Of a stretch of 64,000 nucleotides of DNA, positions 1 to 64,000 are shown piece by piece; position 1 is the first letter of the stretch, and every line of letters starts with the position of its first letter. Source of the DNA: Paenibacillus riograndensis SBR5 (GTDB lineage: Bacteria; Bacillota; Bacilli; Paenibacillales; Paenibacillaceae); the NCBI RefSeq assembly GCF_000981585.1, contig NZ_LN831776.1, positions 7,197,216-7,261,215 on the forward strand, read 5' to 3'. The translations under genes were made by a program, and so were the position numbers. The notes below the pieces were generated by a model. It worked only from the letters and a program-made list of their open reading frames with translations. It searched no databases and was not told where the DNA came from.

Positions 1-717
1 TTAAAATTCAATCTGCAGCGTCTGCTTCACCGCCTGTACGGTAAGCAGCGCCTGCTGCAAATTCTGGTAGATCACATTGCCGACCACAACAGTATCACAC
101 AGCGCAGCAGCCTGCCCGGCTTCAGCCACGCCTGTAATCCCCCCGCCATAAAAAAGCTGGCTATGCTCCACAGTCTCTCTTACTGTGCGCACCGTATCCA
201 TGTCGCCGAATGCACCGCTATACTCCAGATAAATCACCGGCAGACTCATCAGCTTGTCCGCAATTTGTGCGTAAGCCGCTGCCCCTTCCCCGCTCAGCGA
301 GCTGTCAGCTCCTGTAAGGCGGGCTACGGAAGAATCGCCGTTCAATACGATGTAGCCTTCGGTTAGCAGCTGCTCCCACGGAATCAGACTCCCGTAGCGT
401 TCAATCGCCCGGCGGTGATGGCCCAATATCCAGTCGGTATCCGGGCTGTTCAGCACCATTGGAATCATATACAGATCAAAACCCGGCACTACTGCCTCTA
501 AATCCGAGATTTCCAGGGCACAGGGCAGCTCATACTGACGCACTCTGGCTAACAAAGCAACCGTATTTTCATAGGTCACTCCGGTGGAGCCTCCGACCAG
601 TATCGCATCCGTCCCCGACAGGCAGACCGCCTCCAGCTCACGGTCCCCCAGCTCACGGTCCGGGTCCAGCTTAAATACATGCCTCCATGGCTGTATCTTT
701 TGCCGCATTTCTATCAT
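1..717 (-). CDS. pcrB: Heptaprenylglyceryl phosphate synthase (PcrB)
   Basis: Cytoplasmic TIM-barrel prenyltransferase expected to join sn-glycerol-1-phosphate to a long prenyl diphosphate. The 238-residue length fits the family. Visible family motifs are HVFKLDPD (residues 13-20), a phosphate-binding GTDAILVGGSTG (35-46), YLEYSGAFGD (163-172), YGGGI (190-194) and VVVGNVIY (210-217). The ATG start has a GAGGA site about 9 nt upstream, and the stop codon is the first three bases of the window, so the gene is complete. In related Firmicutes pcrB precedes pcrA; that gene would lie outside the window. The archaeal-like GGGP synthases are the only close alternative; in Firmicutes the heptaprenyl substrate is the known one. 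Confidence 0.95.
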   Translation of the reverse strand: MIEMRQKIQPWRHVFKLDPDRELGDRELEAVCLSGTDAILVGGSTGVTYENTVALLARVRQYELPCALEISDLEAVVPGFDLYMIPMVLNSPDTDWILGHHRRAIERYGSLIPWEQLLTEGYIVLNGDSSVARLTGADSSLSGEGAAAYAQIADKLMSLPVIYLEYSGAFGDMDTVRTVRETVEHSQLFYGGGITGVAEAGQAAALCDTVVVGNVIYQNLQQALLTVQAVKQTLQIEF

Positions 718-898
718 CTTCGTCCATCCTCATTATTCAACCGACTTAGGTTCAAGCACCTGTTGGCTCAGGCTAATATTTCATGCCAAAAACACTTCCG
801 CTGCCGCAAAAGCTGTATCTCTAGTCTATGTCAGCACAGAGGGGGTGTCAATTTAAAGAACGGAAAAACACGAACATTTTTTCGCCTTTTGTTGCATC

Positions 899-1765
899 CT
901 AACGAAGCCCCTTGAACGTTCTTAAATCATCTTCAGAAACAAAGTCTGTATAGAAGCCGTCCACACCAAGGCGCGAGAGCTCCACGATTTCATTCTCCTC
1001 ATTAACCGTATTCACATAGACGCGGACTCCGGCCTTTTTCAGCTTTTGCACAAAGCTCTTGTTGGCCCGGTCGGACGGCATGGTGATGTCTACACCGCTC
1101 TCTTTTGCAAAATCGGTTACCTGCTCATCGCTGTCCTGCGATTGGTAGAGGGTATACAGCACTTCCGGAAAAACATGGACCTTATTGATTACACCCAGCA
1201 TGTCCTGATTGTAAATCTGCGGAACCACCCGTTCCAGCAAAGCCGGATCACGGCGCTCCGCAGCCTCGGTCAGCAGCCTAAACTGCTGTGTTACCCGTTC
1301 CGGGTTCGTCTCTTTCGTATCTGTAACGATATAGGCATCCGGATATGCCTGCATGAGATCTAGGATTTTATCAATATCCAGCGGAGAATAGATATCCAGG
1401 ATGGGACTGTTCATAAACTGGGCATATTCCAGCACAGTGCCTTGCTTGGCGGCAGGCAGTACCGTTTGCTGTCCCAGCAGCCTGCTCATATTTTTGGACC
1501 ACTCATGGCGGGCAACCAGCTGACCATCGCTCGTAAGCATTAAATCGGCCTCAAACACACGGGTTCCCTGCTCATAATTAGCCACAAAAGCTTCCAGAGT
1601 ATTCGTATACGCATGCCCATTGACGCCTCCCATAGCGTGGGCAACGATCCGGTGAGACAGAAAGCCGGCTGCCGGTTCTTTATCCCGGTCATCCAGTGTG
1701 ATCACCAGCAGAGAGATCAAAGCGAAAATCATGACGACTGTAGCAATAATCTTTGTGTTTTTCAT
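899..1765 (-). CDS. Membrane-anchored GDPD/PI-PLC-like phosphodiesterase
   Basis: A 288-residue protein with one N-terminal membrane segment (about residues 7-24) followed by a glycerophosphodiester phosphodiesterase-type barrel outside the cell. Seen: IVAHAMGG (40-47), NTLEAF (55-60), FEADLMLTSDG (71-81) and RHEW (86-89), which match the H...E-x-D core of the family; a later VYVNTVNEENEI and GVDGFYTDF complete the barrel. The usual HRG of the first motif is replaced by AHA, so the substrate may differ from glycerophosphodiesters. A longer frame runs to 1843, but the ATG at 1765 has an AAAGGAAA site and the terminator hairpin at 1807-1850 lies inside that extension, so the short start is chosen. 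Exact substrate is unknown. Confidence 0.85.
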   Translation of the reverse strand: MKNTKIIATVVMIFALISLLVITLDDRDKEPAAGFLSHRIVAHAMGGVNGHAYTNTLEAFVANYEQGTRVFEADLMLTSDGQLVARHEWSKNMSRLLGQQTVLPAAKQGTVLEYAQFMNSPILDIYSPLDIDKILDLMQAYPDAYIVTDTKETNPERVTQQFRLLTEAAERRDPALLERVVPQIYNQDMLGVINKVHVFPEVLYTLYQSQDSDEQVTDFAKESGVDITMPSDRANKSFVQKLKKAGVRVYVNTVNEENEIVELSRLGVDGFYTDFVSEDDLRTFKGLR

Positions 1766-1806
1766 AGATGCGGTTTCCTTTCCAACACATGGAGTAGAAA
1801 CAAAAA

Positions 1807-1850
1807 GAAACGGCTGTGTCTTTCCCGGATTCAAGGAAGGCAACCGTTTC
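1807..1850 (-). terminator. Rho-independent terminator after the WcaJ-like gene
   Basis: On the minus strand GAAACGGTTG pairs with CAGCCGTTTC (one G-U pair) and is followed by TTTTTG. It ends the glycan operon segment 34 nt after the stop of the phosphoglycosyltransferase and isolates it from the GDPD gene. Confidence 0.8.
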
Positions 1851-1883
1851 GGCAGTTAAGATTATTAGGAAACAACTATAAGT

Positions 1884-3284
1884 TCAGTAAGCATTTTTGA
1901 ATCCGTTGCGGATGGTTTTGAAAATAATCCGGATATCGAACAGCAGCGACCAGTTCTCGATATAGAAAATATCATGCTTGATCCGCTCTTCAATAGAGGT
2001 GTCACCACGGAGCCCGTTGCTCTGTGCCCAGCCGGTAATTCCCGGACGTACATGATGCTTGACCATATATTTCGGAATTTCACCGCGGAACTGCTCCACA
2101 AAGTAGGGACGTTCCGGTCGGGGGCCGACCACACTCATCTGGCCAAACAGCACGTTGAAAAATTGCGGCAGCTCATCCAGACTGGTCCTGCGGATAAAGG
2201 TACCGAACTTGGTCCGCCGGGGATCGACCGGAGTACTCCAGCCCGTATCTTCCACCCCTTCCTGCTGCATCTTCATAGAGCGGAACTTATACATCATGAA
2301 ATTGCGCCGGTTCAGCCCCACCCGCTCCTGCTTGAATATGACCGGACCCGGGGAAGTCAGACGCACACCCAGCGCCACAAGCAGCATCACAGGCGACAAA
2401 ATGATAATGGCGAACAGTGAGAAAAGAATATCAAAAGCACGTTTGGCCAGCTTATTGCCGGTCATATCCAGCGGAATGTCACGGACATTGATCATCGGCA
2501 TGCCGGCAAAATTATCAAAGTAAGGCCGGGCCGGCAAATAATCGAAGAAATCAGGAATAATCAGCGTCCGCACCCCGGCCTTCTCACAGGCGGCGATAAT
2601 CGCCGGGTATTTGGAATGGGCATCCAGCGGAAGGGCCAGGATCACCTCGTCCACCGGCAGCATTTCCAGCATCCCCGGCAGTTCATCCACGGTCCCCAGT
2701 ATCGGCTTGTAGCGCTGCTCTTCAATGTCATCCCATGTATGAAAATCATCCAGAAAACCAATGGTTTCATATCCCAGCTCCGGGTACTGCACCAGGTTGT
2801 TGTAAAATCTTTTACCCAACGTACCGGCACCTAGAATCAGGACAAACTGGCGGTTAAGGCCTTTTTCGCGCAGCGATTTCAGCATTTTCTTCAGCACATA
2901 GCGGTACAGCATAATAGAAAGGACGTTAAAACCCATATAGATCGCAAGGTATTGCCGGGATACGTCAATTTCCTTCAGAAAAAACATTAAGCCAAGCAGC
3001 ATAAAAACAGCCATGATATGGACCTGGAAAATCTTAAGGAACTCATCGACGAAACGCTTCTTGCGCTTTGGCAAATACAGCGAAAGTACAATCCCAATCA
3101 GTACGGCAATACCGCCGTAAATAAAACTCCAATACGCATAAGACTCAATGGGCAATGTCTCGGAGTATTCCAGCCAGCCGCTTCTGAACTTAAGCCACCA
3201 GGCGGCCAGAAAGGCCAACTGAATCACTAAAAAATCGGCAACCATATACAGCTGTGTTAAAAACCTCTGATTACGGCGAATCAT
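1884..3284 (-). CDS. Undecaprenyl-phosphate hexose-1-phosphate transferase, WcaJ type
   Basis: Polyprenyl glycosylphosphotransferase of 466 residues expected to start glycan synthesis by moving a sugar-1-phosphate from a nucleotide sugar to undecaprenyl phosphate at the inner membrane face. The N-terminal half has four membrane helices (roughly residues 8-120), then a Rossmann-like CoA-binding-type domain (LILGAGTLGKRFYN near 148-162), another helix near 283-310, and the catalytic bacterial sugar transferase domain with FKQERVGLN, MYKFRSM, RRTSLDELPQFFNVL, MSVVGPRPERP and HHVRPGITGWAQ. The start overlaps the upstream GT2 stop by 4 nt (ATGA) with GAGGTGA ahead, so the two are co-translated. 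The transferred sugar (glucose or galactose) cannot be told from sequence. Confidence 0.93.
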   Translation of the reverse strand: MIRRNQRFLTQLYMVADFLVIQLAFLAAWWLKFRSGWLEYSETLPIESYAYWSFIYGGIAVLIGIVLSLYLPKRKKRFVDEFLKIFQVHIMAVFMLLGLMFFLKEIDVSRQYLAIYMGFNVLSIMLYRYVLKKMLKSLREKGLNRQFVLILGAGTLGKRFYNNLVQYPELGYETIGFLDDFHTWDDIEEQRYKPILGTVDELPGMLEMLPVDEVILALPLDAHSKYPAIIAACEKAGVRTLIIPDFFDYLPARPYFDNFAGMPMINVRDIPLDMTGNKLAKRAFDILFSLFAIIILSPVMLLVALGVRLTSPGPVIFKQERVGLNRRNFMMYKFRSMKMQQEGVEDTGWSTPVDPRRTKFGTFIRRTSLDELPQFFNVLFGQMSVVGPRPERPYFVEQFRGEIPKYMVKHHVRPGITGWAQSNGLRGDTSIEERIKHDIFYIENWSLLFDIRIIFKTIRNGFKNAY

Positions 3285-4234
3285 AATCTCACCTCAGCAT
3301 TCGATTCCGTTCTTGAACCCGCTTCTGCGGTACTTGTAAGAGTCTGCGCCGGGGACGGTGCAGTCCGGGGACGGATCAGGGCATTACGCACCAGAGAAAG
3401 TGCGAACTTCACGCCCACTCCCGCATACACCGCTCCATTTATCATACTGTTGTACCGCTTGCTATAATGCTTGCGGTGAAATAAAATCATCGCCCGATGA
3501 AACTCATAGACGATCTTGAACGGCCTGCGCCGCGCGCTGCCGCCCTTCAAATGTATGATGGACGTCTGCGGATAATAATAGATTCCCCATCCGGCCTCCT
3601 TAATCCGGAAGCACCAATCCAAATCCTCACCGTACATAAAAAAGTCCTCATCCAATCCGCCCACCTGCTCAATCGTCTCCCGCCGCAGCAGCATAAACGC
3701 TCCGACCAGACAATCTACAGGATAATCCTGATCAGGATCAAGGTAACCTAACTGATAGCCATTGAATCGCGGCCGGTCCGGGAACAGCTTACTGAAGCCG
3801 AAAGCATAATAGAAGGAAGCAGAAGGCGTAGGGAATCCCCGCTTGCAGGCCTTATCCAGCGAACCATCCGGCAAAATCACCTTACAGCCCGAAGCTCCAA
3901 GATCCGGCCGGCCGTCCATAAAGGAGATCATCGTCTGCAGCGTGTCCTTCAACACGACCGTATCCGAATTCAGCAGCAGCACATACCGGCCTGAAGCCAC
4001 CTCCATCCCCTGATTATTGGCACGGGCATACCCGACATTCTCAGAGTTGGCAATCAGCATCACACCGGGAAATTCCCGGCTAATCCGCTCAACCGAGTCA
4101 TCCCGCGAGTTATTATCTATCAGAATAATTTCGTAGACAAAATTAGTTTCCGAATCATATACCGACCTCAGACAATCCATCGTCAGGCGGCATGTGTTGT
4201 AATTTAGCACAATAATACTGACATCTACACTCAC
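3281..4234 (-). CDS. Family 2 glycosyltransferase (rhamnosyltransferase-like)
   Basis: GT-A fold transferase of 317 residues acting on a growing lipid-linked glycan. Seen: VSIIVLNYNT at the N-terminus, ILIDNNSRDDS, the LLLNSDTVV metal-site region, VDCLVGAFMLLRRE, and FFMYGEDLDWCFRIKEAGW, the acceptor/base region typical of the WbbL/RfbF rhamnosyltransferase type. The frame is open 39 nt further upstream, but a GTG at 4234 with AGGAG 8 nt before it is the best start. Translationally coupled to the WcaJ-like gene through a 4-nt overlap. With a dTDP-rhamnose pathway in the same locus, rhamnose is a likely donor sugar, by inference. Confidence 0.9.
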   Translation of the reverse strand: MSVDVSIIVLNYNTCRLTMDCLRSVYDSETNFVYEIILIDNNSRDDSVERISREFPGVMLIANSENVGYARANNQGMEVASGRYVLLLNSDTVVLKDTLQTMISFMDGRPDLGASGCKVILPDGSLDKACKRGFPTPSASFYYAFGFSKLFPDRPRFNGYQLGYLDPDQDYPVDCLVGAFMLLRRETIEQVGGLDEDFFMYGEDLDWCFRIKEAGWGIYYYPQTSIIHLKGGSARRRPFKIVYEFHRAMILFHRKHYSKRYNSMINGAVYAGVGVKFALSLVRNALIRPRTAPSPAQTLTSTAEAGSRTESNAEVRL

Positions 4235-4285
4235 TGCAATACTCTCCTGACAAATATAGTAATCTAACGACAATTATTATAACAC

Positions 4286-4326
4286 AAAAACCTCCCTGAT
4301 AGGCGCAGCCTGTGTGGGAGGTTTTT
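4286..4326 (-). terminator. Bidirectional-looking intrinsic terminator
   Basis: AAAAACCTCCC at 4286-4295 pairs with GGGAGGTTTTT at 4316-4326; on the minus strand the stem ends in a T run. It closes the upstream GT2 transcript (4402-5487) and separates it from the GT2/WcaJ pair. Confidence 0.88.
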
Positions 4327-4401
4327 GCAGAGTGATTTGTTAAGAAACTATTTCCTGATTGTTACTGCTGTTTACGTAACTGCCAACCTTCACTACTAAA
4401 G

Positions 4402-5487
4402 TTATCTTTCCACTGCCTTGTTACCTTGGCTGGTTTTACCTGCTCTGAGGCTCTTAACCTTCGCCTGAATATACTTCCGTTTTTGCTTTAGATTCCGTCT
4501 CTGTGCCCAAAATGAACCCCAGGCTCTAATTAGCTTTGGTTCTCTTAAAAGCATATATCCGTGCGCTGCGGCCTCGTAGGGCAGAGAATAGAGAAAAGTC
4601 GAAAACAACGTGCGCGCAGGCTCGTTTTTATAGATCATTTTATAACGGTTAATATAAGAATTTCTCCGGATGAACATCGGCTTGCTGTCGCGGCCCGACG
4701 TTTTCCAGCCCCGCTCATGGTAGCCGACCGCCTCTGCATCGTAGTAGGCCAGCCAGCCGAATAGCTCTGCCCGCCAAGCCACATCCACATCTTCCTTATA
4801 TGCAAAAAAATCCGCATCAAAAAACTCGCCATTCACGCTGATATCCTCAATCATCCGGCGGGAATACATCGCCGCTGCACCAGACACCCCGAATACAACT
4901 CCTGATTCCGGCCACTGCGCAGCAGGCTCTCCGGCTCCACGGTCAAAGGCGCGCCGCGCCCTGTTCATCCGCAGTCCTGTACTGTCTACGAGGGAGTGAT
5001 CCGCTTTTAACAAAAGCTTGCCTGTGGCACTGCCGATCCGGGGGTCGGCTTCCATCCCCGCAATCAGGCGGGAGATATAATCAGGTTCCAGCGTCAGATC
5101 CGGGTTAAGGACCAGTACATAATCTGTATCCGTAGCCGCAATAGCCTGATTGTGAGCGGGGGCGAAGCCGGTGTTGATGTCGTTTTCCAAAAGAGTCAGG
5201 GAAGGAACATGTACCTTCGACTTCAAGCCACCGTCCGCCCCGCCTTCCAGTTGCTGTGCTGAATGGGCTTGCGCGGCGAGTGTATCGCTGAACGCTCTCA
5301 CCCTGCCCGCGCAGCCGTCTGCCGAGGCATTGTCTACCACAACGATCTGCTGGACGGGATAGTCCTGGGCATACACTGCGGTCAGACAATCCACAATGTC
5401 ATCTGCGCTGTTATAGGTAACAATGTGTACGCTTACTGTTTTGTTGTTGATTTTATTACTGATGCTGCTATTGAATTTGTTGTTCAT
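4402..5487 (-). CDS. Family 2 glycosyltransferase
   Basis: A 361-residue GT2 enzyme. Seen: VSVHIVTYNSADDIVDCL (19-36), QQIVVVDNASADG, NTGFAPAHNQAI, YVLVLNPDLTLEPDYI, a central VSGAAAMYSRRMIE and FFAYKEDVDVAWRAELFGW, the same fold and acceptor-site layout as the neighbour at 3281. A lysine/arginine-rich C-terminus (RRNLKQKRKY onwards) may sit at the membrane surface. The ATG at 5487 has CGAGGTC as its ribosome binding site. It is flanked by terminators on both sides (4286-4326 downstream, 5709-5745 upstream), so it seems to be transcribed alone. Donor and linkage are unknown. Confidence 0.9.
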   Translation of the reverse strand: MNNKFNSSISNKINNKTVSVHIVTYNSADDIVDCLTAVYAQDYPVQQIVVVDNASADGCAGRVRAFSDTLAAQAHSAQQLEGGADGGLKSKVHVPSLTLLENDINTGFAPAHNQAIAATDTDYVLVLNPDLTLEPDYISRLIAGMEADPRIGSATGKLLLKADHSLVDSTGLRMNRARRAFDRGAGEPAAQWPESGVVFGVSGAAAMYSRRMIEDISVNGEFFDADFFAYKEDVDVAWRAELFGWLAYYDAEAVGYHERGWKTSGRDSKPMFIRRNSYINRYKMIYKNEPARTLFSTFLYSLPYEAAAHGYMLLREPKLIRAWGSFWAQRRNLKQKRKYIQAKVKSLRAGKTSQGNKAVER

Positions 5488-5708
5488 AAGTGACCTCGAG
5501 TTTTGGTTTTTAAGAGGTACTGGGCGGTCCGAAGACTGAACAGCTACACTCCATTATACCGAAAACAAGAAGGGGCGGCTATGTGGACTTGTAGCAGGAA
5601 TCCATTCACTTACCACCACTCCACAAGGAGCCAGGACGCTTGCTCATGAAACGCCGTTCCATTCTTCAAAGAAGCAGCAATAATTCATACGCAAAAGTAT
5701 ATTTTCAC

Positions 5709-5745
5709 AAAAAAACTCCCAACCCGCCAGTCGCGGTTCAGGAGT
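5709..5745 (-). terminator. Terminator after rfbD
   Basis: On the minus strand CTCCTGAACCGC pairs imperfectly with GCGGGTTGGGAG and is followed by seven T residues. It sits 22 nt beyond the rfbD stop codon. Confidence 0.8.
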
Positions 5746-5766
5746 CTCCGAAATTAGTGATATAAA

Positions 5767-6636
5767 TTATTTTAGCTCAAACAAAAAATCTCTCAATCCT
5801 TCACGCCATGGCCGTATATCCTGAAATCCGTTCGTCCGGATGGCCAAGTGCTCCATTACCGAATACTGAGGGCGTGGTGCTGGACGTGGAAACTGCTCGG
5901 TTGAACATGGCTCCAGCTTGGCAGTAAACTTCAGCCCCAAGATGTCCTCTGCTTCAGCGAAGATCGCCTGTGTGAACTCATACCAGGTACAGAACTCCGT
6001 ATTCGAAGCATGGTAAATGCCGTATTTCTCGGTCTGAATAAGCTCAAGCAGAAAGTTAGCCAAATCAACGGTGTACGTCGGTGAGCCCTTTTGGTCGTCC
6101 ACCACCTGCAGCAGCGGCTTCTCCTGCCCCAGCTTCAGCATGGTTTTGACAAAATTGTTGCCATATTTGCCGTATACCCAGGAAGTGCGAACGATAAAAA
6201 ACTTGGAGGATAAGGACTGTACCAAGACTTCTCCAGCCCGCTTCGACTTGCCGTAGATGCTCTGTGGATCGGTATTATCATATTCATGGTATGGCTGAGT
6301 GCCCATGCCGTCAAAAACATAATCTGTACTGATGTACACCAGCTTTGCCCCCGCCTTCTCAGCAGCAAGCGCCACATTCCGGCTGCCGGTGGCATTGATC
6401 AGATACGCCGCATCTATGTCTGTCTCAGCAACATCTACCGCAGTATGAGCAGCACAGTGAATGACAGCATCCGGTGCGAATCCACCAATGATCTCCACAC
6501 ATTGATCGAGATCGGTAATATCCATCTCCTGACGGTCGCAGCCCAGAACCTCATGACCCTGCGCTTGAAGCAAAAGCACCAAATCCTGACCCAACTGCCC
6601 GGCTGAGCCTGTAACAAGCACCTTCATCTTTGGCAT
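5767..6636 (-). CDS. rfbD: dTDP-4-dehydrorhamnose reductase
   Basis: Last step of dTDP-L-rhamnose synthesis: NADPH-dependent reduction of dTDP-4-dehydro-L-rhamnose. A 289-residue SDR of normal length with the Rossmann motif VTGSAGQLGQDL (residues 7-18), VIHCAAHTAVD, VYISTDYVFDG, the catalytic YGKSKRAGE pair (Tyr and Lys), RTSWVYG and DDQKGSPTYTVDLA. Its ATG overlaps the rfbB stop by one base (TAATG) behind a GGGGGA site, so both are made together; a second in-frame ATG three codons on is possible. Base composition is backbone-like, unlike the AT-rich genes beyond rfbB. Confidence 0.96.
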   Translation of the reverse strand: MPKMKVLVTGSAGQLGQDLVLLLQAQGHEVLGCDRQEMDITDLDQCVEIIGGFAPDAVIHCAAHTAVDVAETDIDAAYLINATGSRNVALAAEKAGAKLVYISTDYVFDGMGTQPYHEYDNTDPQSIYGKSKRAGEVLVQSLSSKFFIVRTSWVYGKYGNNFVKTMLKLGQEKPLLQVVDDQKGSPTYTVDLANFLLELIQTEKYGIYHASNTEFCTWYEFTQAIFAEAEDILGLKFTAKLEPCSTEQFPRPAPRPQYSVMEHLAIRTNGFQDIRPWREGLRDFLFELK

Positions 6637-7658
6637 TACAGCGAATCCCCCAGACGGCTGCCGTACTGGAGCTCAGCATATTTCTGGTACTCACCAGATT
6701 GTATGCGGGTCCACCATTCCTGGTTATTCAGATACCACTGGATTGTTTCCTTAATCCCCGTTTCAAAAGTATGCTTAGGCTTCCAGCCCAGCTCTCTCGT
6801 GATTTTGGTTGGATCAATGCCATAGCGGCGGTCATGCCCGGGACGGTCCTGAACATAGGTGATCAGCGAGTCCGGTTTGCCCAGTTCCTGCAGCACCGTC
6901 TTTACAATATGAACATTTGTGCGCTCGTTGTTCCCGCCAATGTTGTACACTTCGCCATTCACACCTTCATGAATAACCAGATCAATCGCACTGCAGTGAT
7001 CCTCAACATACAGCCAGTCACGGATATTCATTCCATCACCATACACCGGCAGTGCCTGATCCGCCAAAGCCCGCGAAATCATCAGCGGAATCAGCTTCTC
7101 AGGGAACTGGTAGGGACCGTAGTTATTGGAGCAGCGGGTGATATTCACCGGCAGACCAAATGTCTCATGATAAGCACGCACCAGCAAATCCCCTCCCGCC
7201 TTGCTGGCGGAATACGGACTGTTCGGAGTAAGCGGCGTTTCTTCCGTAAACAGGCCAGTCGCCCCAAGCGTTCCATACACCTCATCTGTGGAGACCTGAA
7301 CAAACTTGGTCACGTTATATTTTTTGGCCGCATCCAAAAGCACTTGCGTCCCCAGCACATTCGTCTTCACAAACACATCGGGTTCCAAAATACTCCGGTC
7401 CACATGCGACTCCGCCGCAAAGTTGACCACAACATCAACGCCCTGGCTGAACAGCACATCCATCGCCTGTACATCCGTGATATCAGCCTTGGCAAACGTA
7501 TAATTCGGATGATTCTCAATCGACTTCAAATTTTCCAGATTGCCTGCATAAGTAAGTGCATCTACATTGATGATTTTGTACTCCGGATGTTGCTGCAGCA
7601 TGTAAATTACAAAATTGCTGCCGATAAAGCCGGCCCCGCCGGTAACTAGCAGTTTCAT
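6636..7658 (-). CDS. rfbB: dTDP-glucose 4,6-dehydratase
   Basis: Second step of dTDP-L-rhamnose synthesis: NAD+-dependent conversion of dTDP-glucose to dTDP-4-dehydro-6-deoxyglucose. Motifs: LLVTGGAGFIGSNF near the N-terminus, NFAAESHVDRSI, VSTDEVYG, PYSASKAGGD with the catalytic Tyr and Lys, RCSNNYGPYQFPEKLIPL, and YGDGMNIRDWLYVEDH. The frame opens at a GTG at 7670, but the ATG at 7658 has AAGGTGGG at good distance and gives 340 residues, the family norm. Followed directly by rfbD. The rfbA and rfbC partners are about 20 kb away on the other strand. Confidence 0.96.
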   Translation of the reverse strand: MKLLVTGGAGFIGSNFVIYMLQQHPEYKIINVDALTYAGNLENLKSIENHPNYTFAKADITDVQAMDVLFSQGVDVVVNFAAESHVDRSILEPDVFVKTNVLGTQVLLDAAKKYNVTKFVQVSTDEVYGTLGATGLFTEETPLTPNSPYSASKAGGDLLVRAYHETFGLPVNITRCSNNYGPYQFPEKLIPLMISRALADQALPVYGDGMNIRDWLYVEDHCSAIDLVIHEGVNGEVYNIGGNNERTNVHIVKTVLQELGKPDSLITYVQDRPGHDRRYGIDPTKITRELGWKPKHTFETGIKETIQWYLNNQEWWTRIQSGEYQKYAELQYGSRLGDSL

Positions 7659-7799
7659 GTGTTTACCCACCTTTTATTTTAATAACATTAATAGTTTCAA
7701 GTTCAGTATCCTTTAATAAAGTTCACTTCATTTCATTCATAAAGGATTATTCCATAATATGCTACAGTTATAGTGTATGTAATGGTATTAGACCACTTG

Positions 7800-7984
7800 A
7801 ACTTGAATTTAATACCTAGGTGTTGAAGTGAATTTATTCTGGCAATAGGTCGAATGGTTATGATCTTAGACAAGCCCACACCCATCATGCTGATGAAATC
7901 CATCTCTTTCTTCATGAACATCCTAGGCTTCAACTGCCTTTTTATGCAAGAGCGCCCAGAACCAAATCCGAAATTGGAGTTTGA
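7800..7984 (+). pseudogene. Decayed IS630-family transposase fragment
   Basis: Read on the plus strand, 7862-7984 encodes ...HHADEIHLFLHEHPRLQL followed by PFYARAPRTKSEIGV and a stop. This matches the end of IS630-type DDE transposases (HHA..i..FL..HPRLQL.FLP.YAPELNPIE.vW). The preceding MVMILDK (for MVLDN) lies in a neighbouring frame, so at least one frameshift and several substitutions have accumulated. No terminal repeats were identified. The 279-nt open frame on the opposite strand (7733-8011) is best explained as an antisense shadow of this relic. It lies exactly at the left GC boundary of the AT-rich block. Confidence 0.68.
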
Positions 7985-7997
7985 ATATCCATAGAAC

Positions 7998-8915
7998 CTA
8001 GACATAATCAATTAAAATGAGAAATTTAAATAGCTGATTTTCTAAAAACGAATTTCGATATAGCTTTGATTTTTGAAGAAACTGATATTTCTCTCTTATT
8101 GATTTTCGATCTTGAATAAATAATTGTAGTTGATCGAGTTTCTCAGCATCTAATAATTCAACATAGGTCTTGTTAAACTCCACTGCTTGCTTTTTCAAAA
8201 GCTTATGACCTGAATGGTTACGAAAGCTTCTCCATTTACTCCGCAACTCGTGAAGAATAGTTCGATGACCACCTATAACATTATTGTTATGCTGCCTATA
8301 ATAAATCGTTGGCCGCTCGTCATAATATACTTTGCCAAATGCAGATACACATAGGTAGACCCACCAATCATGCATTTGAAGGTTTTCCATATTAACTGTT
8401 TTAGAGACAATTAAGTCTCTTGCTGCTTTATTAATAGCCATGGTTGCACCTACAGCAATATTTTGAACTATAGCATTGTAGAAGTGTGGATCCTTTTTCG
8501 GAGGAGCCGGCCATACTTTAATCGGACTAAGATTTTGATCTGCTAGCATTGTAGGTGAGAAGTACATTCCAGCCGTATCACATAAATGCAAAAGCTGCAC
8601 CGATCTTTCAACTTTATCATTCATCCAAACATCATCTTGATCACAAAAACAAAAATATGATGCATCTAAGTCAGCTGAATGCATTAAATTAAAAAAACTT
8701 TGGATAACCCCTACATTACTACCTTTAATGAAGCGAAACTTGTCAGGATACATACCCATAAACTTCTGAATTATGAGTACAGTGTTATCGCTTGAACCAT
8801 CGTCACGAATAAGGATGACTATATTATGATAGGTTTGTTGTAATATACTCTTAAGCTGTTCTTCAATATATGCTTCGCCATTATATGTCGACATCAGAAC
8901 TTGTACTTTATCCAT
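7998..8915 (-). CDS. Family 2 glycosyltransferase, rhamnosyltransferase-like
   Basis: A 305-residue GT2 enzyme with VQVLMSTYNGEAYIEEQL, VILIRDDGSSDNT, FCFCDQDDVWMNDKVE (donor/metal site), a central MAINKAARDLI and HDWWVYLCVSAFGKV, YYRQHNNNVIGG; this layout is typical of alpha-rhamnosyl transferases that use dTDP-rhamnose. The frame continues 132 nt upstream, but the ATG at 8915 with AGGTGGG immediately ahead starts right at the conserved strand and is preferred. AT-rich, unlike rfbB and rfbD downstream. It is flanked by transposase relics on both sides. Confidence 0.88.
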   Translation of the reverse strand: MDKVQVLMSTYNGEAYIEEQLKSILQQTYHNIVILIRDDGSSDNTVLIIQKFMGMYPDKFRFIKGSNVGVIQSFFNLMHSADLDASYFCFCDQDDVWMNDKVERSVQLLHLCDTAGMYFSPTMLADQNLSPIKVWPAPPKKDPHFYNAIVQNIAVGATMAINKAARDLIVSKTVNMENLQMHDWWVYLCVSAFGKVYYDERPTIYYRQHNNNVIGGHRTILHELRSKWRSFRNHSGHKLLKKQAVEFNKTYVELLDAEKLDQLQLFIQDRKSIREKYQFLQKSKLYRNSFLENQLFKFLILIDYV

Positions 8916-9360
8916 TTTCCCACCTACTTTTAATGAGTAGTGAAAGACTACCCTCTTCATTGTTAGATTATAGAGCACTTCAAAGTGGTACGAAAGTTTT
9001 TTCACACAACAAAGAAGAGCCCCTACGATAGTAGCAAAGGTCTCCAATTAAACTGTTAACTTTAGTAAGGTTAACAAATTACTTCAACACAATTCTCCAG
9101 GAACGTAACTCCAAGAAACCACTCTCGAATAGCCCTCTCATTGCTAATTAATTGCCACTTCGAATTGATTAGACTTACTCAATAAACTATTTTTTATTAT
9201 CATATACTCTGACTTCTAAAGATTGCGAACGGAAATTCTCAAAAAAGCGCTTCGATATTACTGCATTCACATACTGCGGACTGTAAAATACTGTGTTTTC
9301 CTTCTCACAGTAACGCATATGTAATTATTATTTGCAACAATAAAAAAGTCACGGATTATC
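8916..9360. other. AT-rich gap upstream of the GT2 gene
   Basis: About 440 bases with no convincing gene. It presumably holds the promoter of the GT2 at 7998-8915. Nothing else recognisable was seen before the IS30-like relic begins. Confidence 0.5.
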
Positions 9361-9790
9361 GTGATCAAGGCGTGTATGACGAACTTTATCCAACAAAAGA
9401 CGCGGCAGTATATGGCGTTGAAGATACCTGACCGAACCGCACACTCTGTGGAGATTACGTTTGAGGGCGCAACTAGTCAATACCCGAACTGTACGTTCCA
9501 AATGCTACAACCGACCGAGTTAAAGAATTTGCTTGTTACGCAAAATTGGAAGCTATTCATGATGTAAAAGTCCATTTTCCGAACTATTAATCTTCCCTGC
9601 AACGAAGCTCCAACGAAAACGCAAATGGCCTACCTCGATAATCCTCCCCCCAAAAGAACATGACTTCGCTGCCATTACTTTCCGAAGCCATTCAGCTAAT
9701 TAATAACATCCCTCGCAAATGTCTTGGATAAAAGTTTGCTGACGAAACTTGCATAATAGAACTGCCGCACTTAATTTACCAAATTGTCAT
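9361..9790 (+). pseudogene. Decayed IS30-family transposase (C-terminal half)
   Basis: Plus-strand reading across frames gives successive IS30 blocks: ALKIPDRTAHSVEITFEG (9409 on), then TTDRVKEFACYAKLEAIH (for TxDRGKEFAxYxxLE) with DVKVHFPNY (for VYFaxPY), then QRSSNENANGLPR (for QRGxNENTNGLLR, carrying the last acidic residue), then LLSEAIQLINNIPRKCLG (for xxINxRPRKCLGyxTP). Several stops and frameshifts separate the blocks, so it is inactive. No N-terminal helix-turn-helix or inverted repeats were found. A 68-codon open frame at 9361-9567 is one intact piece of this relic, not a gene of its own. Confidence 0.8.
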
Positions 9791-9836
9791 AACATCAGAC
9801 ATCCACCATAGCAAGGGAAACTAACTTAATCCCATT

Positions 9837-10235
9837 TTATTTAAATGCATACTTCTTATTTAAGAAATAATTCACTACCGGAACAATTACAATAGAAATA
9901 CAATGTCCTATCAAATAACTAGTTACAAGCACATTTATAAAGAAATAAATAATTAACATATTAAGAATTTGTCCAAAAACAGAAACAACAAAATACTTCT
10001 TAAAGATGCTAACCCTTGCTGTTTTATTAAAAGTCCATTTCACATTCAAAAAAAACGATACAATCAATGAACATAAGAAACCAATAACAGAAGATAGTAG
10101 AGGATTTAAAAATAATCTCTCTGTCATTATCATTAATACTACAGTATGGATAATTGTTCCTATGACTCCTATAAAGGCATATCGAATAAACATTGTATTT
10201 GTAAAATCCCAAACAAGTTTCCTAACATTATTCAT
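9837..10235 (-). CDS. GtrA-family membrane protein
   Basis: A 132-residue protein with four predicted membrane helices (about residues 15-37, 43-64, 77-99, 103-125) and the GtrA signature: FIRYAFIGVIGTIIHTVV near the start, a central SFFLNVKWTFN and the closing NYFLNKKYAFK. GtrA proteins are thought to help move polyprenyl-phosphate-linked sugars across the membrane. A GTG nine bases upstream is an alternative start; the ATG at 10235 has GAGAGTG ahead. It overlaps DUF2304 by 8 nt and is last in a GT39 / GT2 / DUF2304 / GtrA set, which supports a lipid-linked sugar role. Confidence 0.88.
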   Translation of the reverse strand: MNNVRKLVWDFTNTMFIRYAFIGVIGTIIHTVVLMIMTERLFLNPLLSSVIGFLCSLIVSFFLNVKWTFNKTARVSIFKKYFVVSVFGQILNMLIIYFFINVLVTSYLIGHCISIVIVPVVNYFLNKKYAFK

Positions 10236-10578
10236 TTTTTTCACTCTCTACTTGTTTTTTTAAAATAGCAATTTCTTGTGTTAGCTGTTTAAGATTATCT
10301 GAAGCATCTGATAATGCTTTTGTTAATGTATATATTATAATGAGTACAAACACGATTGCTACAGTAAATAATGCATTTACTGGATCTTTTATATAAAAAA
10401 CTTTTGAGATTATATCTAGTAAACCTGGAAAGATAGACAATACCAAGCATGATACTATTGTAAAGATCCATACTAAAGCATACTTTAAATTCAGCTTGTA
10501 ACTTCTAATATTCCTCAAAAAAATCACTAAAACCCCTATACTTATTACTATTAATAATATTTGAAGTTGCGGTGCCAT
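10228..10578 (-). CDS. DUF2304 family membrane protein
   Basis: A 116-residue protein with three membrane segments (about residues 5-22, 33-54 and 66-88) and a hydrophilic, coiled-coil-like tail (DNLKQLTQEIAILKKQVESE). The LKYALVWIFTIVSCLVLSIF stretch is characteristic of DUF2304, whose members nearly always lie beside a polyprenyl-phosphate GT2 and often GtrA, as here. Biochemical role is unknown; a scaffold or partner for the lipid-linked-sugar synthase is the usual guess. A TTG one codon earlier is possible. It begins 14 nt after the GT2 stop. Confidence 0.82.
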   Translation of the reverse strand: MAPQLQILLIVISIGVLVIFLRNIRSYKLNLKYALVWIFTIVSCLVLSIFPGLLDIISKVFYIKDPVNALFTVAIVFVLIIIYTLTKALSDASDNLKQLTQEIAILKKQVESEKNE

Positions 10579-10592
10579 CAAGAGCTATCCCC

Positions 10593-11315
10593 CTATACTG
10601 CTTTGTTTTCACGTAGTCGGTCTATTAGAATTGCTAGAGTTACTTTCAACATATAATATATTGATCTCTTAATATTAATAGATGAAATTCCTTCTTTACG
10701 TGCCCGCATTTGTACAGGCACTTCTTCAATCCGATGACCTAAACGCAACAGACACATTATTGATTCAGGTTCTGGATAATCTTTAGGGTAATAATTTGAA
10801 AATTGTTTTATTACTTTAGTATTACAGGCACGAAAACCAGAAGTTGGATCACTAATCTTACTACCACTCAAAAGCTTCAAAAGATTCGAAAAGAAGCGTA
10901 TTCCAATTCTTCTGAATTGTGTGGACTGAAAACCTTCGTTAGCTATATACCTTGAACCAATAACTAAATCTGCTTGATCTTGAACCAGTGGTACTAATAC
11001 GGAACTCAAATATGAAGGATCATGTTGACCGTCTCCATCAACTTGTACAGCAATATCATAGTTATATTTATAAGCATACTTATAACCGGTTTGAACAGCG
11101 CCGCCAATCCCCAAGTTACATGGTAAATCTATAACTATTACCGAAGACAAATTACACACATTTGAAGTTTCATCCGTCGAGCAGTCATTAATAACTAAAA
11201 CATCTAATAAAATTTCTAGCTGCATATTAAGTTTATACGACTCTATTTCACCAAGTAAATTCTTTATATTCTTCGCTTCATTATATGCTGGAATGATCAA
11301 TAAAACTTTCTTCAT
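10593..11315 (-). CDS. Family 2 glycosyltransferase, polyprenyl-phosphate sugar synthase type
   Basis: A 240-residue DPM1/GtrB-like GT2 expected to load a hexose onto a polyprenyl phosphate at the cytoplasmic face. Motifs: VLLIIPAYNEAKNIKNLL (4-21), LVINDCSTDET, DLPCNLGIGGAVQTGY, the AVQVDGDGQHDP metal site, ADLVIGSRYI and KISDPTSGFRACN. It lacks the two C-terminal membrane helices of GtrB, a lack possibly made up by the downstream DUF2304 protein. AGGAGG precedes the ATG; the start overlaps the GT39-like stop by 4 nt (ATGA). Confidence 0.9.
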   Translation of the reverse strand: MKKVLLIIPAYNEAKNIKNLLGEIESYKLNMQLEILLDVLVINDCSTDETSNVCNLSSVIVIDLPCNLGIGGAVQTGYKYAYKYNYDIAVQVDGDGQHDPSYLSSVLVPLVQDQADLVIGSRYIANEGFQSTQFRRIGIRFFSNLLKLLSGSKISDPTSGFRACNTKVIKQFSNYYPKDYPEPESIMCLLRLGHRIEEVPVQMRARKEGISSINIKRSIYYMLKVTLAILIDRLRENKAV

Positions 11316-12598
11316 ATAATACCTCCTGACAGTTTTCTTATAAAACTGTATAAGTACGAATAAACTTTATATATAAATATTGAAAATCCAATAAATACAA
11401 ATGGCATCAAAGTTATGTTGTATCTATTAAATGCAAAGAACATACTATAGACATAAGTAAAATACAAAATGCTTGCAAAAAGGTAAAAAGACTCCAGTTT
11501 ATTCTCTTTATTTCTTATCATAGAATAAATTATTCCTATAGAACTACACAGCAAAATAATCAAGTGACTAGTATGAACAAGATTTGATTTTATATCAAAT
11601 ATCGGTATCCAATAAAAAGCATAATTCCACATAATTTTTGGTTTTAGCACTATATGTGAATACAAAAAATCCATTGGATTTTTATCATACCACTCGACTA
11701 ATCTTTGTTTTGCAACCTTTTCTTGAAGTTCAAATCGTTCATACCAACTCGTTATCTTATTATGTTGTTCTATGTCGTTAATCGTATCATCTAAACTTAT
11801 AGTATCAGGATATCCCACACCTTGAAAACTCCCAAGTAATAGAGGATTACCCACCCCAGAACTTAATGGTATAAACTTGTCAAACTCTACGTAATTCCTA
11901 ATCCACCAAGGAGCTAGAAATACAATTATAATAATCGCAGCAATTCCACCATGTTTAAGCAATAATTTCACTGGATATTTCTTTAAAAGGAAATATATAG
12001 CAAAAACTAATGGGTATAACGCTACTGCCGGTCTAAGGTACACAGAAATCAAATAAAATACAGTTAATAAAATTAGATACTTACTTTTTTTCTTTTCTGC
12101 TAAAACAAGAGAATAATACACCATCAACAATAGAGATGTGGTATAAGGACTTTCAGTGAGTAGTAAGTTATCAGTAACAAGTTGTGGTATATAGATAGCC
12201 AGGAAAAATGCGGATAATAATGAGACGAACTCATTTCTGGTAAGACATCTAGCGATTAATGCAACCGTAAAGACCGAAAGTACGCCACATAAAATCATAA
12301 ATATTTTAGCAGCTGTCATTCCTATACTACCTTTTCCGAATATTAGGATAATGCTAGCTAATAATACCGGCATACCAGGCATTATATGTGTTGTCAACTC
12401 ATTGGGATCATGGTAGGTCAACTTTCCTGATGAAATTAAATTAATCGCACTTTTCCAATAACCCATATCATCACTGTTCAAACTTAACCCATAACCATAA
12501 TTCAACAAAACCAATATTCGTGCAACTAATGCAACAAATATAATACCCATTAATATTTTTTTATAATTTAATTCCAATTCACACTTTATTACATTCAT
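11312..12598 (-). CDS. GT39/ArnT-like integral membrane glycosyltransferase
   Basis: A 428-residue protein with about ten hydrophobic helices. The first periplasmic-type loop carries LNSDDMGYWKSAINL, where the Asp pair matches the catalytic acidic motif of the GT-C fold PMT/ArnT families, followed by ELTTHIMPGMPVLLASIIL and ESPYTTSLLLMVYYSLV. Such enzymes take a sugar from a polyprenyl-phosphate donor outside the membrane and place it on a glycan or protein. Coupled by 4 nt to the GT2 that would make this donor. AGAGGAG site before the ATG. The acceptor is unknown. Confidence 0.83.
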   Translation of the reverse strand: MNVIKCELELNYKKILMGIIFVALVARILVLLNYGYGLSLNSDDMGYWKSAINLISSGKLTYHDPNELTTHIMPGMPVLLASIILIFGKGSIGMTAAKIFMILCGVLSVFTVALIARCLTRNEFVSLLSAFFLAIYIPQLVTDNLLLTESPYTTSLLLMVYYSLVLAEKKKSKYLILLTVFYLISVYLRPAVALYPLVFAIYFLLKKYPVKLLLKHGGIAAIIIIVFLAPWWIRNYVEFDKFIPLSSGVGNPLLLGSFQGVGYPDTISLDDTINDIEQHNKITSWYERFELQEKVAKQRLVEWYDKNPMDFLYSHIVLKPKIMWNYAFYWIPIFDIKSNLVHTSHLIILLCSSIGIIYSMIRNKENKLESFYLFASILYFTYVYSMFFAFNRYNITLMPFVFIGFSIFIYKVYSYLYSFIRKLSGGII

Positions 12599-12780
12599 AT
12601 TATTCTCCTCTTATATATTGTTTCTATCATGTTATCCATTCTGCTTTTTCGCTCTATACCCATAAAACACCATGTGCAGAAAATACAGATTAACTCGTTC
12701 TACAAACTCACAATATGTTATTTCATTTAACATTGAATAATATCGATAACAATATTGAACTATTCTCTGATTATTTATAC

Positions 12781-13884
12781 TCATTCATCTATTGCTAAAT
12801 TAATTACTTTTTTTATTTCATTGAATCTTTTGATCCAAGTATTATCTCTCAAATACTCATATGATTCTTTAACTTCATGTGACCCACTAATCATTTTATT
12901 AATTTCACCTAACACCTCATGCTTGTCCCTATATAAACTTACATACTCATAAAATTTCTCCGCTTCCGGGTATCTTATACAGAAAATCGGCTTATCAAAC
13001 ATAATATATTCATATATTTTGACAGGATCAACGGCTTCTATCAATTTATTTACAACAAAAGGCATTATAAATGCATCAACATCTCTCACATGAGTAACAA
13101 GGGAATCATGACTAACTGCACCGATATAAGTAATTCGTGGATGGAGAACCTTTTTAACTGTACTAGGACCTATAAGTTTAAATTCAACTCTTTTATTTTC
13201 GGATAAAATATACATAAGTAAATCAAAATCGAACCAATCACTTATTGTACCAACATATCCAATTACATACTTACTGGTTTCACTATATCTGTTAACTATT
13301 TGTAGGTACTCATCTTTTTTATCTAGCCATTTTTGACTAACTGCATTATTTATTACATATATTTCTTCATCTCTAATATATTCTACATAACGGCTTTGAA
13401 GCCGTTCTTTTAACGTACTTGATGAAGTAATAATCATCTTTGATTTGCAAACCAATTGTTCCTCCAATTGCTTATGTTTACTGAGGTCTTTCTTATGTTC
13501 AGTAAACTCTAAATAATCATCCATACAATCATAAATAATATTGCTATTATTATTGATATGTTTAAAATCAATGAAATTAAATATAATAGGTGAAGTCACC
13601 CATATAAGGTCATATACGGAAAAGTCTATGGATCGGATTTTCTTATTCAATAAACATTCAACTTTTTTTATAATCTTTAATTTCCCGGAATAAGGCAGCT
13701 TGTATAATTTGCGTATATTTAATTTTTTACAAACCTCTTGTTTTTTATATCTGCTACTATTGGCAACTTGTTTTATATATATTAAGTCTACATCGTAGAC
13801 CGCAGATAATTCCTCTGCAATAAAATGAGGTCTCTGTTTTGCCCAATTCCAATCTATATGCATTAAGTATGCAATTTTAACCAT
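12781..13884 (-). CDS. GT-B fold glycosyltransferase (GT4-like)
   Basis: A 367-residue enzyme of the GT-B type. Visible: MHIDWNWAKQRPHFIAEEL near the N-terminus, IIYDCMDDYLEF, YVIGYVGTISDWFDFDLL (start of the nucleotide-sugar domain), FKLIGP, ITYIGAV, and DAFIMPF...LIEAVDPVKIYEYI with the E-x7-E-like donor site. It is clearly related to the C-terminal domain of the fused protein at 14904-17237 (shared YDxMDDxxEF, GYxGxxxxWFD, EAVDPxKIYEYI). The start overlaps the upstream GT4 stop by 8 nt. A 180-nt gap follows before the GT39-like gene. Donor sugar unknown, rhamnose possible. Confidence 0.85.
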   Translation of the reverse strand: MVKIAYLMHIDWNWAKQRPHFIAEELSAVYDVDLIYIKQVANSSRYKKQEVCKKLNIRKLYKLPYSGKLKIIKKVECLLNKKIRSIDFSVYDLIWVTSPIIFNFIDFKHINNNSNIIYDCMDDYLEFTEHKKDLSKHKQLEEQLVCKSKMIITSSSTLKERLQSRYVEYIRDEEIYVINNAVSQKWLDKKDEYLQIVNRYSETSKYVIGYVGTISDWFDFDLLMYILSENKRVEFKLIGPSTVKKVLHPRITYIGAVSHDSLVTHVRDVDAFIMPFVVNKLIEAVDPVKIYEYIMFDKPIFCIRYPEAEKFYEYVSLYRDKHEVLGEINKMISGSHEVKESYEYLRDNTWIKRFNEIKKVINLAIDE

Positions 13885-14926
13885 ATAGCTTACCGCTCAT
13901 AAGATTATTCCAATCCTCTATGAATTGATTATATTGCAGTTTAGATTGGTGGTTTTTTAGTGTTGTTTGATAATCTTTATAATGCCTATTAACTTCTGCT
14001 AACTTAGATACCGCTTCTTCTATATTTCCGATTGTGTACAAAAATTCATTATCACCTGAAACAAGTTCATTATGAGCCACTATGTCTGATAATATCACTG
14101 GTATATCACTGCATATCGCTTCTGCAGCAGAAAGTCCAAAAGTTTCTTGAGTTGATGAAGATATAAATATCCCTCTATGATTTCTAACCATTTCAAAGAT
14201 TTTATGAACATTTTCAAAAGCAATAGGGGGCATAATAATAGTTCTTCCCCTAACTTGATATTTTTCCAGTAATGAAATTAAATCTAATTCATGTTTAATT
14301 ACGTGGCCAACAAGTACCAGAATCATGTCATCATCAATATTCTGCTTATAATAAGAAAAAATTTCTATAACCTCTTCTACATTCTTAAGTTTGTCCATTC
14401 TTCCCAAATAGAGCATCGGTTTTTTATTCCATATCTGTTCGAAATGCTCACTTTTATTTGTAGGTGCAATCACAGCATTAGAAATTTTGAAGACTCTATC
14501 TGTATAATTGTTAGTAACCTCTTTTATTAAAATATTTCTGAAATGATTGCTTGGAACAATGATACCTGCAATATTTTGAGGTAATCTACGAATATATGCT
14601 CGATTATCTTTATATGCAGTGTGGCATTCTATAAACACTTTTTGATTCGAATTAACCATGTCAAAAATTTCGGGTGTATCAACTGAGAAAATAAAATCGT
14701 ATTTTGCTTCATCAATTGTATCAACCACTTGAATAAAACTACCTAACGCATTTCTCTTAATATAATCTTTAAATTGTGATAATCCACCACTATCATACAT
14801 AAAATAAATATCATATATAACGGGACTATTGTATTCTTTAAACGCATGAGCTCTATTCAGAAATACTCTTTCCACTCCGCCCATTGTTGCCCATTTATAT
14901 ACATTAAGAATTCTTAGCTGTTTCAT
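13877..14926 (-). CDS. Family 4 glycosyltransferase
   Basis: A 349-residue GT-B enzyme: N-terminal ILNVYKWATMGGVERVFLN (acceptor domain with a GGVE motif), VFIECHTAYKDNRAYIRRL, GIIVPSNHFRNIL, then the donor domain with PMLYLGRMDKLKNVEEVIEIF, MILVLVGH, IIMPPIAFENVHKIFE, and GIFISSSTQETFGLSAAEAI, the E-x-F-G-x4-E family 4 motif. CGGAGATAT precedes the ATG. The first 23 nt overlap the end of the methyltransferase fusion gene, so it belongs to the same operon. Specificity cannot be read from sequence. Confidence 0.9.
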   Translation of the reverse strand: MKQLRILNVYKWATMGGVERVFLNRAHAFKEYNSPVIYDIYFMYDSGGLSQFKDYIKRNALGSFIQVVDTIDEAKYDFIFSVDTPEIFDMVNSNQKVFIECHTAYKDNRAYIRRLPQNIAGIIVPSNHFRNILIKEVTNNYTDRVFKISNAVIAPTNKSEHFEQIWNKKPMLYLGRMDKLKNVEEVIEIFSYYKQNIDDDMILVLVGHVIKHELDLISLLEKYQVRGRTIIMPPIAFENVHKIFEMVRNHRGIFISSSTQETFGLSAAEAICSDIPVILSDIVAHNELVSGDNEFLYTIGNIEEAVSKLAEVNRHYKDYQTTLKNHQSKLQYNQFIEDWNNLMSGKLYG

Positions 14927-17237
14927 AATGATATATCTCCGTATTATAGATATTTTTATATTCCATCATCTTTTTAAAACGTTGATCCCAAGATGATTCA
15001 TTCAGAAATGTTTCAACAACTAGATCATTGTCCTCTTTTGGATCCTTATATACTTTATAAATAAAATCAACTATCGGGATTTCATCACTATATAATAATG
15101 TATTTGGAAACAACTCAAGATGTGGAATTCCCGTTACAATTACCTTTAATCCAAAATAGATATATTCATAAATTTTTATTGGATCTACAGCTTCAGATAA
15201 TTTACTTTTTTTGAAAGGTATCATCCCTATATCCCAATTCTGAATATACTTATATAAATTTTTCGGTTCTACTTTTCCAATATATTTAAAATTAGAATAT
15301 TTTTTGAGGCTGCTGATCGTAGCTTCTTTAGCGCCGTATCCAATGATCTCAACAAAAATCTTCTCATCCTTAAGCATTTCTTCCACTAATCCCCAATCGA
15401 ACCATGATTCAGTCAGATGGCCAAAATATCCGAGCGTGATTTTATTAGAAGAATTTTTTTTTCCGGAGATATATTTATTGTTTTCTCCCAATAAGTCTTT
15501 GTAATAGCCATTACCAATGCATATAATATCCCTGCGCAAAAAACTAAATTTTGCCGATAATGGAGGGGATACAGCTACAACACTCTCCACATTGATAATC
15601 ATTTCTTCCTCTAACTGTTTATTATACCATGCAGCTTGTCCTACTTTGTTGAACTCTTCCCAATCATCCATAATGTCATATATGGTACTATACCCAAGTT
15701 CTTTAATACGATATAAGGCGGTATTCCATTGTTCTGAAGGTATGTTCAATATAGCTTTTTTGTTACCTATTTCATTCAATAATTGCAGCTTCTCTATGTT
15801 TTCTATAAACTCAAACAAAGGTATCTGGAAGACGTTTGGATACACTTCTTTAAATGCATCAGGGATTATTTCATTTTTATTCCACTGCCATACAACAAAT
15901 AAAACTGCTTTGTTATCTTTAGATGAATATTTCGCTAAATTTATTGTTCTTTGATTGTATAACTCATCAAACTCAAATGCTGAGGGAATAATAAAGAAAC
16001 CATTTATTTTATTTTCTTGATATTTTTCATTAATATGGCTATACAGTGTATCAATATTTTTATTCTCCTTGTTTTGAGATGTTGGTTTAGTGATTTTATG
16101 TTTAATTTGCCGACACAATGCATAAAAACCATGTCTTTTCCAAATCCGCAACCCTTTATAAGCATGTTTGATGATTGGTATATTATCCCTTATCTTGTAA
16201 TATTTCCTAGATAACTTATATATATTTGAAGATTTAATCTCATTAACCTCAGTATCTAATCTATACTTTTCTGCTATCAACCATTTTTCTTGTTTATCGA
16301 AAAAATCCAGCCTTTCTTCATACGCTAATTTTTGCGAAATAGAAGTGTTTAGTTCATTTTCCAGGCTATTCACTTGTTCTATATATCTAATTCTTTCATC
16401 GTTAAGTTTATCTGTGTTAATTATATTAGCATGAATCAATGCTAACTGTTCTTTGTTTGTTTCTATCAAGTGATTTAAAGTGATTTCAATTCTCTCGTTC
16501 TTCTCTTTTAAAGATGTGTTCTCAAGTTGAATTGCGTCCAATTGTTTCTTTAAATCACTATAATTATAAGTTAATGAATTAATATAATCTTTTAGGGTTA
16601 CATCTTTCTTTCTTTTCTGATTTTCTTGGTTTCTTTCATAAATCACCAAAAGTTGCTTTCCAGCCCAAAAAATATTTTCTTTTATTGAACAATCATATTC
16701 CTGAGCATAAACAATAGTAAAATCGTTATATTCAACATTAAAATCCTTATAATCAAAAGTATGAAAATGCTCTCTGAATCTTTCATATTCCTGAAAGGGA
16801 ATTAATATGACAGTATATTGGGAGGATATTCTAAATAATTCTCTGATAATATCAAATGGATTAATAAAATGCTCTAAAGTATTAGATGAGAATACTACAT
16901 CAAATTTCTTATCGATAGATTTAATATCTGCTTGGATAAATGTTTGTTCTGGATAATATTCTTTTGCTTTCCGTATAGCTGATTCAGAAAAATCAATACC
17001 CGTGAATTTGGTGTTAGGAAATAATTCAGAAAAAAAATTCGTGCAGTCTCCTTCTGCACAACCAACATCAGCAAAAGTTACCCCTTCTGATAAAACATTC
17101 TTAAACCAATCTGGGAGCATCTCAATAGCAATGCCCCCAAAGTATAACGTTTGTTCTCTCCCTGAATAGGAATCCCAATTCGTTTCAAATCTAGAATCCC
17201 AGTATTCTTTACTATTAACTAAAAACTTATCTTCCAC
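14904..17237 (-). CDS. Methyltransferase-coiled coil-glycosyltransferase fusion
   Basis: A 777-residue three-part protein. Residues 1-205 form a class I SAM methyltransferase (FADVGCAEGD at 55-64, FTGIDFSESAI, FIQADI, VVFSSNTLEHF). Residues about 225-340 are a long charged coiled coil with no prolines. Residues about 345-390 carry a basic linker, and about 410-770 form a GT-B transferase resembling the product of 12781-13884 (IYDIMDDWEEF, LGYFGHLTESWFDW, EAVDPIKIYEYI). The GTG start has AGAGGTG 10 nt ahead; the first 11 nt overlap the Wzt stop. The layout recalls WsaE-type methylrhamnosyl enzymes and, functionally, WbdD chain terminators whose coiled coil sets length. A role in adding and methylating a terminal sugar is inferred, not shown. 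Confidence 0.85.
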   Translation of the reverse strand: MEDKFLVNSKEYWDSRFETNWDSYSGREQTLYFGGIAIEMLPDWFKNVLSEGVTFADVGCAEGDCTNFFSELFPNTKFTGIDFSESAIRKAKEYYPEQTFIQADIKSIDKKFDVVFSSNTLEHFINPFDIIRELFRISSQYTVILIPFQEYERFREHFHTFDYKDFNVEYNDFTIVYAQEYDCSIKENIFWAGKQLLVIYERNQENQKRKKDVTLKDYINSLTYNYSDLKKQLDAIQLENTSLKEKNERIEITLNHLIETNKEQLALIHANIINTDKLNDERIRYIEQVNSLENELNTSISQKLAYEERLDFFDKQEKWLIAEKYRLDTEVNEIKSSNIYKLSRKYYKIRDNIPIIKHAYKGLRIWKRHGFYALCRQIKHKITKPTSQNKENKNIDTLYSHINEKYQENKINGFFIIPSAFEFDELYNQRTINLAKYSSKDNKAVLFVVWQWNKNEIIPDAFKEVYPNVFQIPLFEFIENIEKLQLLNEIGNKKAILNIPSEQWNTALYRIKELGYSTIYDIMDDWEEFNKVGQAAWYNKQLEEEMIINVESVVAVSPPLSAKFSFLRRDIICIGNGYYKDLLGENNKYISGKKNSSNKITLGYFGHLTESWFDWGLVEEMLKDEKIFVEIIGYGAKEATISSLKKYSNFKYIGKVEPKNLYKYIQNWDIGMIPFKKSKLSEAVDPIKIYEYIYFGLKVIVTGIPHLELFPNTLLYSDEIPIVDFIYKVYKDPKEDNDLVVETFLNESSWDQRFKKMMEYKNIYNTEIYHYETAKNS

Positions 17238-18522
17238 TGGTTAGATTCACCTCTTTATTCAACAATATACGATAGGGCGTATGAATGACTCCAAAGAGTT
17301 GCTTTGTCGTTATTGACTTAAAATATGCTGCCCCTTCTATAAAATCGTAATATTCTGGTTGTATTCCTTTACGATTTTCGAGTGCGGCTACGAGAATATA
17401 GTCTCCTTCTGTTAGGTAATTAACAAATTCAAAGGTCAATTCAATCTCGTTAGATGTAGATGAAAATATAGTTTTTTTGTCGTCATGAGTTGTAAACACA
17501 ATTAAATCCAGTCCCATTGTATTCTTAATTGAGATCGCTGCACTAAAATGCAATAAGTCAATATCTTCCGGAAAAGAAAACTTAAGGATGATTCTAACAA
17601 TCTCACCATGTTGAAAAACTGTTGTAGTTCTTCCCTTTTCGTTGATTAAAGCCACACTCTTTATTGAATTCTTATGAGTACCCCACCTATTTATTGCATC
17701 AATTTTAGTGTCCCCAATCATTTCAACAGGTTCTCCATCACGCAAGCCATTATCTTCAAGCGTTTTTATATCAGGCTGTCCCGATTCTTCTGAATTCATA
17801 AATTCCATATATTCCGCTGTCACGCCTAGTGTATCACCAAAAGCAACTAGATTACCTTGATGCAACCACATAGCTTTATCGCAAAATTTACGAATACTAG
17901 ATACGTCATGCCCTACGAACAGTATTGTAGTGCCTTTGGCTTTCAACTCTTCAAACTTTCTGAAGCATTTTGCTTGAAATTTCATATCCCCAACCGCTAG
18001 CGCCTCATCAACAATTAAAATATCAGGTTCAACATTAATTGCTACAGCAAATGCTAGTCTAGCGAACATTCCACTCGAGTATGTTTTTACAGGCTGATAT
18101 ATAAAATCACCAATGTCGGCAAATGTTAAAATATCATTTAGTTTCTCGTTCATTTGCTCTTTACTTTTCCCTTGGATTGTACCATTCAAGTATATATTTT
18201 CTAATCCGTTATACTCTTGATTAAATCCTGCACCGAGTTCTAATATTGCAGAAACAGACCCTTGAATTTGAACACTACCTGTTGTCGGGGTGGAGACGTG
18301 TGATAGTATTTTCAATAAAGTAGATTTCCCAGATCCGTTTCTACCAATTATACCTATTGTTTCTCCCTTGTTTATTACCAATGAAATATTATTTAGTGCA
18401 TGGAAATCAGATGAGAACTTTTTCTTAGTCAAGCTTAGTGTTTCTTTTAATCTATCTCCAGGATTTTTATAAACTCGATATATCTTAGAAAGCTGATTAA
18501 TTTTAATTATTGGGTTTGCCAT
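17227..18522 (-). CDS. Polysaccharide ABC exporter ATPase with C-terminal domain (Wzt type)
   Basis: A 431-residue ATPase that powers export of a lipid-linked polysaccharide. The nucleotide-binding domain (residues 1-250) has Walker A GRNGSGKST (60-68), signature YSSGMFARLAFA, Walker B DILIVDEAL and the VGHD switch. Residues about 265-431 form a beta-rich extension (RWGTHKNSIKSVALINEKG, EIELTFEFVNYLTEGDYILV) of the Wzt_C kind, which in E. coli O9a/O8 binds the capped end of the glycan. TagH-like wall teichoic acid ATPases lack this carbohydrate-binding type, so Wzt is preferred. The ATG at 18522 with AAAGGAG 5 nt ahead is chosen over an upstream ATG. It starts 16 nt after the permease stop. 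Confidence 0.92.
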   Translation of the reverse strand: MANPIIKINQLSKIYRVYKNPGDRLKETLSLTKKKFSSDFHALNNISLVINKGETIGIIGRNGSGKSTLLKILSHVSTPTTGSVQIQGSVSAILELGAGFNQEYNGLENIYLNGTIQGKSKEQMNEKLNDILTFADIGDFIYQPVKTYSSGMFARLAFAVAINVEPDILIVDEALAVGDMKFQAKCFRKFEELKAKGTTILFVGHDVSSIRKFCDKAMWLHQGNLVAFGDTLGVTAEYMEFMNSEESGQPDIKTLEDNGLRDGEPVEMIGDTKIDAINRWGTHKNSIKSVALINEKGRTTTVFQHGEIVRIILKFSFPEDIDLLHFSAAISIKNTMGLDLIVFTTHDDKKTIFSSTSNEIELTFEFVNYLTEGDYILVAALENRKGIQPEYYDFIEGAAYFKSITTKQLFGVIHTPYRILLNKEVNLTSGR

Positions 18523-18538
18523 AGTTACTCCTTTCAAA

Positions 18539-19336
18539 TCAAAGCACATCGGAAAAATGTGGGCTTAATTTTTTAAATAAAGTAGCACCGACTACTAAAA
18601 GAAATCCAGTAATTAACCAGAAATAAATAGTCAAATTATAATGGTGCCAAAACCAAATTTTATTGATCAATGAGTCGCGATACCCTTCAACAATGTAATA
18701 CATTGGATTCACTTTAAATATCCAATGAAATTTAGTTGGAACCTGATTAAATGACCAAAATATTGGCGTGAGCCAAAAACCGAACTGTAGAATAATATTC
18801 ACAACTTGTCCGACATCTTTTAAAAAAACATTAAGCGCAGATACAACCCAAGATAGTCCTGTAAGAAAAAGACATAAAATAAATGAATAGTAGAATATCT
18901 GCAACTGATATAAATCTATCGGTCTTCCATAGCAGTAATAAATTATTAAACTCAACGCGATAAATACAATATGAACTATTAATGCAGACACAATTTTAAC
19001 AACAGGCAATAAATACGTATTAAATGAAACTTTTTTGACTAAAAAACTATTTTGTTCTATGGAAGTAGTAGCTGATGCCAAACTTTCAGAAAAGAAAAAC
19101 CACGGTACTATACCCGCTAAAAGCCATAAAATAAACGGCGCATTTTCAACAGGATTATTTCTAAATCCAACTTGAAACACGAACCAATAAATCAGAATCA
19201 ATAAAATCGGTTGAAAAAAACCCCAAAAACTTCCTAACGTTGATCCAAGGTATCTAGCCTTGAAATCTTTTTTTGCAAGTTCTTTAATTATATTTTTTTG
19301 TTTAAAAATACTAAGGGTATACTCAAATATCGTCAT
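18539..19336 (-). CDS. Polysaccharide ABC exporter permease (Wzm type)
   Basis: A 265-residue ABC-2 permease with six membrane helices and the family start KELAKKDFKARYLGSTLGSF, an amphipathic gate helix before the first membrane segment; later AGIVPWFFFSESLASATTSI, KKVSFNTYLLPVV, FLKDVGQVVNIILQFGFWLTPIFW and NPMYYIVEGYRDSLI. It pairs with the following Wzt-type ATPase to move a finished lipid-linked glycan outward. AAGGAG precedes the ATG. It is the first gene of the AT-rich minus-strand operon. A teichoic-acid TagG role is possible by family, but the adjacent Wzt_C domain favours a capped polysaccharide. Confidence 0.92.
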   Translation of the reverse strand: MTIFEYTLSIFKQKNIIKELAKKDFKARYLGSTLGSFWGFFQPILLILIYWFVFQVGFRNNPVENAPFILWLLAGIVPWFFFSESLASATTSIEQNSFLVKKVSFNTYLLPVVKIVSALIVHIVFIALSLIIYYCYGRPIDLYQLQIFYYSFILCLFLTGLSWVVSALNVFLKDVGQVVNIILQFGFWLTPIFWSFNQVPTKFHWIFKVNPMYYIVEGYRDSLINKIWFWHHYNLTIYFWLITGFLLVVGATLFKKLSPHFSDVL

Positions 19337-19871
19337 AACAATTCTCCTTCTAAGTTACTATCTCCAATACATATTAACAACTCAAACATTGGAGAATCGT
19401 TTTCATTCTTACTGTGATTATCTTAAAGCTCCAACGAACTATACTCCGTATGATACGACTAAGTGCTCAAGACATAGTCTGGTAGTGTAATAAGTTCATT
19501 GTAATTCGTTGATGATTGGGTAAGGATCATTATTTAGAAACTTCTACTGCTGCAAACCATAATTACGAAACAGCATTAACGGTTTATGATAAAATTGGAA
19601 CGCAGTCATCGCTGCATTCCCGAAGGAACTGCTTACTGGTCGGCCATGTAATATTCCAATTGACAATCATTTTGAACATTCTTCAAATTATCTATTATCA
19701 AGGAAAATGCGCTAAAATACCAGATAAAGAACAGCACCAATCCACATAAATTCCCCCTCATCGATATTTCAGGAAATTCATGCCCTTTATCCAAAAGATG
19801 AATTTATACTGACTCTGAATATACTGATATGCTAAAATATCCTCGTACCTACAAGAAAAGGAGATTAAAAC
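19337..19871. other. Intergenic region with a possible IS3-like relic
   Basis: A divergent gap between the exporter operon and the Wzy_C gene. Plus-strand 19424-19490 lies in a frame encoding RFHSYCDYLKAPTNYTPYD, resembling the R-x-HS-x-x-x-Y-x-x-P end of IS3-family transposases; this is weak. The rest holds no recognisable coding sequence and must contain both divergent promoters. This is the right edge of the AT-rich block. Confidence 0.35.
19809..19838 (+). promoter_or_regulatory. Possible sigma-A promoter of the Wzy_C gene
   Basis: CTGACT (19809-19814) and TAAAAT (19833-19838) are separated by 18 nt, 33 nt before the GTG start. The -35 match is only partial. Confidence 0.35.
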
Positions 19872-22622
19872 GTGTCGAAACCAGTATACGGTAAAAATGC
19901 TGTGCAGTCGAGAAATGTTGAAAAGATATCCAGCCCGGTGTGGGCGTTGGTTGTTGCTTTTATTGTGTTTTTGGTGTGGACCCCATTTCAGGTTGGATTG
20001 TTTAATGGGCAGCAGATCGACTATGAAAAGCCGATTTATGTGGCATCTCTGCTCAGCGGCCTGCTGCTGCTGGTCTGGATCGGCTTGTACTATAAGAAGT
20101 TCAAGCTGGAGGAGCAGCGTGACTTGCTGGCTGTGGCTTCGCTGCTGCTGCCGATAACGTATGCTCTGTCGCTATTTGGCGCTGCTTCGCATTATATGGC
20201 GATGAACATTCTCTTTATTCAGAGTATGTATATTGCAGTATTCATTATAGCGTTATATTTGCTGAAGCAAAAGCAACTAAATGTTGTCATTCAAAATGCC
20301 GTACTGGCCATTGCCTATTTTATCGTGGGTTTTGGCTTGCTGAACTGGCTGGGGGCCTGGAAATTCGCCGGCGGACTGGTTGGCTGGTTCTCAGACACGG
20401 TGCAAGGCGGTAAATATTTGGATGCGGTTATGACCGACTCAAACGGTCTGCGGCTGACCTCGATCTTCCAATATGCGAATACATACGCAGCTTTCCTGAT
20501 GGCTTTTCTGTTCGTAGCTGTCTTTGCATTGGTTCGCTCCAAGAAATGGTATGGGACGCTGACTCACGGATTTATGCTCGTGCCGATCATTGTTTCTTTG
20601 CTGCTGACCTTGTCCCGCGGCGGATTAGTTATGCTGCCTGTTGTCTTCATTCTGCTCCTGCTGTCTCTGAAGCCAGTGAAGCAGATTCTCTGGATTATCC
20701 ATCTGGGAATTGCCGGGATTGCCTCGCTGGCGATTGCAAGCCCGGTGACCAATCTTGGAACTGAACTGAGCACGGCCTTTACCTCTTCTGCTGCTCTTAA
20801 AGGCTGGGCTTATCTGCTTGGCGCCTCCGCCGTTGTTGCCGCACTTGGCTGGGTAATCCAGCGCTTTGTGTCACCGTGGCTGCAAACTAAACTAGGGGGC
20901 TGGGAATCGCGCAAGCTTGCTGGTCTGTGGCTGCCGCTCCTCTCAGTTGTACTTGTTGCCGTAGTCGCATTTTTACTGATCGGAACAAGCGCACGCACTA
21001 TTCTCCCTGCTAACATGGAGACACGGCTGGAGAACATCAACTTCAAGCAGCACAGTGTACTGGAACGTATTACTTTTTATAAAGATGCTATGAAAGTTGT
21101 AAAAGATTATCCCATTATTGGCGCCGGGGGTGGAGGCTGGGCTTCGCTCTATGAGCACTACCAGGACTACCCGTACACAAGCCGCCAGGCGCATAATTTC
21201 TTCCTGCAATATTTGATAGAAGTCGGAATTGTCGGATTTGTTGTCTTCATGGGCTTTATCGGCTACATTTTCTATAAATACATTCGTGGATACCTTAAAC
21301 GGGACAAAGATGAATTTGATAATGGATTCATTTTCTACATCATTGCTCTATCGATTCTTATTCACAGCATACTAGACTTCAATCTCAGTTATGCCTTTAT
21401 GGGAATTCTGGTGTTTATCGGCCTTGCCGGAATGGGCGCCGCCATGGACAGCAAACCGCTGCGCCGGAACTGGAATAAGCCTGGTATGCGTTATGGTTAC
21501 CTTGCAGTCCTGGCTATCGGTATAATCTTTATGTTCTTCCTGTCGGTTAGTGCGACCGGCTCAAGCAATTCGGTAATGAAAGCCAAGCGGTTGATCGGTG
21601 TCAGCCAGTCCTATGAAGAGCTCAAGGCACCTTTGATAGCAACCCTAAAAGACCGCCCTTATCATCCGGAAGCAGCAGCTTATCTGGCCTCCATGGATCA
21701 GCAGGTTTTTAATCAAACTAAAGATGAGCAGTACTTGAACGAAGCGTTCAGCGTGCTGAATCGTGCGCTCAAGGACGAGCCAAATAATAAGATTTTGCTC
21801 ACTCTACTCGCTTCCACTTATGACTTGAAAGGTCAAAACGATCTCGCATTCGCCGTCTACCGGGATAACGCAGATAAGTTCAACTGGGATATTGAATGGT
21901 ACGAAGCACTGATCAGCCGCTCCCAGGCGTTAGCACGTGCGGCAAATGCCGAAAAAGATGAAGCCAAAAAGCAGGAATACCTGACCACGGGTTTGGATGC
22001 CTATAAACATGTAACTGCTGGTGTAGAACATCTGAAAACTCTGCCTCCAGAGCAGCTGCAGGGCCGGGCGTTCTCGGTAACACCAACGATTGCCCTGAAT
22101 GCCGGTAAAATGCAGCAGATGGCAGGACAGAATGACGAAGCAGCAGCAACCTTAAAGCTTGGGCTTGGTGATGCTTATGCAGATGTCGTAAATAACGGAA
22201 CGCTCTGGGATACGACCTGGTACAGCTCGCTTATTGCCCGCTCCTATGATCTGGCTCAGCAAGCTTTCACCCAGCAGGATGCCACCGGTAAAACAACATA
22301 CCTGAATGTCGGTCTTAGTGCCTATAATCAGGTGCAGGCTGACTTACAAGTCCAGTCGCTTGCCGTACCTCCGGCAATTGCGCTGAACGCTGGCAGAATC
22401 CAGGTGATGGCGGGTCAGATTCAAGCAGCCTCAGAGACCTTAAAGCTTGGGCTGAGCGAAAATTATAACGATGCCACTAACCGGGAGATGGCCCGCTGGT
22501 ACCTGGCAGCCTTGAAAAAGGCTGGCCTTGATCAAGATCAACCGGTCTACGACAAACTGATTGCCGCAGATCCCGCGGAAGCTGCACAGATAGATGCTAT
22601 TGTGAATACTCAGTACCAATAA
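19872..22622 (+). CDS. O-antigen ligase/polymerase-like membrane protein with TPR domain
   Basis: A 916-residue protein: about 12 membrane helices in the first 560 residues, then a soluble TPR region. The large outer loop before the last helices carries ARTILPANMETRLENINF, YPIIGAGGGGWASLYEHY and SRQAHNFFLQYLIEVGIVGF, the Wzy_C/WaaL signature with the conserved His. The C-terminal part has helical repeats including two related copies (GLDAYKHV...APT-type IALNAGKMQQMAGQ and GLSAYNQV...IALNAGRIQVMAGQ). GTG start with AAGGAG 9 nt ahead. By context it may polymerise the glycan or transfer it to a surface protein, as WsaB-type oligosaccharyltransferases do; which one is open. Confidence 0.87.
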   Translation: MSKPVYGKNAVQSRNVEKISSPVWALVVAFIVFLVWTPFQVGLFNGQQIDYEKPIYVASLLSGLLLLVWIGLYYKKFKLEEQRDLLAVASLLLPITYALSLFGAASHYMAMNILFIQSMYIAVFIIALYLLKQKQLNVVIQNAVLAIAYFIVGFGLLNWLGAWKFAGGLVGWFSDTVQGGKYLDAVMTDSNGLRLTSIFQYANTYAAFLMAFLFVAVFALVRSKKWYGTLTHGFMLVPIIVSLLLTLSRGGLVMLPVVFILLLLSLKPVKQILWIIHLGIAGIASLAIASPVTNLGTELSTAFTSSAALKGWAYLLGASAVVAALGWVIQRFVSPWLQTKLGGWESRKLAGLWLPLLSVVLVAVVAFLLIGTSARTILPANMETRLENINFKQHSVLERITFYKDAMKVVKDYPIIGAGGGGWASLYEHYQDYPYTSRQAHNFFLQYLIEVGIVGFVVFMGFIGYIFYKYIRGYLKRDKDEFDNGFIFYIIALSILIHSILDFNLSYAFMGILVFIGLAGMGAAMDSKPLRRNWNKPGMRYGYLAVLAIGIIFMFFLSVSATGSSNSVMKAKRLIGVSQSYEELKAPLIATLKDRPYHPEAAAYLASMDQQVFNQTKDEQYLNEAFSVLNRALKDEPNNKILLTLLASTYDLKGQNDLAFAVYRDNADKFNWDIEWYEALISRSQALARAANAEKDEAKKQEYLTTGLDAYKHVTAGVEHLKTLPPEQLQGRAFSVTPTIALNAGKMQQMAGQNDEAAATLKLGLGDAYADVVNNGTLWDTTWYSSLIARSYDLAQQAFTQQDATGKTTYLNVGLSAYNQVQADLQVQSLAVPPAIALNAGRIQVMAGQIQAASETLKLGLSENYNDATNREMARWYLAALKKAGLDQDQPVYDKLIAADPAEAAQIDAIVNTQYQ

Positions 22623-22640
22623 ATAGGATTGTAAACAAAA

Positions 22641-22677
22641 AACGGTGTCGTCCTTTGATAAGGATGGCACCGTTTTG
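22641..22677 (+). terminator. Terminator after the Wzy_C gene
   Basis: AACGGTGTCGTCC pairs with GGATGGCACCGTT through a short loop, followed by TTGTG; it begins 18 nt after the stop. Confidence 0.7.
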
Positions 22678-22740
22678 TGAGAGATAAGAGGAATGTATTA
22701 ATCTTCTAAGTTGGAGATTCAATAGCTGTTTCAAAATCAG

Positions 22741-22776
22741 AAGAGCGCCTTGCTGACTGTGTTCAGCGGGGCGCTC
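22741..22776 (-). terminator. Terminator-like hairpin after galU
   Basis: AGAGCGCC pairs with GGCGCTCT, with an inner GCTGA/TCAGC stem; read on the minus strand it is followed by a mixed T-rich stretch. It is 65 nt past the galU stop. The poor T run lowers confidence. Confidence 0.55.
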
Positions 22777-22840
22777 TATTTTGGACCCGAATAATAATTA
22801 GCTGAAGATGAATTCTCTAGTTTGAAAGCTGCCGGCCTTC

Positions 22841-23728
22841 TTACCTCGCCGCTTTCAATGCTTCGCTGTTAATCACCTCTTTGAGGTAGTCAAGCAGGCC
22901 TTCCTTGAGTTCCTCATGCTGGAGGGCATAATGAATGGTCGTCTGGATAAAACCCATTTTCTCGCCGACGTCATGGCGTTTGCCTTCGAAATCATAAGCA
23001 ATAATGCGTTCCACTTCACTCAAGCGGGAGATGGCGTCGGTCAGCTGGATTTCCCCGCCAACACCTACCTGCTGCTCCTCCAGCATGTCAAAAATACGCG
23101 GAGTTAGGATATACCGCCCTAGGATCGCAAGGTTGGACGGTGCTTCCTCTCTCTTTGGCTTTTCAACCAATCGGTTGGCCTTATATACCCGCTCAGCCAG
23201 TTCCGTACCATCTACCAGACCGTATCGGGAAACGTCCTCCCAAGGCACAGGCTGAACGCCAACAATTGAGGATTTGTATTGTTCGTAAACCTCAATCATC
23301 TGTCTCAGACAAGGCTTATCCGCTTGGACAATATCATCCCCGAGCAATACGGCAAACGGCTCATTGCCAATAAATTTGCGGGCACACCAGATGGCGTGTC
23401 CCAGACCTCTTGGTTCCTTTTGGCGGATGTAGTGAATGTCAGCCATTTCAGAGGATTTGCGTACAGACTCCAGCAGCTCCCATTTCTGCTTCTCCGCCAG
23501 GTTGAATTCCAGCTCGAACGAATTGTCGAAATGGTCTTCAATCGCCCGTTTGCCTTTCCCCGTTACGATGATAATATCCTCAATGCCGGAGGCAACCGCC
23601 TCCTCAACAATATATTGGATGGTAGGCTTGTCTACTATCGGGAGCATTTCTTTGGGCATTGCTTTGGTCGCGGGCAGAAAGCGGGTACCAAGACCAGCCG
23701 CGGGAATAATTGCCTTACGGATCTTCAT
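22841..23728 (-). CDS. galU: UTP-glucose-1-phosphate uridylyltransferase
   Basis: Makes UDP-glucose from UTP and glucose-1-phosphate in the cytoplasm. It is 295 residues, the normal length, with [27 protein letters not shown] cut here to its core GLGTRFLP (12-19), [59 protein letters not shown] and [17 protein letters not shown] stands 8 nt before the ATG. Known as gtaB in Bacillus. It sits at the edge of the glycan locus and could feed the WcaJ-like enzyme, glucolipids or teichoic acids alike. Confidence 0.95.
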
Positions 23729-24196
23729 GACAGGACTCCTTCAATAATCTTCCCTCATTTTCATTATAGCGCTAAAGGAAAATGGCATATTTACTTTAAT
23801 TATAGCAGTTCTGGTTTGATTTTGGCAGTGTGGTTATTGGAGAAAGCAGGCCTAGATTACGAAAAAGGCCAATGTGCTGGAGAGCTTGTCTGCAAGTCTC
23901 TTCAGCACATTGGCTTGGGTTATTCATAATAAGGCTGCAGACTGCCGTATCGATAGAACCTGCGCATATTTCCATTTCGGCTACCGATTGTAACTGCAGA
24001 GAGTACTTGAACACCAATTGCTGTTACATGGTCTGATTGGATTCTCTGGCTACAGAAACACTGATAGTGCTTATCCCCGTAAACGTACCGTGTTCAGGCT
24101 ATCCAGAACCAATTCGGTCCGCATCCAACCGGGCAAAAGCAGGATCATGGCGTTCTGTCTGCCGCAAGTTCTACTGATAACCCAACCGTTTCCAGC
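23729..24196. other. Gap between galU and the U32 gene
   Basis: No credible gene: the small frames here lack a ribosome binding site or family resemblance. It carries the hairpin at 23868-23914 and must hold the galU promoter; a TATAAT hexamer lies on the minus strand about 35 nt before the galU start, without a clear -35. Confidence 0.5.
23868..23914 (-). terminator. Strong hairpin, probable terminator of the U32 transcript
   Basis: GCCAATGTGCTG at 23868-23879 is perfectly repeated in inverse at 23903-23914 around a 23-nt loop. On the minus strand the stem is followed by CTTTTTCG, as in a terminator. It lies about 280 nt after the U32 stop and 140 nt before galU, so a leader attenuator role for galU cannot be excluded. 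Confidence 0.6.
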
Positions 24197-26752
24197 TTAC
24201 TTTGCATTTACCAGTTGTCCACGCGTCACTCCGAGCTGGTTGGTGGCTTTCAGGCTTTTCCATACCTGTGTGCCGGAAATCTCTCCGCGCAGCGCACGGC
24301 TGTAAAGGCTGATGACCTCTGCGACCTGCTCCGGGGTTTCTTCCAGAAACTCAACTCGAAATGAGTTCACGCCCAGCTCACGGAAATTATTCAAGTATTC
24401 CGCACCGGATTGTTCAACCGCGTTGTAGACGGTGTTGCGGCAGCCTTCGTCAACACGGACAGGATGAGCCATGCCGATACGGTCCTGCAGGGAAGCACGC
24501 TGCTCCTCGCAGGGACGTCCGCAGTTCGTATAGTCTGTGCCTTCACTCATGAAGGTACAGTAGACGCAGTGCTCTGTGTGGAACATCGGCAGATGCTGAT
24601 GAATTACAACCTCTATACGCGAGGTGTCGCTGTGTTCCAGCAGATCGACCATCTGCTGGATGTTCAGGTCGTAGGACGGTGTAATTCTGTCACAGCCTGC
24701 TTCCAGGAACAAATCCACTGCCCGGTGGTTCGCGATATTCAGGGAGAAGTCACCGATCAGGCGCGGATGCACGGCATCCGGCTGCTCCATGCGGCGCTTC
24801 AGGTAGTAATAGAGCGCACCTGTATTGCGCACCAGGACAGCATCCGGCTGCAGGCGCAGGATGTTGGCATGGTAGCCGTTCTCGCCGGGCATATGAATGC
24901 GCGGCGTGGCCAGCGCAATGCTGGCCACCGCAGCCCGTACAGCGTCCACCGCTGCCGGGAACTGCTTGATGAATTCGAAGTCGGCGTAAATGTTCGTTAC
25001 GCCGGCTTCAAGGGCAGCCTGCACCTGCGGCAGGCTGCGGCACAGCGCGGTAAGCTCCGCTTCACCGCCGCGTGCACCCGCACCATCCCGCACAGCCGGG
25101 ATGGTGCTCCCTGCGGCGCCCCTGCGGGAGGCGCCGCCGTAGACCTCTACCTCCCGTTTCACGTATACGGGAGGTTTGGGGCGCTCGCCCGCAAGCAGCT
25201 CCACCGCCTGGCGGCGGATGCTGTTCAGCTCGCGCATAGGCACAATCACGTCGCCTTCCAGATGCGACTCCAGTGCCTCCAGCTGGAATACGGTCCCGCC
25301 CAGGCGGCCGAATTGCTCTTCCAGCAGGGCGGCATCCATCGGACGCTTCTGCGCGGCTTCCAGCAGCAGCTCCGAATTTACGCGGACCGTGACGTTCTTC
25401 TGAACGTCGGTCCACCAGGTGGCCAGCGGTTCACCGACGCGGCCCTGTGCCTTCACGCGCACCGGGAAGACCCGGTAGGGCTTCTCCGTTTCATAAGACT
25501 GGCGCAGCGCCTTGTCGAGCGCCGGGTCATTGGTTTTCCAGATGCGGTCGCCGACATGCAGGCGGCGCAGGTCTACGTCATTGCGGCCGGGCACAATGTC
25601 GAGAATCCAGCCTTCTCCGGCCTCGCCCTCGAGCTTCACGCCTTTGCGGCGCAGATCGTAGACGCGGCCGCCTTCTTCCTTCTTCGTCGGATCGCCGGCA
25701 TCAAATACAATGCCGTCCCCGCGCTTCAGCGGGGCATGAATACGGCATACGACACCATCGCGCAGAATCTGTTCGACGGTCCCCAGATAGACCCCCCGGC
25801 TTTTCGGAAACGTGCCGTCAACCAGCTTTTTATTATTCGTCCCTTCGAGGAATCCGTGCGTGAAGCCGCGGGAGAAGCTTTGCTGCAGCTCGCGGATGTC
25901 TTCCTTGGGCGCCGGGGACCAATTCCCGTCAAAATACCGGTCAATCGCCTTACGGTACTTACTGACCACGTTCGCTACATATTCCGGGCTTTTGAGGCGG
26001 CCTTCAATTTTGAAGGAGGTTACCCCTGCCTCGATCAGCTCCGGCATCAGATCAATCGCCGCCAGATCCTTAGGTGACAGCAGATAGGTGACATCGCCCA
26101 TCGGCTTGACTTCACCATCCACCATCAGGTCATACGGCAGACGGCAGGCCTGCGCACATTCCCCCCGGTTGGCGGAGCGCCCGCCCCACATTTCCGAGGT
26201 CAGACACTGGCCTGAATAGGAGACACACAACGCGCCATGCACAAAAACCTCCATCGGCAGGCGTGCCTGCTCTCCGATCGTACGGATCTGCTTCAGGTTA
26301 TTCTCGCGGCCAAGCACTACGCGCTCCAGCCCCCAAGGCTTCGTGAACTCCACCGCCTCAGGTGAAGTAATCGTCATTTGGGTAGAACCGTGGATCGGGA
26401 AGTCCGGTGAAATCTCGCGGATCAGTTTAACCAGCCCCAAATCCTGCACAATGACTGCATCTACACCTGCATCCACGCAGGCATCGATTAGCTCTTTAGC
26501 CTCTGCCAGTTCGTTTTCAAATACCAGTATATTAAAGGTCAGGAACCCCTTCACACCATAGCTGTGCAGAAACGCCATAATCTCCGGCAGCTCGTCCATG
26601 CGGAAATTGTTCGCTCTCGCCCGTGCATTAAACTTCTCTACGCCAAAAAAGACAGCGTCCGCCCCGTTCGCCACCGCCGCACGCATGCAGTCCCAGTCAC
26701 CTGCCGGAGCCAGCAGCTCCACGTCTTCTCTGCGTATTTCTTTCTCGTTCAT
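24197..26752 (-). CDS. U32 family peptidase-like protein (RlhA/YrrO type), long form
   Basis: An 851-residue two-lobe protein. The N-terminal U32 domain shows VELLAPAGDWDCMRAAVANGADAVFFG in its opening (core LLAPAGDWD), MEVFVHGALCVSYSGQC and the Cys set C-x6-C...C-x3-C (GQCLTSEMWGGRSANRGEC then AQACRLPYDL), and FKIEGRLKSPEYV. A DUF3656-like middle follows (about 390-540), and a second barrel ends with HCVYCTFM, DYTNCGRPCEEQR. Cys sets of this kind hold an iron-sulfur cluster in RNA-hydroxylating U32 proteins such as RlhA and TrhP, so tRNA/rRNA hydroxylation is more likely than proteolysis. GGGAGGA precedes the ATG. A very Ala/Arg/Gly-rich linker (about 555-575) is a GC-rich insertion. Confidence 0.9.
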   Translation of the reverse strand: MNEKEIRREDVELLAPAGDWDCMRAAVANGADAVFFGVEKFNARARANNFRMDELPEIMAFLHSYGVKGFLTFNILVFENELAEAKELIDACVDAGVDAVIVQDLGLVKLIREISPDFPIHGSTQMTITSPEAVEFTKPWGLERVVLGRENNLKQIRTIGEQARLPMEVFVHGALCVSYSGQCLTSEMWGGRSANRGECAQACRLPYDLMVDGEVKPMGDVTYLLSPKDLAAIDLMPELIEAGVTSFKIEGRLKSPEYVANVVSKYRKAIDRYFDGNWSPAPKEDIRELQQSFSRGFTHGFLEGTNNKKLVDGTFPKSRGVYLGTVEQILRDGVVCRIHAPLKRGDGIVFDAGDPTKKEEGGRVYDLRRKGVKLEGEAGEGWILDIVPGRNDVDLRRLHVGDRIWKTNDPALDKALRQSYETEKPYRVFPVRVKAQGRVGEPLATWWTDVQKNVTVRVNSELLLEAAQKRPMDAALLEEQFGRLGGTVFQLEALESHLEGDVIVPMRELNSIRRQAVELLAGERPKPPVYVKREVEVYGGASRRGAAGSTIPAVRDGAGARGGEAELTALCRSLPQVQAALEAGVTNIYADFEFIKQFPAAVDAVRAAVASIALATPRIHMPGENGYHANILRLQPDAVLVRNTGALYYYLKRRMEQPDAVHPRLIGDFSLNIANHRAVDLFLEAGCDRITPSYDLNIQQMVDLLEHSDTSRIEVVIHQHLPMFHTEHCVYCTFMSEGTDYTNCGRPCEEQRASLQDRIGMAHPVRVDEGCRNTVYNAVEQSGAEYLNNFRELGVNSFRVEFLEETPEQVAEVISLYSRALRGEISGTQVWKSLKATNQLGVTRGQLVNAK

Positions 26753-27013
26753 TTATATCCTCCCAAACCGCCTTGCCGGCGGGTCATTTACAGCTTTTTA
26801 ACTTATTAATTGTATCAAATATCACAGCCATCTACCAGCAAAATAGAAACACTTGGATGTAAATTTCAACTCTGAGACATCTTAATATATATGTGTTCTT
26901 GCCCTAATAGACAAATCAAGAACATACAGCGTAAAATATGAATGGAAAGAATGAATACGCAAGAGATTACACTGTTCAAAATTCATATGGAGCAAGGAGA
27001 GTTGAAAACGGTT

Positions 27014-27892
27014 ATGAAAGGTATAATTCTTGCGGGAGGAAGCGGCACCCGCCTTTATCCTCTCACAATGGTGACCAGCAAACAGTTACTGCCCGTCTAT
27101 GACAAACCCATGATTTACTATCCTCTGTCTACGCTGATGCTCGCAGGCATCAAAGAGATTCTTATAATTTCTACCGCTGAGGATACCCCACGTTTTAAAA
27201 ATTTACTCGGCGATGGCTCCCAGTTCGGAATCTCCCTGCAGTATATTGTTCAGCCTAATCCAGATGGACTGGCTCAAGCTTTTATTTTGGGTGAATCGTT
27301 CATCGGTGAAGACTCGGTGGCTATGATTCTCGGAGACAATATATACTATGGGAACGGTATGACCAAGATTCTAAAAGAAGCTGCCAGGAAAAAACGTGGT
27401 GCAACCGTTTTCGGCTACCATGTGCCCGATCCCGAACGCTTTGGTGTGATAGAATTTGACGGAGAGGGCAAGGTTCTCAGCGTTGAAGAAAAGCCGGAGC
27501 ACCCTAAATCCAATTATGCAGTTACCGGCCTGTATTTCTATGACAATCGGGTGGTTTCTTTAGCTAAAGAAGTGAAGCCCTCACGCCGAGGGGAACTAGA
27601 AATCACCTCAATTAATGAGGCTTATTTGAAGTTGGGAGAACTGGATGTTGCCCTGCTCGGACGCGGTTTCACCTGGTTGGATACCGGAACACACCAAAGT
27701 CTGGTCGACGCCACCAATTTCGTCAGAACAATCGAAGACCATCAAGGCATTAAAATCTCAGCACCTGAAGAAATTGCTTATATTAACGGCTGGATTACAA
27801 AGGAACATCTGCTGGAATGCGGACATAAGCTGAGCAAGACCGGCTACGGGCAATACCTGATTAAGGTAGCTACCGGCAAAATCCAATTTTAA
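27014..27892 (+). CDS. rfbA: Glucose-1-phosphate thymidylyltransferase
   Basis: First step of dTDP-L-rhamnose synthesis, joining dTTP and glucose-1-phosphate. The 292 residues match the family length. Seen: [18 protein letters not shown] at the start, [77 protein letters not shown] and [10 protein letters not shown]. The frame is open 72 nt upstream, but the protein family begins at the ATG at 27014; its AAGGAG site is 14 nt away, rather far. rfbC follows 21 nt downstream. It is transcribed apart from rfbB and rfbD. Confidence 0.96.
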
Positions 27893-27913
27893 AAAGTAGA
27901 GAGAGTGAATAAG

Positions 27914-28468
27914 ATGAAGTTTACCAAAACCAATCTTGAAGGCGTCCTCGTTGTCGAACCGGCACTCTTTGGAGACCACCGCGGCTGGTTCATGGAAACC
28001 TACAGCGAAGCAAAGTTTCAGGAACAAAATCTTGCCTATCAGTTCGTTCAGGATAATCAATCTTATTCGGCCGTTAAGGGGACCCTGCGCGGACTCCATT
28101 TCCAATTAAATCCAAAAGCGCAAACCAAGCTCGCCCGCTGCACACGGGGATCAATTTATGATGTGGCAGTAGATATCCGTCAAGGCAGCCCTTCTTACGG
28201 CAAGTGGTTCGGGATTGAACTAACGGCTGAGAACAAGAAGCAACTGCTCATTCCTAAAGGCTTCGCCCATGGTTTCATGACGCTAACCGAGGAAGTGGAG
28301 GTCCAATACAAATGCGATGAGCTGTACGCACCGGAATGCGACGGGAGTATTTTGTGGAATGACCCTGACATCGGTATTGAATGGCCGATCGACGTTACCC
28401 CTGTGCTGTCTGCTAAAGATGAGAATGCACCGCTGCTTAAGGACGTTTCACTTAATTTCGTCTATTAG
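27914..28468 (+). CDS. rfbC: dTDP-4-dehydrorhamnose 3,5-epimerase
   Basis: Third enzyme of dTDP-L-rhamnose synthesis, a cupin-fold double epimerase. The 184 residues show GDHRGWFMETYSEAKF, VQDNQSYSAVKGTLRGLHFQ (with the catalytic His region), YDVAVDIRQGSPSYGKW, LLIPKGFAHGFMTL, VQYKCDELYAPECDG and DPDIGIEWP. An in-frame GTG nine bases earlier is a second start option; GAGAG-type Shine-Dalgarno bases suit the ATG. A strong terminator follows at 28548-28585, so rfbA and rfbC form a two-gene unit. Confidence 0.95.
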   Translation: MKFTKTNLEGVLVVEPALFGDHRGWFMETYSEAKFQEQNLAYQFVQDNQSYSAVKGTLRGLHFQLNPKAQTKLARCTRGSIYDVAVDIRQGSPSYGKWFGIELTAENKKQLLIPKGFAHGFMTLTEEVEVQYKCDELYAPECDGSILWNDPDIGIEWPIDVTPVLSAKDENAPLLKDVSLNFVY

Positions 28469-28547
28469 AAGGTAGTGTGCTGTAGTGCTTGCGGCAGCTT
28501 ATTCTAAGACCACCCCCTCTTTTCAGCAGATAGACGGATTCAGTACA

Positions 28548-28585
28548 AAAACATCCCAGACCCCCGGCGGCTGGGATGTTTTTTT
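28548..28585 (+). terminator. Bidirectional terminator between rfbC and the stalk-protein gene
   Basis: AAACATCCCA and TGGGATGTTT form the stem; T runs follow on both strands, so it can end rfbAC from the left and the stalk-domain gene from the right. Confidence 0.88.
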
Positions 28586-28600
28586 ATCTGGTATTGCCCC

Positions 28601-30565
28601 CTACTCGCCTCCCGCAAGCCGGAACGACTTCAGCGTCTTATCCAGATCGGCCTGCTGTACGGAAGTCGCGTTGGCGTCGTTCAGGGTTACGGTGAGGGTA
28701 TAGACCAGATCATTGTTGCCAAAAACCACTTGCTGCGTTTGCTCAGGGATGCCGCCTTTAGTCTGGCGGACAGTCAGCAGGGTCGCAGGAACTCCGGCGA
28801 AGGTGGTTTCCTCTACCTTGATGAGCTGCGGGCCTTTAGGGTCGTTTTTGCTGTTCTTGTAATAGCTCTGCAGCAAACCTACGGCATAGTCTACTGAACC
28901 TTCCGGGCTCACATTGATCAGAAAACGCCCGCCGGTGAAGCGGTACTCCACGGTCTGGGTCTCAAAAACATCCTGATACGGTATCCACAGCCGTGGAATA
29001 TCGATGCTGTAGCCGTAGGTTTTGGAGCTTTTGGTTACAGCCTGGCTGCGGAGAGCCGGGTAATCCTCCGTCTCCAGTCTGCCGAAATTCTCTTTGATCC
29101 GGTCAAAATCAATATCTATGGAGCTTAAGATTGTCTTGAACCTCGCCTTGTCCTCGTCCTGCCCCGCCGCAGCCAGATATTCCACGTAATAGCGGTACCC
29201 GGACTTTTGCAGCAGGATCTGGTATTTGGTGCTCCAGCCGCTGCCTGGATTCAACCTCGTTTCTTTCACGAGCGCCGGTTCACCGGAAACTTCCGCCTTC
29301 ACAGCGTCCTGTATGGCGTAGGCGCCGGCCACATAGGTGTCTTTTATCTGCGAATCCAGATCTTTGCTCCAGCTCTCCAGCGTAGACCCTGACGGGGCGG
29401 AAGTGACCTTTACCCGCAGATAGCTTCCTTTTGTGCTCTCGTAGTTGAGGTGCTGGTCATCCATACTCCAATCCGCAGGCACCTGCAATGATAAGCCATA
29501 ATCGTCGTTGTAGCCTTCGCGCAATCCGTTTTTGACCGTTGAGAGATCGCGGATGCTTTTATCTTCGGCGTTGAATGAAGGTTGGAATGAGTTCAGCAGT
29601 GAAGCATATTTGTTCAGATCCTTGTAATTGGCTGCCGTATCGTCGGTCAGATAGATTTCAAACAATCTTCCGCCGTTATAATACTGCCTGCCTTCCCATA
29701 AAGCACCGCTGGTGTCCTTACTGACAATACGCGCGTAGGGCACTGCCGCATCCGGAAAAGCCCCCCGGTCCAGCACAGTCTCCCCGCCTTCTTGCGCCTC
29801 ACGGACCAGCCTGTCCAGCAGTTCTTCCGGATCTGCGGCTTTTTCGAGCGGTGAGGCATGAACCTCCAAGTAATACTTATTCTCCGTACTCGTAAAGGTG
29901 GCTACACTTTCATTGCCGCCACTGTCACCGACCACAAGACCCGGCGGATAATTCAGGCTCCAGCGATAGTAGCTGTTGCCTATCCGGGTTTTGCCGACAT
30001 CGCTGTCAATGCCGCCGGTTTCCGGCGCGTCTTCTTCACTCGCTGATGAGGTAAGTGTCACCAGCAGCCCTCCGCCGCTTACGGGAGAGATGCGCGCTCC
30101 CAGCACTCCGGCCACAAAACGCAGCGGTACCAGCAGTGTTCCATCTACGATACGCGGTGGAACAGGCAGTGTGACTTTGACTCCATCCTTCCAGGCGGTT
30201 GTGCTGCCAATGGTCATCGCCCCGGTATGGGGTCCGTACATCACTTTCACCACATCGTCCCCTTCAAGGGAGACTGTGCTGCCGAAGGCTTTTTTGAATA
30301 CTCCCAGCGGGACGAGCACCACTCCGTTTTCCTCTATGGGCTTTTGAATCACAGCCTTCTCACCGTTAACGGTTGCAGCTGTGCTCCCGGCCTTGAGGCT
30401 CAACTGCAGCAGCTTCTGCTCCGCCGCCTGTACTTCCCGGATGGGCAGCCATGCCAGCAACAGCAGCACTGCCAGCAATGTGCAAATCCCGCGACGCAAC
30501 ATTCTGCTTACAGTGGTCTGTGCCTCCACCGGGGATCTGTTATTCCTCTGTATGTGCCTCAGCAT
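28601..30565 (-). CDS. Secreted stalk-domain (copper amine oxidase N-like) protein with PsbP-like repeats
   Basis: A 654-residue exported protein: signal peptide (GICTLLAVLLLLAWLPI, cleavage after VQAA), then a copper amine oxidase N-terminal-type stalk domain (about residues 55-180, with GVVLVPLGVFKKAFG and GTLLVPLRFVAGVLGA), a feature common in Paenibacillus surface proteins. Three related domains follow (about 200-330, 340-475, 490-650), each with YGxSLxxPxxW-like strands and a SLKxF-like end, resembling PsbP/DcrB folds. Starts at 30571 or 30565 share the GGAGGGAG site and overlap the S1C protease end by about 30 nt, so the two are co-expressed. Function unknown; possibly the protease's partner at the cell surface. 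Confidence 0.78.
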   Translation of the reverse strand: MLRHIQRNNRSPVEAQTTVSRMLRRGICTLLAVLLLLAWLPIREVQAAEQKLLQLSLKAGSTAATVNGEKAVIQKPIEENGVVLVPLGVFKKAFGSTVSLEGDDVVKVMYGPHTGAMTIGSTTAWKDGVKVTLPVPPRIVDGTLLVPLRFVAGVLGARISPVSGGGLLVTLTSSASEEDAPETGGIDSDVGKTRIGNSYYRWSLNYPPGLVVGDSGGNESVATFTSTENKYYLEVHASPLEKAADPEELLDRLVREAQEGGETVLDRGAFPDAAVPYARIVSKDTSGALWEGRQYYNGGRLFEIYLTDDTAANYKDLNKYASLLNSFQPSFNAEDKSIRDLSTVKNGLREGYNDDYGLSLQVPADWSMDDQHLNYESTKGSYLRVKVTSAPSGSTLESWSKDLDSQIKDTYVAGAYAIQDAVKAEVSGEPALVKETRLNPGSGWSTKYQILLQKSGYRYYVEYLAAAGQDEDKARFKTILSSIDIDFDRIKENFGRLETEDYPALRSQAVTKSSKTYGYSIDIPRLWIPYQDVFETQTVEYRFTGGRFLINVSPEGSVDYAVGLLQSYYKNSKNDPKGPQLIKVEETTFAGVPATLLTVRQTKGGIPEQTQQVVFGNNDLVYTLTVTLNDANATSVQQADLDKTLKSFRLAGGE

Positions 30566-31724
30566 CTCCATCTCCCTCCGCCTCCCCTCCGCCGATCAGC
30601 GGGTCACCTTGACCGAGCACCAGCTTGCGGGTCACAATATCCCCGTCATGCTGCATCAGCAGCTTCACTGCCGTACCCGGCTTGTAGCCTTTGAACCATT
30701 CGTTGATATCCACCAGCGACGCAACCCGGTGACCGTCGATCGCATACAGCACGTCGCCTGCGGCAATCCCCGCCTTTTCCGCTTCCGCAGACACGACCTT
30801 CGTTACGGTCAGCGGGTCCTGTGCAGGCAGCCCGACAATCGCAGACCAGCTCTCCTCCAGCTCCAGGCCCAGACTGGGGCGTTTCACCTCTCCGTATTGG
30901 AACAGCTGATTCATGATGTACTGAACCGTATCCGCCGGTATGGAGAAGCCCATATTTTCAACGCCAACTGCGGCGTATTTCAGGCTGTTCACCCCCAGCA
31001 CCTCCCCCTTCATGCTGACCAGCGGACCGCCGCTGTTGCCGGGATTAATCGCCGTATCGCTCTGGATCAGCCTGTAGGCGGCATCCACCGCACGGTTCAG
31101 TCCGCTCACCACGCCTACTGTAGCCGAGTTCCGTAATGAAAAAGAGATCGGTGTCCCAATCGCAATCACCTTTTCCCCCACTTGAATCTTATCCGCTGCA
31201 TTGGCAAACCTGGCAGGCTTCAGGAATTTGGCATTGATTTTGACCAAAGCCAGATCACTGACCTCATCCAGATAGGAGGCGGTAATGTTGTAGCTTTTAG
31301 CGTCTGATGTTACCACGACCGCATTCTTCAGCCCTTTGATGACATGGGCATTGGTTATAATCCAGCCGTCCGCTTTGACTATAATGCCGGAGCCATGGGT
31401 CAAATTGTACCGGTCATCCGGTCCGCTGCCAGGGTCACCCGTAAATTTGCCGATGATGCCCACCACCGAGGGGGACACCGCCTTAATAATCTGCGGCACG
31501 GCATCGGCGGTGACCGCTGTATTCTTTTTGCTGATGGCTGCCGCAGCGGCCACCTGACTGAAATCCCCGTCAACGAAGCTCTTAACTTCCCCCGCAGCCG
31601 GACTGCTGTCCGGGAACGCGGCTTCAAGCGCTGAAGGTGTACCGCCTCCCGCCCCGAATAGCAGCACCCCGCTCAGGAGCAACATGCCAAGGTGCTTTTT
31701 ATACATCCTTTTCCCCCACTTCAT
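30540..31724 (-). CDS. Membrane/secreted S1C serine protease (HtrA/DegP-like) with PDZ domain
   Basis: Trypsin-like envelope protease for damaged or secreted proteins. Counting from 31724: N-terminal signal or anchor (LGMLLLSGVLLFGAG), protease domain with catalytic His in TNAHVI (about 127), Asp in SDLALVKI (about 157) and Ser in NPGNSGGP (about 231), then one PDZ domain (VVSAEAEKAGIAAGDVLYAI, near 300-370) and an acidic tail. A second ATG at 31706 with GGGGG ahead starts right at the signal peptide and is an equally good start. It is shorter at the N-terminus than B. subtilis HtrA. Overlaps the stalk-domain gene downstream. Confidence 0.9.
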   Translation of the reverse strand: MKWGKRMYKKHLGMLLLSGVLLFGAGGGTPSALEAAFPDSSPAAGEVKSFVDGDFSQVAAAAAISKKNTAVTADAVPQIIKAVSPSVVGIIGKFTGDPGSGPDDRYNLTHGSGIIVKADGWIITNAHVIKGLKNAVVVTSDAKSYNITASYLDEVSDLALVKINAKFLKPARFANAADKIQVGEKVIAIGTPISFSLRNSATVGVVSGLNRAVDAAYRLIQSDTAINPGNSGGPLVSMKGEVLGVNSLKYAAVGVENMGFSIPADTVQYIMNQLFQYGEVKRPSLGLELEESWSAIVGLPAQDPLTVTKVVSAEAEKAGIAAGDVLYAIDGHRVASLVDINEWFKGYKPGTAVKLLMQHDGDIVTRKLVLGQGDPLIGGGEAEGDGDAEAHTEE

Positions 31725-31796
31725 CAAGCTTTCACCGGCCCTCTCCCTGTCTACAAAACTCTAAAAAATGCTTAAGTGCACTCCTGCACAATGATA

Positions 31797-31840
31797 AAAA
31801 GACGCCTTCAGCCACGCCAGCGGCGGTAAAGGTGTCTTTT
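31797..31840 (-). terminator. Terminator after the small membrane protein gene
   Basis: AAAAGACGCCTT and AAGGTGTCTTTT pair around a GC-rich inner hairpin; on the minus strand a T run follows. It lies between the small membrane protein and the protease gene. Confidence 0.8.
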
Positions 31841-31900
31841 GGGAATTTCCGACTCTGCAATTGTCTCTTTTGCCTGTACCAGGGGTGATTTTGACCCTTC

Positions 31901-32110
31901 CTAGCTTAACCAGTTCATCACCATTGCATAGTCCGAAACCACGAATACCAATAGGCTCACGACTCCAAAAGCAATAGCGAATTTGTTCTTCTGGGGTGCC
32001 CGCAGCAAGCGGATCACTCCAATAAAGATCAGAATGGTGAACAAAATCATAAACACATCGAAGGTATGAAATTTAGACGGCTCTTGCACGGCAGCTTCAG
32101 CAAGCAGCAT
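31901..32110 (-). CDS. Small two-helix membrane protein, unknown function
   Basis: A 69-residue protein with two hydrophobic helices (FDVFMILFTILIFIGVIRLL and FAIAFGVVSLLVFVVSDYAM) linked by a basic loop (RAPQKNKF). It has an excellent GGGGAGGT site 6 nt before the ATG and its own terminator, so it is a real gene. The helix-basic loop-helix layout recalls small Bacillus DUF2759 proteins, but the match is too weak to assign. No role is suggested by the neighbours. Confidence 0.75.
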   Translation of the reverse strand: MLLAEAAVQEPSKFHTFDVFMILFTILIFIGVIRLLRAPQKNKFAIAFGVVSLLVFVVSDYAMVMNWLS

Positions 32111-32514
32111 GGCATTACCTCCCCGAGAGTATTGTCAAGCAAGTTCATCTATTCCATATCTCCTTCTATGTTATCGCTACCATTTGAGTGACGCAATAGA
32201 AAATGCTTAAAAAATTATGTATTTGTCACAAAAATATTATCCGGGGCGAAATTATGCGGCACAACAGCAGTTGGGGACCTTCATTTGCATGTGTGCATTC
32301 TTTGTCAAAGAGCTTGCTTATATCATTATTTAACGAAAATATCCTTCTTTGAATCTTATGGTGGACATGCTCTGCTTATGCCTGTCCGAACTATCAGCAA
32401 GTCCTTATTTATTCATAAACAATCGTTATACCCTTTGCCACAACCCTCACTGCCTGTGACTCCGCACCTGTGTTACCATCGGGCTTATGAGCGTATACAG
32501 AAAGGATGTTGGAT
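32111..32514. other. Divergent promoter region
   Basis: About 400 bases between the small membrane protein and the siroheme reductase. AT-rich near 32200-32250, with no clear gene. It must hold both promoters; no confident -35/-10 pair or riboswitch was recognised. Confidence 0.5.
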
Positions 32515-34143
32515 ATGGCTTACGAACCGTTATGGAGTGCTGCTCCCGAGAAACTTAACAAGTTCGAATTCGTCAAACTGCAGAAGGACGGGCTGGATGT
32601 GATCCGCACCATTATTGAAAAATATGCCTTAGAGGGCTACAGCTCCATTCCGGCCGATGACCTGGATCTGTTCAAATGGGCCGGTGTATACCAGCAAAAG
32701 CCGCGTGAAGGACATTTCATGATGCGTGTGCGCATTAATACAGGCATTATGACCTCAGACCAGGCCAGAACACTGGCGGAAATCGCCAGGCGGTACGGCC
32801 GGAATCTAATTGATGTAACTACGCGGCAGGCTATCCAGTTCCATTGGCTGACGGTTGAGCATCTGCCGGATATTTTCAAGCGGCTTGAAGCCGCAGGGCT
32901 GTATTCCTTCGAAGCGTGCGGCGACTGCCCACGGACCATTGTCGGCAACCCGCTGGCAGGGATTGATAAGGATGAACTGTTTGATACCACGGGTATAGTC
33001 GAGCAGTTGAATGATTTTTTCATGCTGAACCGCGATTTCTCCAACCTGCCGCGCAAGTTCAAAATTTCTGTATCGGCCAACAAGTTCAATAATGCGCAGG
33101 CGGAAATTAACGATTTGGCTTTTACACCTGCGGTAAAAGTCATTGATGGCGCTCTAACCCAAGGGTTCCATCTGATGGTGGGCGGCGGACTCTCAGCCAA
33201 ACCTCATCTGGCGCAAAAGCTGGATGTCTTCGTGAAACCGGAAGAAGCGCTTAAGGTAGCTGCCGGGGTGGTTACCCTGTTCCGTGATTACGGCTACCGG
33301 GAGAAACGCCACCATGCCCGTCTGAAATTCCTCGTCGCCGACTGGGGTGCCGAGAAATTCAAAGCGAAGCTGATTGAAGCCGTAGGCGAGCTCCCATCCC
33401 GCGGCGAAGACCAGACGGTTGGGTGGCAGGCCGCTTTTTTTGACGGTGTGCATCCCCAGATCCAGGAAGGCCTCAGCTACGTAGGCCTGAACGTTCCAGC
33501 CGGCCGCTTGAGCAGCGATGAGCTGGAGCAGTTGGCCGGGCTGGCCGATCAGTACGGCGAAGGTAAACTCCGCACCACCATGACCCAGAACATAATTATT
33601 AGCGGAGTGCCGGATGATAAGCTTGAAGCTCTACTGGATGCCCCGGTGCTCCAGCGGCTGTCGCCAACCGCCAAAAACTTCATCAGCCGCACCGTCGCCT
33701 GCACCGGCAATGAATTCTGCAACCTGGCTCTCGTGGAGACCAAGCAGCGTGCGGTCAGTGTTGCTGCATATCTGGATGAGCATATCCATCTGGATGAGAA
33801 GCTGCGCATTCATTTCGTTGGCTGTCCCAATGCCTGCGGGCAAAAGCAGGTTGCCGATATCGGTCTGCAAGGTACGCTGATCAAAACACCGGAAGGCATG
33901 ACCGATGCATTCGATATCGCAGTAGGCGGGACGCTCGGCTGCGGAGACCGCGGTCCTGCGGCCGAATTCGCCCGCCCGCTGAAGGGCCGGGTAAAAGGAG
34001 ACCGGGTAGGCCCGGTTCTGGAGCAGCTCATCTCCTTCTACACTGAGCAACGGCAGGAGCAGGAGAATTTCTATGCGTTCACAAACCGGGTAGGTGTACC
34101 GGCATTTCAAGAACAGCTTACTGCTATTTTGGAGACTGAGTAA
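32515..34143 (+). CDS. Ferredoxin-type nitrite/sulfite reductase (siroheme, 4Fe-4S)
   Basis: Six-electron reductase of nitrite to ammonia or sulfite to sulfide; 542 residues, single-chain ferredoxin-dependent type. Two half-repeats are visible: N-terminal HFMMRVRINTGIMTSDQARTL opening with core MMRVRINTGIM, CGDCPRTIVGNPLAGID, and the cluster-binding ACTGNEFCNLAL (C-x5-C) plus GCPNACGQ (C-x3-C) near residues 400-445. Substrate choice between sulfite and nitrite is not decidable here. The ATG at 32515 has AAAGGA 8 nt ahead; an upstream ATG at 32506 is too close to that site. It stands alone without cys or nir neighbours. Confidence 0.93.
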   Translation: MAYEPLWSAAPEKLNKFEFVKLQKDGLDVIRTIIEKYALEGYSSIPADDLDLFKWAGVYQQKPREGHFMMRVRINTGIMTSDQARTLAEIARRYGRNLIDVTTRQAIQFHWLTVEHLPDIFKRLEAAGLYSFEACGDCPRTIVGNPLAGIDKDELFDTTGIVEQLNDFFMLNRDFSNLPRKFKISVSANKFNNAQAEINDLAFTPAVKVIDGALTQGFHLMVGGGLSAKPHLAQKLDVFVKPEEALKVAAGVVTLFRDYGYREKRHHARLKFLVADWGAEKFKAKLIEAVGELPSRGEDQTVGWQAAFFDGVHPQIQEGLSYVGLNVPAGRLSSDELEQLAGLADQYGEGKLRTTMTQNIIISGVPDDKLEALLDAPVLQRLSPTAKNFISRTVACTGNEFCNLALVETKQRAVSVAAYLDEHIHLDEKLRIHFVGCPNACGQKQVADIGLQGTLIKTPEGMTDAFDIAVGGTLGCGDRGPAAEFARPLKGRVKGDRVGPVLEQLISFYTEQRQEQENFYAFTNRVGVPAFQEQLTAILETE

Positions 34144-34516
34144 TACGACTACAATATCCAAGGGGTACTGTAATTTGAAATATATCGAGTTCGGTATAGG
34201 CAACCGATGGATGCTGCGGACGGAAACTGAATGGAGTGACGGCACAGAGACTGAAGAAAAGGGAATTGTGCCTCCTCTCAAATTCCATTCGTTGTATATA
34301 AGAGTATGGATAAGACAAACTGTATGGATTATGGATAGTAGAGAAGGCTTCAAGCGTTCCAGAAAAACACGCACTGCCTTCAAAATTATCATTGGGATCA
34401 GCAGTTATTAAGAAAGCTGCATGTATGTAAAAGGGCCGTAGTGTATTGCTACGGCCCTTCCTATGCTTCGATTACAGGACAGAAACAGTGCTGTCGCTGC
34501 AGCCATATGCTATCCG
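34144..34516. other. Gap between the siroheme reductase and uvrA
   Basis: A convergent region of 373 bases. Small open frames are present without ribosome sites or family likeness. The only clear element is the uvrA terminator hairpin at 34431-34459. Confidence 0.5.
34431..34459 (-). terminator. Terminator after uvrA
   Basis: AAGGGCCGTAG and CTACGGCCCTT form a perfect 11-bp stem; on the minus strand TTTTACAT follows. It is 58 nt beyond the uvrA stop. Confidence 0.8.
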
Positions 34517-37390
34517 CTATACCATGTCCGAAGTCTGCAGCTCCAGGGCCTTGGTCCGCTCTGTATCGCGGATCAGTACGGGCTTCAGGTATTTCCCGGT
34601 GTAGGATTCCTCCACCTCGATAATCTTCTCCGGTGTCCCCGTTGCAATCACTGTACCTCCGCCGCTTCCGCCTTCCGGTCCCATGTCAATGAGATAGTCG
34701 GCAGTTTTGATCACATCGAGATTATGCTCAATGACGAGTACGGATTCGCCGGAGTCCACCAGACGGTGCAGCACCTCAAGCAGCCGCCCGATGTCATCCA
34801 CATGCAGCCCCGTTGTCGGCTCATCCAGAATGTACAGCGTCTTGCCGGTACTGCGGCGGTACAGCTCGGAAGCCAGCTTCACACGCTGCGCCTCGCCGCC
34901 AGACAGGGTTGTTCCCGGCTGGCCGATATTGATGTAACCTAATCCAACGTCCAGCAGAGTCTGCATCTTGCGGTGAATCTTCGGAATATTCTTAAAGAAT
35001 TCAGTAGCATCTTCTACGGTCATCTCCAGCACATCGGAGATGCTTTTCCCTTTATACTTCACTTCCAGTGTTTCGCGGTTATAGCGTTTGCCTTTGCAGA
35101 CCTCGCAGGGAACATAGACATCCGGCAGGAAGTGCATTTCAATCTTGATAATCCCATCCCCCCGGCAAGCTTCACAGCGTCCGCCTTTGACATTGAAGCT
35201 GAAGCGGCCTTTCTGGAAGCCGCGCACCTTGGCTTCGTTGGTCTTGGAAAAAAGGTCGCGGATATCATCGAATACACCGGTATAGGTGGCCGGATTGGAA
35301 CGCGGAGTCCGGCCGATCGGCGACTGGTCGATATCAATGACTTTGTCCAGATTTTCCAGACCGCGGATTTCCTTGTGCTGCCCCGGACGGACCTTCACCG
35401 CTTTGTTCAGCTGCCGGGCCAGACTCTTGTAGAGAATCTCATTCACCAGCGATGATTTGCCAGAACCTGATACCCCGGTTACCGCTGTAAAGACACCGAG
35501 CGGAATTTTGACATTCACATTCTTCAGGTTGTTCTCCTTGGCGCCGCGGATTTCGATCCAGCGGTCATCTGTAGCACGCCGTTTGGAGGTAACCGGAATA
35601 AACTTGCGTCCGCTCAGGTACTCCCCGGTCAGGGAATTCGGGTCATTCATGATCTCCTTCGGGGTGCCCTGGGCCATGACCTGGCCGCCGTGAATCCCTG
35701 CACCCGGACCAATATCAATGATATAGTCAGCCGCCATCATCGTATCTTCATCATGTTCGACTACAATCAGGGTGTTGCCCAAATCGCGCATATGCCCAAG
35801 TGTTGAGATCAGCCGGTCATTATCCCGCTGATGTAGACCGATACTTGGTTCATCGAGAATATACAGCACGCCCATCAGGCTGGAGCCAATTTGGGTCGCC
35901 AGCCTGATCCGCTGCGCCTCACCGCCGGAGAGTGAGCCGGCTGCACGGCTAAGCGTCAGATAATTCAGTCCCACGTTGACCAGGAAGCCCAGACGGCTGC
36001 TGATTTCCTTGAGGATCAGGTGGGCAATGGCTGTTTCCTTCTCACTCAGTGCAATATTGTCAAAAAATTGGAGGCAGTCGCCAATCGACAGATCAGTCAC
36101 ATCGGCAATATTACGGTCATTGACCGTTACGGCGAGAATTTCCTTCTTCAATCTTTTGCCTTTGCACACATGGCAAGGCTTGGCGCTCATGAAGCCTTCG
36201 ATGAATTCGCGGATGCCATCGGAGGCGGTCTCACGGTAGCGCCGCTCCAGGTTGGGGATAATCCCCTCAAAGGCAACGAGCGCATCCTTCCGCTGGCCGA
36301 AGTCATTTTCATACCGGAAGCGGATCTTCTCGCTGCCTGTACCGTTCAGCAGCTTATTCATATGCTCTGGTGACAGACTGCTCACAGGAACGTTCTGCGG
36401 AATTCCAAAATGCTCGCATACGGATTTCAGGAATTGCGGGTAGTAGTTCGAAGTGCTGCCTGTCCAGGCCAGAAAAGCGCCCTCTTCAATGCTTTTCTCC
36501 TGATCAGGGATCAAAAGGTCGGGATCGACAACCATCTTCATCCCAAGTCCATCGCATTCCGGGCAGGCTCCGAAGGGGCTGTTGAACGAGAACATGCGCG
36601 GTGCAAGCTCCTCGATGCTGAACCCGCAAACCGGGCAGGCAAAGCTCGAACTGAACAGCAGTTCCTCCTGGCCGATGATATCGACCAGAATTTGCCCGCC
36701 GGAAAGCTTCAGCGCAGTTTCCAGAGAGTCAGTCAGCCGCGTCTGCACATCATCCTTGATCACGATCCGGTCGACTACAACCTCAATGGTATGCTTCTTG
36801 TTCTTCTCCAGCACGATATCTTCAGTGACTTCACGCAGCTCGCCATCCACACGTACACGGACAAAACCCTGCTTCGAGATATCACTGAACAGTCCCTTAT
36901 GTTCACCCTTGCGGCCGGAAATCACCGGCGCCAGAATCTGCAGCCGGGTTTTCTCAGGATACTGCATGATCCGGTCCACCATCTGCTCAACGGTCTGGGA
37001 CGTAATCTCGATGCCATGATCCGGGCAGTGCGGATGCCCGATCCGGGCGAACAGCAGCCGCAGATAGTCATAAATTTCCGTTACCGTGCCCACGGTCGAA
37101 CGCGGGTTGCGGCTTGTTGTCTTCTGGTCGATGGATATTGCCGGAGACAACCCGTCAATGGAGTCGACATCCGGCTTCTCCATCTGCCCAAGGAACTGCC
37201 TGGCATAGGCCGACAGGGACTCAACATAACGGCGCTGTCCTTCAGCGTAGATCGTATCGAACGCCAGCGACGATTTGCCGGAGCCGCTAAGTCCCGTCAG
37301 CACGACGAAGCGGTCACGCGGAATCGTTACGTCAATGTTCTTGAGATTGTGCGCACGCGCACCTTTAATTACAATATTTTCGTTCGCCAA
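34517..37390 (-). CDS. uvrA: Excinuclease ABC subunit A
   Basis: DNA damage sensor of nucleotide excision repair; 957 residues. Two ABC ATPase modules are seen: Walker [10 protein letters not shown] near residue 31 and GVSGSGKSS near 640, signatures [12 protein letters not shown] and [12 protein letters not shown], Walker B LYILDEPS and LYILDEPT; zinc sites CPVCGF with CPECDGLG and [10 protein letters not shown] with CEVCKGKRY. The start is a TTG at 37390 with AAGGAG 8 nt ahead, opening [16 protein letters not shown] as in the family; the frame runs further upstream only because it crosses an intergenic repeat. It lies about 500 nt behind uvrB, an unusually long spacer filled by repeats. Confidence 0.97.
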
Positions 37391-37436
37391 CGGTACCTCT
37401 CCTTTATAAAAGCCTATTTCAAAATATTTTCGATCC

Positions 37437-37530
37437 CTCCCAAACCCTCCCTTAGCCAAGGGAGGGCCCCAAGGGTTGCACCCTCTGGACACCCGCAAGG
37501 CTGCTGGCGAGAGAGCTGGAGAGAAGGGAC
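37437..37530. repeat. Hairpin-bearing intergenic repeat upstream of uvrA
   Basis: Contains CCCTCCCTT-AGCC-AAGGGAGGG (37446-37467), then CCCCAAGGGTTGCACCCTCTGG and further GA-rich bases. The composition is unlike nearby genes and it resembles dispersed palindromic intergenic elements of Firmicutes. Only one copy is in the window, so dispersal cannot be shown here. Confidence 0.5.
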
Positions 37531-37601
37531 CTAGCTAGTGTGACGATAGGAGCGCTTGTCCCTACGGGACCGCTGAAATGTGGGTGCTCCAGGGAAAACC
37601 G

Positions 37602-37815
37602 CTGTCCCTTCGGGATGCGCAAAGTGCCTTAACTGCGGGCTGTCCCTTCGGGATGCGCAAAGTGCCTTAACTGCGGGCTGTCCCTCCGGGATGCGCAAAG
37701 TGCCTCAACTGCAGGCTGTCCCTTCGGGATGCGCAAAGTGCTTTAAGTGCAGGCTGTCCCTTCGGGATGCGCAAAGTGCCTTAACTGCGGAGCTGTCCCT
37801 TCGGGATGCGCAAGG
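37602..37815. repeat. 38-bp direct tandem repeat array between uvrB and uvrA
   Basis: Units start at 37602, 37640, 37678, 37716, 37754 and (shifted by one base) 37793: five full copies plus a partial sixth. Each begins CTGTCCCTTCGGGATGCGCA and continues AAGTGCCTTAACTGCGGG with a few substitutions. TCCC-TTC-GGGA in each unit can form a small hairpin. A related GTCCCTACGGGAC palindrome lies just before at 37558. The 38-bp period is not a multiple of three and there are no spacers, so it is neither coding nor CRISPR. Confidence 0.93.
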
Positions 37816-37894
37816 GCGACATTTATTTAAAAAGAACGGCCGGGACAGCGCCGTCCTGTACTTGCGGATCAACCAAGAGTGTGGCTTGGGTGTA

Positions 37895-39886
37895 TTACTC
37901 GGCCCGCAGCTCCAGAAGTGCATCGCGCAGCTCAGCGGCGCGCTCGAATTGCAGGTTCTTGGCGGCATCCTTCATCTCAGCCTCCAGACGCTGCATCAGG
38001 CTTTGGCGGTCCTTCTTGCTCATCTTGCCGCCCACGCCGGTGAGATACTCTGCCTTGGACTCGGCGACCTTCGTCGCCTCGATGATATCGCGCACTTTCT
38101 TATTGATCGTTGTTGGGGTGATGCCATGCTTCTCGTTGTAGGCAATCTGCGTTTCCCGGCGGCGCTGGGTTTCGGTCATAGCCTTTTCCATGGATTCCGT
38201 GATATGGTCACCATACATAATTACTCGGCCGTTAGAGTTGCGGGCCGCACGGCCAATGGTCTGAATCAGCGAACGCTCCGAGCGGAGGAAGCCCTCCTTG
38301 TCGGCATCGAGAATCGCAACCAGGGATACCTCGGGCAAATCAAGCCCTTCCCGCAAGAGGTTGATCCCCACAAGAACATGGAAGGTGCCCAGCCGGAGAT
38401 CACGCAGAATCGCCATGCGCTCCAGCGTCTTGATGTCGGAATGCATATAGCGCACCTTGATGCCGATTTCCTTGAAATAATCGGTCAGATCCTCGGACAT
38501 TTTCTTCGTCAGGGTTGTAACCAGCACACGCTCGTCACGCTCCACCCGTTCACGGATTTCGCTGATCAGATCATCAATCTGGCCCTCAGTCGGACGCACC
38601 TCAATAATCGGATCCAAAAGACCGGTAGGACGGATGATCTGCTCAACCATAGTGTCGCAATGCTCCAATTCGTATGGGCCGGGTGTGGCTGACACATATA
38701 CGATTTGATTCACCTTGTCCTCGAATTCCTCAAACTGCAGCGGCCGGTTGTCGAGCGCGGACGGCAGGCGGAAGCCATGCTCCACGAGAACGGTCTTGCG
38801 TGCCCGGTCGCCGTTGTACATCGCCCGGATCTGCGGCAAGGTCACATGGGATTCGTCGATTACAATCAGCATATCATCAGGGAAATAATCCATGAGTGTA
38901 TACGGTGTTGCTCCAGGCTCACGGAAGGTAAGCGGTCCGGAATAGTTCTCGATACCTGAACAAAAGCCGACTTCCTTCATCATCTCGATATCGTAGCGGG
39001 TGCGCTGCTCCAGCCGCTGGGCCTCCAGCAGCTTGCCGGCGTCCCGGAGTACAGCCAGCCGTTCTTCCAGCTCCCGCTCAATATTAACAAGTGCCACGCG
39101 CATCGTTTCCTCTTGGGTAACAAAGTGGGAGGCCGGGAAAATCGCCACATGGTCGCGTTCCCCGATCAGCTCTCCGGTCAACACGTCAATTTCGGTAATG
39201 CGCTCGATCTCATCACCGAACAGCTCTACACGGATGGCATGCTCGCCCTGCGAGGCCGGGAAAATCTCTACCACATCACCTCGCACACGAAATGTGCCCC
39301 GCACAAAGTTAATGTCGTTGCGCTGATACTGGATATCCACGAGCCGGCTCAGTATCTGGTTCCGCGGCTTCTCCATCCCCACCCGCAGCGAAAGCAGCAG
39401 GCTTCCATATTCCTTTGGCGAGCCGAGGCCGTAAATGCAGGAGACGCTGGCGACAATAATAACGTCACGCCGTTCGAACAGGGAACTGGTCGCGGAGTGA
39501 CGCAGCTTATCTATTTCTTCATTGATGCTGGAATCTTTCTCGATGTAGGTGTCGGAGGAGGGAATGTACGCCTCTGGCTGGTAGTAATCGTAGTAGCTGA
39601 CGAAGTAGTCTACCGAATTGCTTGGAAAAAACTCCTTGAACTCACTCGCCAGCTGAGCAGCCAGTGTCTTGTTGTGTGCAATAACCAGCGTAGGCCGGTT
39701 CAGCTTGGAAATCATTTGTGCGATGGTAAAGGTCTTCCCTGTACCCGTCGCTCCCAGCAGCGTCTGGTGCTTCTTGCCCTGCCGGATGCCGTCTACTAAT
39801 TCTTGTATGGCATGAGGCTGATCGCCCTGGGGTGTATACTCGGACTCCAATTGAAAAGTCTGCGTACTGACGACAATATCACTCAT
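37895..39886 (-). CDS. uvrB: Excinuclease ABC subunit B
   Basis: Damage-verifying helicase of nucleotide excision repair; 663 residues, normal length. Seen: [16 protein letters not shown] (Walker A near 45-52), the beta-hairpin [37 protein letters not shown] (DExx box), [39 protein letters not shown] (motif VI) and a C-terminal UVR domain (about 625-660) that binds UvrC/UvrA. The ATG has a GGGGAGA site. It leads the uvrB-uvrA unit, with a sigma-A promoter and SOS-like box upstream. Confidence 0.97.
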
Positions 39887-39984
39887 TTGCCCGTCTCCCC
39901 TCTATCGTCTAAAATATATGAATATATTATAATTGTGGCCCGATGATTCTCTCTCCATACTGCTCTGAAATATATGGAAGATAA

Positions 39985-39996
39985 GAATACTTGTTC
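39985..39996 (-). promoter_or_regulatory. SOS (LexA/DinR)-like box upstream of uvrB
   Basis: On the minus strand GAACAAGTATTC matches the Firmicute operator GAAC-N4-GTTC at all but one base. It lies just after the -10 box, where bound LexA would block transcription, and about 100 nt before the uvrB start. Confidence 0.6.
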
Positions 39997-40002
39997 CCGT
40001 TT

Positions 40003-40031
40003 ATTATACAGTGTTGCCCAGATTCATGCAA
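40003..40031 (-). promoter_or_regulatory. Sigma-A promoter of uvrB
   Basis: Minus-strand TTGCAT (40031-40026) and TATAAT (40008-40003) are 17 nt apart, with a perfect -10 box. It is the best promoter seen in the uvrB/mot intergenic region. Confidence 0.65.
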
Positions 40032-40066
40032 ACCATAATATATAGAAATTTAAGGAGCTTGAACTA

Positions 40067-40852
40067 ATGGATATCACTTCAATTATCGGCCTGCTGGCTG
40101 GTCTGGCTGCGCTGGTCGGCGGCTTTTTTTGGGAAGGCGGAAGCCTGTCCGGGCTGCTCCAGCTGAATGCAGCGCTTATTGTGTTCGGAGGTACGCTTGC
40201 CGCCGTTATGGTCAGCTTCCCGGCCTCCAGACTGCGTTCCGTGCCTGCGGCGCTGCGGCTGGCTTTTGGCAGACATGCGGACACTACGGAAGAACAAGCC
40301 GAAGAGCTGATCTCCATGGCAGCCGTGACAAGACGCAGCGGTGTACTGGCCCTGGAGAAACGAGCCGAAGAGCATCCCGACCCTTTTACCGGCGAGGGTC
40401 TTATGCTCATTGTGGACGGTACAGACCCCGAACAGGTCCGGCAGATTCTGGAGCTGGAGATGGACGCCAAGGAGCTGAAGTACGAAGGCTATGCCAAAAT
40501 TTTTGAAGCCGCAGGCGGTTATGCACCCACCATGGGCATCATCGGCACAGTCATGGGGCTGATTCGCGTACTCAGCAATCTTACCGATCCCTCCAATTTG
40601 GGAGCATCGATCGCAGTTGCCTTTACGGCAACGCTGTATGGGGTAGCCAGTGCTAATCTAATATTTTTACCCATTGCCTCCAAAATCAAATCCCGCAGCC
40701 AAAGCGAGCTGGGTTCGATGGAGATGCTTATGGTAGGCATTCTTGCCCTGCAGAACGGGGACCATCCCCAGCTTGTGCGCAAAAAGCTCCGTTCATTCCT
40801 GAACCGGTCCGCCGAAGAACGCAGCACCGGCAATACACGAGGCCTGTCATGA
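40067..40852 (+). CDS. Flagellar motor stator protein, MotA/MotP type
   Basis: Ion-channel part of a flagellar stator; 261 residues with four membrane helices (near 5-24, 31-50, 147-168 and 178-200). Seen: IVFGGTLAAVMVSFP, the cytoplasmic loop, GGYAPTMGIIGTVMGLIRVL and FTATLYGVASANLIFLPIA, with the conserved prolines of the channel. AAGGAG precedes the ATG. It overlaps motB by 4 nt. No other flagellar gene is in the window, as is usual for isolated stator pairs. A role in gliding or another ExbB/TolQ-like system is less likely given the MotB partner. Confidence 0.92.
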   Translation: MDITSIIGLLAGLAALVGGFFWEGGSLSGLLQLNAALIVFGGTLAAVMVSFPASRLRSVPAALRLAFGRHADTTEEQAEELISMAAVTRRSGVLALEKRAEEHPDPFTGEGLMLIVDGTDPEQVRQILELEMDAKELKYEGYAKIFEAAGGYAPTMGIIGTVMGLIRVLSNLTDPSNLGASIAVAFTATLYGVASANLIFLPIASKIKSRSQSELGSMEMLMVGILALQNGDHPQLVRKKLRSFLNRSAEERSTGNTRGLS

Positions 40853-41718
40853 GACAAAGAAACCGGAGAAAACCCCGCGCGGGAGGCCGGGAAAGCCGCG
40901 ACCGCTGGATGATCACCTATGCGGATCTTATTACGCTGCTGCTGATTTTTTTCGTAATTTTGTATGCGATGAGCAGTCTGGACACTCAGAAATTCAATAT
41001 TGTGACCGGTGCCTTATCGGACACCTTTAAAAGCGGAAATCCGGTGCTGGAGGGGGGGAACGGCGTACTGGATGGTCAAAAAGGAATAACGTCCGAAGGA
41101 ACAGACAACGGGCAGAAGGGTGAACCCGGAGATGCTGCTGAATCCGGTATGAATCAGAAGCAGCAGAATGCAGGCGGCAGCCCGGCAGCCAGCCCTCCTC
41201 CAGAAGCCACACAGCCCTCGGCACGTGAACAGGCCTTCCGCGACCAGGAAGCGAAGCTCGCTGCACTGATGGGCGTCATCACCAAATATGTTGAAGACAA
41301 TAACCTGGGCGACCAGATTTTTGTGGCGGACAAGCCTCAGGGTATCGCAATTACGCTCAGTGACCGCTATCTGTTCGATGCCGGCAGAGCCGAGCTCAAG
41401 GCGCCGGCGTTTCCCGCGCTGCGGCAGCTGTCAGGCCTGTTCCGCGGGATTGGGGCCACAATCAGCATCGAAGGCCATACGGATGATACCCCCGTATCGG
41501 CAGGCTCACGTTATAATGACAACTGGGAATTGTCCGGTGCCCGCGCCCTTTCGGTGCTGCGCTTCTTTTTAGATAATGAGGGCCTCAGCCCCGGTAAGTT
41601 TCAGTATGCCGGATATGCGGATACCCGCCCTGCTGCCAGCAACTCCACCCCGGAAGGCCGGCAGAAAAACCGCCGCGTTGAGATCACAGTCCTGCGGCAG
41701 CTTCAGGAAGAAGAGTAG
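40849..41718 (+). CDS. Flagellar motor stator protein, MotB/MotS type
   Basis: Peptidoglycan-anchored stator subunit; 289 residues. A basic N-terminus (RQRNRRKPR) precedes one membrane helix with the ion-binding Asp26 in WMITYADLITLLLIFFVILY, then a Gly/Gln/Pro-rich linker and an OmpA-like domain (about 150-285) with ISIEGHTDDTPV, NWELSGARALSVLRFF and GRQKNRRVEI. The residue seven after Asp26 is Ile, between the usual Ala/Leu of H+ motors and Val of Na+ motors, so ion choice is open. Coupled to the MotA gene; terminator at 41783. Confidence 0.93.
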   Translation: MRQRNRRKPRAGGRESRDRWMITYADLITLLLIFFVILYAMSSLDTQKFNIVTGALSDTFKSGNPVLEGGNGVLDGQKGITSEGTDNGQKGEPGDAAESGMNQKQQNAGGSPAASPPPEATQPSAREQAFRDQEAKLAALMGVITKYVEDNNLGDQIFVADKPQGIAITLSDRYLFDAGRAELKAPAFPALRQLSGLFRGIGATISIEGHTDDTPVSAGSRYNDNWELSGARALSVLRFFLDNEGLSPGKFQYAGYADTRPAASNSTPEGRQKNRRVEITVLRQLQEEE

Positions 41719-41782
41719 CTCACCTGTCAACTCTGAGAGCAGCAGGACTTCCCCCTCCCGGCATTCCACATTAAAATATCAC

Positions 41783-41842
41783 AAAAAGACAGACCTCACA
41801 CATTAGTAACACTTAATGTGATGAGAAAGGTCTGCCTTTTTG
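41783..41842. terminator. Bidirectional terminator between motB and gcvH
   Basis: AAAAAGACAGACCT pairs with AGGTCTGCCTTTTT around an inner CACATTA/TAATGTG hairpin, with T runs on both strands. It ends both convergent genes. Confidence 0.85.
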
Positions 41843-41873
41843 GTGAGCCGGAAAACCGCTGTCTTCCGGGTAT

Positions 41874-42266
41874 TTATTCCCCGATTAATTCGCGGTAAGC
41901 TGCCGCATCAAGCAGCCCGGACGCCGCTTCCGCAAACTCCCCGCTGATTTCCAGCTCAAAAATCCATCCGCCGCTGTACGGCTGATCGTTAATCAGTTCC
42001 GGGCTGGCTTCCAGTGTGTCATTGATTTTGGTCACAGTTCCCGATACCGGGGAGTAAAGCTCCGACACCGTCTTGACGGATTCAATGCTGCCCACGCTGT
42101 CGCCCGCAGAGATAGCTGCCCCAACCTCAGGAAATTCCACAAATACGATATCGCCAAGCAGATGCTGGGCATGATCCGTTATCCCGATACGCACTACGCG
42201 CCCTTCACCCTGCTGGGCCCATTCGTGCTCTTCGCTGTACAGCAGGTTGTCTAGCACTTCACTCAT
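41874..42266 (-). CDS. gcvH: Glycine cleavage system H protein
   Basis: Lipoyl carrier that shuttles the aminomethyl group between P, T and L proteins. The 130 residues match the family, with YSEEHEWAQ (10-18), RIGITDHAQHLLGDIVFVEFP core GITDHAQ and the lipoyl Lys65 in SIESVKTVSELYSP, then SGTVTKINDTLEASPELIN. The ATG has GAGGCGG upstream. It is read divergently from gcvT-gcvPA-gcvPB and outside the riboswitch, as in B. subtilis where gcvH is also a separate gene; there H is needed for lipoate relay, which may explain separate control. Confidence 0.96.
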   Translation of the reverse strand: MSEVLDNLLYSEEHEWAQQGEGRVVRIGITDHAQHLLGDIVFVEFPEVGAAISAGDSVGSIESVKTVSELYSPVSGTVTKINDTLEASPELINDQPYSGGWIFELEISGEFAEAASGLLDAAAYRELIGE

Positions 42267-42390
42267 TCTTAAGCCGCCTCTTTTCCAAATTTGGAGTTGT
42301 AAAATTAGTTATAGACTAAGTTATCGCGCCGCTCAATGTCAATATAACTAACAGGAAAATAAAATTTGTCATCTTTTTGACGTTTTTTTG

Positions 42391-42420
42391 TTGACAGCGG
42401 AGTTGTATACCCGGTTTAAT
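42391..42420 (+). promoter_or_regulatory. Sigma-A promoter of the gcv riboswitch operon
   Basis: A perfect TTGACA (42391-42396) and TTTAAT (42415-42420) with 18-nt spacing, about 40 nt before the first aptamer. Confidence 0.65.
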
Positions 42421-42460
42421 GGAGTCAGTAGAAAACAATACGGTTTGCGAATGATGGCAT

Positions 42461-42705
42461 AGGGAGAGACTGTCTCACAGGAAGACAGCGCCGAAGGAGT
42501 AAGCCCGGGAGGGTGAATCTCTCAGGCAAAAGGACCTTTGCCGGACGCATCTCTGGAGAGCTATCGGGACTCTGCCTCGCAGGGTCCGGATCACCAACGG
42601 GGAAACCTGCACGCCGGGCGGCAGGGTAACTCTCAGGTACCAAGGACAGAGCGAAGGACTTATATGCGGGTTATGCATATTTGTCTTTCGCCTGTCCTTT
42701 TTCGC
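42461..42705 (+). promoter_or_regulatory. Tandem glycine riboswitch with terminator platform
   Basis: Two glycine aptamers in a row. The first (about 42461-42561) has GCCGAAGGAGTAAGCC and CTCTCAGGCAAAAGGAC; the second (about 42562-42660) has ATCACCAACGGGGAAACC and CTCTCAGGTACCAAGGACAG. Both carry the conserved glycine-pocket segments. The end of aptamer 2 (AAGGACAGAGCGAAGGAC) can instead pair with GTCTTTCGCCTGTCCTTTTT at 42683-42702 to form a terminator. Glycine binding should keep those bases in the aptamer and let transcription enter gcvT, an on-switch as known for gcv operons. Confidence 0.95.
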
Positions 42706-42731
42706 ATGTAATCAGACAAGGGAGTGAGCAG

Positions 42732-43856
42732 ATGGAAGCCTTGAAAAGAACGCCTTTTTACGATCTCTATTCCGCCTACGCGGAGTCCAGATGTATTGAT
42801 TTCGGCGGCTGGGAGCTGCCGGTGCAGTTCACGGGAATCGTGAAGGAGCATGAAGCCGTCCGCCGGCAGGCCGGACTGTTCGATGTATCGCATATGGGTG
42901 AATTCATGGTCAGCGGCAGCGGCTCTGAAGCCTTCCTGCAGCTTATGACCACCAACGATGTCAGCCGTCTTCAGGATGGCGGTGCGCAGTACACGCTGAT
43001 GCTCTATCCAACCGGCGGAGTCGTCGATGATCTCCTGGTCTACCGCCTCGGCGAAGAGCGCTACATGCTGGTCGTCAACGCCTCCAATATCGATAAGGAT
43101 TTCGAGTGGCTGCAGGAGCATCTTACCGATGAATTCAGCGGAGTGACGCTGACAAATGTCTCGGATGAGACGCTGCTGCTCGCGCTGCAGGGGCCTCTGG
43201 CCGAGACGATTCTGGCCGAAGTAACCTCAGCTCCCATCGCGGAGCTTGCCCCCTTCCATTTCATTGAGCGCGCCGTAGTCTGCGGCGTAGAGGTCCTGCT
43301 CTCCCGCACCGGATATACCGGGGAGGACGGATTCGAGCTGTACGCCCCGCAGGACACAGCGGCTGTGCTGTGGAACGGCCTGCTTGCCGCAGGTGCCCCG
43401 CACGGCCTGACTCCCGCCGGGCTTGGCGCACGCGATACGCTGCGTTTTGAAGCAAAGCTGCCGCTGTACGGCCAGGAGCTGTCGGCGGATATTACACCGC
43501 TGGAAGCCGGAGTCCAGTTCTTCGTGAAGTTGGACAAAGCCGGTTTCATCGGCAGAGACGCGCTGCTGAAGCAGAAGGAATCCGGACTGCCCCGCCGCCT
43601 CGTAGGCCTCGAAATGATCGACCGCGGCATTCCGCGCTCCCATTATCCGGTCTATGCGGACGGGGTCAAGATCGGGGAGGTCACGACAGGCACACAGTCC
43701 CCAACACTGAAGCGCAATCTGGGCCTTGCCCTGTTGGATGCCGCCTATACAGAAACCGGAACAGAGGTTTATGTGGAAATCCGCGGCAAGCAGCTTAAGG
43801 CGGCCGTGGTCAAAACGCCATTTTATAAAAAGAGCCAAGGAGTGAAGCCGCAATGA
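42732..43856 (+). CDS. gcvT: Glycine cleavage system aminomethyltransferase (T protein)
   Basis: Releases ammonia from the aminomethyl-lipoyl H protein and passes the one-carbon unit to tetrahydrofolate. The 374 residues show [87 protein letters not shown] (folate site), [16 protein letters not shown] and a C-terminal [20 protein letters not shown] barrel. The frame extends upstream into the riboswitch terminator; the ATG at 42732 with AAGGGAG is the real start. It overlaps gcvPA by 4 nt. Confidence 0.96.
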
Positions 43857-45205
43857 AGCACCGTTATCTGCCGATGACCGAACAAGACCGCAAGGAGATG
43901 ATGGAGGCGGTCGGGATTCAGTCCGTGGAGGAGCTGTTCGCCGATATTCCGCAATCCGTCCGCTATCATGGAACGATGCCGATGTCAGAGGCGCTGGATG
44001 AATACACCTTGCTGCGCCATATGAAAGAGCTGTCGGACAAAAATGCCAGCTTCGACACCCACGCCAGCTTCCTCGGCGCCGGACTGTATGACCACCATAT
44101 CCCCGTTGTCATTAATCATGTCATTTCCCGCTCGGAATTCTATACGGCATACACGCCTTACCAGCCGGAGATCAGCCAGGGTGAGCTGCAGGCGATCTTT
44201 GAATTCCAGTCCTATATCTGTGAGCTGACCGGCATGAAGGTCGCCAATGCCAGTATGTACGATGGCGCAACCGCCTTCGCAGAGGCCGCTGTGCTTGCCG
44301 CCGGTGCCACGAAACGCAAAAAGCTGGTCGTCTCCCGGACCGTACATCCGGAAGCCCGCCAGGTGCTGCGCACCTCTGCAGGGGCTTGGGGCCTGGATGT
44401 TGTAGAAATAGACTACAAAGACGGAGTGACGGATGGGGCGAAACTCGCCGCCGCAATTGACAGCGACACGGCTGCCGTGCTCGTGCAGTCGCCGAACTTC
44501 TTCGGCGCGATAGAAGACCTGGGCGCCATTGAACCGCTGATCCATGCCGTCAAAGGCCTGCTCGTGGTCAGCGCCAACCCGCTGGCTCTCGGCATCCTCG
44601 AAACGCCGGGCAAGCTTGGCGCCGACATCGTTGTAGGTGACGCGCAGCCGCTTGGCATTCCGGCTTCACTCGGCGGTCCAACCTGCGGCTTCTTTGCCGT
44701 AGCCGAGCCGCTCATGCGCCGCATGCCGGGCCGGATTGTCGGCCAGACCGTTGACCGGAACGGCAAGCGCGGCTTCGTGCTGACGCTGCAGGCCCGCGAG
44801 CAGCATATCCGCCGCGAAAAAGCGACCTCCAACATCTGCTCCAACCAGGCGCTGCTTGCGCTGTGCGCTTCCGTCTATCTGTCCGTAATGGGCAAAGAGG
44901 GCATGCGCGAGGTTGGGGAGCTGAACATCCGCAAGAGCCATTACGCAGCCGGCAAGCTCGGGGAGCTGGCCGGTGCTGCCCTGGCGTTTACCGCACCGTT
45001 CTTCAATGAATTTGTCCTGAAGCTGCCGGAAGGCGCAAGCGTCAGCGGGATCAATGCCAAGCTGCTGAAGCAAGGCTACCTTGGCGGCTATGATCTGGGC
45101 CGGGATTATCCCGAGCTGGCCGGACATATGCTGGTTGCCGTGACCGAGAAACGAAGCAAAACGGAAATTGACCAATTTAGAGGCGCACTGGAGGGCTGTA
45201 TATGA
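43853..45205 (+). CDS. gcvPA: Glycine dehydrogenase (decarboxylating) subunit 1
   Basis: Alpha half of the split P protein, which decarboxylates glycine and loads the H protein. The 450 residues show [48 protein letters not shown] with core [31 protein letters not shown] core [27 protein letters not shown] and [18 protein letters not shown]. This half lacks the PLP lysine, as expected. ATGA overlap with gcvT and with gcvPB keeps the three in strict stoichiometry. Confidence 0.96.
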
Positions 45206-46662
45206 AACCGGAACAAAGTCTGATCTTCGAGCTGAGCCGTCCCGGCCGCTCGGCCTATTCCCTGCCGCAGTGCGATGTTCCGCAGGAAGAAAGCATCGAT
45301 GCGCTGATTCCGGCAGGGCTGCTGCGCAGCGAGCCGGCAGTCTTGCCGGAGGTATCGGAGGTGGATGTCATCCGCCACTACACCGCGCTTTCCCGCCGCA
45401 ACTTTGGCGTCGACAACGGCTTTTATCCGCTCGGCTCCTGCACGATGAAATACAATCCGAAGATTAACGAGGATGTCGCCCGCTTCCCCGGCCTGGCCAA
45501 GATTCACCCGTACCAGCCGGAAGAGAGCATTCAGGGTGCACTTGAGCTGATGCATACGCTGCAAAAGGATCTGGCGGCCCTGACCGGCATGGATGCCGTG
45601 TCCCTGCAGCCAGCCGCCGGGGCCCATGGTGAATGGACCGGGCTGATGATGATCCGCGCCTACCATGAGAGCCGCGGCGAAACCCGCTCCAAAGTCATCG
45701 TGCCCGACTCCTCGCACGGCACGAATCCGGCCAGCGCTTCCGCGGCCGGACTGGAAACCGTAACGATCCCTTCCAACGATAAAGGGATGGTCGATCTGGC
45801 GGCTCTGAAAGCAGCTGTCGGCAGCGACACGGCGGCCCTGATGCTGACCAACCCGAGCACCCTCGGCTTGTTCGAGACGCAAATCGTGGAAATCGCCCGG
45901 ATTGTACACGAAGCCGGCGGCCTGCTCTATTACGATGGAGCGAACTCCAATGCAATTATGGGCATTACCCGCCCCGGCGACATGGGCTTTGACGTTGTGC
46001 ATTTGAATCTGCATAAAACCATGAGCACCCCGCACGGCGGCGGCGGCCCGGGAGCCGGACCAGTAGGCGTGAAGGCGAAGCTTATTCCGTTCCTGCCGCA
46101 GCCGACAGTGGTTCAAAACGAAGACAGCAGCTACTCGCTGAACTACGGCGGCCCGGAATCCATCGGGCGCGTCAAAGCCTTTTACGGCAACTTCGGCATC
46201 CTGGTCCGTGCCTACGCTTATATCCGCACCTACGGACCGGATGGACTGCGTGAGGTATCCGAGAACGCTGTGCTGAACGCCAATTATATGATGCACCGGC
46301 TCGCACCGTATTTTGAAATCCCGTATCCGGGTGTCTGCAAGCATGAATTTGTCATGTCCGGCAGAAACCTTAAGCAGTACGGTGTGCGCACACTGGATGT
46401 CGCCAAACGGCTGCTGGACTTCGGCTACCATCCGCCAACGGTGTACTTCCCGCTGACAGTAGAAGAGTGCATGATGATCGAGCCGACCGAAACCGAAAGC
46501 AAGGAAACGCTCGACGGCTTCATTGAAACGATGATTCAGATCGTGAAGGAAGCCCAGGAAACACCGGAAATCGTTATTAATGCTCCGCATACCACGGAGA
46601 TCAGCCGTCTTGACGAGACACAGGCTGCACGCAAGCCGGTGCTGAACTGCTCCTGCGGCTAA
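45202..46662 (+). CDS. gcvPB: Glycine dehydrogenase (decarboxylating) subunit 2
   Basis: Beta half of the P protein, holding PLP. The 486 residues show [60 protein letters not shown] and the PLP-binding Lys272 in [18 protein letters not shown]; later [18 protein letters not shown] and [11 protein letters not shown]. The start overlaps gcvPA by 4 nt. A strong terminator ends the operon at 46737-46785. The short GluGlu-rich and Cys-ending tail (NCSCG) is unusual for the family but follows the normal fold. Confidence 0.96.
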
Positions 46663-46736
46663 GCTTTTGACAGTGCAATAAGCAGCGCGGATACGCCGTC
46701 CTTCTCTAAGAACGGCAGCGCAATATCACTCACAGC

Positions 46737-46785
46737 GGCTAATCCCGAAGTCATTCCCGGCTTTTTTGCGGATTAGCCTTTTTTT
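46737..46785 (+). terminator. Terminator of the gcvT-gcvPA-gcvPB operon
   Basis: GGCTAATCC (46737-46745) pairs with GGATTAGCC (46770-46778), followed by seven T residues. It lies 75 nt after gcvPB and abuts the stop of the convergent LuxR-type gene. Confidence 0.9.
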
Positions 46786-46788
46786 CAT

Positions 46789-47019
46789 TTACAAAAGCTT
46801 CTTGGCGAATTGGGAACGGTCACTTACATTCATTTTAATATAGATACTCTTCACAACATAGCGTACGGAGCCCTCGCTGATGCCCAGCGTGTTGGAGATA
46901 TGCAGCGCACTTTTGTCGGAGAACCACAGCAAAGCGACTTCCTTCTCTCTCCCCGTCAGCTTGTAGTTGTCCAGCACCTTCTCCCGTCTGAATTTCTGCA
47001 GACCCGCATTGTTAACCAT
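46789..47019 (-). CDS. Small stand-alone LuxR-type HTH protein
   Basis: A 76-residue protein that is nearly only a GerE/LuxR DNA-binding domain: YKLTGREKEVALLWFSD, then SALHISNTLGISEGSVRYVV (the recognition helix) and KSIYIKMNVSDRSQF. There is no receiver or ligand domain. GerE-like orphan regulators of this size are known in Firmicutes. It lies 18 nt after the RND pump stop on the same strand and so probably shares its transcript, which suggests autoregulation of the pump; this is inference. A remnant of a longer regulator is the main alternative. It converges on the gcv terminator. Confidence 0.82.
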   Translation of the reverse strand: MVNNAGLQKFRREKVLDNYKLTGREKEVALLWFSDKSALHISNTLGISEGSVRYVVKSIYIKMNVSDRSQFAKKLL

Positions 47020-47037
47020 TCTTGCTGCACGAACTGC

Positions 47038-50000
47038 CTAAGCCGCAGCCGGAGTCTTCTCTTGTGTCCGTTCCTTAGCGGACTTACGGAAATACAGCAG
47101 CTCATAGATAGCCGGTACAACCACCAATGTCAGCAGTGTAGCTGCGGTCAAGCCGCCGATGACTACAATTGCAAGGCTCTGGGAGACAATGCTGCCCTGC
47201 TCGGAATGCCCGAACAATAGCGGCAGCATGGCACAGATGGTTGCGATGGCCGTCATCAGTATCGGACGCAGCCGGGTTCTGGCGGCCTCGATAATCGACT
47301 CGCGTACGCTCATATGCTCTTCATTCTGTTTGATGCGGTCGATCAGCACAATCGCATTGGTAACAACGATACCGATCAGCATCAAGGCTCCGAACAAGGC
47401 TGTGAAGTCGGGAGTTACACCGGAAATAATCAATGCAACCACTGCTCCGATAGCCGCAAGCGGCAGGGAGAACATAATGGCCAGCGGTGCGCGCAGTGTT
47501 TTGAAGGTCAGAACCATGATCAGATAGACGAGACCGATGGAGATCAACGCTGTCATGCCGAGGTCATTGAAGTCTCCGGCCTGGTCTGCCGAGGCTCCGC
47601 CTGCGAACAGTGTTACCCCTGCGGGCAGGGTAATGCGGTCTGTTTGTTTTTGGATATCTGCCCCGATGGCCGATACTTTCTTCGGATCAACTTCGGCGGT
47701 AATGCGCACATAAGGCTTGCCGTCTTTATGGTAGAGCATGGCTGGCTGGTCGGTGACCTCAAGAGCCGCCAATGTTGAGAGCGGCTGAGGACCCCCGGCA
47801 GTCATAATCGTGATATTCTCCAGATCCTTCTGCCCCTTCGGCTGCAGCACAGGCTCCAATACCACTCCGGCAGGCGAGCCGTCCAGTTCTATCTGCCCCA
47901 GCGGAACCGGATTCAGCATCGCCGCCAGCTGCATGGAAATTTCCTGCGCATTGGCGGCAACCGGGTTCACCTTGAAAGCGAACACCGGCTTGGTATCCTC
48001 CATGTTGCTGGTAACCTTTTGTACACCGTCTACTGTTTTCACTTTGGCAGCTACGGCTTGGGCCACTGAATTAATAGACTTCAGGTCATCTCCAACGATA
48101 TCTACGTATTCACTGGTCGAGCCTCCGCCCATCATGCTGGACTCATTGGCAGTCAGCGTTGCACCCGCATAGGATTTCTGCCACCCGCGAACCTGGTCCA
48201 GAAATACCTGCGCATCGGCATCCTTTTTCATCATCACGGTATAATCCACCTGGGTCAGCGAGGTCACACTCCCCCATTGTGCCGAGTCGGCACTGTTGCC
48301 GGTCATCATAATTACAGTTTCGGCCTGCGGCTGTTTCATGAGTTCGGCTTCCAGCTGTTTGCCTTTTTCCAGCACTTCTTTCACCGGAACGTCATTGGGG
48401 TAGACCAATTGAACGGTAACATTGCTGGCATTCGAAGCATCCAGCGCCCCTTTGGGCATGGTAACATAGGCGGCAACGGAGCCGACCAGCAGCACCAGAC
48501 CCAGCGTCAGCGTAATCCATTTATGGCGCAAATTCCATTCCAGAAAATGGCCAAACCGTCTGGACGGCTCATGCTCCTTCAGGGAAGAGCTGCGCAGCAG
48601 CCGGGAGCTTAGCAGCGGAACCACAGTCAGCGCCACTACCAGTGAAGTCAGCAGCGAGTAAGTTACCGTCAGCGCAAACGGAAGCAGGAATGCCTGCAGG
48701 CTTCCATTCAGCAGACCCATCGGCAGAAATACAGCAACCGTAGCAATTGTCGATGTAGTGATTGCCCTTGCGACCTCACGGGTGGCACTGATAATCATGT
48801 GAATGGAGAAGGGCTCCTTCTGCATCCTGCGGTGGATGTTCTCAATGACGACAATGCTGTCATCGACCAGCCGCCCGACGGCGACGGCCACGCCGCCCAG
48901 CGTTACAATATTCAAGGTAATGCCGGACACGTCCAGCAAATAAAGTGTAACTGCCAGTGACAGCGGAATCGATACCGCGGTGATCAGGGTGGCGCGCACA
49001 TTGCGCAGGAAGACAAGAATGACAAGGGTTGCAAACAAAGCGCCGAGCAGTACTTCACGCATCATGCTGTTAACGGAGGTGACGACCATATCCGAGGTGC
49101 TGAAGATGACGGCGACCTCTGCATTTTTAACCGACGCAGTCAGGTCTTTTGCAACGTCACGCACCTTACCGCCTACATCGACTGCATTGGCATTGGCTTC
49201 CTTCGTAATAACAGCGAACAATACATCCTTGCCGTTCGAACGGCTGACGCTCTCCTGATCCGTCACCGCTTCCACAGCAGCGATATCCTGCAAGGTAACG
49301 CCGGGTGCGACCGGCAGCTTTTTCAGCGTATCGATGCTGTCAATCGAGGAAACCACATTCACATTTCCCGTCTGCCCGCCGATGGTCTGCTCTCCAATCG
49401 AAGCCGATACGCTTCGTCCCTGCAGCAGTCCCAGCACCTGGGCTGTTGCTATGCCTTTTGCAGCCATCGCCTGCGGATTAAGCTTCACGTTGACTTGCGG
49501 AGCCGTTTTGCCGTACAGGGCCACATTCGCTACTCCGTCGATTTTTTGCAGCTCGGGAAGGATGGTCTCTTCGGCAAGCTTCAGATTATCCTTGGTGATC
49601 CCTTCATCGAAGGACACCGTGAGCTGGGAGATCGGAATCATCGAGGTGTTCAGCTGCACAATGAACGGGTCCATAACCCCTTCGGGGAAATGCAGCGCGC
49701 CGACCGCCTTCTCCACCTCCTGTGCCGCATCCTTCATATCGGTTTTGCCATCAAAATAAATATCCACCTTCGCATAGCCGTCTCCGGAAGTGGACATCTG
49801 CTCGGTTTTGCCTTTCACGGCTGAGGTAGCCGCCTCAATCGGCTTCGTCACATTCGCCTCCATGGAATGCGCATCCTGGCCCGGGCCGAGCACCGTAACT
49901 GTAACCTGAGGATTATCGGCCTCCGGCATAAACTCCATTGGCAGCGAGGTATAGCTCAGGACCCCCACCACAAGCGCCATAACAACCAGAAGCCCCACGG

Positions 50001-50040
50001 CCCCCTTGTTGCCGAACGACCACTTTGTTAACCATGCCAT
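47038..50040 (-). CDS. RND-family efflux permease (SwrC/AcrB type)
   Basis: A 1000-residue proton-driven exporter with the 12-helix RND layout: first helix near 12-32, large outer domain with FMPEADNPQVTV, helices 2-6 (about 330-460) carrying GGVAVAVGRLVDDSIVVIENI with the proton-relay Asp pair, a second helix near 520, a second outer domain, and helices 8-12 (about 845-985) with MLIGIVVTNAIVLIDRI and ARTRLRPILMTAIATI. This is closest to B. subtilis SwrC (surfactin export) and HAE1 pumps. No adaptor or outer-membrane partner is present, as expected in Gram-positives. Substrate unknown. The LuxR-type gene follows. Confidence 0.93.
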   Translation of the reverse strand: MAWLTKWSFGNKGAVGLLVVMALVVGVLSYTSLPMEFMPEADNPQVTVTVLGPGQDAHSMEANVTKPIEAATSAVKGKTEQMSTSGDGYAKVDIYFDGKTDMKDAAQEVEKAVGALHFPEGVMDPFIVQLNTSMIPISQLTVSFDEGITKDNLKLAEETILPELQKIDGVANVALYGKTAPQVNVKLNPQAMAAKGIATAQVLGLLQGRSVSASIGEQTIGGQTGNVNVVSSIDSIDTLKKLPVAPGVTLQDIAAVEAVTDQESVSRSNGKDVLFAVITKEANANAVDVGGKVRDVAKDLTASVKNAEVAVIFSTSDMVVTSVNSMMREVLLGALFATLVILVFLRNVRATLITAVSIPLSLAVTLYLLDVSGITLNIVTLGGVAVAVGRLVDDSIVVIENIHRRMQKEPFSIHMIISATREVARAITTSTIATVAVFLPMGLLNGSLQAFLLPFALTVTYSLLTSLVVALTVVPLLSSRLLRSSSLKEHEPSRRFGHFLEWNLRHKWITLTLGLVLLVGSVAAYVTMPKGALDASNASNVTVQLVYPNDVPVKEVLEKGKQLEAELMKQPQAETVIMMTGNSADSAQWGSVTSLTQVDYTVMMKKDADAQVFLDQVRGWQKSYAGATLTANESSMMGGGSTSEYVDIVGDDLKSINSVAQAVAAKVKTVDGVQKVTSNMEDTKPVFAFKVNPVAANAQEISMQLAAMLNPVPLGQIELDGSPAGVVLEPVLQPKGQKDLENITIMTAGGPQPLSTLAALEVTDQPAMLYHKDGKPYVRITAEVDPKKVSAIGADIQKQTDRITLPAGVTLFAGGASADQAGDFNDLGMTALISIGLVYLIMVLTFKTLRAPLAIMFSLPLAAIGAVVALIISGVTPDFTALFGALMLIGIVVTNAIVLIDRIKQNEEHMSVRESIIEAARTRLRPILMTAIATICAMLPLLFGHSEQGSIVSQSLAIVVIGGLTAATLLTLVVVPAIYELLYFRKSAKERTQEKTPAAA

Positions 50041-50241
50041 TTCTCTTTTCCCCTTCCAGTCATGAAAAAATAGGTTTTGTATGTCTGATTCTTATGTATA
50101 GCTCACTTAGCTAAGTGTAGGGCCTGAAGGCCATCTCCAAAACCGCCCGGCGATGGGTTTCGCTCTCGTTCTCCAGACCAGGGACTTCTCCTTCCAGAGA
50201 TAGAGCATTCTGGTGCAGCGTTAAATCCACACAGCACAAAA

Positions 50242-50267
50242 AAGCCCTTCTTCCTTAGAAGAGGGAC
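50242..50267 (-). terminator. Terminator after the RhaM-like gene
   Basis: On the minus strand AGTCCCTCTTC pairs with GAAGAAGGGCT (one G-U) and runs into TTTTTTG. It is 44 nt beyond the stop. Confidence 0.8.
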
Positions 50268-50310
50268 TAAATAAGCAAGCCTAAGTGGGGTTCAGTTAGC
50301 AGAAATAACC

Positions 50311-50634
50311 TTACTCCAGATAAAACACCTCACGCAGCGGCACCATCGGCGTTTCCTCATTGAAGTCAAAGGAGCCTTCGACCATCTTCGAGGTAATGGC
50401 ATTCCATCTGTTGCAGGCCTCACTCTGGGCGATGTAGGCAAAAGCCGCTTCCGTGTCGTTGCACTCAAAGCAATAAAAAAACTGATTGCCGTGCTGAAAA
50501 ATAGAATAATTCGTAATTCCGGCCTTGGAGTGCTCCTGCAAAATTTCCGGCCAGGGATTCAGGTGCATCTGCACATACTCTTCCAGACTCTCCTCTTTAA
50601 CCCGCCAGGTCCAAGCCAATTTGTTGCTGCCCAT
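50311..50634 (-). CDS. L-rhamnose mutarotase-like (RhaM) protein
   Basis: A 107-residue alpha/beta-barrel dimer-type protein. Seen: WTWRVKEESLEEYVQMHLNP, WPEILQEHSKAGITNYSIF, FYCFECNDTEAAFAYIAQ, CNRWNAITSKMVEG and the closing LREVFYLE, matching RhaM/DUF718 including the conserved Trp, His and the EVFYL end. RhaM interconverts alpha and beta L-rhamnose. GGAGG 8 nt before the ATG at 50634 fixes the start; the frame runs 87 nt further upstream. It stands alone with its own terminator and no rhamnose catabolic genes nearby. A related sugar may be the substrate. Confidence 0.87.
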   Translation of the reverse strand: MGSNKLAWTWRVKEESLEEYVQMHLNPWPEILQEHSKAGITNYSIFQHGNQFFYCFECNDTEAAFAYIAQSEACNRWNAITSKMVEGSFDFNEETPMVPLREVFYLE

Positions 50635-50754
50635 GTTCTCATCCTCCCATTGAATTAATAACGCTTTCATAGCGCTATTACAATAGATTTCTGCGGATAA
50701 CTTTTGCAAGTAGTATACCATAATTTTTCTTGATTCCTATGATTCTTGAAAAAG

Positions 50755-50802
50755 GAAACAGCCTGCCTCTCCGGCCCCAAGCCGGATATAGCAGGCTGTT
50801 TC
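50755..50802 (-). terminator. Terminator of the ABC-2 exporter operon
   Basis: GAAACAGCCTGC and GCAGGCTGTTTC form a 12-bp stem with an inner CCGG hairpin; on the minus strand CTTTTTC follows. It is about 30 nt past the last permease gene. Confidence 0.88.
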
Positions 50803-50830
50803 TATCCCTTTGATGACAGGGGCTGCAAGC

Positions 50831-51991
50831 CTAAGCGCTGATCCCCGCCTCATTCGGACGGAGAATGGCCGAGCCAAGCGCCAGCAGAACCGCGGCCATG
50901 AGCCCCAGGACGGCAAAGGGCAGCCATAGCTCATTCCAGCTTCCACCGGCTGCAGCGATATCCACCGCTTGAATGGCCCATTTCTGCGGCACGAAGTTAG
51001 CCGCTTTTTGCATATAGTCCGGCATCACCGAGATTGGCCAGAAGCAGCCGCCCAGCATGCAGGTCGGTGTAAGAATAAGGGCATTCAGCATACCTGCGTT
51101 GCCGGGATTGCGGACCAGCCCCGCCACGGTGCTGGCAATCCCCATCGATACCAGCATAAAGGCTGCAAGAACAAGGAAGTACAGGTACATCGGAACCTCA
51201 TAATCATAACGCAGCACCCATTTTCCGAGCGTCAGCACAACGGCAATCTGGAGGATTCCCACCATACAGCTGCCCAAAAAATTACCCAGTGCAATTTCAT
51301 AAGAACGGACCGGGGCGCTGAACATCCGCATCATGGTCCGCCCCTTGCGGTCATCCATAATCAGGGAGACGGTGCTTGTTACCAGCCCCATGAGGAACAT
51401 GAGTGTCAGCCCAGTAATGACGCCGAGCGTTTGCCGGGGGTACAGATCATAATCTGTACGCGTACTTCCCACGTTATGCTGCTCCGCCTGCTTCAGGATT
51501 TCGCCAAGCTTAGCCTCTGCATCACCCGCTCCTCCGTTAACGGCGTTTACGGTCCGGGCAGTGTCCAGCATTTCACCCGCAATGGTGTTCACTTTCATTT
51601 TGACCAAAATCGAGGTTTCTGACGCTCTAAGCTCGTATACGCTCAGCTCAGGCTGCTGTCCATGGGCAAGCTGGGCGGTATACTCCGCCGGAATCGATAT
51701 TCCCGCTGCGCCTTCCTGCTGAATAATGCCTTCTTTCAGTGCCGCTTCATCATTGCGGGCAATCAGCTTGTAATCTCCGGTGTTCTCAAGTTCAGCCAGC
51801 AGATGCCGCCCCGCTGCACCAGTGTCCATATTGCTGTACAATACAGTTGGCTTGTCGCCTTCCATCCCTCCGGTAACGGAAATAATGGCGGCGATGACAA
51901 TACTCGGCAGCAAAATATACGTAAGCATGCCTTTGCGGGACGCGATCGTCCGCTTGACCATATTCCAGGCAATCGCCAGTATTTTATTCAT
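50831..51991 (-). CDS. ABC-2 transporter permease, second subunit
   Basis: A 386-residue permease with one N-terminal helix (MLTYILLPSIVIAAIISVTG), a large outer domain (about 45-205) and five C-terminal helices, including MFLMGLVTSTVSLIMDDRKGRTMMRM (core SLIMDDRKGRT), GNFLGSCMVGILQIAVVLTLG and LMLGGCFWPISVMPDYMQK-like TPTCMLGGCFWPISVMP. The layout matches LnrN/YhaP-type permeases for antibiotics or lipopeptides. It overlaps the first permease by 8 nt and has GGAAGGTGG ahead of the ATG. Substrate unknown. Confidence 0.88.
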   Translation of the reverse strand: MNKILAIAWNMVKRTIASRKGMLTYILLPSIVIAAIISVTGGMEGDKPTVLYSNMDTGAAGRHLLAELENTGDYKLIARNDEAALKEGIIQQEGAAGISIPAEYTAQLAHGQQPELSVYELRASETSILVKMKVNTIAGEMLDTARTVNAVNGGAGDAEAKLGEILKQAEQHNVGSTRTDYDLYPRQTLGVITGLTLMFLMGLVTSTVSLIMDDRKGRTMMRMFSAPVRSYEIALGNFLGSCMVGILQIAVVLTLGKWVLRYDYEVPMYLYFLVLAAFMLVSMGIASTVAGLVRNPGNAGMLNALILTPTCMLGGCFWPISVMPDYMQKAANFVPQKWAIQAVDIAAAGGSWNELWLPFAVLGLMAAVLLALGSAILRPNEAGISA

Positions 51992-53147
51992 GGTAGCCCA
52001 CCTTCCAATATGAGAGAATCGCTCCGCAGAGCATCACCAGACAGATAACCGATATCATGAGCAGATTCGGCGTAAGCTGCGGCAGCCCCGAATGCAGCAT
52101 CATACGAATGATCGCCTGCAGTACCCAGTGGTTAATGGTGAAAGCACCCAAGGTATTTACCCAGGAATCCGGAAGAGGAGCCATTCCCCCGCTGATAAAG
52201 GTCATGCCTACCGTAATTAAACTAATGATGCTTCTTGCGCCCGCCGCCGTTTTGCTGAACATGGAGACCACAATGGACATCGTCATGGAGGCGATAATCA
52301 TCAGCAGACAGAACAGCAGCAGCAGCCCCGGCCGGTTGCCCCAGTAAACACCGAACAGCCAATCGCTGAGCAAAATAATCGCCAGGCACTGAATAATGGA
52401 TACGATGCCTACACCGAGCATTTTGCCGATGAACAGCTCTGAGGCTTTGACCGGCATGGAATTGATCCGGTGGAGGGTATGGTTATCCTTTTCGCTGAAA
52501 AGAGAGTTCGTGACTGTCATTCCGCTAAGGAGCAGAAACATCAGCAGCATGGATGCCGCATAGAATTGGGAAGCCGTATAGGTTCTGCCCCCGTTGTTAA
52601 GATCGCCCAGCTTGACGGCTTCACGGTCCTCTGAAGAGGGGGTGGCAACCGCCAACGCCTGTGGTCCAAGAGCCGCTGTCGCTGCCTGTTTATAATTTAC
52701 CGTGCTTAGAAAATTGTCAAAAGCGGTTCCCGCCGTCATATTATCCGTGTGGTTCTTGCCGAGAATAAATTCGAGCTGTGCCTTACCGCCCTGCTGCACC
52801 TCGCTGTCGAAGCCGTCGGGAACAATAACCGCATAGCCGTATTTGCCGGTACGCAGCCCACTTTCAGCCGCCTGGCGGTTCTCTGCGTCCTGTGGAACAA
52901 TAACCTTCTGGATGTCAGGCAGCTTCAGAAAAGCGGCAATCATCGCTGACTGCCCGTCACCTGCTGGATTAACTACCGCCACCCGTACAGGTTCTATCTT
53001 GGTTGCGCTTTTGACACCGACCACCCCGGACAGCGAGGCGCCCAGAAGAAAGATCAGCACCAGCGGCAGCAAAAACATATTCAGCAGCATCGAGCGTGAG
53101 CGGAACAATCTGCGCAGCTCGTATGTCATAATCGTCCAAATGTTCAT
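51984..53147 (-). CDS. ABC-2 transporter permease, first subunit
   Basis: A 387-residue paralogue of the next gene: N-terminal helix (MLLNMFLLPLVLIFLLG), outer domain (about 45-210) and six-helix C-terminal part with LLLSGMTVTNSLFSEKDNHTLHRINSM core SLFSEKDNHTLHR, FIGKMLGVGIVSIIQCLAIILL and FISGGMAPLPDSWV. GGAGGAGG precedes the ATG, 15 nt after the ATPase stop. The two permeases would form a heterodimer with the ATPase encoded upstream. This matches the LnrLMN exporter arrangement of B. subtilis in gene order. Confidence 0.88.
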   Translation of the reverse strand: MNIWTIMTYELRRLFRSRSMLLNMFLLPLVLIFLLGASLSGVVGVKSATKIEPVRVAVVNPAGDGQSAMIAAFLKLPDIQKVIVPQDAENRQAAESGLRTGKYGYAVIVPDGFDSEVQQGGKAQLEFILGKNHTDNMTAGTAFDNFLSTVNYKQAATAALGPQALAVATPSSEDREAVKLGDLNNGGRTYTASQFYAASMLLMFLLLSGMTVTNSLFSEKDNHTLHRINSMPVKASELFIGKMLGVGIVSIIQCLAIILLSDWLFGVYWGNRPGLLLLFCLLMIIASMTMSIVVSMFSKTAAGARSIISLITVGMTFISGGMAPLPDSWVNTLGAFTINHWVLQAIIRMMLHSGLPQLTPNLLMISVICLVMLCGAILSYWKVGYHE

Positions 53148-53162
53148 TTCAGCCCTCCTCCT

Positions 53163-54098
53163 CTAGTCCCGCAAAGTCCGCCCGGTCAGGCTGAGAAACA
53201 GGGTTTCCAGGTCCGGCTCTTCAATATTCAGGGAAGCAATAACCCCTTCATGCTTGGCGAAAATAAATAAAATGTCCTGCAGCTCACTTTGCGAGGAAGG
53301 TAAATACAGCTCTACTGTATCTCCGTTCAGTTCGGCGCGGTTTATCCGCGGATGCTTGCCCAGCTCCTGGATCAAGGCCGGCGTAATATGAGCAGCCTTC
53401 ACAACAATCCTTTCTTCATGGGCTACCCGCTCCCGCAGCTCACGTTCGGTTCCGCAGGCAATGATGTGGCCTTTGTCCATAATCGCTACCCGGTCGCATA
53501 TAGCCGCTACCTCCTCCATATAGTGGCTCGTATAGATGACTGTTGAGCCTAGCTTGTTCAGTGCCTTTACCGATTCCAGAATGTGATTGCGCGATTGGGG
53601 ATCAATGCCCACGGTCGGCTCATCCATAATAATCAGCTTCGGACGGTGCATGATCGCACAGGCGATGTTCAGCCTTCTTTTCATCCCGCCGGAGAAGGTG
53701 GACGGTTTGTCCTTTGCCCGGTCACTAAGTCCGGTGAAGGCCAGCGCCTCCTCAACCCGTTCCTTTAGCAGCTTGCCGCGCAGGCCGTACAGCTTGCCGA
53801 AAAAGCTCACATTTTCTGTTGCGGTCATATTTTCATATAAGGCCAGCTCCTGGGGAACGAGGCCGATGCGTTTTTTGACCTCTAGCGGTTTGCTCAGGAC
53901 CGACAGTCCGTCAATCACGATATCGCCGCCGTCAGCCTTCAGCAAACCGCAGATCATGCTGATGGTAGTGCTTTTCCCCGCACCGTTCGGGCCGAGCAGG
54001 CCGAAGATCTCTCCTTCCTGAATGCTGAAATTCACGTGATCTACCGTTAGTTTTTGATCATACCGTTTCACCACATCGCTTAGGACTGCAAATGCCAT
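53163..54098 (-). CDS. ABC-2 transporter ATP-binding protein
   Basis: A 311-residue ATPase of the CcmA/DrrA type. Seen: FGLLGPNGAGKSTTISMICGL (core GPNGAGKST, Walker A), LVPQELALYENMTATENVSFFG with the Q-loop Gln, TFSGGMKRRLNIA signature, LIIMDEPTVGIDPQSR Walker B and TSHYMEEVAAICDRVAI, then a C-terminal DrrA-like extension (about 220-311). The ATG at 54098 has AGGAG 8 nt ahead; an ATG 6 nt upstream is too close. It starts an operon divergent from the sensor kinase, with a palindrome between. Likely exports an antimicrobial or lipid. Confidence 0.92.
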   Translation of the reverse strand: MAFAVLSDVVKRYDQKLTVDHVNFSIQEGEIFGLLGPNGAGKSTTISMICGLLKADGGDIVIDGLSVLSKPLEVKKRIGLVPQELALYENMTATENVSFFGKLYGLRGKLLKERVEEALAFTGLSDRAKDKPSTFSGGMKRRLNIACAIMHRPKLIIMDEPTVGIDPQSRNHILESVKALNKLGSTVIYTSHYMEEVAAICDRVAIMDKGHIIACGTERELRERVAHEERIVVKAAHITPALIQELGKHPRINRAELNGDTVELYLPSSQSELQDILFIFAKHEGVIASLNIEEPDLETLFLSLTGRTLRD

Positions 54099-54135
54099 CT
54101 TCATCTCTCCTGTTCCTATGTGCTTCTATGGATTT

Positions 54136-54205
54136 ATTGTAGCGTAAGATGGAGGCTCCCGAAGGTACGAAAGGTCATGAATTGGAGGTGACTTAAGTCA
54201 TCTCC
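54136..54205 (-). promoter_or_regulatory. Palindromic operator and -10 box of the ABC exporter operon
   Basis: A 22-bp near-perfect palindrome at 54184-54205 has the 12-bp core TGACTTAAGTCA flanked by GGAG and CTCC. On the minus strand it lies 42 nt before a TACAAT -10 box (54141-54136) that lacks a good -35, a position typical of activator binding. The NarL-type response regulator nearby is the obvious candidate. Confidence 0.6.
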
Positions 54206-54265
54206 TGAATCAGCAGGTTCTTATGCTAAGATAAACATAACAACCTTATAAAGGATGACCTCCAT

Positions 54266-55429
54266 TTGAACAGAGAAATGAACGTCCTGCGCTATGCGCT
54301 TATGATCATCCCCGCCCTGATGGCTATCTATCTCTATGACTATGCGGACTATGATCTGTTTACTTTCCATTTCCTTTTGCTGCTGCTGGTTGCCGCTCTT
54401 GGCGGGCGGCTGTCGGGTCCTTTTCGTGCGCTGGCCTGCGCCATTGAGCTGCTTTATACGGCCTGGCTGTGCTGGCATTATGGAGATCTGATGATTTTTC
54501 CGGCCGTTTCGGCAATGTTGAATTACTCCCGACTGGAGAACAGGCTTATGGTGCTTGTCTTCTTCGTCATTCATGCAGTGGCGCTAAATGTGGCGTTAAG
54601 CGGCTCAGAGCCCCAGGTCCGGGTGGTTATGAATCTTACCTTTTTGCTCTCCGCTGCTCTGAACAAGCTGCTTATGCGCTCGGGGCGCGGGAGAGTTGAC
54701 ACACTGTTCCTCTATGACGAGCTGCGCAAAAAGCATTTTGAGCTGGAAGAAGCCCGCAGCAGCCTGCTCCAATTCACCGCCCAGATCGAAGCGGCCGCTC
54801 AAGCTGAGGAAAGGGTACGGATTGCCCGTCAGCTGCATGACGATATCGGCCACCGCCTGATCCGGGTTAAAATGATGACTGAGGCCGCCATCCACACGCT
54901 GCCGCATTCCCAAGAGACAGGGATGGAAATGATGAATCAGATCCGGGACCAGTTGGCGGCCAGTATGGACGATATGCGTGCAGCGGTACGGCGGATCAAT
55001 TATGGCTCACAGCTCGAAGGGGCTTATGCGCTGGACCGGCTGCTGGAGGAGCTTGGCCGGGATACCGGCATTGAAACCTCCTACCAGGTGCACGGGATGC
55101 CGTACCCCCTATATCCCAGTGTTCGCGTCACTCTCTACAAAAACGCCCAGGAAGCTCTTACCAATGCTATCCGCCATGGCCGGGCCACCGCTATATGGAT
55201 CAATGTCTCGTTCAGCGAGCAAGAGGTGGCCATGGAGGTAGGCAATAACGGCCAGCGCCCGGAAGAAAACCCTCTGCTGAGACTCAGGGGTAAAGGAGGG
55301 ATGGGCCTGCAGGGAATGGCTGAGCGGGTCCATTTGATCGGTGGAACGCTGGAGCTCCAGCTAGAGCCGGAGTTTGCTGTCATTACCAGGGTTGCCCTGC
55401 ACAGTCAGCCTGACAAACTTCCCCTGTGA
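54266..55429 (+). CDS. Two-component sensor histidine kinase, NarL-system (HisKA_3) type
   Basis: A 387-residue membrane kinase with five or six N-terminal helices (about residues 8-135) and almost no outer loops, so it may sense within the membrane or sense its transporter. A linking helix (150-185) leads to the phospho-acceptor His191 in RIARQLHDDIGHRLIRV and an ATPase domain with NAQEALTNAIRHG, VGNNG and GKGGMGLQGMAERV. The start is TTG at 54266 with AAAGGA 10 nt ahead; an ATG 12 nt later has no site. It is similar in layout to LnrJ and DesK kinases. Transcribed away from the ABC operon. Confidence 0.9.
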   Translation: MNREMNVLRYALMIIPALMAIYLYDYADYDLFTFHFLLLLLVAALGGRLSGPFRALACAIELLYTAWLCWHYGDLMIFPAVSAMLNYSRLENRLMVLVFFVIHAVALNVALSGSEPQVRVVMNLTFLLSAALNKLLMRSGRGRVDTLFLYDELRKKHFELEEARSSLLQFTAQIEAAAQAEERVRIARQLHDDIGHRLIRVKMMTEAAIHTLPHSQETGMEMMNQIRDQLAASMDDMRAAVRRINYGSQLEGAYALDRLLEELGRDTGIETSYQVHGMPYPLYPSVRVTLYKNAQEALTNAIRHGRATAIWINVSFSEQEVAMEVGNNGQRPEENPLLRLRGKGGMGLQGMAERVHLIGGTLELQLEPEFAVITRVALHSQPDKLPL

Positions 55430-55579
55430 AATTACACAATCGGGAAATCTGCAGATGAACAGCGGCCGAAAGCCCAAACATTCTCTGTAGTCACGACCAA
55501 TCCCAAAATTGAAAAATAGGTTGTATACACCAGGAGATCTAAAGCTCAACTTCTTATAGCTAAAGGAGACCGGCCTCAT

Positions 55580-56242
55580 ATGATTAAAGTAGTTATCGTT
55601 GACGACGATTCATTTATCCGCGAAAGCCTTAAGGTACTGGTAGCACTCGACCCGGAGATTGAGGTAGCGGGCTCCGCTGGCGATGGCCGTGAAGCTCTGG
55701 CCCTGCTGGAGCAGCTGCCTCATGCCGATGTGGTGCTGATGGATATCCGGATGCCGAACTGCGACGGTGTCGAAGGTACCAAATTCATCAAGGAAGCTTA
55801 CCCCGGTATCTCCGTGCTGATGCTGACGACCTTCGACGATGACGAATACATTATCGAAGCGCTGCGGAATGGGGCGAGCGGGTATCTGCTGAAGAATATT
55901 CCGCCGGACCGGATTATCCAGGGGATCAAAACGGTTCATGAAGGCAATCTGCTCATCCATCCCGACATCGCCCGCAAGCTGGCCGGTTTTCTGCAGCCGG
56001 CCGCGCCCCCGAAAGAGGCGATGCCCAAAACATTGGAGGGATACGGGCTGACCAAAGCCGAGCTGGCTGTGGTATCCTTAATCGCGGAAGGCCATACCAA
56101 CAAGGAAATCGCTGCCGAACTCTTTTTAAGTGAAGGTACGGTCAAAAATTACATCACCGATATCCTCAGCAAGCTCGGCCTGCGGGACCGTACACAAATC
56201 GCCATCTTCTATTGGAAAAATCAGCGGGAACACGGGAATTGA
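55580..56242 (+). CDS. NarL/LuxR-family response regulator
   Basis: A 220-residue regulator: receiver domain with the acidic VDDD pair near residues 8-10, phospho-Asp55 in VVLMDIRMP, Thr in LMLTTFDDD and Lys in GYLLKN; then a LuxR HTH (GLTKAELAVVSLIAEGHTNK, EIAAELFLSEGTVKNYI, SKLGLRDRTQIAI). AAAGGAG lies 11 nt before the ATG. It is 150 nt behind the kinase gene and should be its partner, with the divergent ABC exporter the likely target through the palindrome at 54184-54205. Confidence 0.93.
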   Translation: MIKVVIVDDDSFIRESLKVLVALDPEIEVAGSAGDGREALALLEQLPHADVVLMDIRMPNCDGVEGTKFIKEAYPGISVLMLTTFDDDEYIIEALRNGASGYLLKNIPPDRIIQGIKTVHEGNLLIHPDIARKLAGFLQPAAPPKEAMPKTLEGYGLTKAELAVVSLIAEGHTNKEIAAELFLSEGTVKNYITDILSKLGLRDRTQIAIFYWKNQREHGN

Positions 56243-56544
56243 GATTTGCGGCGGCGAGCCTGGCTGCTTCCCGCAGTTGCGGCCAACCCCAATATGAGAA
56301 TCTAAAGTACAACATTTGTAAGGCTCATCAGAAACTAAAGCTAATTCAGGCCAATTCATCCCATACGACCGTTTTCAGGCGAATTAGTGATACTTTTTCC
56401 AACATAGGCTACTCCATAAGCTGAATGAGTCTGACGAGTGAACCTTTTTCCCACTATGGATGACTGGCTCAGTTCATAAATTTTTTCAGCTCAATCTATA
56501 TAACTGGTGAATAGACAATCGGAGCCTACACGGCCTGGATTGTT

Positions 56545-56795
56545 GTACAATTTGCAAGAGAATTTTTAAGCCGACGCGCTTAGACTGCTCATTGTTGTAT
56601 GAGTTGCAAGATTTTTGCCCATTTGGCGTGCTAGGCGTGCATAATGTTGTATATTGTGCAGGAGAACTACCAATTGAAGTGCTTGAGGCGCACATTATTG
56701 TACATAGTGCAGGAGAGTTACCAGTTGAAGTGCTTGGAGTGCACATTATTGCACAACACGCAGGTTTCTCGTCCGCTTCATGCTGCAGATGAACC
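56545..56795. repeat. 51/52-bp degenerate tandem repeat
   Basis: Units start at 56545, 56597, 56649, 56700 and 56751; the third and fourth are nearly identical (GTAyAtwGTGCAGGAGArTT, then ACCArTTGAAGTGCTTGrGG and CGCACATTATT) and the outer ones are diverged. Because 51 is a multiple of three, both strands stay open and read as 17-residue repeats (for example LLYIVQExYQLKCL on the plus strand), but no start site or family supports a protein. Confidence 0.85.
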
Positions 56796-56870
56796 CGAGT
56801 GCGCCGCCTGTATCGCCGGCAACTTTCAAGTCATCCGCAATTTTTGTATTCTATAATTCCTGTACTGTAA

Positions 56871-56914
56871 AAAAAGCCTGTGCTCCCTGAATACCAGGAG
56901 AACACAGGCTTTTG
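56871..56914 (-). terminator. Terminator after the MinJ-like gene
   Basis: On the minus strand AAAAGCCTGTGTTCTCCT pairs with AGGGAGCACAGGCTTTTT, with a long T run following. It lies about 105 nt beyond the stop. Confidence 0.88.
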
Positions 56915-57017
56915 AATTATTACTGCCCTTTATAATTGCCCATTTCCCGCATGGGTAGGCGTGCATAACAATTGCTGGAGTTTGTCCAGTATTCAGAGCC
57001 GCAAAAATCGGCCCACG

Positions 57018-58349
57018 CTAAACTCCCGCTGATTCCTTCTTGGGTTCCGCAGCCGTACCCTTGGCCCGTCCCAGTCCGCCGGATGGAAGACTACGGCGGC
57101 TCGCCCCGGTCTTCATCGCGATAATGCTGAAGATACTGGAAGACTTGGCCTCTGCGGTGACCCATCCGTCCGGCTCCGGCACCAGAATGATGCCGAGCTG
57201 ATGGTGGTCGCCGTCATAGATCGCGCGCTGGAGGTATTTGCTCTCGCCTGCGCGGTTCTGCACCTCCAGCTTGCAGAACGCGGGATTCATGCGCAGCGCC
57301 TCATGCAGCTGCGCGGCATCGGTCAACAGGACCCCGTTGACCTTCAGCAGGATCTCGCCCGGCAGGATGCCCAGCTCCTGCGCGGGGCTGTCCGGCAGCA
57401 CGGCCAGCACCTTGCGGCCGGCTGGAGGATGCACGAAGATGGGGCTTAGACTGCGCTCCTCCAGAGCGCTGTACCAGCCCAGTGCTTCGTGCAGCAGCAC
57501 CGCGGCGAGCGCCGCGAGCACGGTCAGCGGGCTCCACCAGGCGGCAAGCCCGCTTAGAGCCAGCAGGACGGTGCTGTACAGCAGCAGCCGTCCTGCTGTG
57601 CGGGCGCTCTTCCGCCCGGGCAGCAGGCCTTGGGTCATCTCGCTGAAGCCGATGATGACCGGCAGGGACACCAGGCCCAGCCCGCCGCCCAGCAGCGGGT
57701 GCCAGGGCAGATCGCCGATTCCTGCGCCCGAAGGAATCAGCAGGAACAGCGGCAGCGGCCAGAACGCCTCCAGCTGATAGCCGCCGACCACCTTGCCGCG
57801 CTTGCCTTTGAGAAAGAGCGGCGCAGCCAGCCTTGCGCCCTGCCAGCGCGCCAGCAGCGCCTCGGCCAGATGCAGCAGGGCGGCCAGCACCAGCAGGGCG
57901 GGAATATCCATCTCCCGCAGCGCGGTGGCGATGGTTCCGGCCAGCCCGCTCTGCAGCGTGTCCGGGAAGAACGAAAGAATAAATTGCAGGATGCCAAGCA
58001 ATCCAATGGAGTAAGCAAAACACAAATAGCGCACACGAAACAGCATGAGCACCAGGCTGACAGCCCAAATGATAGCCACCGCCGTACCGGTCAGGGATAT
58101 CCCCAGAGCTACAGCTGCCAGAGAAACGACTAGTCCTGCGACCAGGCCGCTCCATACCGTACGCCAGGTCTCGCGGCCCCAGCTGTGCAGCTTCACATGA
58201 ATGAATTTCCGTTCCAGCGCCACCTGCCTGCGGTAGTAGAGAGCAATAAACAAAATAGCAATATAGTAATAGGGCTGAATCAGCAGATGTACGACTGCTG
58301 TGCCCCAGCTAGTAAGCAGTTCCGGCATTCCATTCAAACCGTTCGTCAC
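57018..58349 (-). CDS. minJ: MinJ-like polytopic PDZ-domain protein
   Basis: A 443-residue protein with about eight membrane helices (residues 15-320) and a C-terminal PDZ domain (about 325-395: KVLAVLPDSPAQELGILPGE, ILLKVNGVLLTDAAQL). B. subtilis MinJ, which bridges DivIVA and MinD at poles and septa, has this layout and also lies next to ctpB. The start is uncertain: the frame opens at a GTG one base after AAAGGAG, which is too tight; a TTG at 58337 has better spacing and an ATG at 58328 is also possible. GC-rich low-complexity stretches occur in the helices. The symbol rests on fold and position. Confidence 0.8.
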   Translation of the reverse strand: MTNGLNGMPELLTSWGTAVVHLLIQPYYYIAILFIALYYRRQVALERKFIHVKLHSWGRETWRTVWSGLVAGLVVSLAAVALGISLTGTAVAIIWAVSLVLMLFRVRYLCFAYSIGLLGILQFILSFFPDTLQSGLAGTIATALREMDIPALLVLAALLHLAEALLARWQGARLAAPLFLKGKRGKVVGGYQLEAFWPLPLFLLIPSGAGIGDLPWHPLLGGGLGLVSLPVIIGFSEMTQGLLPGRKSARTAGRLLLYSTVLLALSGLAAWWSPLTVLAALAAVLLHEALGWYSALEERSLSPIFVHPPAGRKVLAVLPDSPAQELGILPGEILLKVNGVLLTDAAQLHEALRMNPAFCKLEVQNRAGESKYLQRAIYDGDHHQLGIILVPEPDGWVTAEAKSSSIFSIIAMKTGASRRSLPSGGLGRAKGTAAEPKKESAGV

Positions 58350-58407
58350 ACTCCTTTTAAGTCCGGGTAGTGTTGATCTGCAGCAATGCAGCGTTCGCTT
58401 AGAAAAA

Positions 58408-58431
58408 AAGAAGGCTGAACTCAGCCTTCTT
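58408..58431 (-). terminator. Terminator after the S41 protease gene
   Basis: AAGAAGGCTGA and TCAGCCTTCTT form an 11-bp stem with a 2-nt loop; on the minus strand seven T residues follow. The stem overlaps the last codons of the gene. Confidence 0.88.
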
Positions 58432-59899
58432 ACTTTTTCGACAACGACGCCTGAATTTCCTTCTGCACCTCGGCAATTCCCCTATTGAGCTGATTGTCGT
58501 TAACCGGGTTCTGAATGGCTTTGATTAGTGCCAGCTCCAGCGCTTCGGCGGTCTTGGCATCAACGATGCCTGTCGCCTTCAGCTTGGATGCACTCTGGAA
58601 TTTCTTCACCGCATCTTTCGTCGCGGTATCGAAATACCCGTCCTTGCGGCCCGGTTTGTAGCCCAGACCGTCCAGCATGGTCTGTGCGCTTTTGACATCC
58701 GCGTTGTTCATGTTGTATTGCAGGGATACGCTTTTGTTAATCGGCGCCACCGAGAAATAATCCGGCTGGGCCACCGCGATATCCGGCTTGATGCCCTTGC
58801 CGTGAATCCATGTGCCGTTGGGCGTCAGCCATTTGGCAATCGTAATCTTCAGCAGGCTGCCGTCGCCGAGCTGCTTGTCAAAGCTCGTCTGGACCGTGCC
58901 TTTGCCAAAGGAATTTTCTCCGATCAGCTTGGCTCCAGCAGATTGCTGCAGGGCACCGGCCAGGATTTCCGAGGCGCTTGCGCTGCCTTTATTCATCAGT
59001 ACAACGACCGGATATTTTTTGCTTGAACCTTTAGAAGGGCTGACTTCAGGCTTCTTGCCCTTTTCCTCCACCTGCACAATGGTCTTGCCTGCCGGTACGA
59101 ACTGTTCAGCCATATCAATCACCACCGGCAGTACGCCGCCCGGATCGTTGCGGACATCAATGACGAGTCCCTTCATGCCCTGCTTTTCCAGCTTGCCGAG
59201 CTCTTCCTTGAAACGCTCAGCGGTATTCATGGAGAACTGGGTAACCTCGATAACACCTACGCCATCCTTTTCGAGCTTGGCATAGACGGTTTCCAGCTTC
59301 ACATCATCACGGGTGAGCACGTATTCAAGCGGTTCCGCCGCTCCGGTGCGCTGAATCTTGAGTGTAGCCTTGCTTCCCTTCGGTCCGCGGATCTTGGCAA
59401 CGGCATCATTCAGCTCCATGCCTTCGAGCGTTTCCCCGTTTACCGACAGAATCACGTCTTTAGCCTTGAGCCCTGCCTTTTCGGCCGGCGAGCCTTTGAT
59501 TGGGGAGACGATAACTACCTTGCCGTTCTCTGAGGAGACCTCAGCCCCGATTCCCGAGAAAGAGCCTTCAATACTCTCCTCAAATTTCTCAGCGGTTTCC
59601 TTGCCCATATAATTTGAATAAGGATCTCCCAGCGCTTCCATCATTCCGTTGACGGCACCGTCGATCAGCTTCGTCCGGTCGACCTTTTCGTAGTAATAGC
59701 CCTCTATCAGGCTCAGCGCGGTTCCGAGCTTCTGTGACTCCTTCTCCTGCAAGCCACCAGGCGGCACAACCGCTGCCGCCGCACTTTCACCCGCTGCCCG
59801 CCCGAATATATCCGCATAGCCGGTGACGCCCAAGGTCAGCAGGCTTCCGCACAGCAAGGCAGCGACAATCATAAAAGCCGCTGTGCTTTTCTTCAACAT
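58430..59899 (-). CDS. ctpB: S41-family carboxy-terminal processing protease (CtpB-like)
   Basis: A 489-residue exported protease: signal/anchor (residues 5-28), N-terminal helical cap, PDZ domain (about 105-185, SFSGIGAEVSSENG, SPAEKAGLKAKDVIL) and the S41 core with catalytic Ser308 in NKGSASASEI, Lys333 in SFGKGTVQ and Gln337, matching CtpB numbering within one residue. The C-terminus has a peptidoglycan-binding type 1 domain (about 390-445, LGYKPGRKDGYFD). CtpB cleaves SpoIVFA during sporulation in B. subtilis; another envelope target is possible. The ATG at 59899 is preferred to an upstream one since the signal peptide starts there. Confidence 0.92.
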   Translation of the reverse strand: MLKKSTAAFMIVAALLCGSLLTLGVTGYADIFGRAAGESAAAAVVPPGGLQEKESQKLGTALSLIEGYYYEKVDRTKLIDGAVNGMMEALGDPYSNYMGKETAEKFEESIEGSFSGIGAEVSSENGKVVIVSPIKGSPAEKAGLKAKDVILSVNGETLEGMELNDAVAKIRGPKGSKATLKIQRTGAAEPLEYVLTRDDVKLETVYAKLEKDGVGVIEVTQFSMNTAERFKEELGKLEKQGMKGLVIDVRNDPGGVLPVVIDMAEQFVPAGKTIVQVEEKGKKPEVSPSKGSSKKYPVVVLMNKGSASASEILAGALQQSAGAKLIGENSFGKGTVQTSFDKQLGDGSLLKITIAKWLTPNGTWIHGKGIKPDIAVAQPDYFSVAPINKSVSLQYNMNNADVKSAQTMLDGLGYKPGRKDGYFDTATKDAVKKFQSASKLKATGIVDAKTAEALELALIKAIQNPVNDNQLNRGIAEVQKEIQASLSKK

Positions 59900-60107
59900 G
59901 ATGTTCCCACCGTCCCTTCTTGTCCCATGGCATAAAGCCAAGGACACGCCCGTTCTGCGAAGAACGGTATCTCTTCCAGTATATGCCGGAAACCAAATTA
60001 ATATTTATAATATGCTAAACCTCAACTGATCCACAATAAAAACTGCCGGTTTCAAGTTCATGCTGTACCGTTATTTTTCCAAATCCATTCTATGATCGTC
60101 CCGAGCC

Positions 60108-61442
60108 TCACAGGTAAGGCATCGGATCAACCGGTTTGCCGTCGATCCGCACTTCAAAGTGCAGATGCGGGCCGGTGACGCGGCCGGTTGCACCCGATTC
60201 AGCAATGGTCTGACCGCGGGATACCCGATCGCCCACACTAACCTTGATGCCGCCCTCGCGGATATGGCCGTAGAGCGTCCATACCCCGCCGCCATGGTCA
60301 ATCACTACCGTATATCCATAGCCGCTCCACCACTCAGCGACAATGACCGTACCGGAATCGGCAGCATGAATGCTTGTCCCTTGCGGAACGGCAAAGTCCG
60401 TACCCGTATGCATCTTGCCTACTTCACCGGTCACCGGATGGGTACGCAGCCCGTATGGGGAAGAAATCCGTGCCGATCCCACAGGAAGCAGGAATGGCCC
60501 ATTTCCGCCTGCATAATCAGAGTAGTCCCCGCTGCTGTCCGAGCCGGAGCTGGAGTCTGAACTGCTGCTGGCAGCCTGGGCTTTGGCAGCCCGGGCTTTG
60601 GCCGCTGCAGCAGCGGCTGCCGCTCTGCGCGCCGCTTCAGCTTTGGCTGCCGCTGCTTTGCGTGCGGCTTCTTCAGCTTTGATCTGGTCCTTCTTATTCT
60701 CCAGCGCAGAACGTTGGCTGGCCAGCTGCACCAGCTTGGCATCCTGCTCTTCCGTGAGGCCGTCCGTCTCCTGGATTTCCTTATCGTAGTAGGCGATCAG
60801 CTCCTGCTTCTCCGCCTCCTTCTCTTTTAGCGTGCTCCGCTGGGACTCCAGATCCGTATACAGCTGCTTGGCCTGGGCGTATTGCCCTTCAAGCTCCTGC
60901 TTCTTGGCAATAACCGTCTGCTTGTCCAGCTTGTGCTGCACGAGCAGGTCCTGATCCTGGTCGACAATCATTTTGAGGGAATCCGCCCGGTCCAGGAAAT
61001 CGGAAAAACTGGTGGATGAGAGCAGTACATCCAAATAGGAAACCGCACCGTCAGTATACATCAGGCGGACCCGGGACTCCAGCAGCTTCTCACGGGAAGC
61101 CACACGCGCTTCCGCCTCATCGAGTGCGGCGGCCGTAATGTTCAGCGATTTCTCCGTACTGGCGATTTTGCCGGAAATGTCCGTCATTTGGCCTTTGACC
61201 TGATCAATCTGATCCAGCACGTACTGAAGATTAAGATTCGTTTTATTCAAATAATGCTTGGCTTCCTGGTTCCGTGAAGCGGCCTTGTCCTGTGCAGCTT
61301 TGGCAGCCTGAACCTCCTGCTGCAGCTGTTTCAGCTGCTTGTCGATTTCTGCGACCGTAGTTTTTTTGGCATATCCGTCAGAGGGTTGGAATAGTGTGAC
61401 AGCCAGCAGCACAGCGGCCAGCCCGGCGGCAATCTTCTTCAA
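60108..61442 (-). CDS. Secreted EnvC-like coiled-coil M23 metallopeptidase
   Basis: A 444-residue exported protein with signal peptide (MKKIAAGLAAVLLAVTLFQP, cut near YAKK), long coiled coils (about 28-115 and 165-275), an Ala/Lys/Arg-rich hinge and Ser/Gly linker (275-320), and an M23 domain (325-444) with zinc ligands in GKMHTGTDF and GPHLHFEVR. EnvC-type proteins activate or perform peptidoglycan cutting under FtsEX control; the intact HxH here suggests it is itself a hydrolase. The TTG start has GGGGAG 6 nt ahead. It follows ftsX by about 55 nt. Confidence 0.92.
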   Translation of the reverse strand: MKKIAAGLAAVLLAVTLFQPSDGYAKKTTVAEIDKQLKQLQQEVQAAKAAQDKAASRNQEAKHYLNKTNLNLQYVLDQIDQVKGQMTDISGKIASTEKSLNITAAALDEAEARVASREKLLESRVRLMYTDGAVSYLDVLLSSTSFSDFLDRADSLKMIVDQDQDLLVQHKLDKQTVIAKKQELEGQYAQAKQLYTDLESQRSTLKEKEAEKQELIAYYDKEIQETDGLTEEQDAKLVQLASQRSALENKKDQIKAEEAARKAAAAKAEAARRAAAAAAAAKARAAKAQAASSSSDSSSGSDSSGDYSDYAGGNGPFLLPVGSARISSPYGLRTHPVTGEVGKMHTGTDFAVPQGTSIHAADSGTVIVAEWWSGYGYTVVIDHGGGVWTLYGHIREGGIKVSVGDRVSRGQTIAESGATGRVTGPHLHFEVRIDGKPVDPMPYL

Positions 61443-61498
61443 CTCGCACTCCCCGTCCTTTGTCTTGTAAGATGGTCATCCTGCAATCGGATCATAGA

Positions 61499-62413
61499 CT
61501 ATACTTTGAGGAACTTGCGGATCGATACGGTACTTCCCCATATACCGATCAGCACTCCCAGGCCGACAAGCAGCCCGCAGAGCAGAACCCAGATATCCTG
61601 GAACGGAATCAGCTGCAGCCCCAGCATCGGGTCTCCCTGGACAGAGGACACGAGACTGCTGTAGCCTGCATAAAGCGCCCCCGAGGTAACCAGTGAGCCG
61701 ATCAGCCCGATCAGCGCTCCTTCAATAAAGAAGGGCCAGCGGATAAAATAATTCGTCGCACCCACCAGCTTCATAATGCCAATTTCCTTGCGGCGGGCAA
61801 GGATCGTCACCCGGATCGTATTGGAGATCAGAAACATCGACATGAGCGCCAGTCCCGCTACAAAAATAAATCCGATGTTGCGTACTGCCTTCGTCACCTT
61901 GAAGAGCGTTTCCACCGAGCCTTTGCCATAGTTCACTTTGTAAATCGGCTTCTCTTCATGGGTCTTGTTAAGCGCTTCTATCTTCTCCGCCACAAACGGA
62001 ACCGTCGTAGGCTGAATGACTTCCACGAGCAGCTTATCCGGCAGCGGGTTATTATCTTCATCAAAGCCTTCGAGCAGCTCGGCGGCATCCGGCCCCATAT
62101 CCTCGCGGAATTCCTTCAGCCCCTGCTCCTTGGAGACGAACTCCACCTTGCTGACCTCCGGCATGCTGCCGATCTCATTCTCCAGCGTTTCACGCATCTT
62201 CTGGTCGGTATTCAGTGCCAGATGCACGTTGATCTGCACCTGGCTGTCCGCCTTGTCGGCGATAGCGTTGACATTAAGCACAAGCAATATAAAGACACCA
62301 AGCACGAATAGGGAGACGACAATGGAAGTGATGGAAGCCACCGACATCCAGCCGTTGCGGAATACGTTTTTGAAGCCTTCCCGCACATGCCGCAAGAAGG
62401 TTTTAAAACTCAT
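61499..62413 (-). CDS. ftsX: Cell division ABC transporter permease FtsX
   Basis: A 304-residue permease with four membrane helices and one large outer domain (about 50-165, including SKEQGLKEFREDMG and VEVIQPTTVPFVAEKIEAL core) which in the family contacts the hydrolase partner. The cytoplasmic start SFKTFLRHVREGFKNVFRNG with core TFLRHVREGFKN and the last helices (FVAGLALMSMFLISNTIRVTI, RKEIGIMKLVGATNYFIRWP) are typical. The ATG at 62413 has GGGG 9 nt ahead; an ATG 6 nt earlier is also in frame. Overlaps the ftsE stop. Works with FtsE to gate the M23 hydrolase downstream. Confidence 0.95.
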   Translation of the reverse strand: MSFKTFLRHVREGFKNVFRNGWMSVASITSIVVSLFVLGVFILLVLNVNAIADKADSQVQINVHLALNTDQKMRETLENEIGSMPEVSKVEFVSKEQGLKEFREDMGPDAAELLEGFDEDNNPLPDKLLVEVIQPTTVPFVAEKIEALNKTHEEKPIYKVNYGKGSVETLFKVTKAVRNIGFIFVAGLALMSMFLISNTIRVTILARRKEIGIMKLVGATNYFIRWPFFIEGALIGLIGSLVTSGALYAGYSSLVSSVQGDPMLGLQLIPFQDIWVLLCGLLVGLGVLIGIWGSTVSIRKFLKV

Positions 62414-63089
62414 AACCATATTCCCCTCTCACTTGGTCTCTGACGATATTTCCGTTCTCGATAGCCAGGACCCGCTTGCGCATTTTGTTGACGATATCCC
62501 TGTTGTGAGTCGCCATTACAATGGTTGTCCCGCGAAAATTAATTTCGTCCAGCAGCTGCATGATTCCCCACGAGGTTTCAGGGTCCAGGTTGCCGGTAGG
62601 CTCGTCCGCAATGATGACAGAAGGGTTATTGACAATTGCCCGGGCGATTGCAATCCGCTGCTGCTCCCCGCCGGACAGCTGAGAGGGCTCACGGTTTGCC
62701 TTGCTGCGCAGGCCCACTAATTCGAGCACTTCAGGAACACGTTTCTTGATCACTTTCTTCGGAGCCTCAATGACCTCCATCGCAAACGCGACATTCTCAT
62801 AGGCCGTGAGCTTCGGCAGCAGGCGGAAATCCTGGAAGATCACCCCGATATTGCGGCGGACATAGGGAATCTTGCGCGGCTTCAGCTTGCCTATATTGAA
62901 CCCGCCTACCGAAATTTGTCCTTTGGTTGGCATTTCTTCTCTATAAATTAATTTCATGAACGTTGATTTACCGGCGCCGGACGGTCCGACGACATAGACG
63001 AATTCATTGCGGTCAATCTTGACGGATACGCCCTGGAGCGCATGGGTTCCATTCGGATAGGTCTTCCACACATCCTGCATTTCAATCAC
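62403..63089 (-). CDS. ftsE: Cell division ATP-binding protein FtsE
   Basis: ATPase of the FtsEX complex; 228 residues. Seen: GPSGAGKST (Walker A), VIFQDFRLLP with the Q-loop, LSGGEQQRIAIARA signature, VIIADEPTGNLDPETS Walker B and MATHNRDIV. The start is the GTG at 63089 with GGAAGTGAT ahead, giving VIEMQDVWKTYPNG and the usual length; ATG 63113 or TTG 63125 are longer options with weaker sites. Coupled to ftsX by overlap. The order ftsE-ftsX-M23-ctpB-minJ resembles the B. subtilis arrangement of ftsEX, ctpB and minJ. Confidence 0.95.
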   Translation of the reverse strand: MIEMQDVWKTYPNGTHALQGVSVKIDRNEFVYVVGPSGAGKSTFMKLIYREEMPTKGQISVGGFNIGKLKPRKIPYVRRNIGVIFQDFRLLPKLTAYENVAFAMEVIEAPKKVIKKRVPEVLELVGLRSKANREPSQLSGGEQQRIAIARAIVNNPSVIIADEPTGNLDPETSWGIMQLLDEINFRGTTIVMATHNRDIVNKMRKRVLAIENGNIVRDQVRGEYGYEF

Positions 63090-63420
63090 TTCATCACTTC
63101 CCGATTCTGACATATTCCGCAGCAAACCGCGGAAGTTTCCATAAACTGCATGAATACCGCAGGCGTATCTATTGTAACAAATCCGTAACTGCTTGAGTAC
63201 CCGAAAGTTTTACCGATATCGCACATATACATAAAAAGCATCTTAAAAACCGGACAAAAACCTCGGTACCGCCACTAGATCTGCATTCTGCAAATTCAGA
63301 AACAACCGGGCTGCTACCGGTTCTATCTATTTATATCGGCTGCAAAAGCCATTCAATAAGTCTAGTATTCCTGGCCTGCGCCCCATCCGCGCAAATCCGC
63401 CCAACTGAAGGAGATCTTTC
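63090..63420. other. Divergent promoter region between ftsE and the VanW gene
   Basis: About 330 bases with no further gene. It must hold promoters for both directions; no clear -35/-10 pair or regulatory RNA was recognised. Confidence 0.5.
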
Positions 63421-64000
63421 ATGAAAAAAATCCATGCCGCCCTCATTGCCCTGATCGGCCTGATTCTGGCCGGCTCCCTTGTAGCCGGAGGACTTCATTT
63501 ATATGGCAGCCAGCAGACACTCCCCCCAAAAACCCTTGTTGCCGGCTGGGACGTCGGGGGTATGGAAATAGCTGACGTTCGTGCGGGACTAGCCACCAGA
63601 TTGCAGGCGCTGGGGGCGGTTCCTTTGGTGCTGAAAGCAGAGCCTAACACCCGGCTCACGGTTACGCTGCGGCAGGCAGGCATGACGTATGAGGCAGAGA
63701 AATTTCTGCAGGGACTGAATACGCTCACCGAAGGCGGACTGCTGGAACGGGTGCGCGCGCGCTGGAGTTTTCCCCGCAGCTGGGAGCTCGGGGTACATCT
63801 GGATCTGGCACAGCTGCAGAAAAGTCTGAGTCCAGACTGGGAAAAGGAAACCTTTGGCGTCCCCGTTGACGCTGTACGGCGCATCACCGCAGATGACCGT
63901 GTGGTATACACGCCTGAGAAGACCACCTATGAGGTAGACTGGCGTGCATTGGAGCTTATCCTGCAGGCAGCAGTCCCCCTGTCACTCCACAATGCCGACA
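63421..64000 (+). CDS. VanW-family protein (truncated by window end)
   Basis: An open frame of 193 codons that runs off the window. The ATG has AAGGAG 7 nt ahead. N-terminal anchor or signal (IHAALIALIGLILAGSLVAG), then AGWDVGGMEIADVRAGL, which matches the GVDVGGM opening of VanW/YoaR-type envelope proteins, and a region ending with the YTPEKTTYEVDW motif of a PG_binding_4-like domain. The VanW domain itself lies beyond the window. Family members are exported wall-associated proteins of unclear function. Divergent from ftsE. Confidence 0.82.
   Translation, partial: MKKIHAALIALIGLILAGSLVAGGLHLYGSQQTLPPKTLVAGWDVGGMEIADVRAGLATRLQALGAVPLVLKAEPNTRLTVTLRQAGMTYEAEKFLQGLNTLTEGGLLERVRARWSFPRSWELGVHLDLAQLQKSLSPDWEKETFGVPVDAVRRITADDRVVYTPEKTTYEVDWRALELILQAAVPLSLHNAD

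Follow-up and report, generated by a model that had tools for sequence, protein, structure and literature searches.

A methyltransferase, coiled-coil and glycosyltransferase fusion overlapping a Wzt gene in Paenibacillus riograndensis: a probable cap, ruler and export gate, with a coil that varies in length among relatives

The window, i.e. the whole stretch of 64,000 nucleotides of Paenibacillus riograndensis SBR5 analysed here, contains a glycan gene cluster in which one gene encodes a methyltransferase (MT), a coiled coil and a glycosyltransferase (GT) in a single chain, next to the genes of an ABC exporter. The features of the locus are:

1884..3284, minus strand, undecaprenyl-phosphate hexose-1-phosphate transferase (initiation; TIGR03023, 490 bits, above cutoff)
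5767..7670, minus strand, rmlD and rmlB, dTDP-rhamnose synthesis (TIGR01214 at 339 bits; TIGR01181 at 507 bits; each above its cutoff)
12781..13884, minus strand, TuaH-like glycosyltransferase, paralogous to the GT domain of the fusion (TuaH, 2.5e-21, below the model cutoff)
13877..14926, minus strand, group 1 glycosyltransferase, overlapping the fusion gene downstream (Pfam Glycos_transf_1, 1.9e-17)
14904..17237, minus strand, the whole MT-coil-GT fusion, 777 aa
14940..16010, minus strand, GT-B glycosyltransferase, residues 410-766, proposed chain-building module
16089..16226, minus strand, basic amphipathic helices, residues 338-383, proposed membrane contact
16233..16568, minus strand, coiled-coil helix, residues 224-335, proposed ruler (AlphaFold2 model)
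16623..17237, minus strand, SAM-dependent MT domain, residues 1-205 (boundary cut by us), proposed cap writer (Pfam Methyltransf_31, 3.5e-16)
17227..18522, minus strand, Wzt, 431 aa, ABC ATPase with Wzt_C, overlapping the fusion gene by 11 nt
17284..17691, minus strand, Wzt_C domain, Wzt residues 278-413, proposed cap reader (Pfam PF14524)
18539..19336, minus strand, Wzm, ABC permease (Pfam ABC2_membrane, 1.5e-25)
19872..22622, plus strand, O-antigen-ligase-type membrane protein with a TPR-like tail (Wzy_C, 1.1e-15; TPR_19, 0.0006, below cutoff), a candidate transferase of the finished glycan

The gene at 22841-23728 is GalU; rmlA and rmlC are not seen among the window ORFs scanned, which hold rmlB and rmlD only. 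The TuaH-like protein shares 29% identity with fusion residues 517-763. Genes in 7998-19336 have a G+C content of 0.30-0.35, against 0.49-0.59 in sampled surrounding genes, and rmlB/rmlD and the initiation transferase (1884-7670) lie at about 0.50. In S-layer glycan clusters the genes wzm, wzt and wsaE overlap, GTs lie downstream of the transporter and the G+C content is low (PMC2943079). The window cluster partially resembles them: the slg-type gene order and the initiation transferase fit, and low G+C is confined to 7998-19336. The glycan is perhaps of the S-layer type, and perhaps contains rhamnose. The tandem of GtrA, DUF2304, polyprenyl-phosphate-type GT2 and PMT_2 protein genes at 9837-12598 (minus strand) looks like a multi-component system adding a side sugar outside the membrane.

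The fusion begins, as WbdD does, with a SAM-dependent MT, identified by Pfam, by its conserved site and by an AlphaFold2 model in which the domain mostly exceeds a pLDDT of 90. Its fold matches the plantazolicin methyltransferase 5dm2 (2.7e-8), and WbdD is absent from the 60 PDB matches listed (of 144) for the family profile. Residues G59, C60, A61, D82, N119, E122, H123 and H157 are invariant in 83 aligned sequences, own included; the first four belong to the SAM site, whose intactness had been set beforehand as a test and which, judged by this alignment, appears intact. The coil is modelled as a single unbroken 112-residue helix (pLDDT about 75-88), and a COILS-type score covers residues 218-318 in a single heptad frame save at two window starts of the score. 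Neither Pro nor Gly occurs in the helix, and at 1.5 A per residue its predicted span is ~16-17 nm. Right after the coil, the 18-residue stretch starting at 354 (354-371) has the highest hydrophobic moment of the entire fusion (0.58), and residues 336-410 carry a net charge of +13; an extended coil followed by an amphipathic region is likewise the order of WbdD, and this region is the proposed membrane contact. The chain ends in a single GT-B domain according to model and fold, where WsaE has two GT domains. Only 12-18 residues separate the MT (to 205) from the coil (from 218 or 224), with no room for the kinase that O9a-type WbdD carries at this place, so that a methyl-type cap is the simplest reading. 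A first-pass annotation of this DNA had proposed most of this architecture, and Pfam, model and fold matches bear it out: a SAM MT, a proline-free coil and a GT-B domain in one chain, the 11-nt overlap with wzt, and the lack of a kinase. Among the best 80 matches of 159, named relatives include Paenibacillus phytohabitans with a 93% identical fusion. A motif of the SW[RK] type, situated close to where the coil ends, is not general: it occurs in 69 of 243 coil-bearing proteins (protein matches and locus ORFs pooled, some proteins counted twice) and is absent from the window protein.

The window Wzt consists of an ABC ATPase (ABC_tran, 9.5e-24) followed by Wzt_C (9.6e-22), both above the Pfam cutoff, and a profile alignment matches it over its full length to the Wzt of A. 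aeolicus. The C-terminal extension suspected earlier to be a Wzt_C domain is thus present, and from its sequence it is predicted to bind a capped chain end. The corresponding A. aeolicus domain binds 3-O-methyl-mannose (PMC9445017). Compared with that pocket, under a numbering offset of one deduced from residue identities, the small Ala348 is retained in all 16 aligned sequences (own included), and the Trp362 lid position is aromatic in 16/16 (Phe in 7, Tyr in 9). The polar sugar contacts are not retained: Asn313 is replaced by Thr in 14/16, His350 by Glu in 16/16 and Leu300 by Ser in 14/16; the cap sugar or the methyl position must therefore differ from that of A. aeolicus. Pairwise distances of MT, Wzt_C, the nucleotide-binding domain (NBD) and Wzm all correlate (0.76-0.88) over 38 loci, i.e. 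those of 42 with a Wzm match. The partial correlation of MT with Wzt_C (0.258) is no greater than with NBD (0.252) or Wzm (0.238), and each value is reached by 0 of 2000 permutations. Specific co-evolution of MT and Wzt_C beyond that with NBD and Wzm is accordingly not seen in these loci, and the four parts travel as a module.

The best explanation of the gene pair, to which we assign a probability of about 0.7, is a terminator, ruler and exporter unit for an ABC-transporter-dependent surface glycan, in which the growing chain would receive a methyl cap at a fixed distance from the membrane and, once capped, be exported. The fusion, presumably as an oligomer, would sit on the membrane via its basic amphipathic helices, where the GT-B domain and neighbouring GTs would extend the lipid-linked chain, and the coil would hold the MT ~16-17 nm off. 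Once long enough to reach the MT, a chain would receive an O-methyl group at the non-reducing end and grow no further. Wzt_C would then bind the methylated end and license export through Wzm/Wzt. The unit is real and recurrent, and of a known kind in a new combination: a methyl-only writer, a coil and a single GT-B in a Gram-positive.

Several known systems share parts of this plan. WsaE of Geobacillus stearothermophilus NRS 2004/3a (S-layer glycan) is likewise Gram-positive, with an N-terminal MT fused to a chain-building GT, and its gene overlaps those of wzm and wzt (PMC2943079), much as the fusion gene overlaps wzt here; it differs in its two GT domains, and it makes the alpha-1,2 and alpha-1,3 linkages of the repeat (PMC2943079). 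Of 549 matches, the 120 listed include none under the name WsaE; the nearest architecture found is that of Calidifontibacillus (L032), with a coil score at 208-323. WsaE 2-O-methylates the terminal rhamnose. WbdD of E. coli O9a/O8 carries its cap writer at the far end of the coil and its membrane-side end by the polymerase (PMC11231755, PMC5082667). The O9a protein differs by a kinase at 211-459, lacking in the window fusion, and E. coli O8 has a methyltransferase-only homologue (PMC3482155); the GT is recruited by WbdD and fused in the window protein. In ORF6 of Klebsiella O7 a single polypeptide comprises an MT, a coil in the middle and GTs at the C-terminus, and its gene cluster includes wzm and wzt (PMC11231755); ORF6 differs by an additional kinase, a carbohydrate-binding domain and two GT modules. 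The MT of E. coli O101/O162, compared here by its description only, shares a methyl end cap, an MT plus coil and a wzm/wzt exporter, and differs in being Gram-negative with no fused GT described (PMC13168486). This MT-coil protein is needed for the single O-methyl per capped chain, and methyl-capped chains account for every chain in O162, for 85.4% in the O101 reference and for 13.7% in Onovel32 (PMC13168486). A search for the O101 MT via the order of a Serratia genome gives 0/394 and also 0/2, run without a positive control. In Klebsiella O12 WbbB the terminator sugar is Kdo. WbbB unites a terminator, a coil and a pair of polymerase GTs in a single polypeptide (PMC11231755), and its terminator is a GT, not an MT.

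The MT-coil-GT plus Wzt arrangement is not peculiar to this genome. A contig scan with 159 relatives, of which the best 80 matches were kept, gives 78 loci, and in 54 of them the central ORF begins with an MT by the family profile. A Wzt gene bearing Wzt_C lies within 80 nt upstream of the ORF start in 40 of the 54, and elsewhere in the locus on the same strand in five more (45/54); the MT is followed by a scored coil in 51 loci, 38 of which have the adjacent Wzt_C. Among the nine MT loci with no detected Wzt_C on that strand, five have the ATPase only (L010, L035, L073, L078, L079) and four have no Wzt-type ATPase on the ORF strand (L042, L046, L054, and L062, which has one on the other strand). 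Adjacent Wzt_C occurs in Bacillota, Pseudomonadota, Campylobacterota (Sulfurovum), Desulfuromonadales and Candidatus Gracilibacteria; MT loci without it include members of Planctomycetota, Myxococcota, Bacteroidota and another Patescibacteria bin. The MT lies elsewhere in the ORF in four loci, three without coil and Wzt (L048, L049, L058) and one with coil and Wzt_C (L071). The remaining 20 central ORFs lack an MT by the family profile: 12 of these loci have no Wzt-type ATPase (one of them, L076, has an internal MT by Pfam, plus a coil), six have the ATPase without a family Wzt_C score, and two have Wzt_C, i.e. a split copy of the Paenibacillus fusion (L004) and L025. Wzt_C counts are lower bounds, since Pfam finds the domain in L024 where the family profile misses it. 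Six of 100 same-genus genomes match: three with the full-length protein (own and two others), one in three pieces and two with MT-coil-sized ORFs. These two ORFs (L084, 330 aa; L085, 374 aa) match MT and coil only (query 3-288 and 7-298) and are perhaps terminators without a fused GT. In four of the ATPase-only loci (L035, L073, L078, L079) the Wzt next to the MT-coil protein is 243-264 aa long, without a detected reader domain. In Thiomonas (L010, 6887-9982) the search upstream of the fusion finds just an ATPase of 262 aa and an ORF of 130 aa that matches a portion of the ATPase, and the adjoining Wzt reading frame may be interrupted.

What is new here is the variation of coil length among close relatives. 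Length was measured from the invariant Gln 195 before the coil to the invariant Gln 429 after it, i.e. coil plus flanks, in 93 full-length proteins, own included. In pairs at least 90% identical in MT plus GT the stretch differs in 27/34, by a multiple of 7 in 26 of the 27. This share falls to 17/27 at 80-90%, 35/51 at 70-80% and 104/297 at 60-70% identity, and below 60% it is near chance (135/878, 289/2462 and 74/476); these all-pairs counts are of non-independent pairs. In 24 disjoint pairs at 70% identity or more, each protein being used once, the stretch differs in 21, while the remaining protein is equal in length in 19 of the 24; 12 of the 21 changes are whole heptads (chance 1/7; binomial p 6e-6). 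Because several of these pairs share a lineage and are not fully independent, lineages were also counted (single linkage at 80%): ten groups have more than one length, five of which agree modulo 7 throughout (p 0.008), and a sixth does so in 7/8 members. The coil stretch is thus the variable part among close relatives, often by whole heptads.

In the seven groups whose sequences were inspected, coils are made of repeats such as QIASLNQAVAERDG, copies of which are gained or lost. In the DNA itself, a 42-bp unit is present in 5.3 copies with 100% match in an isolate, Thiomonas bhubaneswarensis DSM 18181. Tandem repeats with a period divisible by 21 bp are present in 17/58 MT loci, in 14 inside the script-bounded coil and in three outside it, among them L036, whose repeat lies immediately beyond the scored coil. 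Other coil repeat periods are 33 bp (L037, L042), 12, 15 and 24 bp (L042, L061) and 138 bp (L071). The 33-bp (11-residue) repeat of Microvirga sp. (L042, ORF 9938-13210, codons 261-295; 3.1 copies, 97% match) is a hendecad, not a heptad. The near-identical proteins with differing coils mostly carry metagenome-type source codes, and assembly can collapse tandem repeats; the presence of repeats is firm in the Thiomonas isolate, their precise number less certain. No heptad repeat is seen in the window's own coil, its stretch is constant at 234 residues in its nearest relatives (3/3), the family of the Thiomonas genome holds no close length series (3/299 genomes matched), and 2/398 genomes match in the genus of a Pseudomonas genome.

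A tentative reading, to which we give somewhat less than even odds, is that MT-coil-GT proteins are step-adjustable rulers, in which units of 7 or 14 residues (21- or 42-bp repeats) are gained or lost, and whose chassis takes other writers, once with an SLH reader. Glycan length would then be retuned stepwise with capping enzyme, polymerase and exporter untouched, and coil length may switch rapidly in some lineages. Relatives with near-identical enzymes and different whole-heptad coils form a natural series for testing the ruler. A limited literature search, from which absence from print is not claimed, yielded no account of natural variation in ruler length by heptads.

The coil might instead merely oligomerise or tether the enzyme, with chain length governed by other means (enzyme ratio, exporter kinetics) and chains of any length capped by the MT. 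This is an unlikely alternative that nonetheless keeps real weight: nine of the 21 differing disjoint pairs change by non-heptad steps, and a second set, MT-coil-GT2, is nearly fixed in coil length, with 5/12 disjoint pairs differing, two of the five by a multiple of 7 and no significant heptad excess (p 0.15). Methylation by WsaE in vitro is independent of chain length, and a further factor has been proposed (PMC2943079), a role that would suit a coil separating the MT from the polymerase. Against a mere tether, a ruler function is reported for WbdD (PMC5082667, PMC11231755), and a tether is not expected to vary alone in length between ends that are 90-100% identical, a pattern seen mainly in metagenome assemblies.

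The first-pass annotation had also let the GT add a special terminal sugar, which the MT would then methylate. We consider this improbable. The fusion has one GT-B only, against two GTs in WsaE and Klebsiella O7 ORF6, and sugar-adding terminators exist, the GT4-coil-GT proteins L024 and L025 having a second GT on the cap side whose function we infer; both points would suit a terminal sugar. In the known fusions, however, the C-terminal, membrane-side GTs polymerise and the terminator lies at the far end of the coil (PMC11231755), and the window GT is C-terminal too. GTs fused to or recruited by rulers build the chain in the systems cited (PMC2943079, PMC11231755), which leaves terminal sugar addition unsupported, although the rest of the earlier interpretation (SAM site, coil, Wzt_C, no kinase) agrees with sequence and fold. 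As the window protein has the same order of parts as known rulers, with the GT fused on, its GT more likely serves, by analogy, to build the chain at the membrane end than to add a terminal sugar. Least probable of all is an MT that modifies internal sugars or a precursor, to which a weak match (8.3e-6; 26.1 bits, cutoff 112) with the model of a methylase associated with pseudaminic acid would point, against the Wzt_C adjacency in 40/54 loci, the fusion of the MT to coil and GT, and the one O-methyl per capped chain of the E. coli O101/O162 protein, likened by description (PMC13168486).

The cap, ruler and gate unit favoured above has counterparts with other writers. The cap-side domain before coil and GTs is swapped for a sulfotransferase, pyruvyltransferase or GT4 in P0190, P0113-P0117, L024 and L025. 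With coil and GT kept, the N-terminal domain is a sulfotransferase in P0190, a GT4 in L024 and L025, and a pyruvyltransferase in L029, L019 and L106. In Desulfoferrobacter suflitae (L029) the Wzt (7288-8556) carries SLH domains instead of Wzt_C, scoring 1.1e-13 in sum with no single repeat passing 1e-5, and the fusion (8627-11437) follows 70 nt on. SLH domains bind pyruvylated sugars, and a pyruvate cap with a cytoplasmic SLH cap reader is possible at this locus. The three pyruvyltransferase loci with a visible Wzt have three different types of it, namely SLH (L029), Wzt_C at 3.3e-14 (L106) and a reader-less 257-aa Wzt (L019/L110), so the SLH pairing is a lead and not a rule; a fourth locus (L107) is a 4.1-kb contig without Wzt. 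Pyruvyltransferase writers occur in 1/345 genomes of the phylum of the Desulfoferrobacter genome (the genome itself) and in 3/350 of that of the Chloroflexi genome (own included), and these 345 + 350 genomes of two phyla give one case only of an SLH reader beside a pyruvyltransferase. A second Wzt with SLH domains, from an Anaerolineaceae MAG (L072:1587-3014), adjoins an 817-aa GT protein whose N-terminal part is without a Pfam match, and the 9.2-kb contig bears no pyruvyltransferase. In Paenibacillus alvei, a 1310-aa protein (P0149) has ~340 N-terminal residues without a Pfam match, followed by a coil (343-497) and GT2 modules, and is perhaps another cap writer on a ruler.
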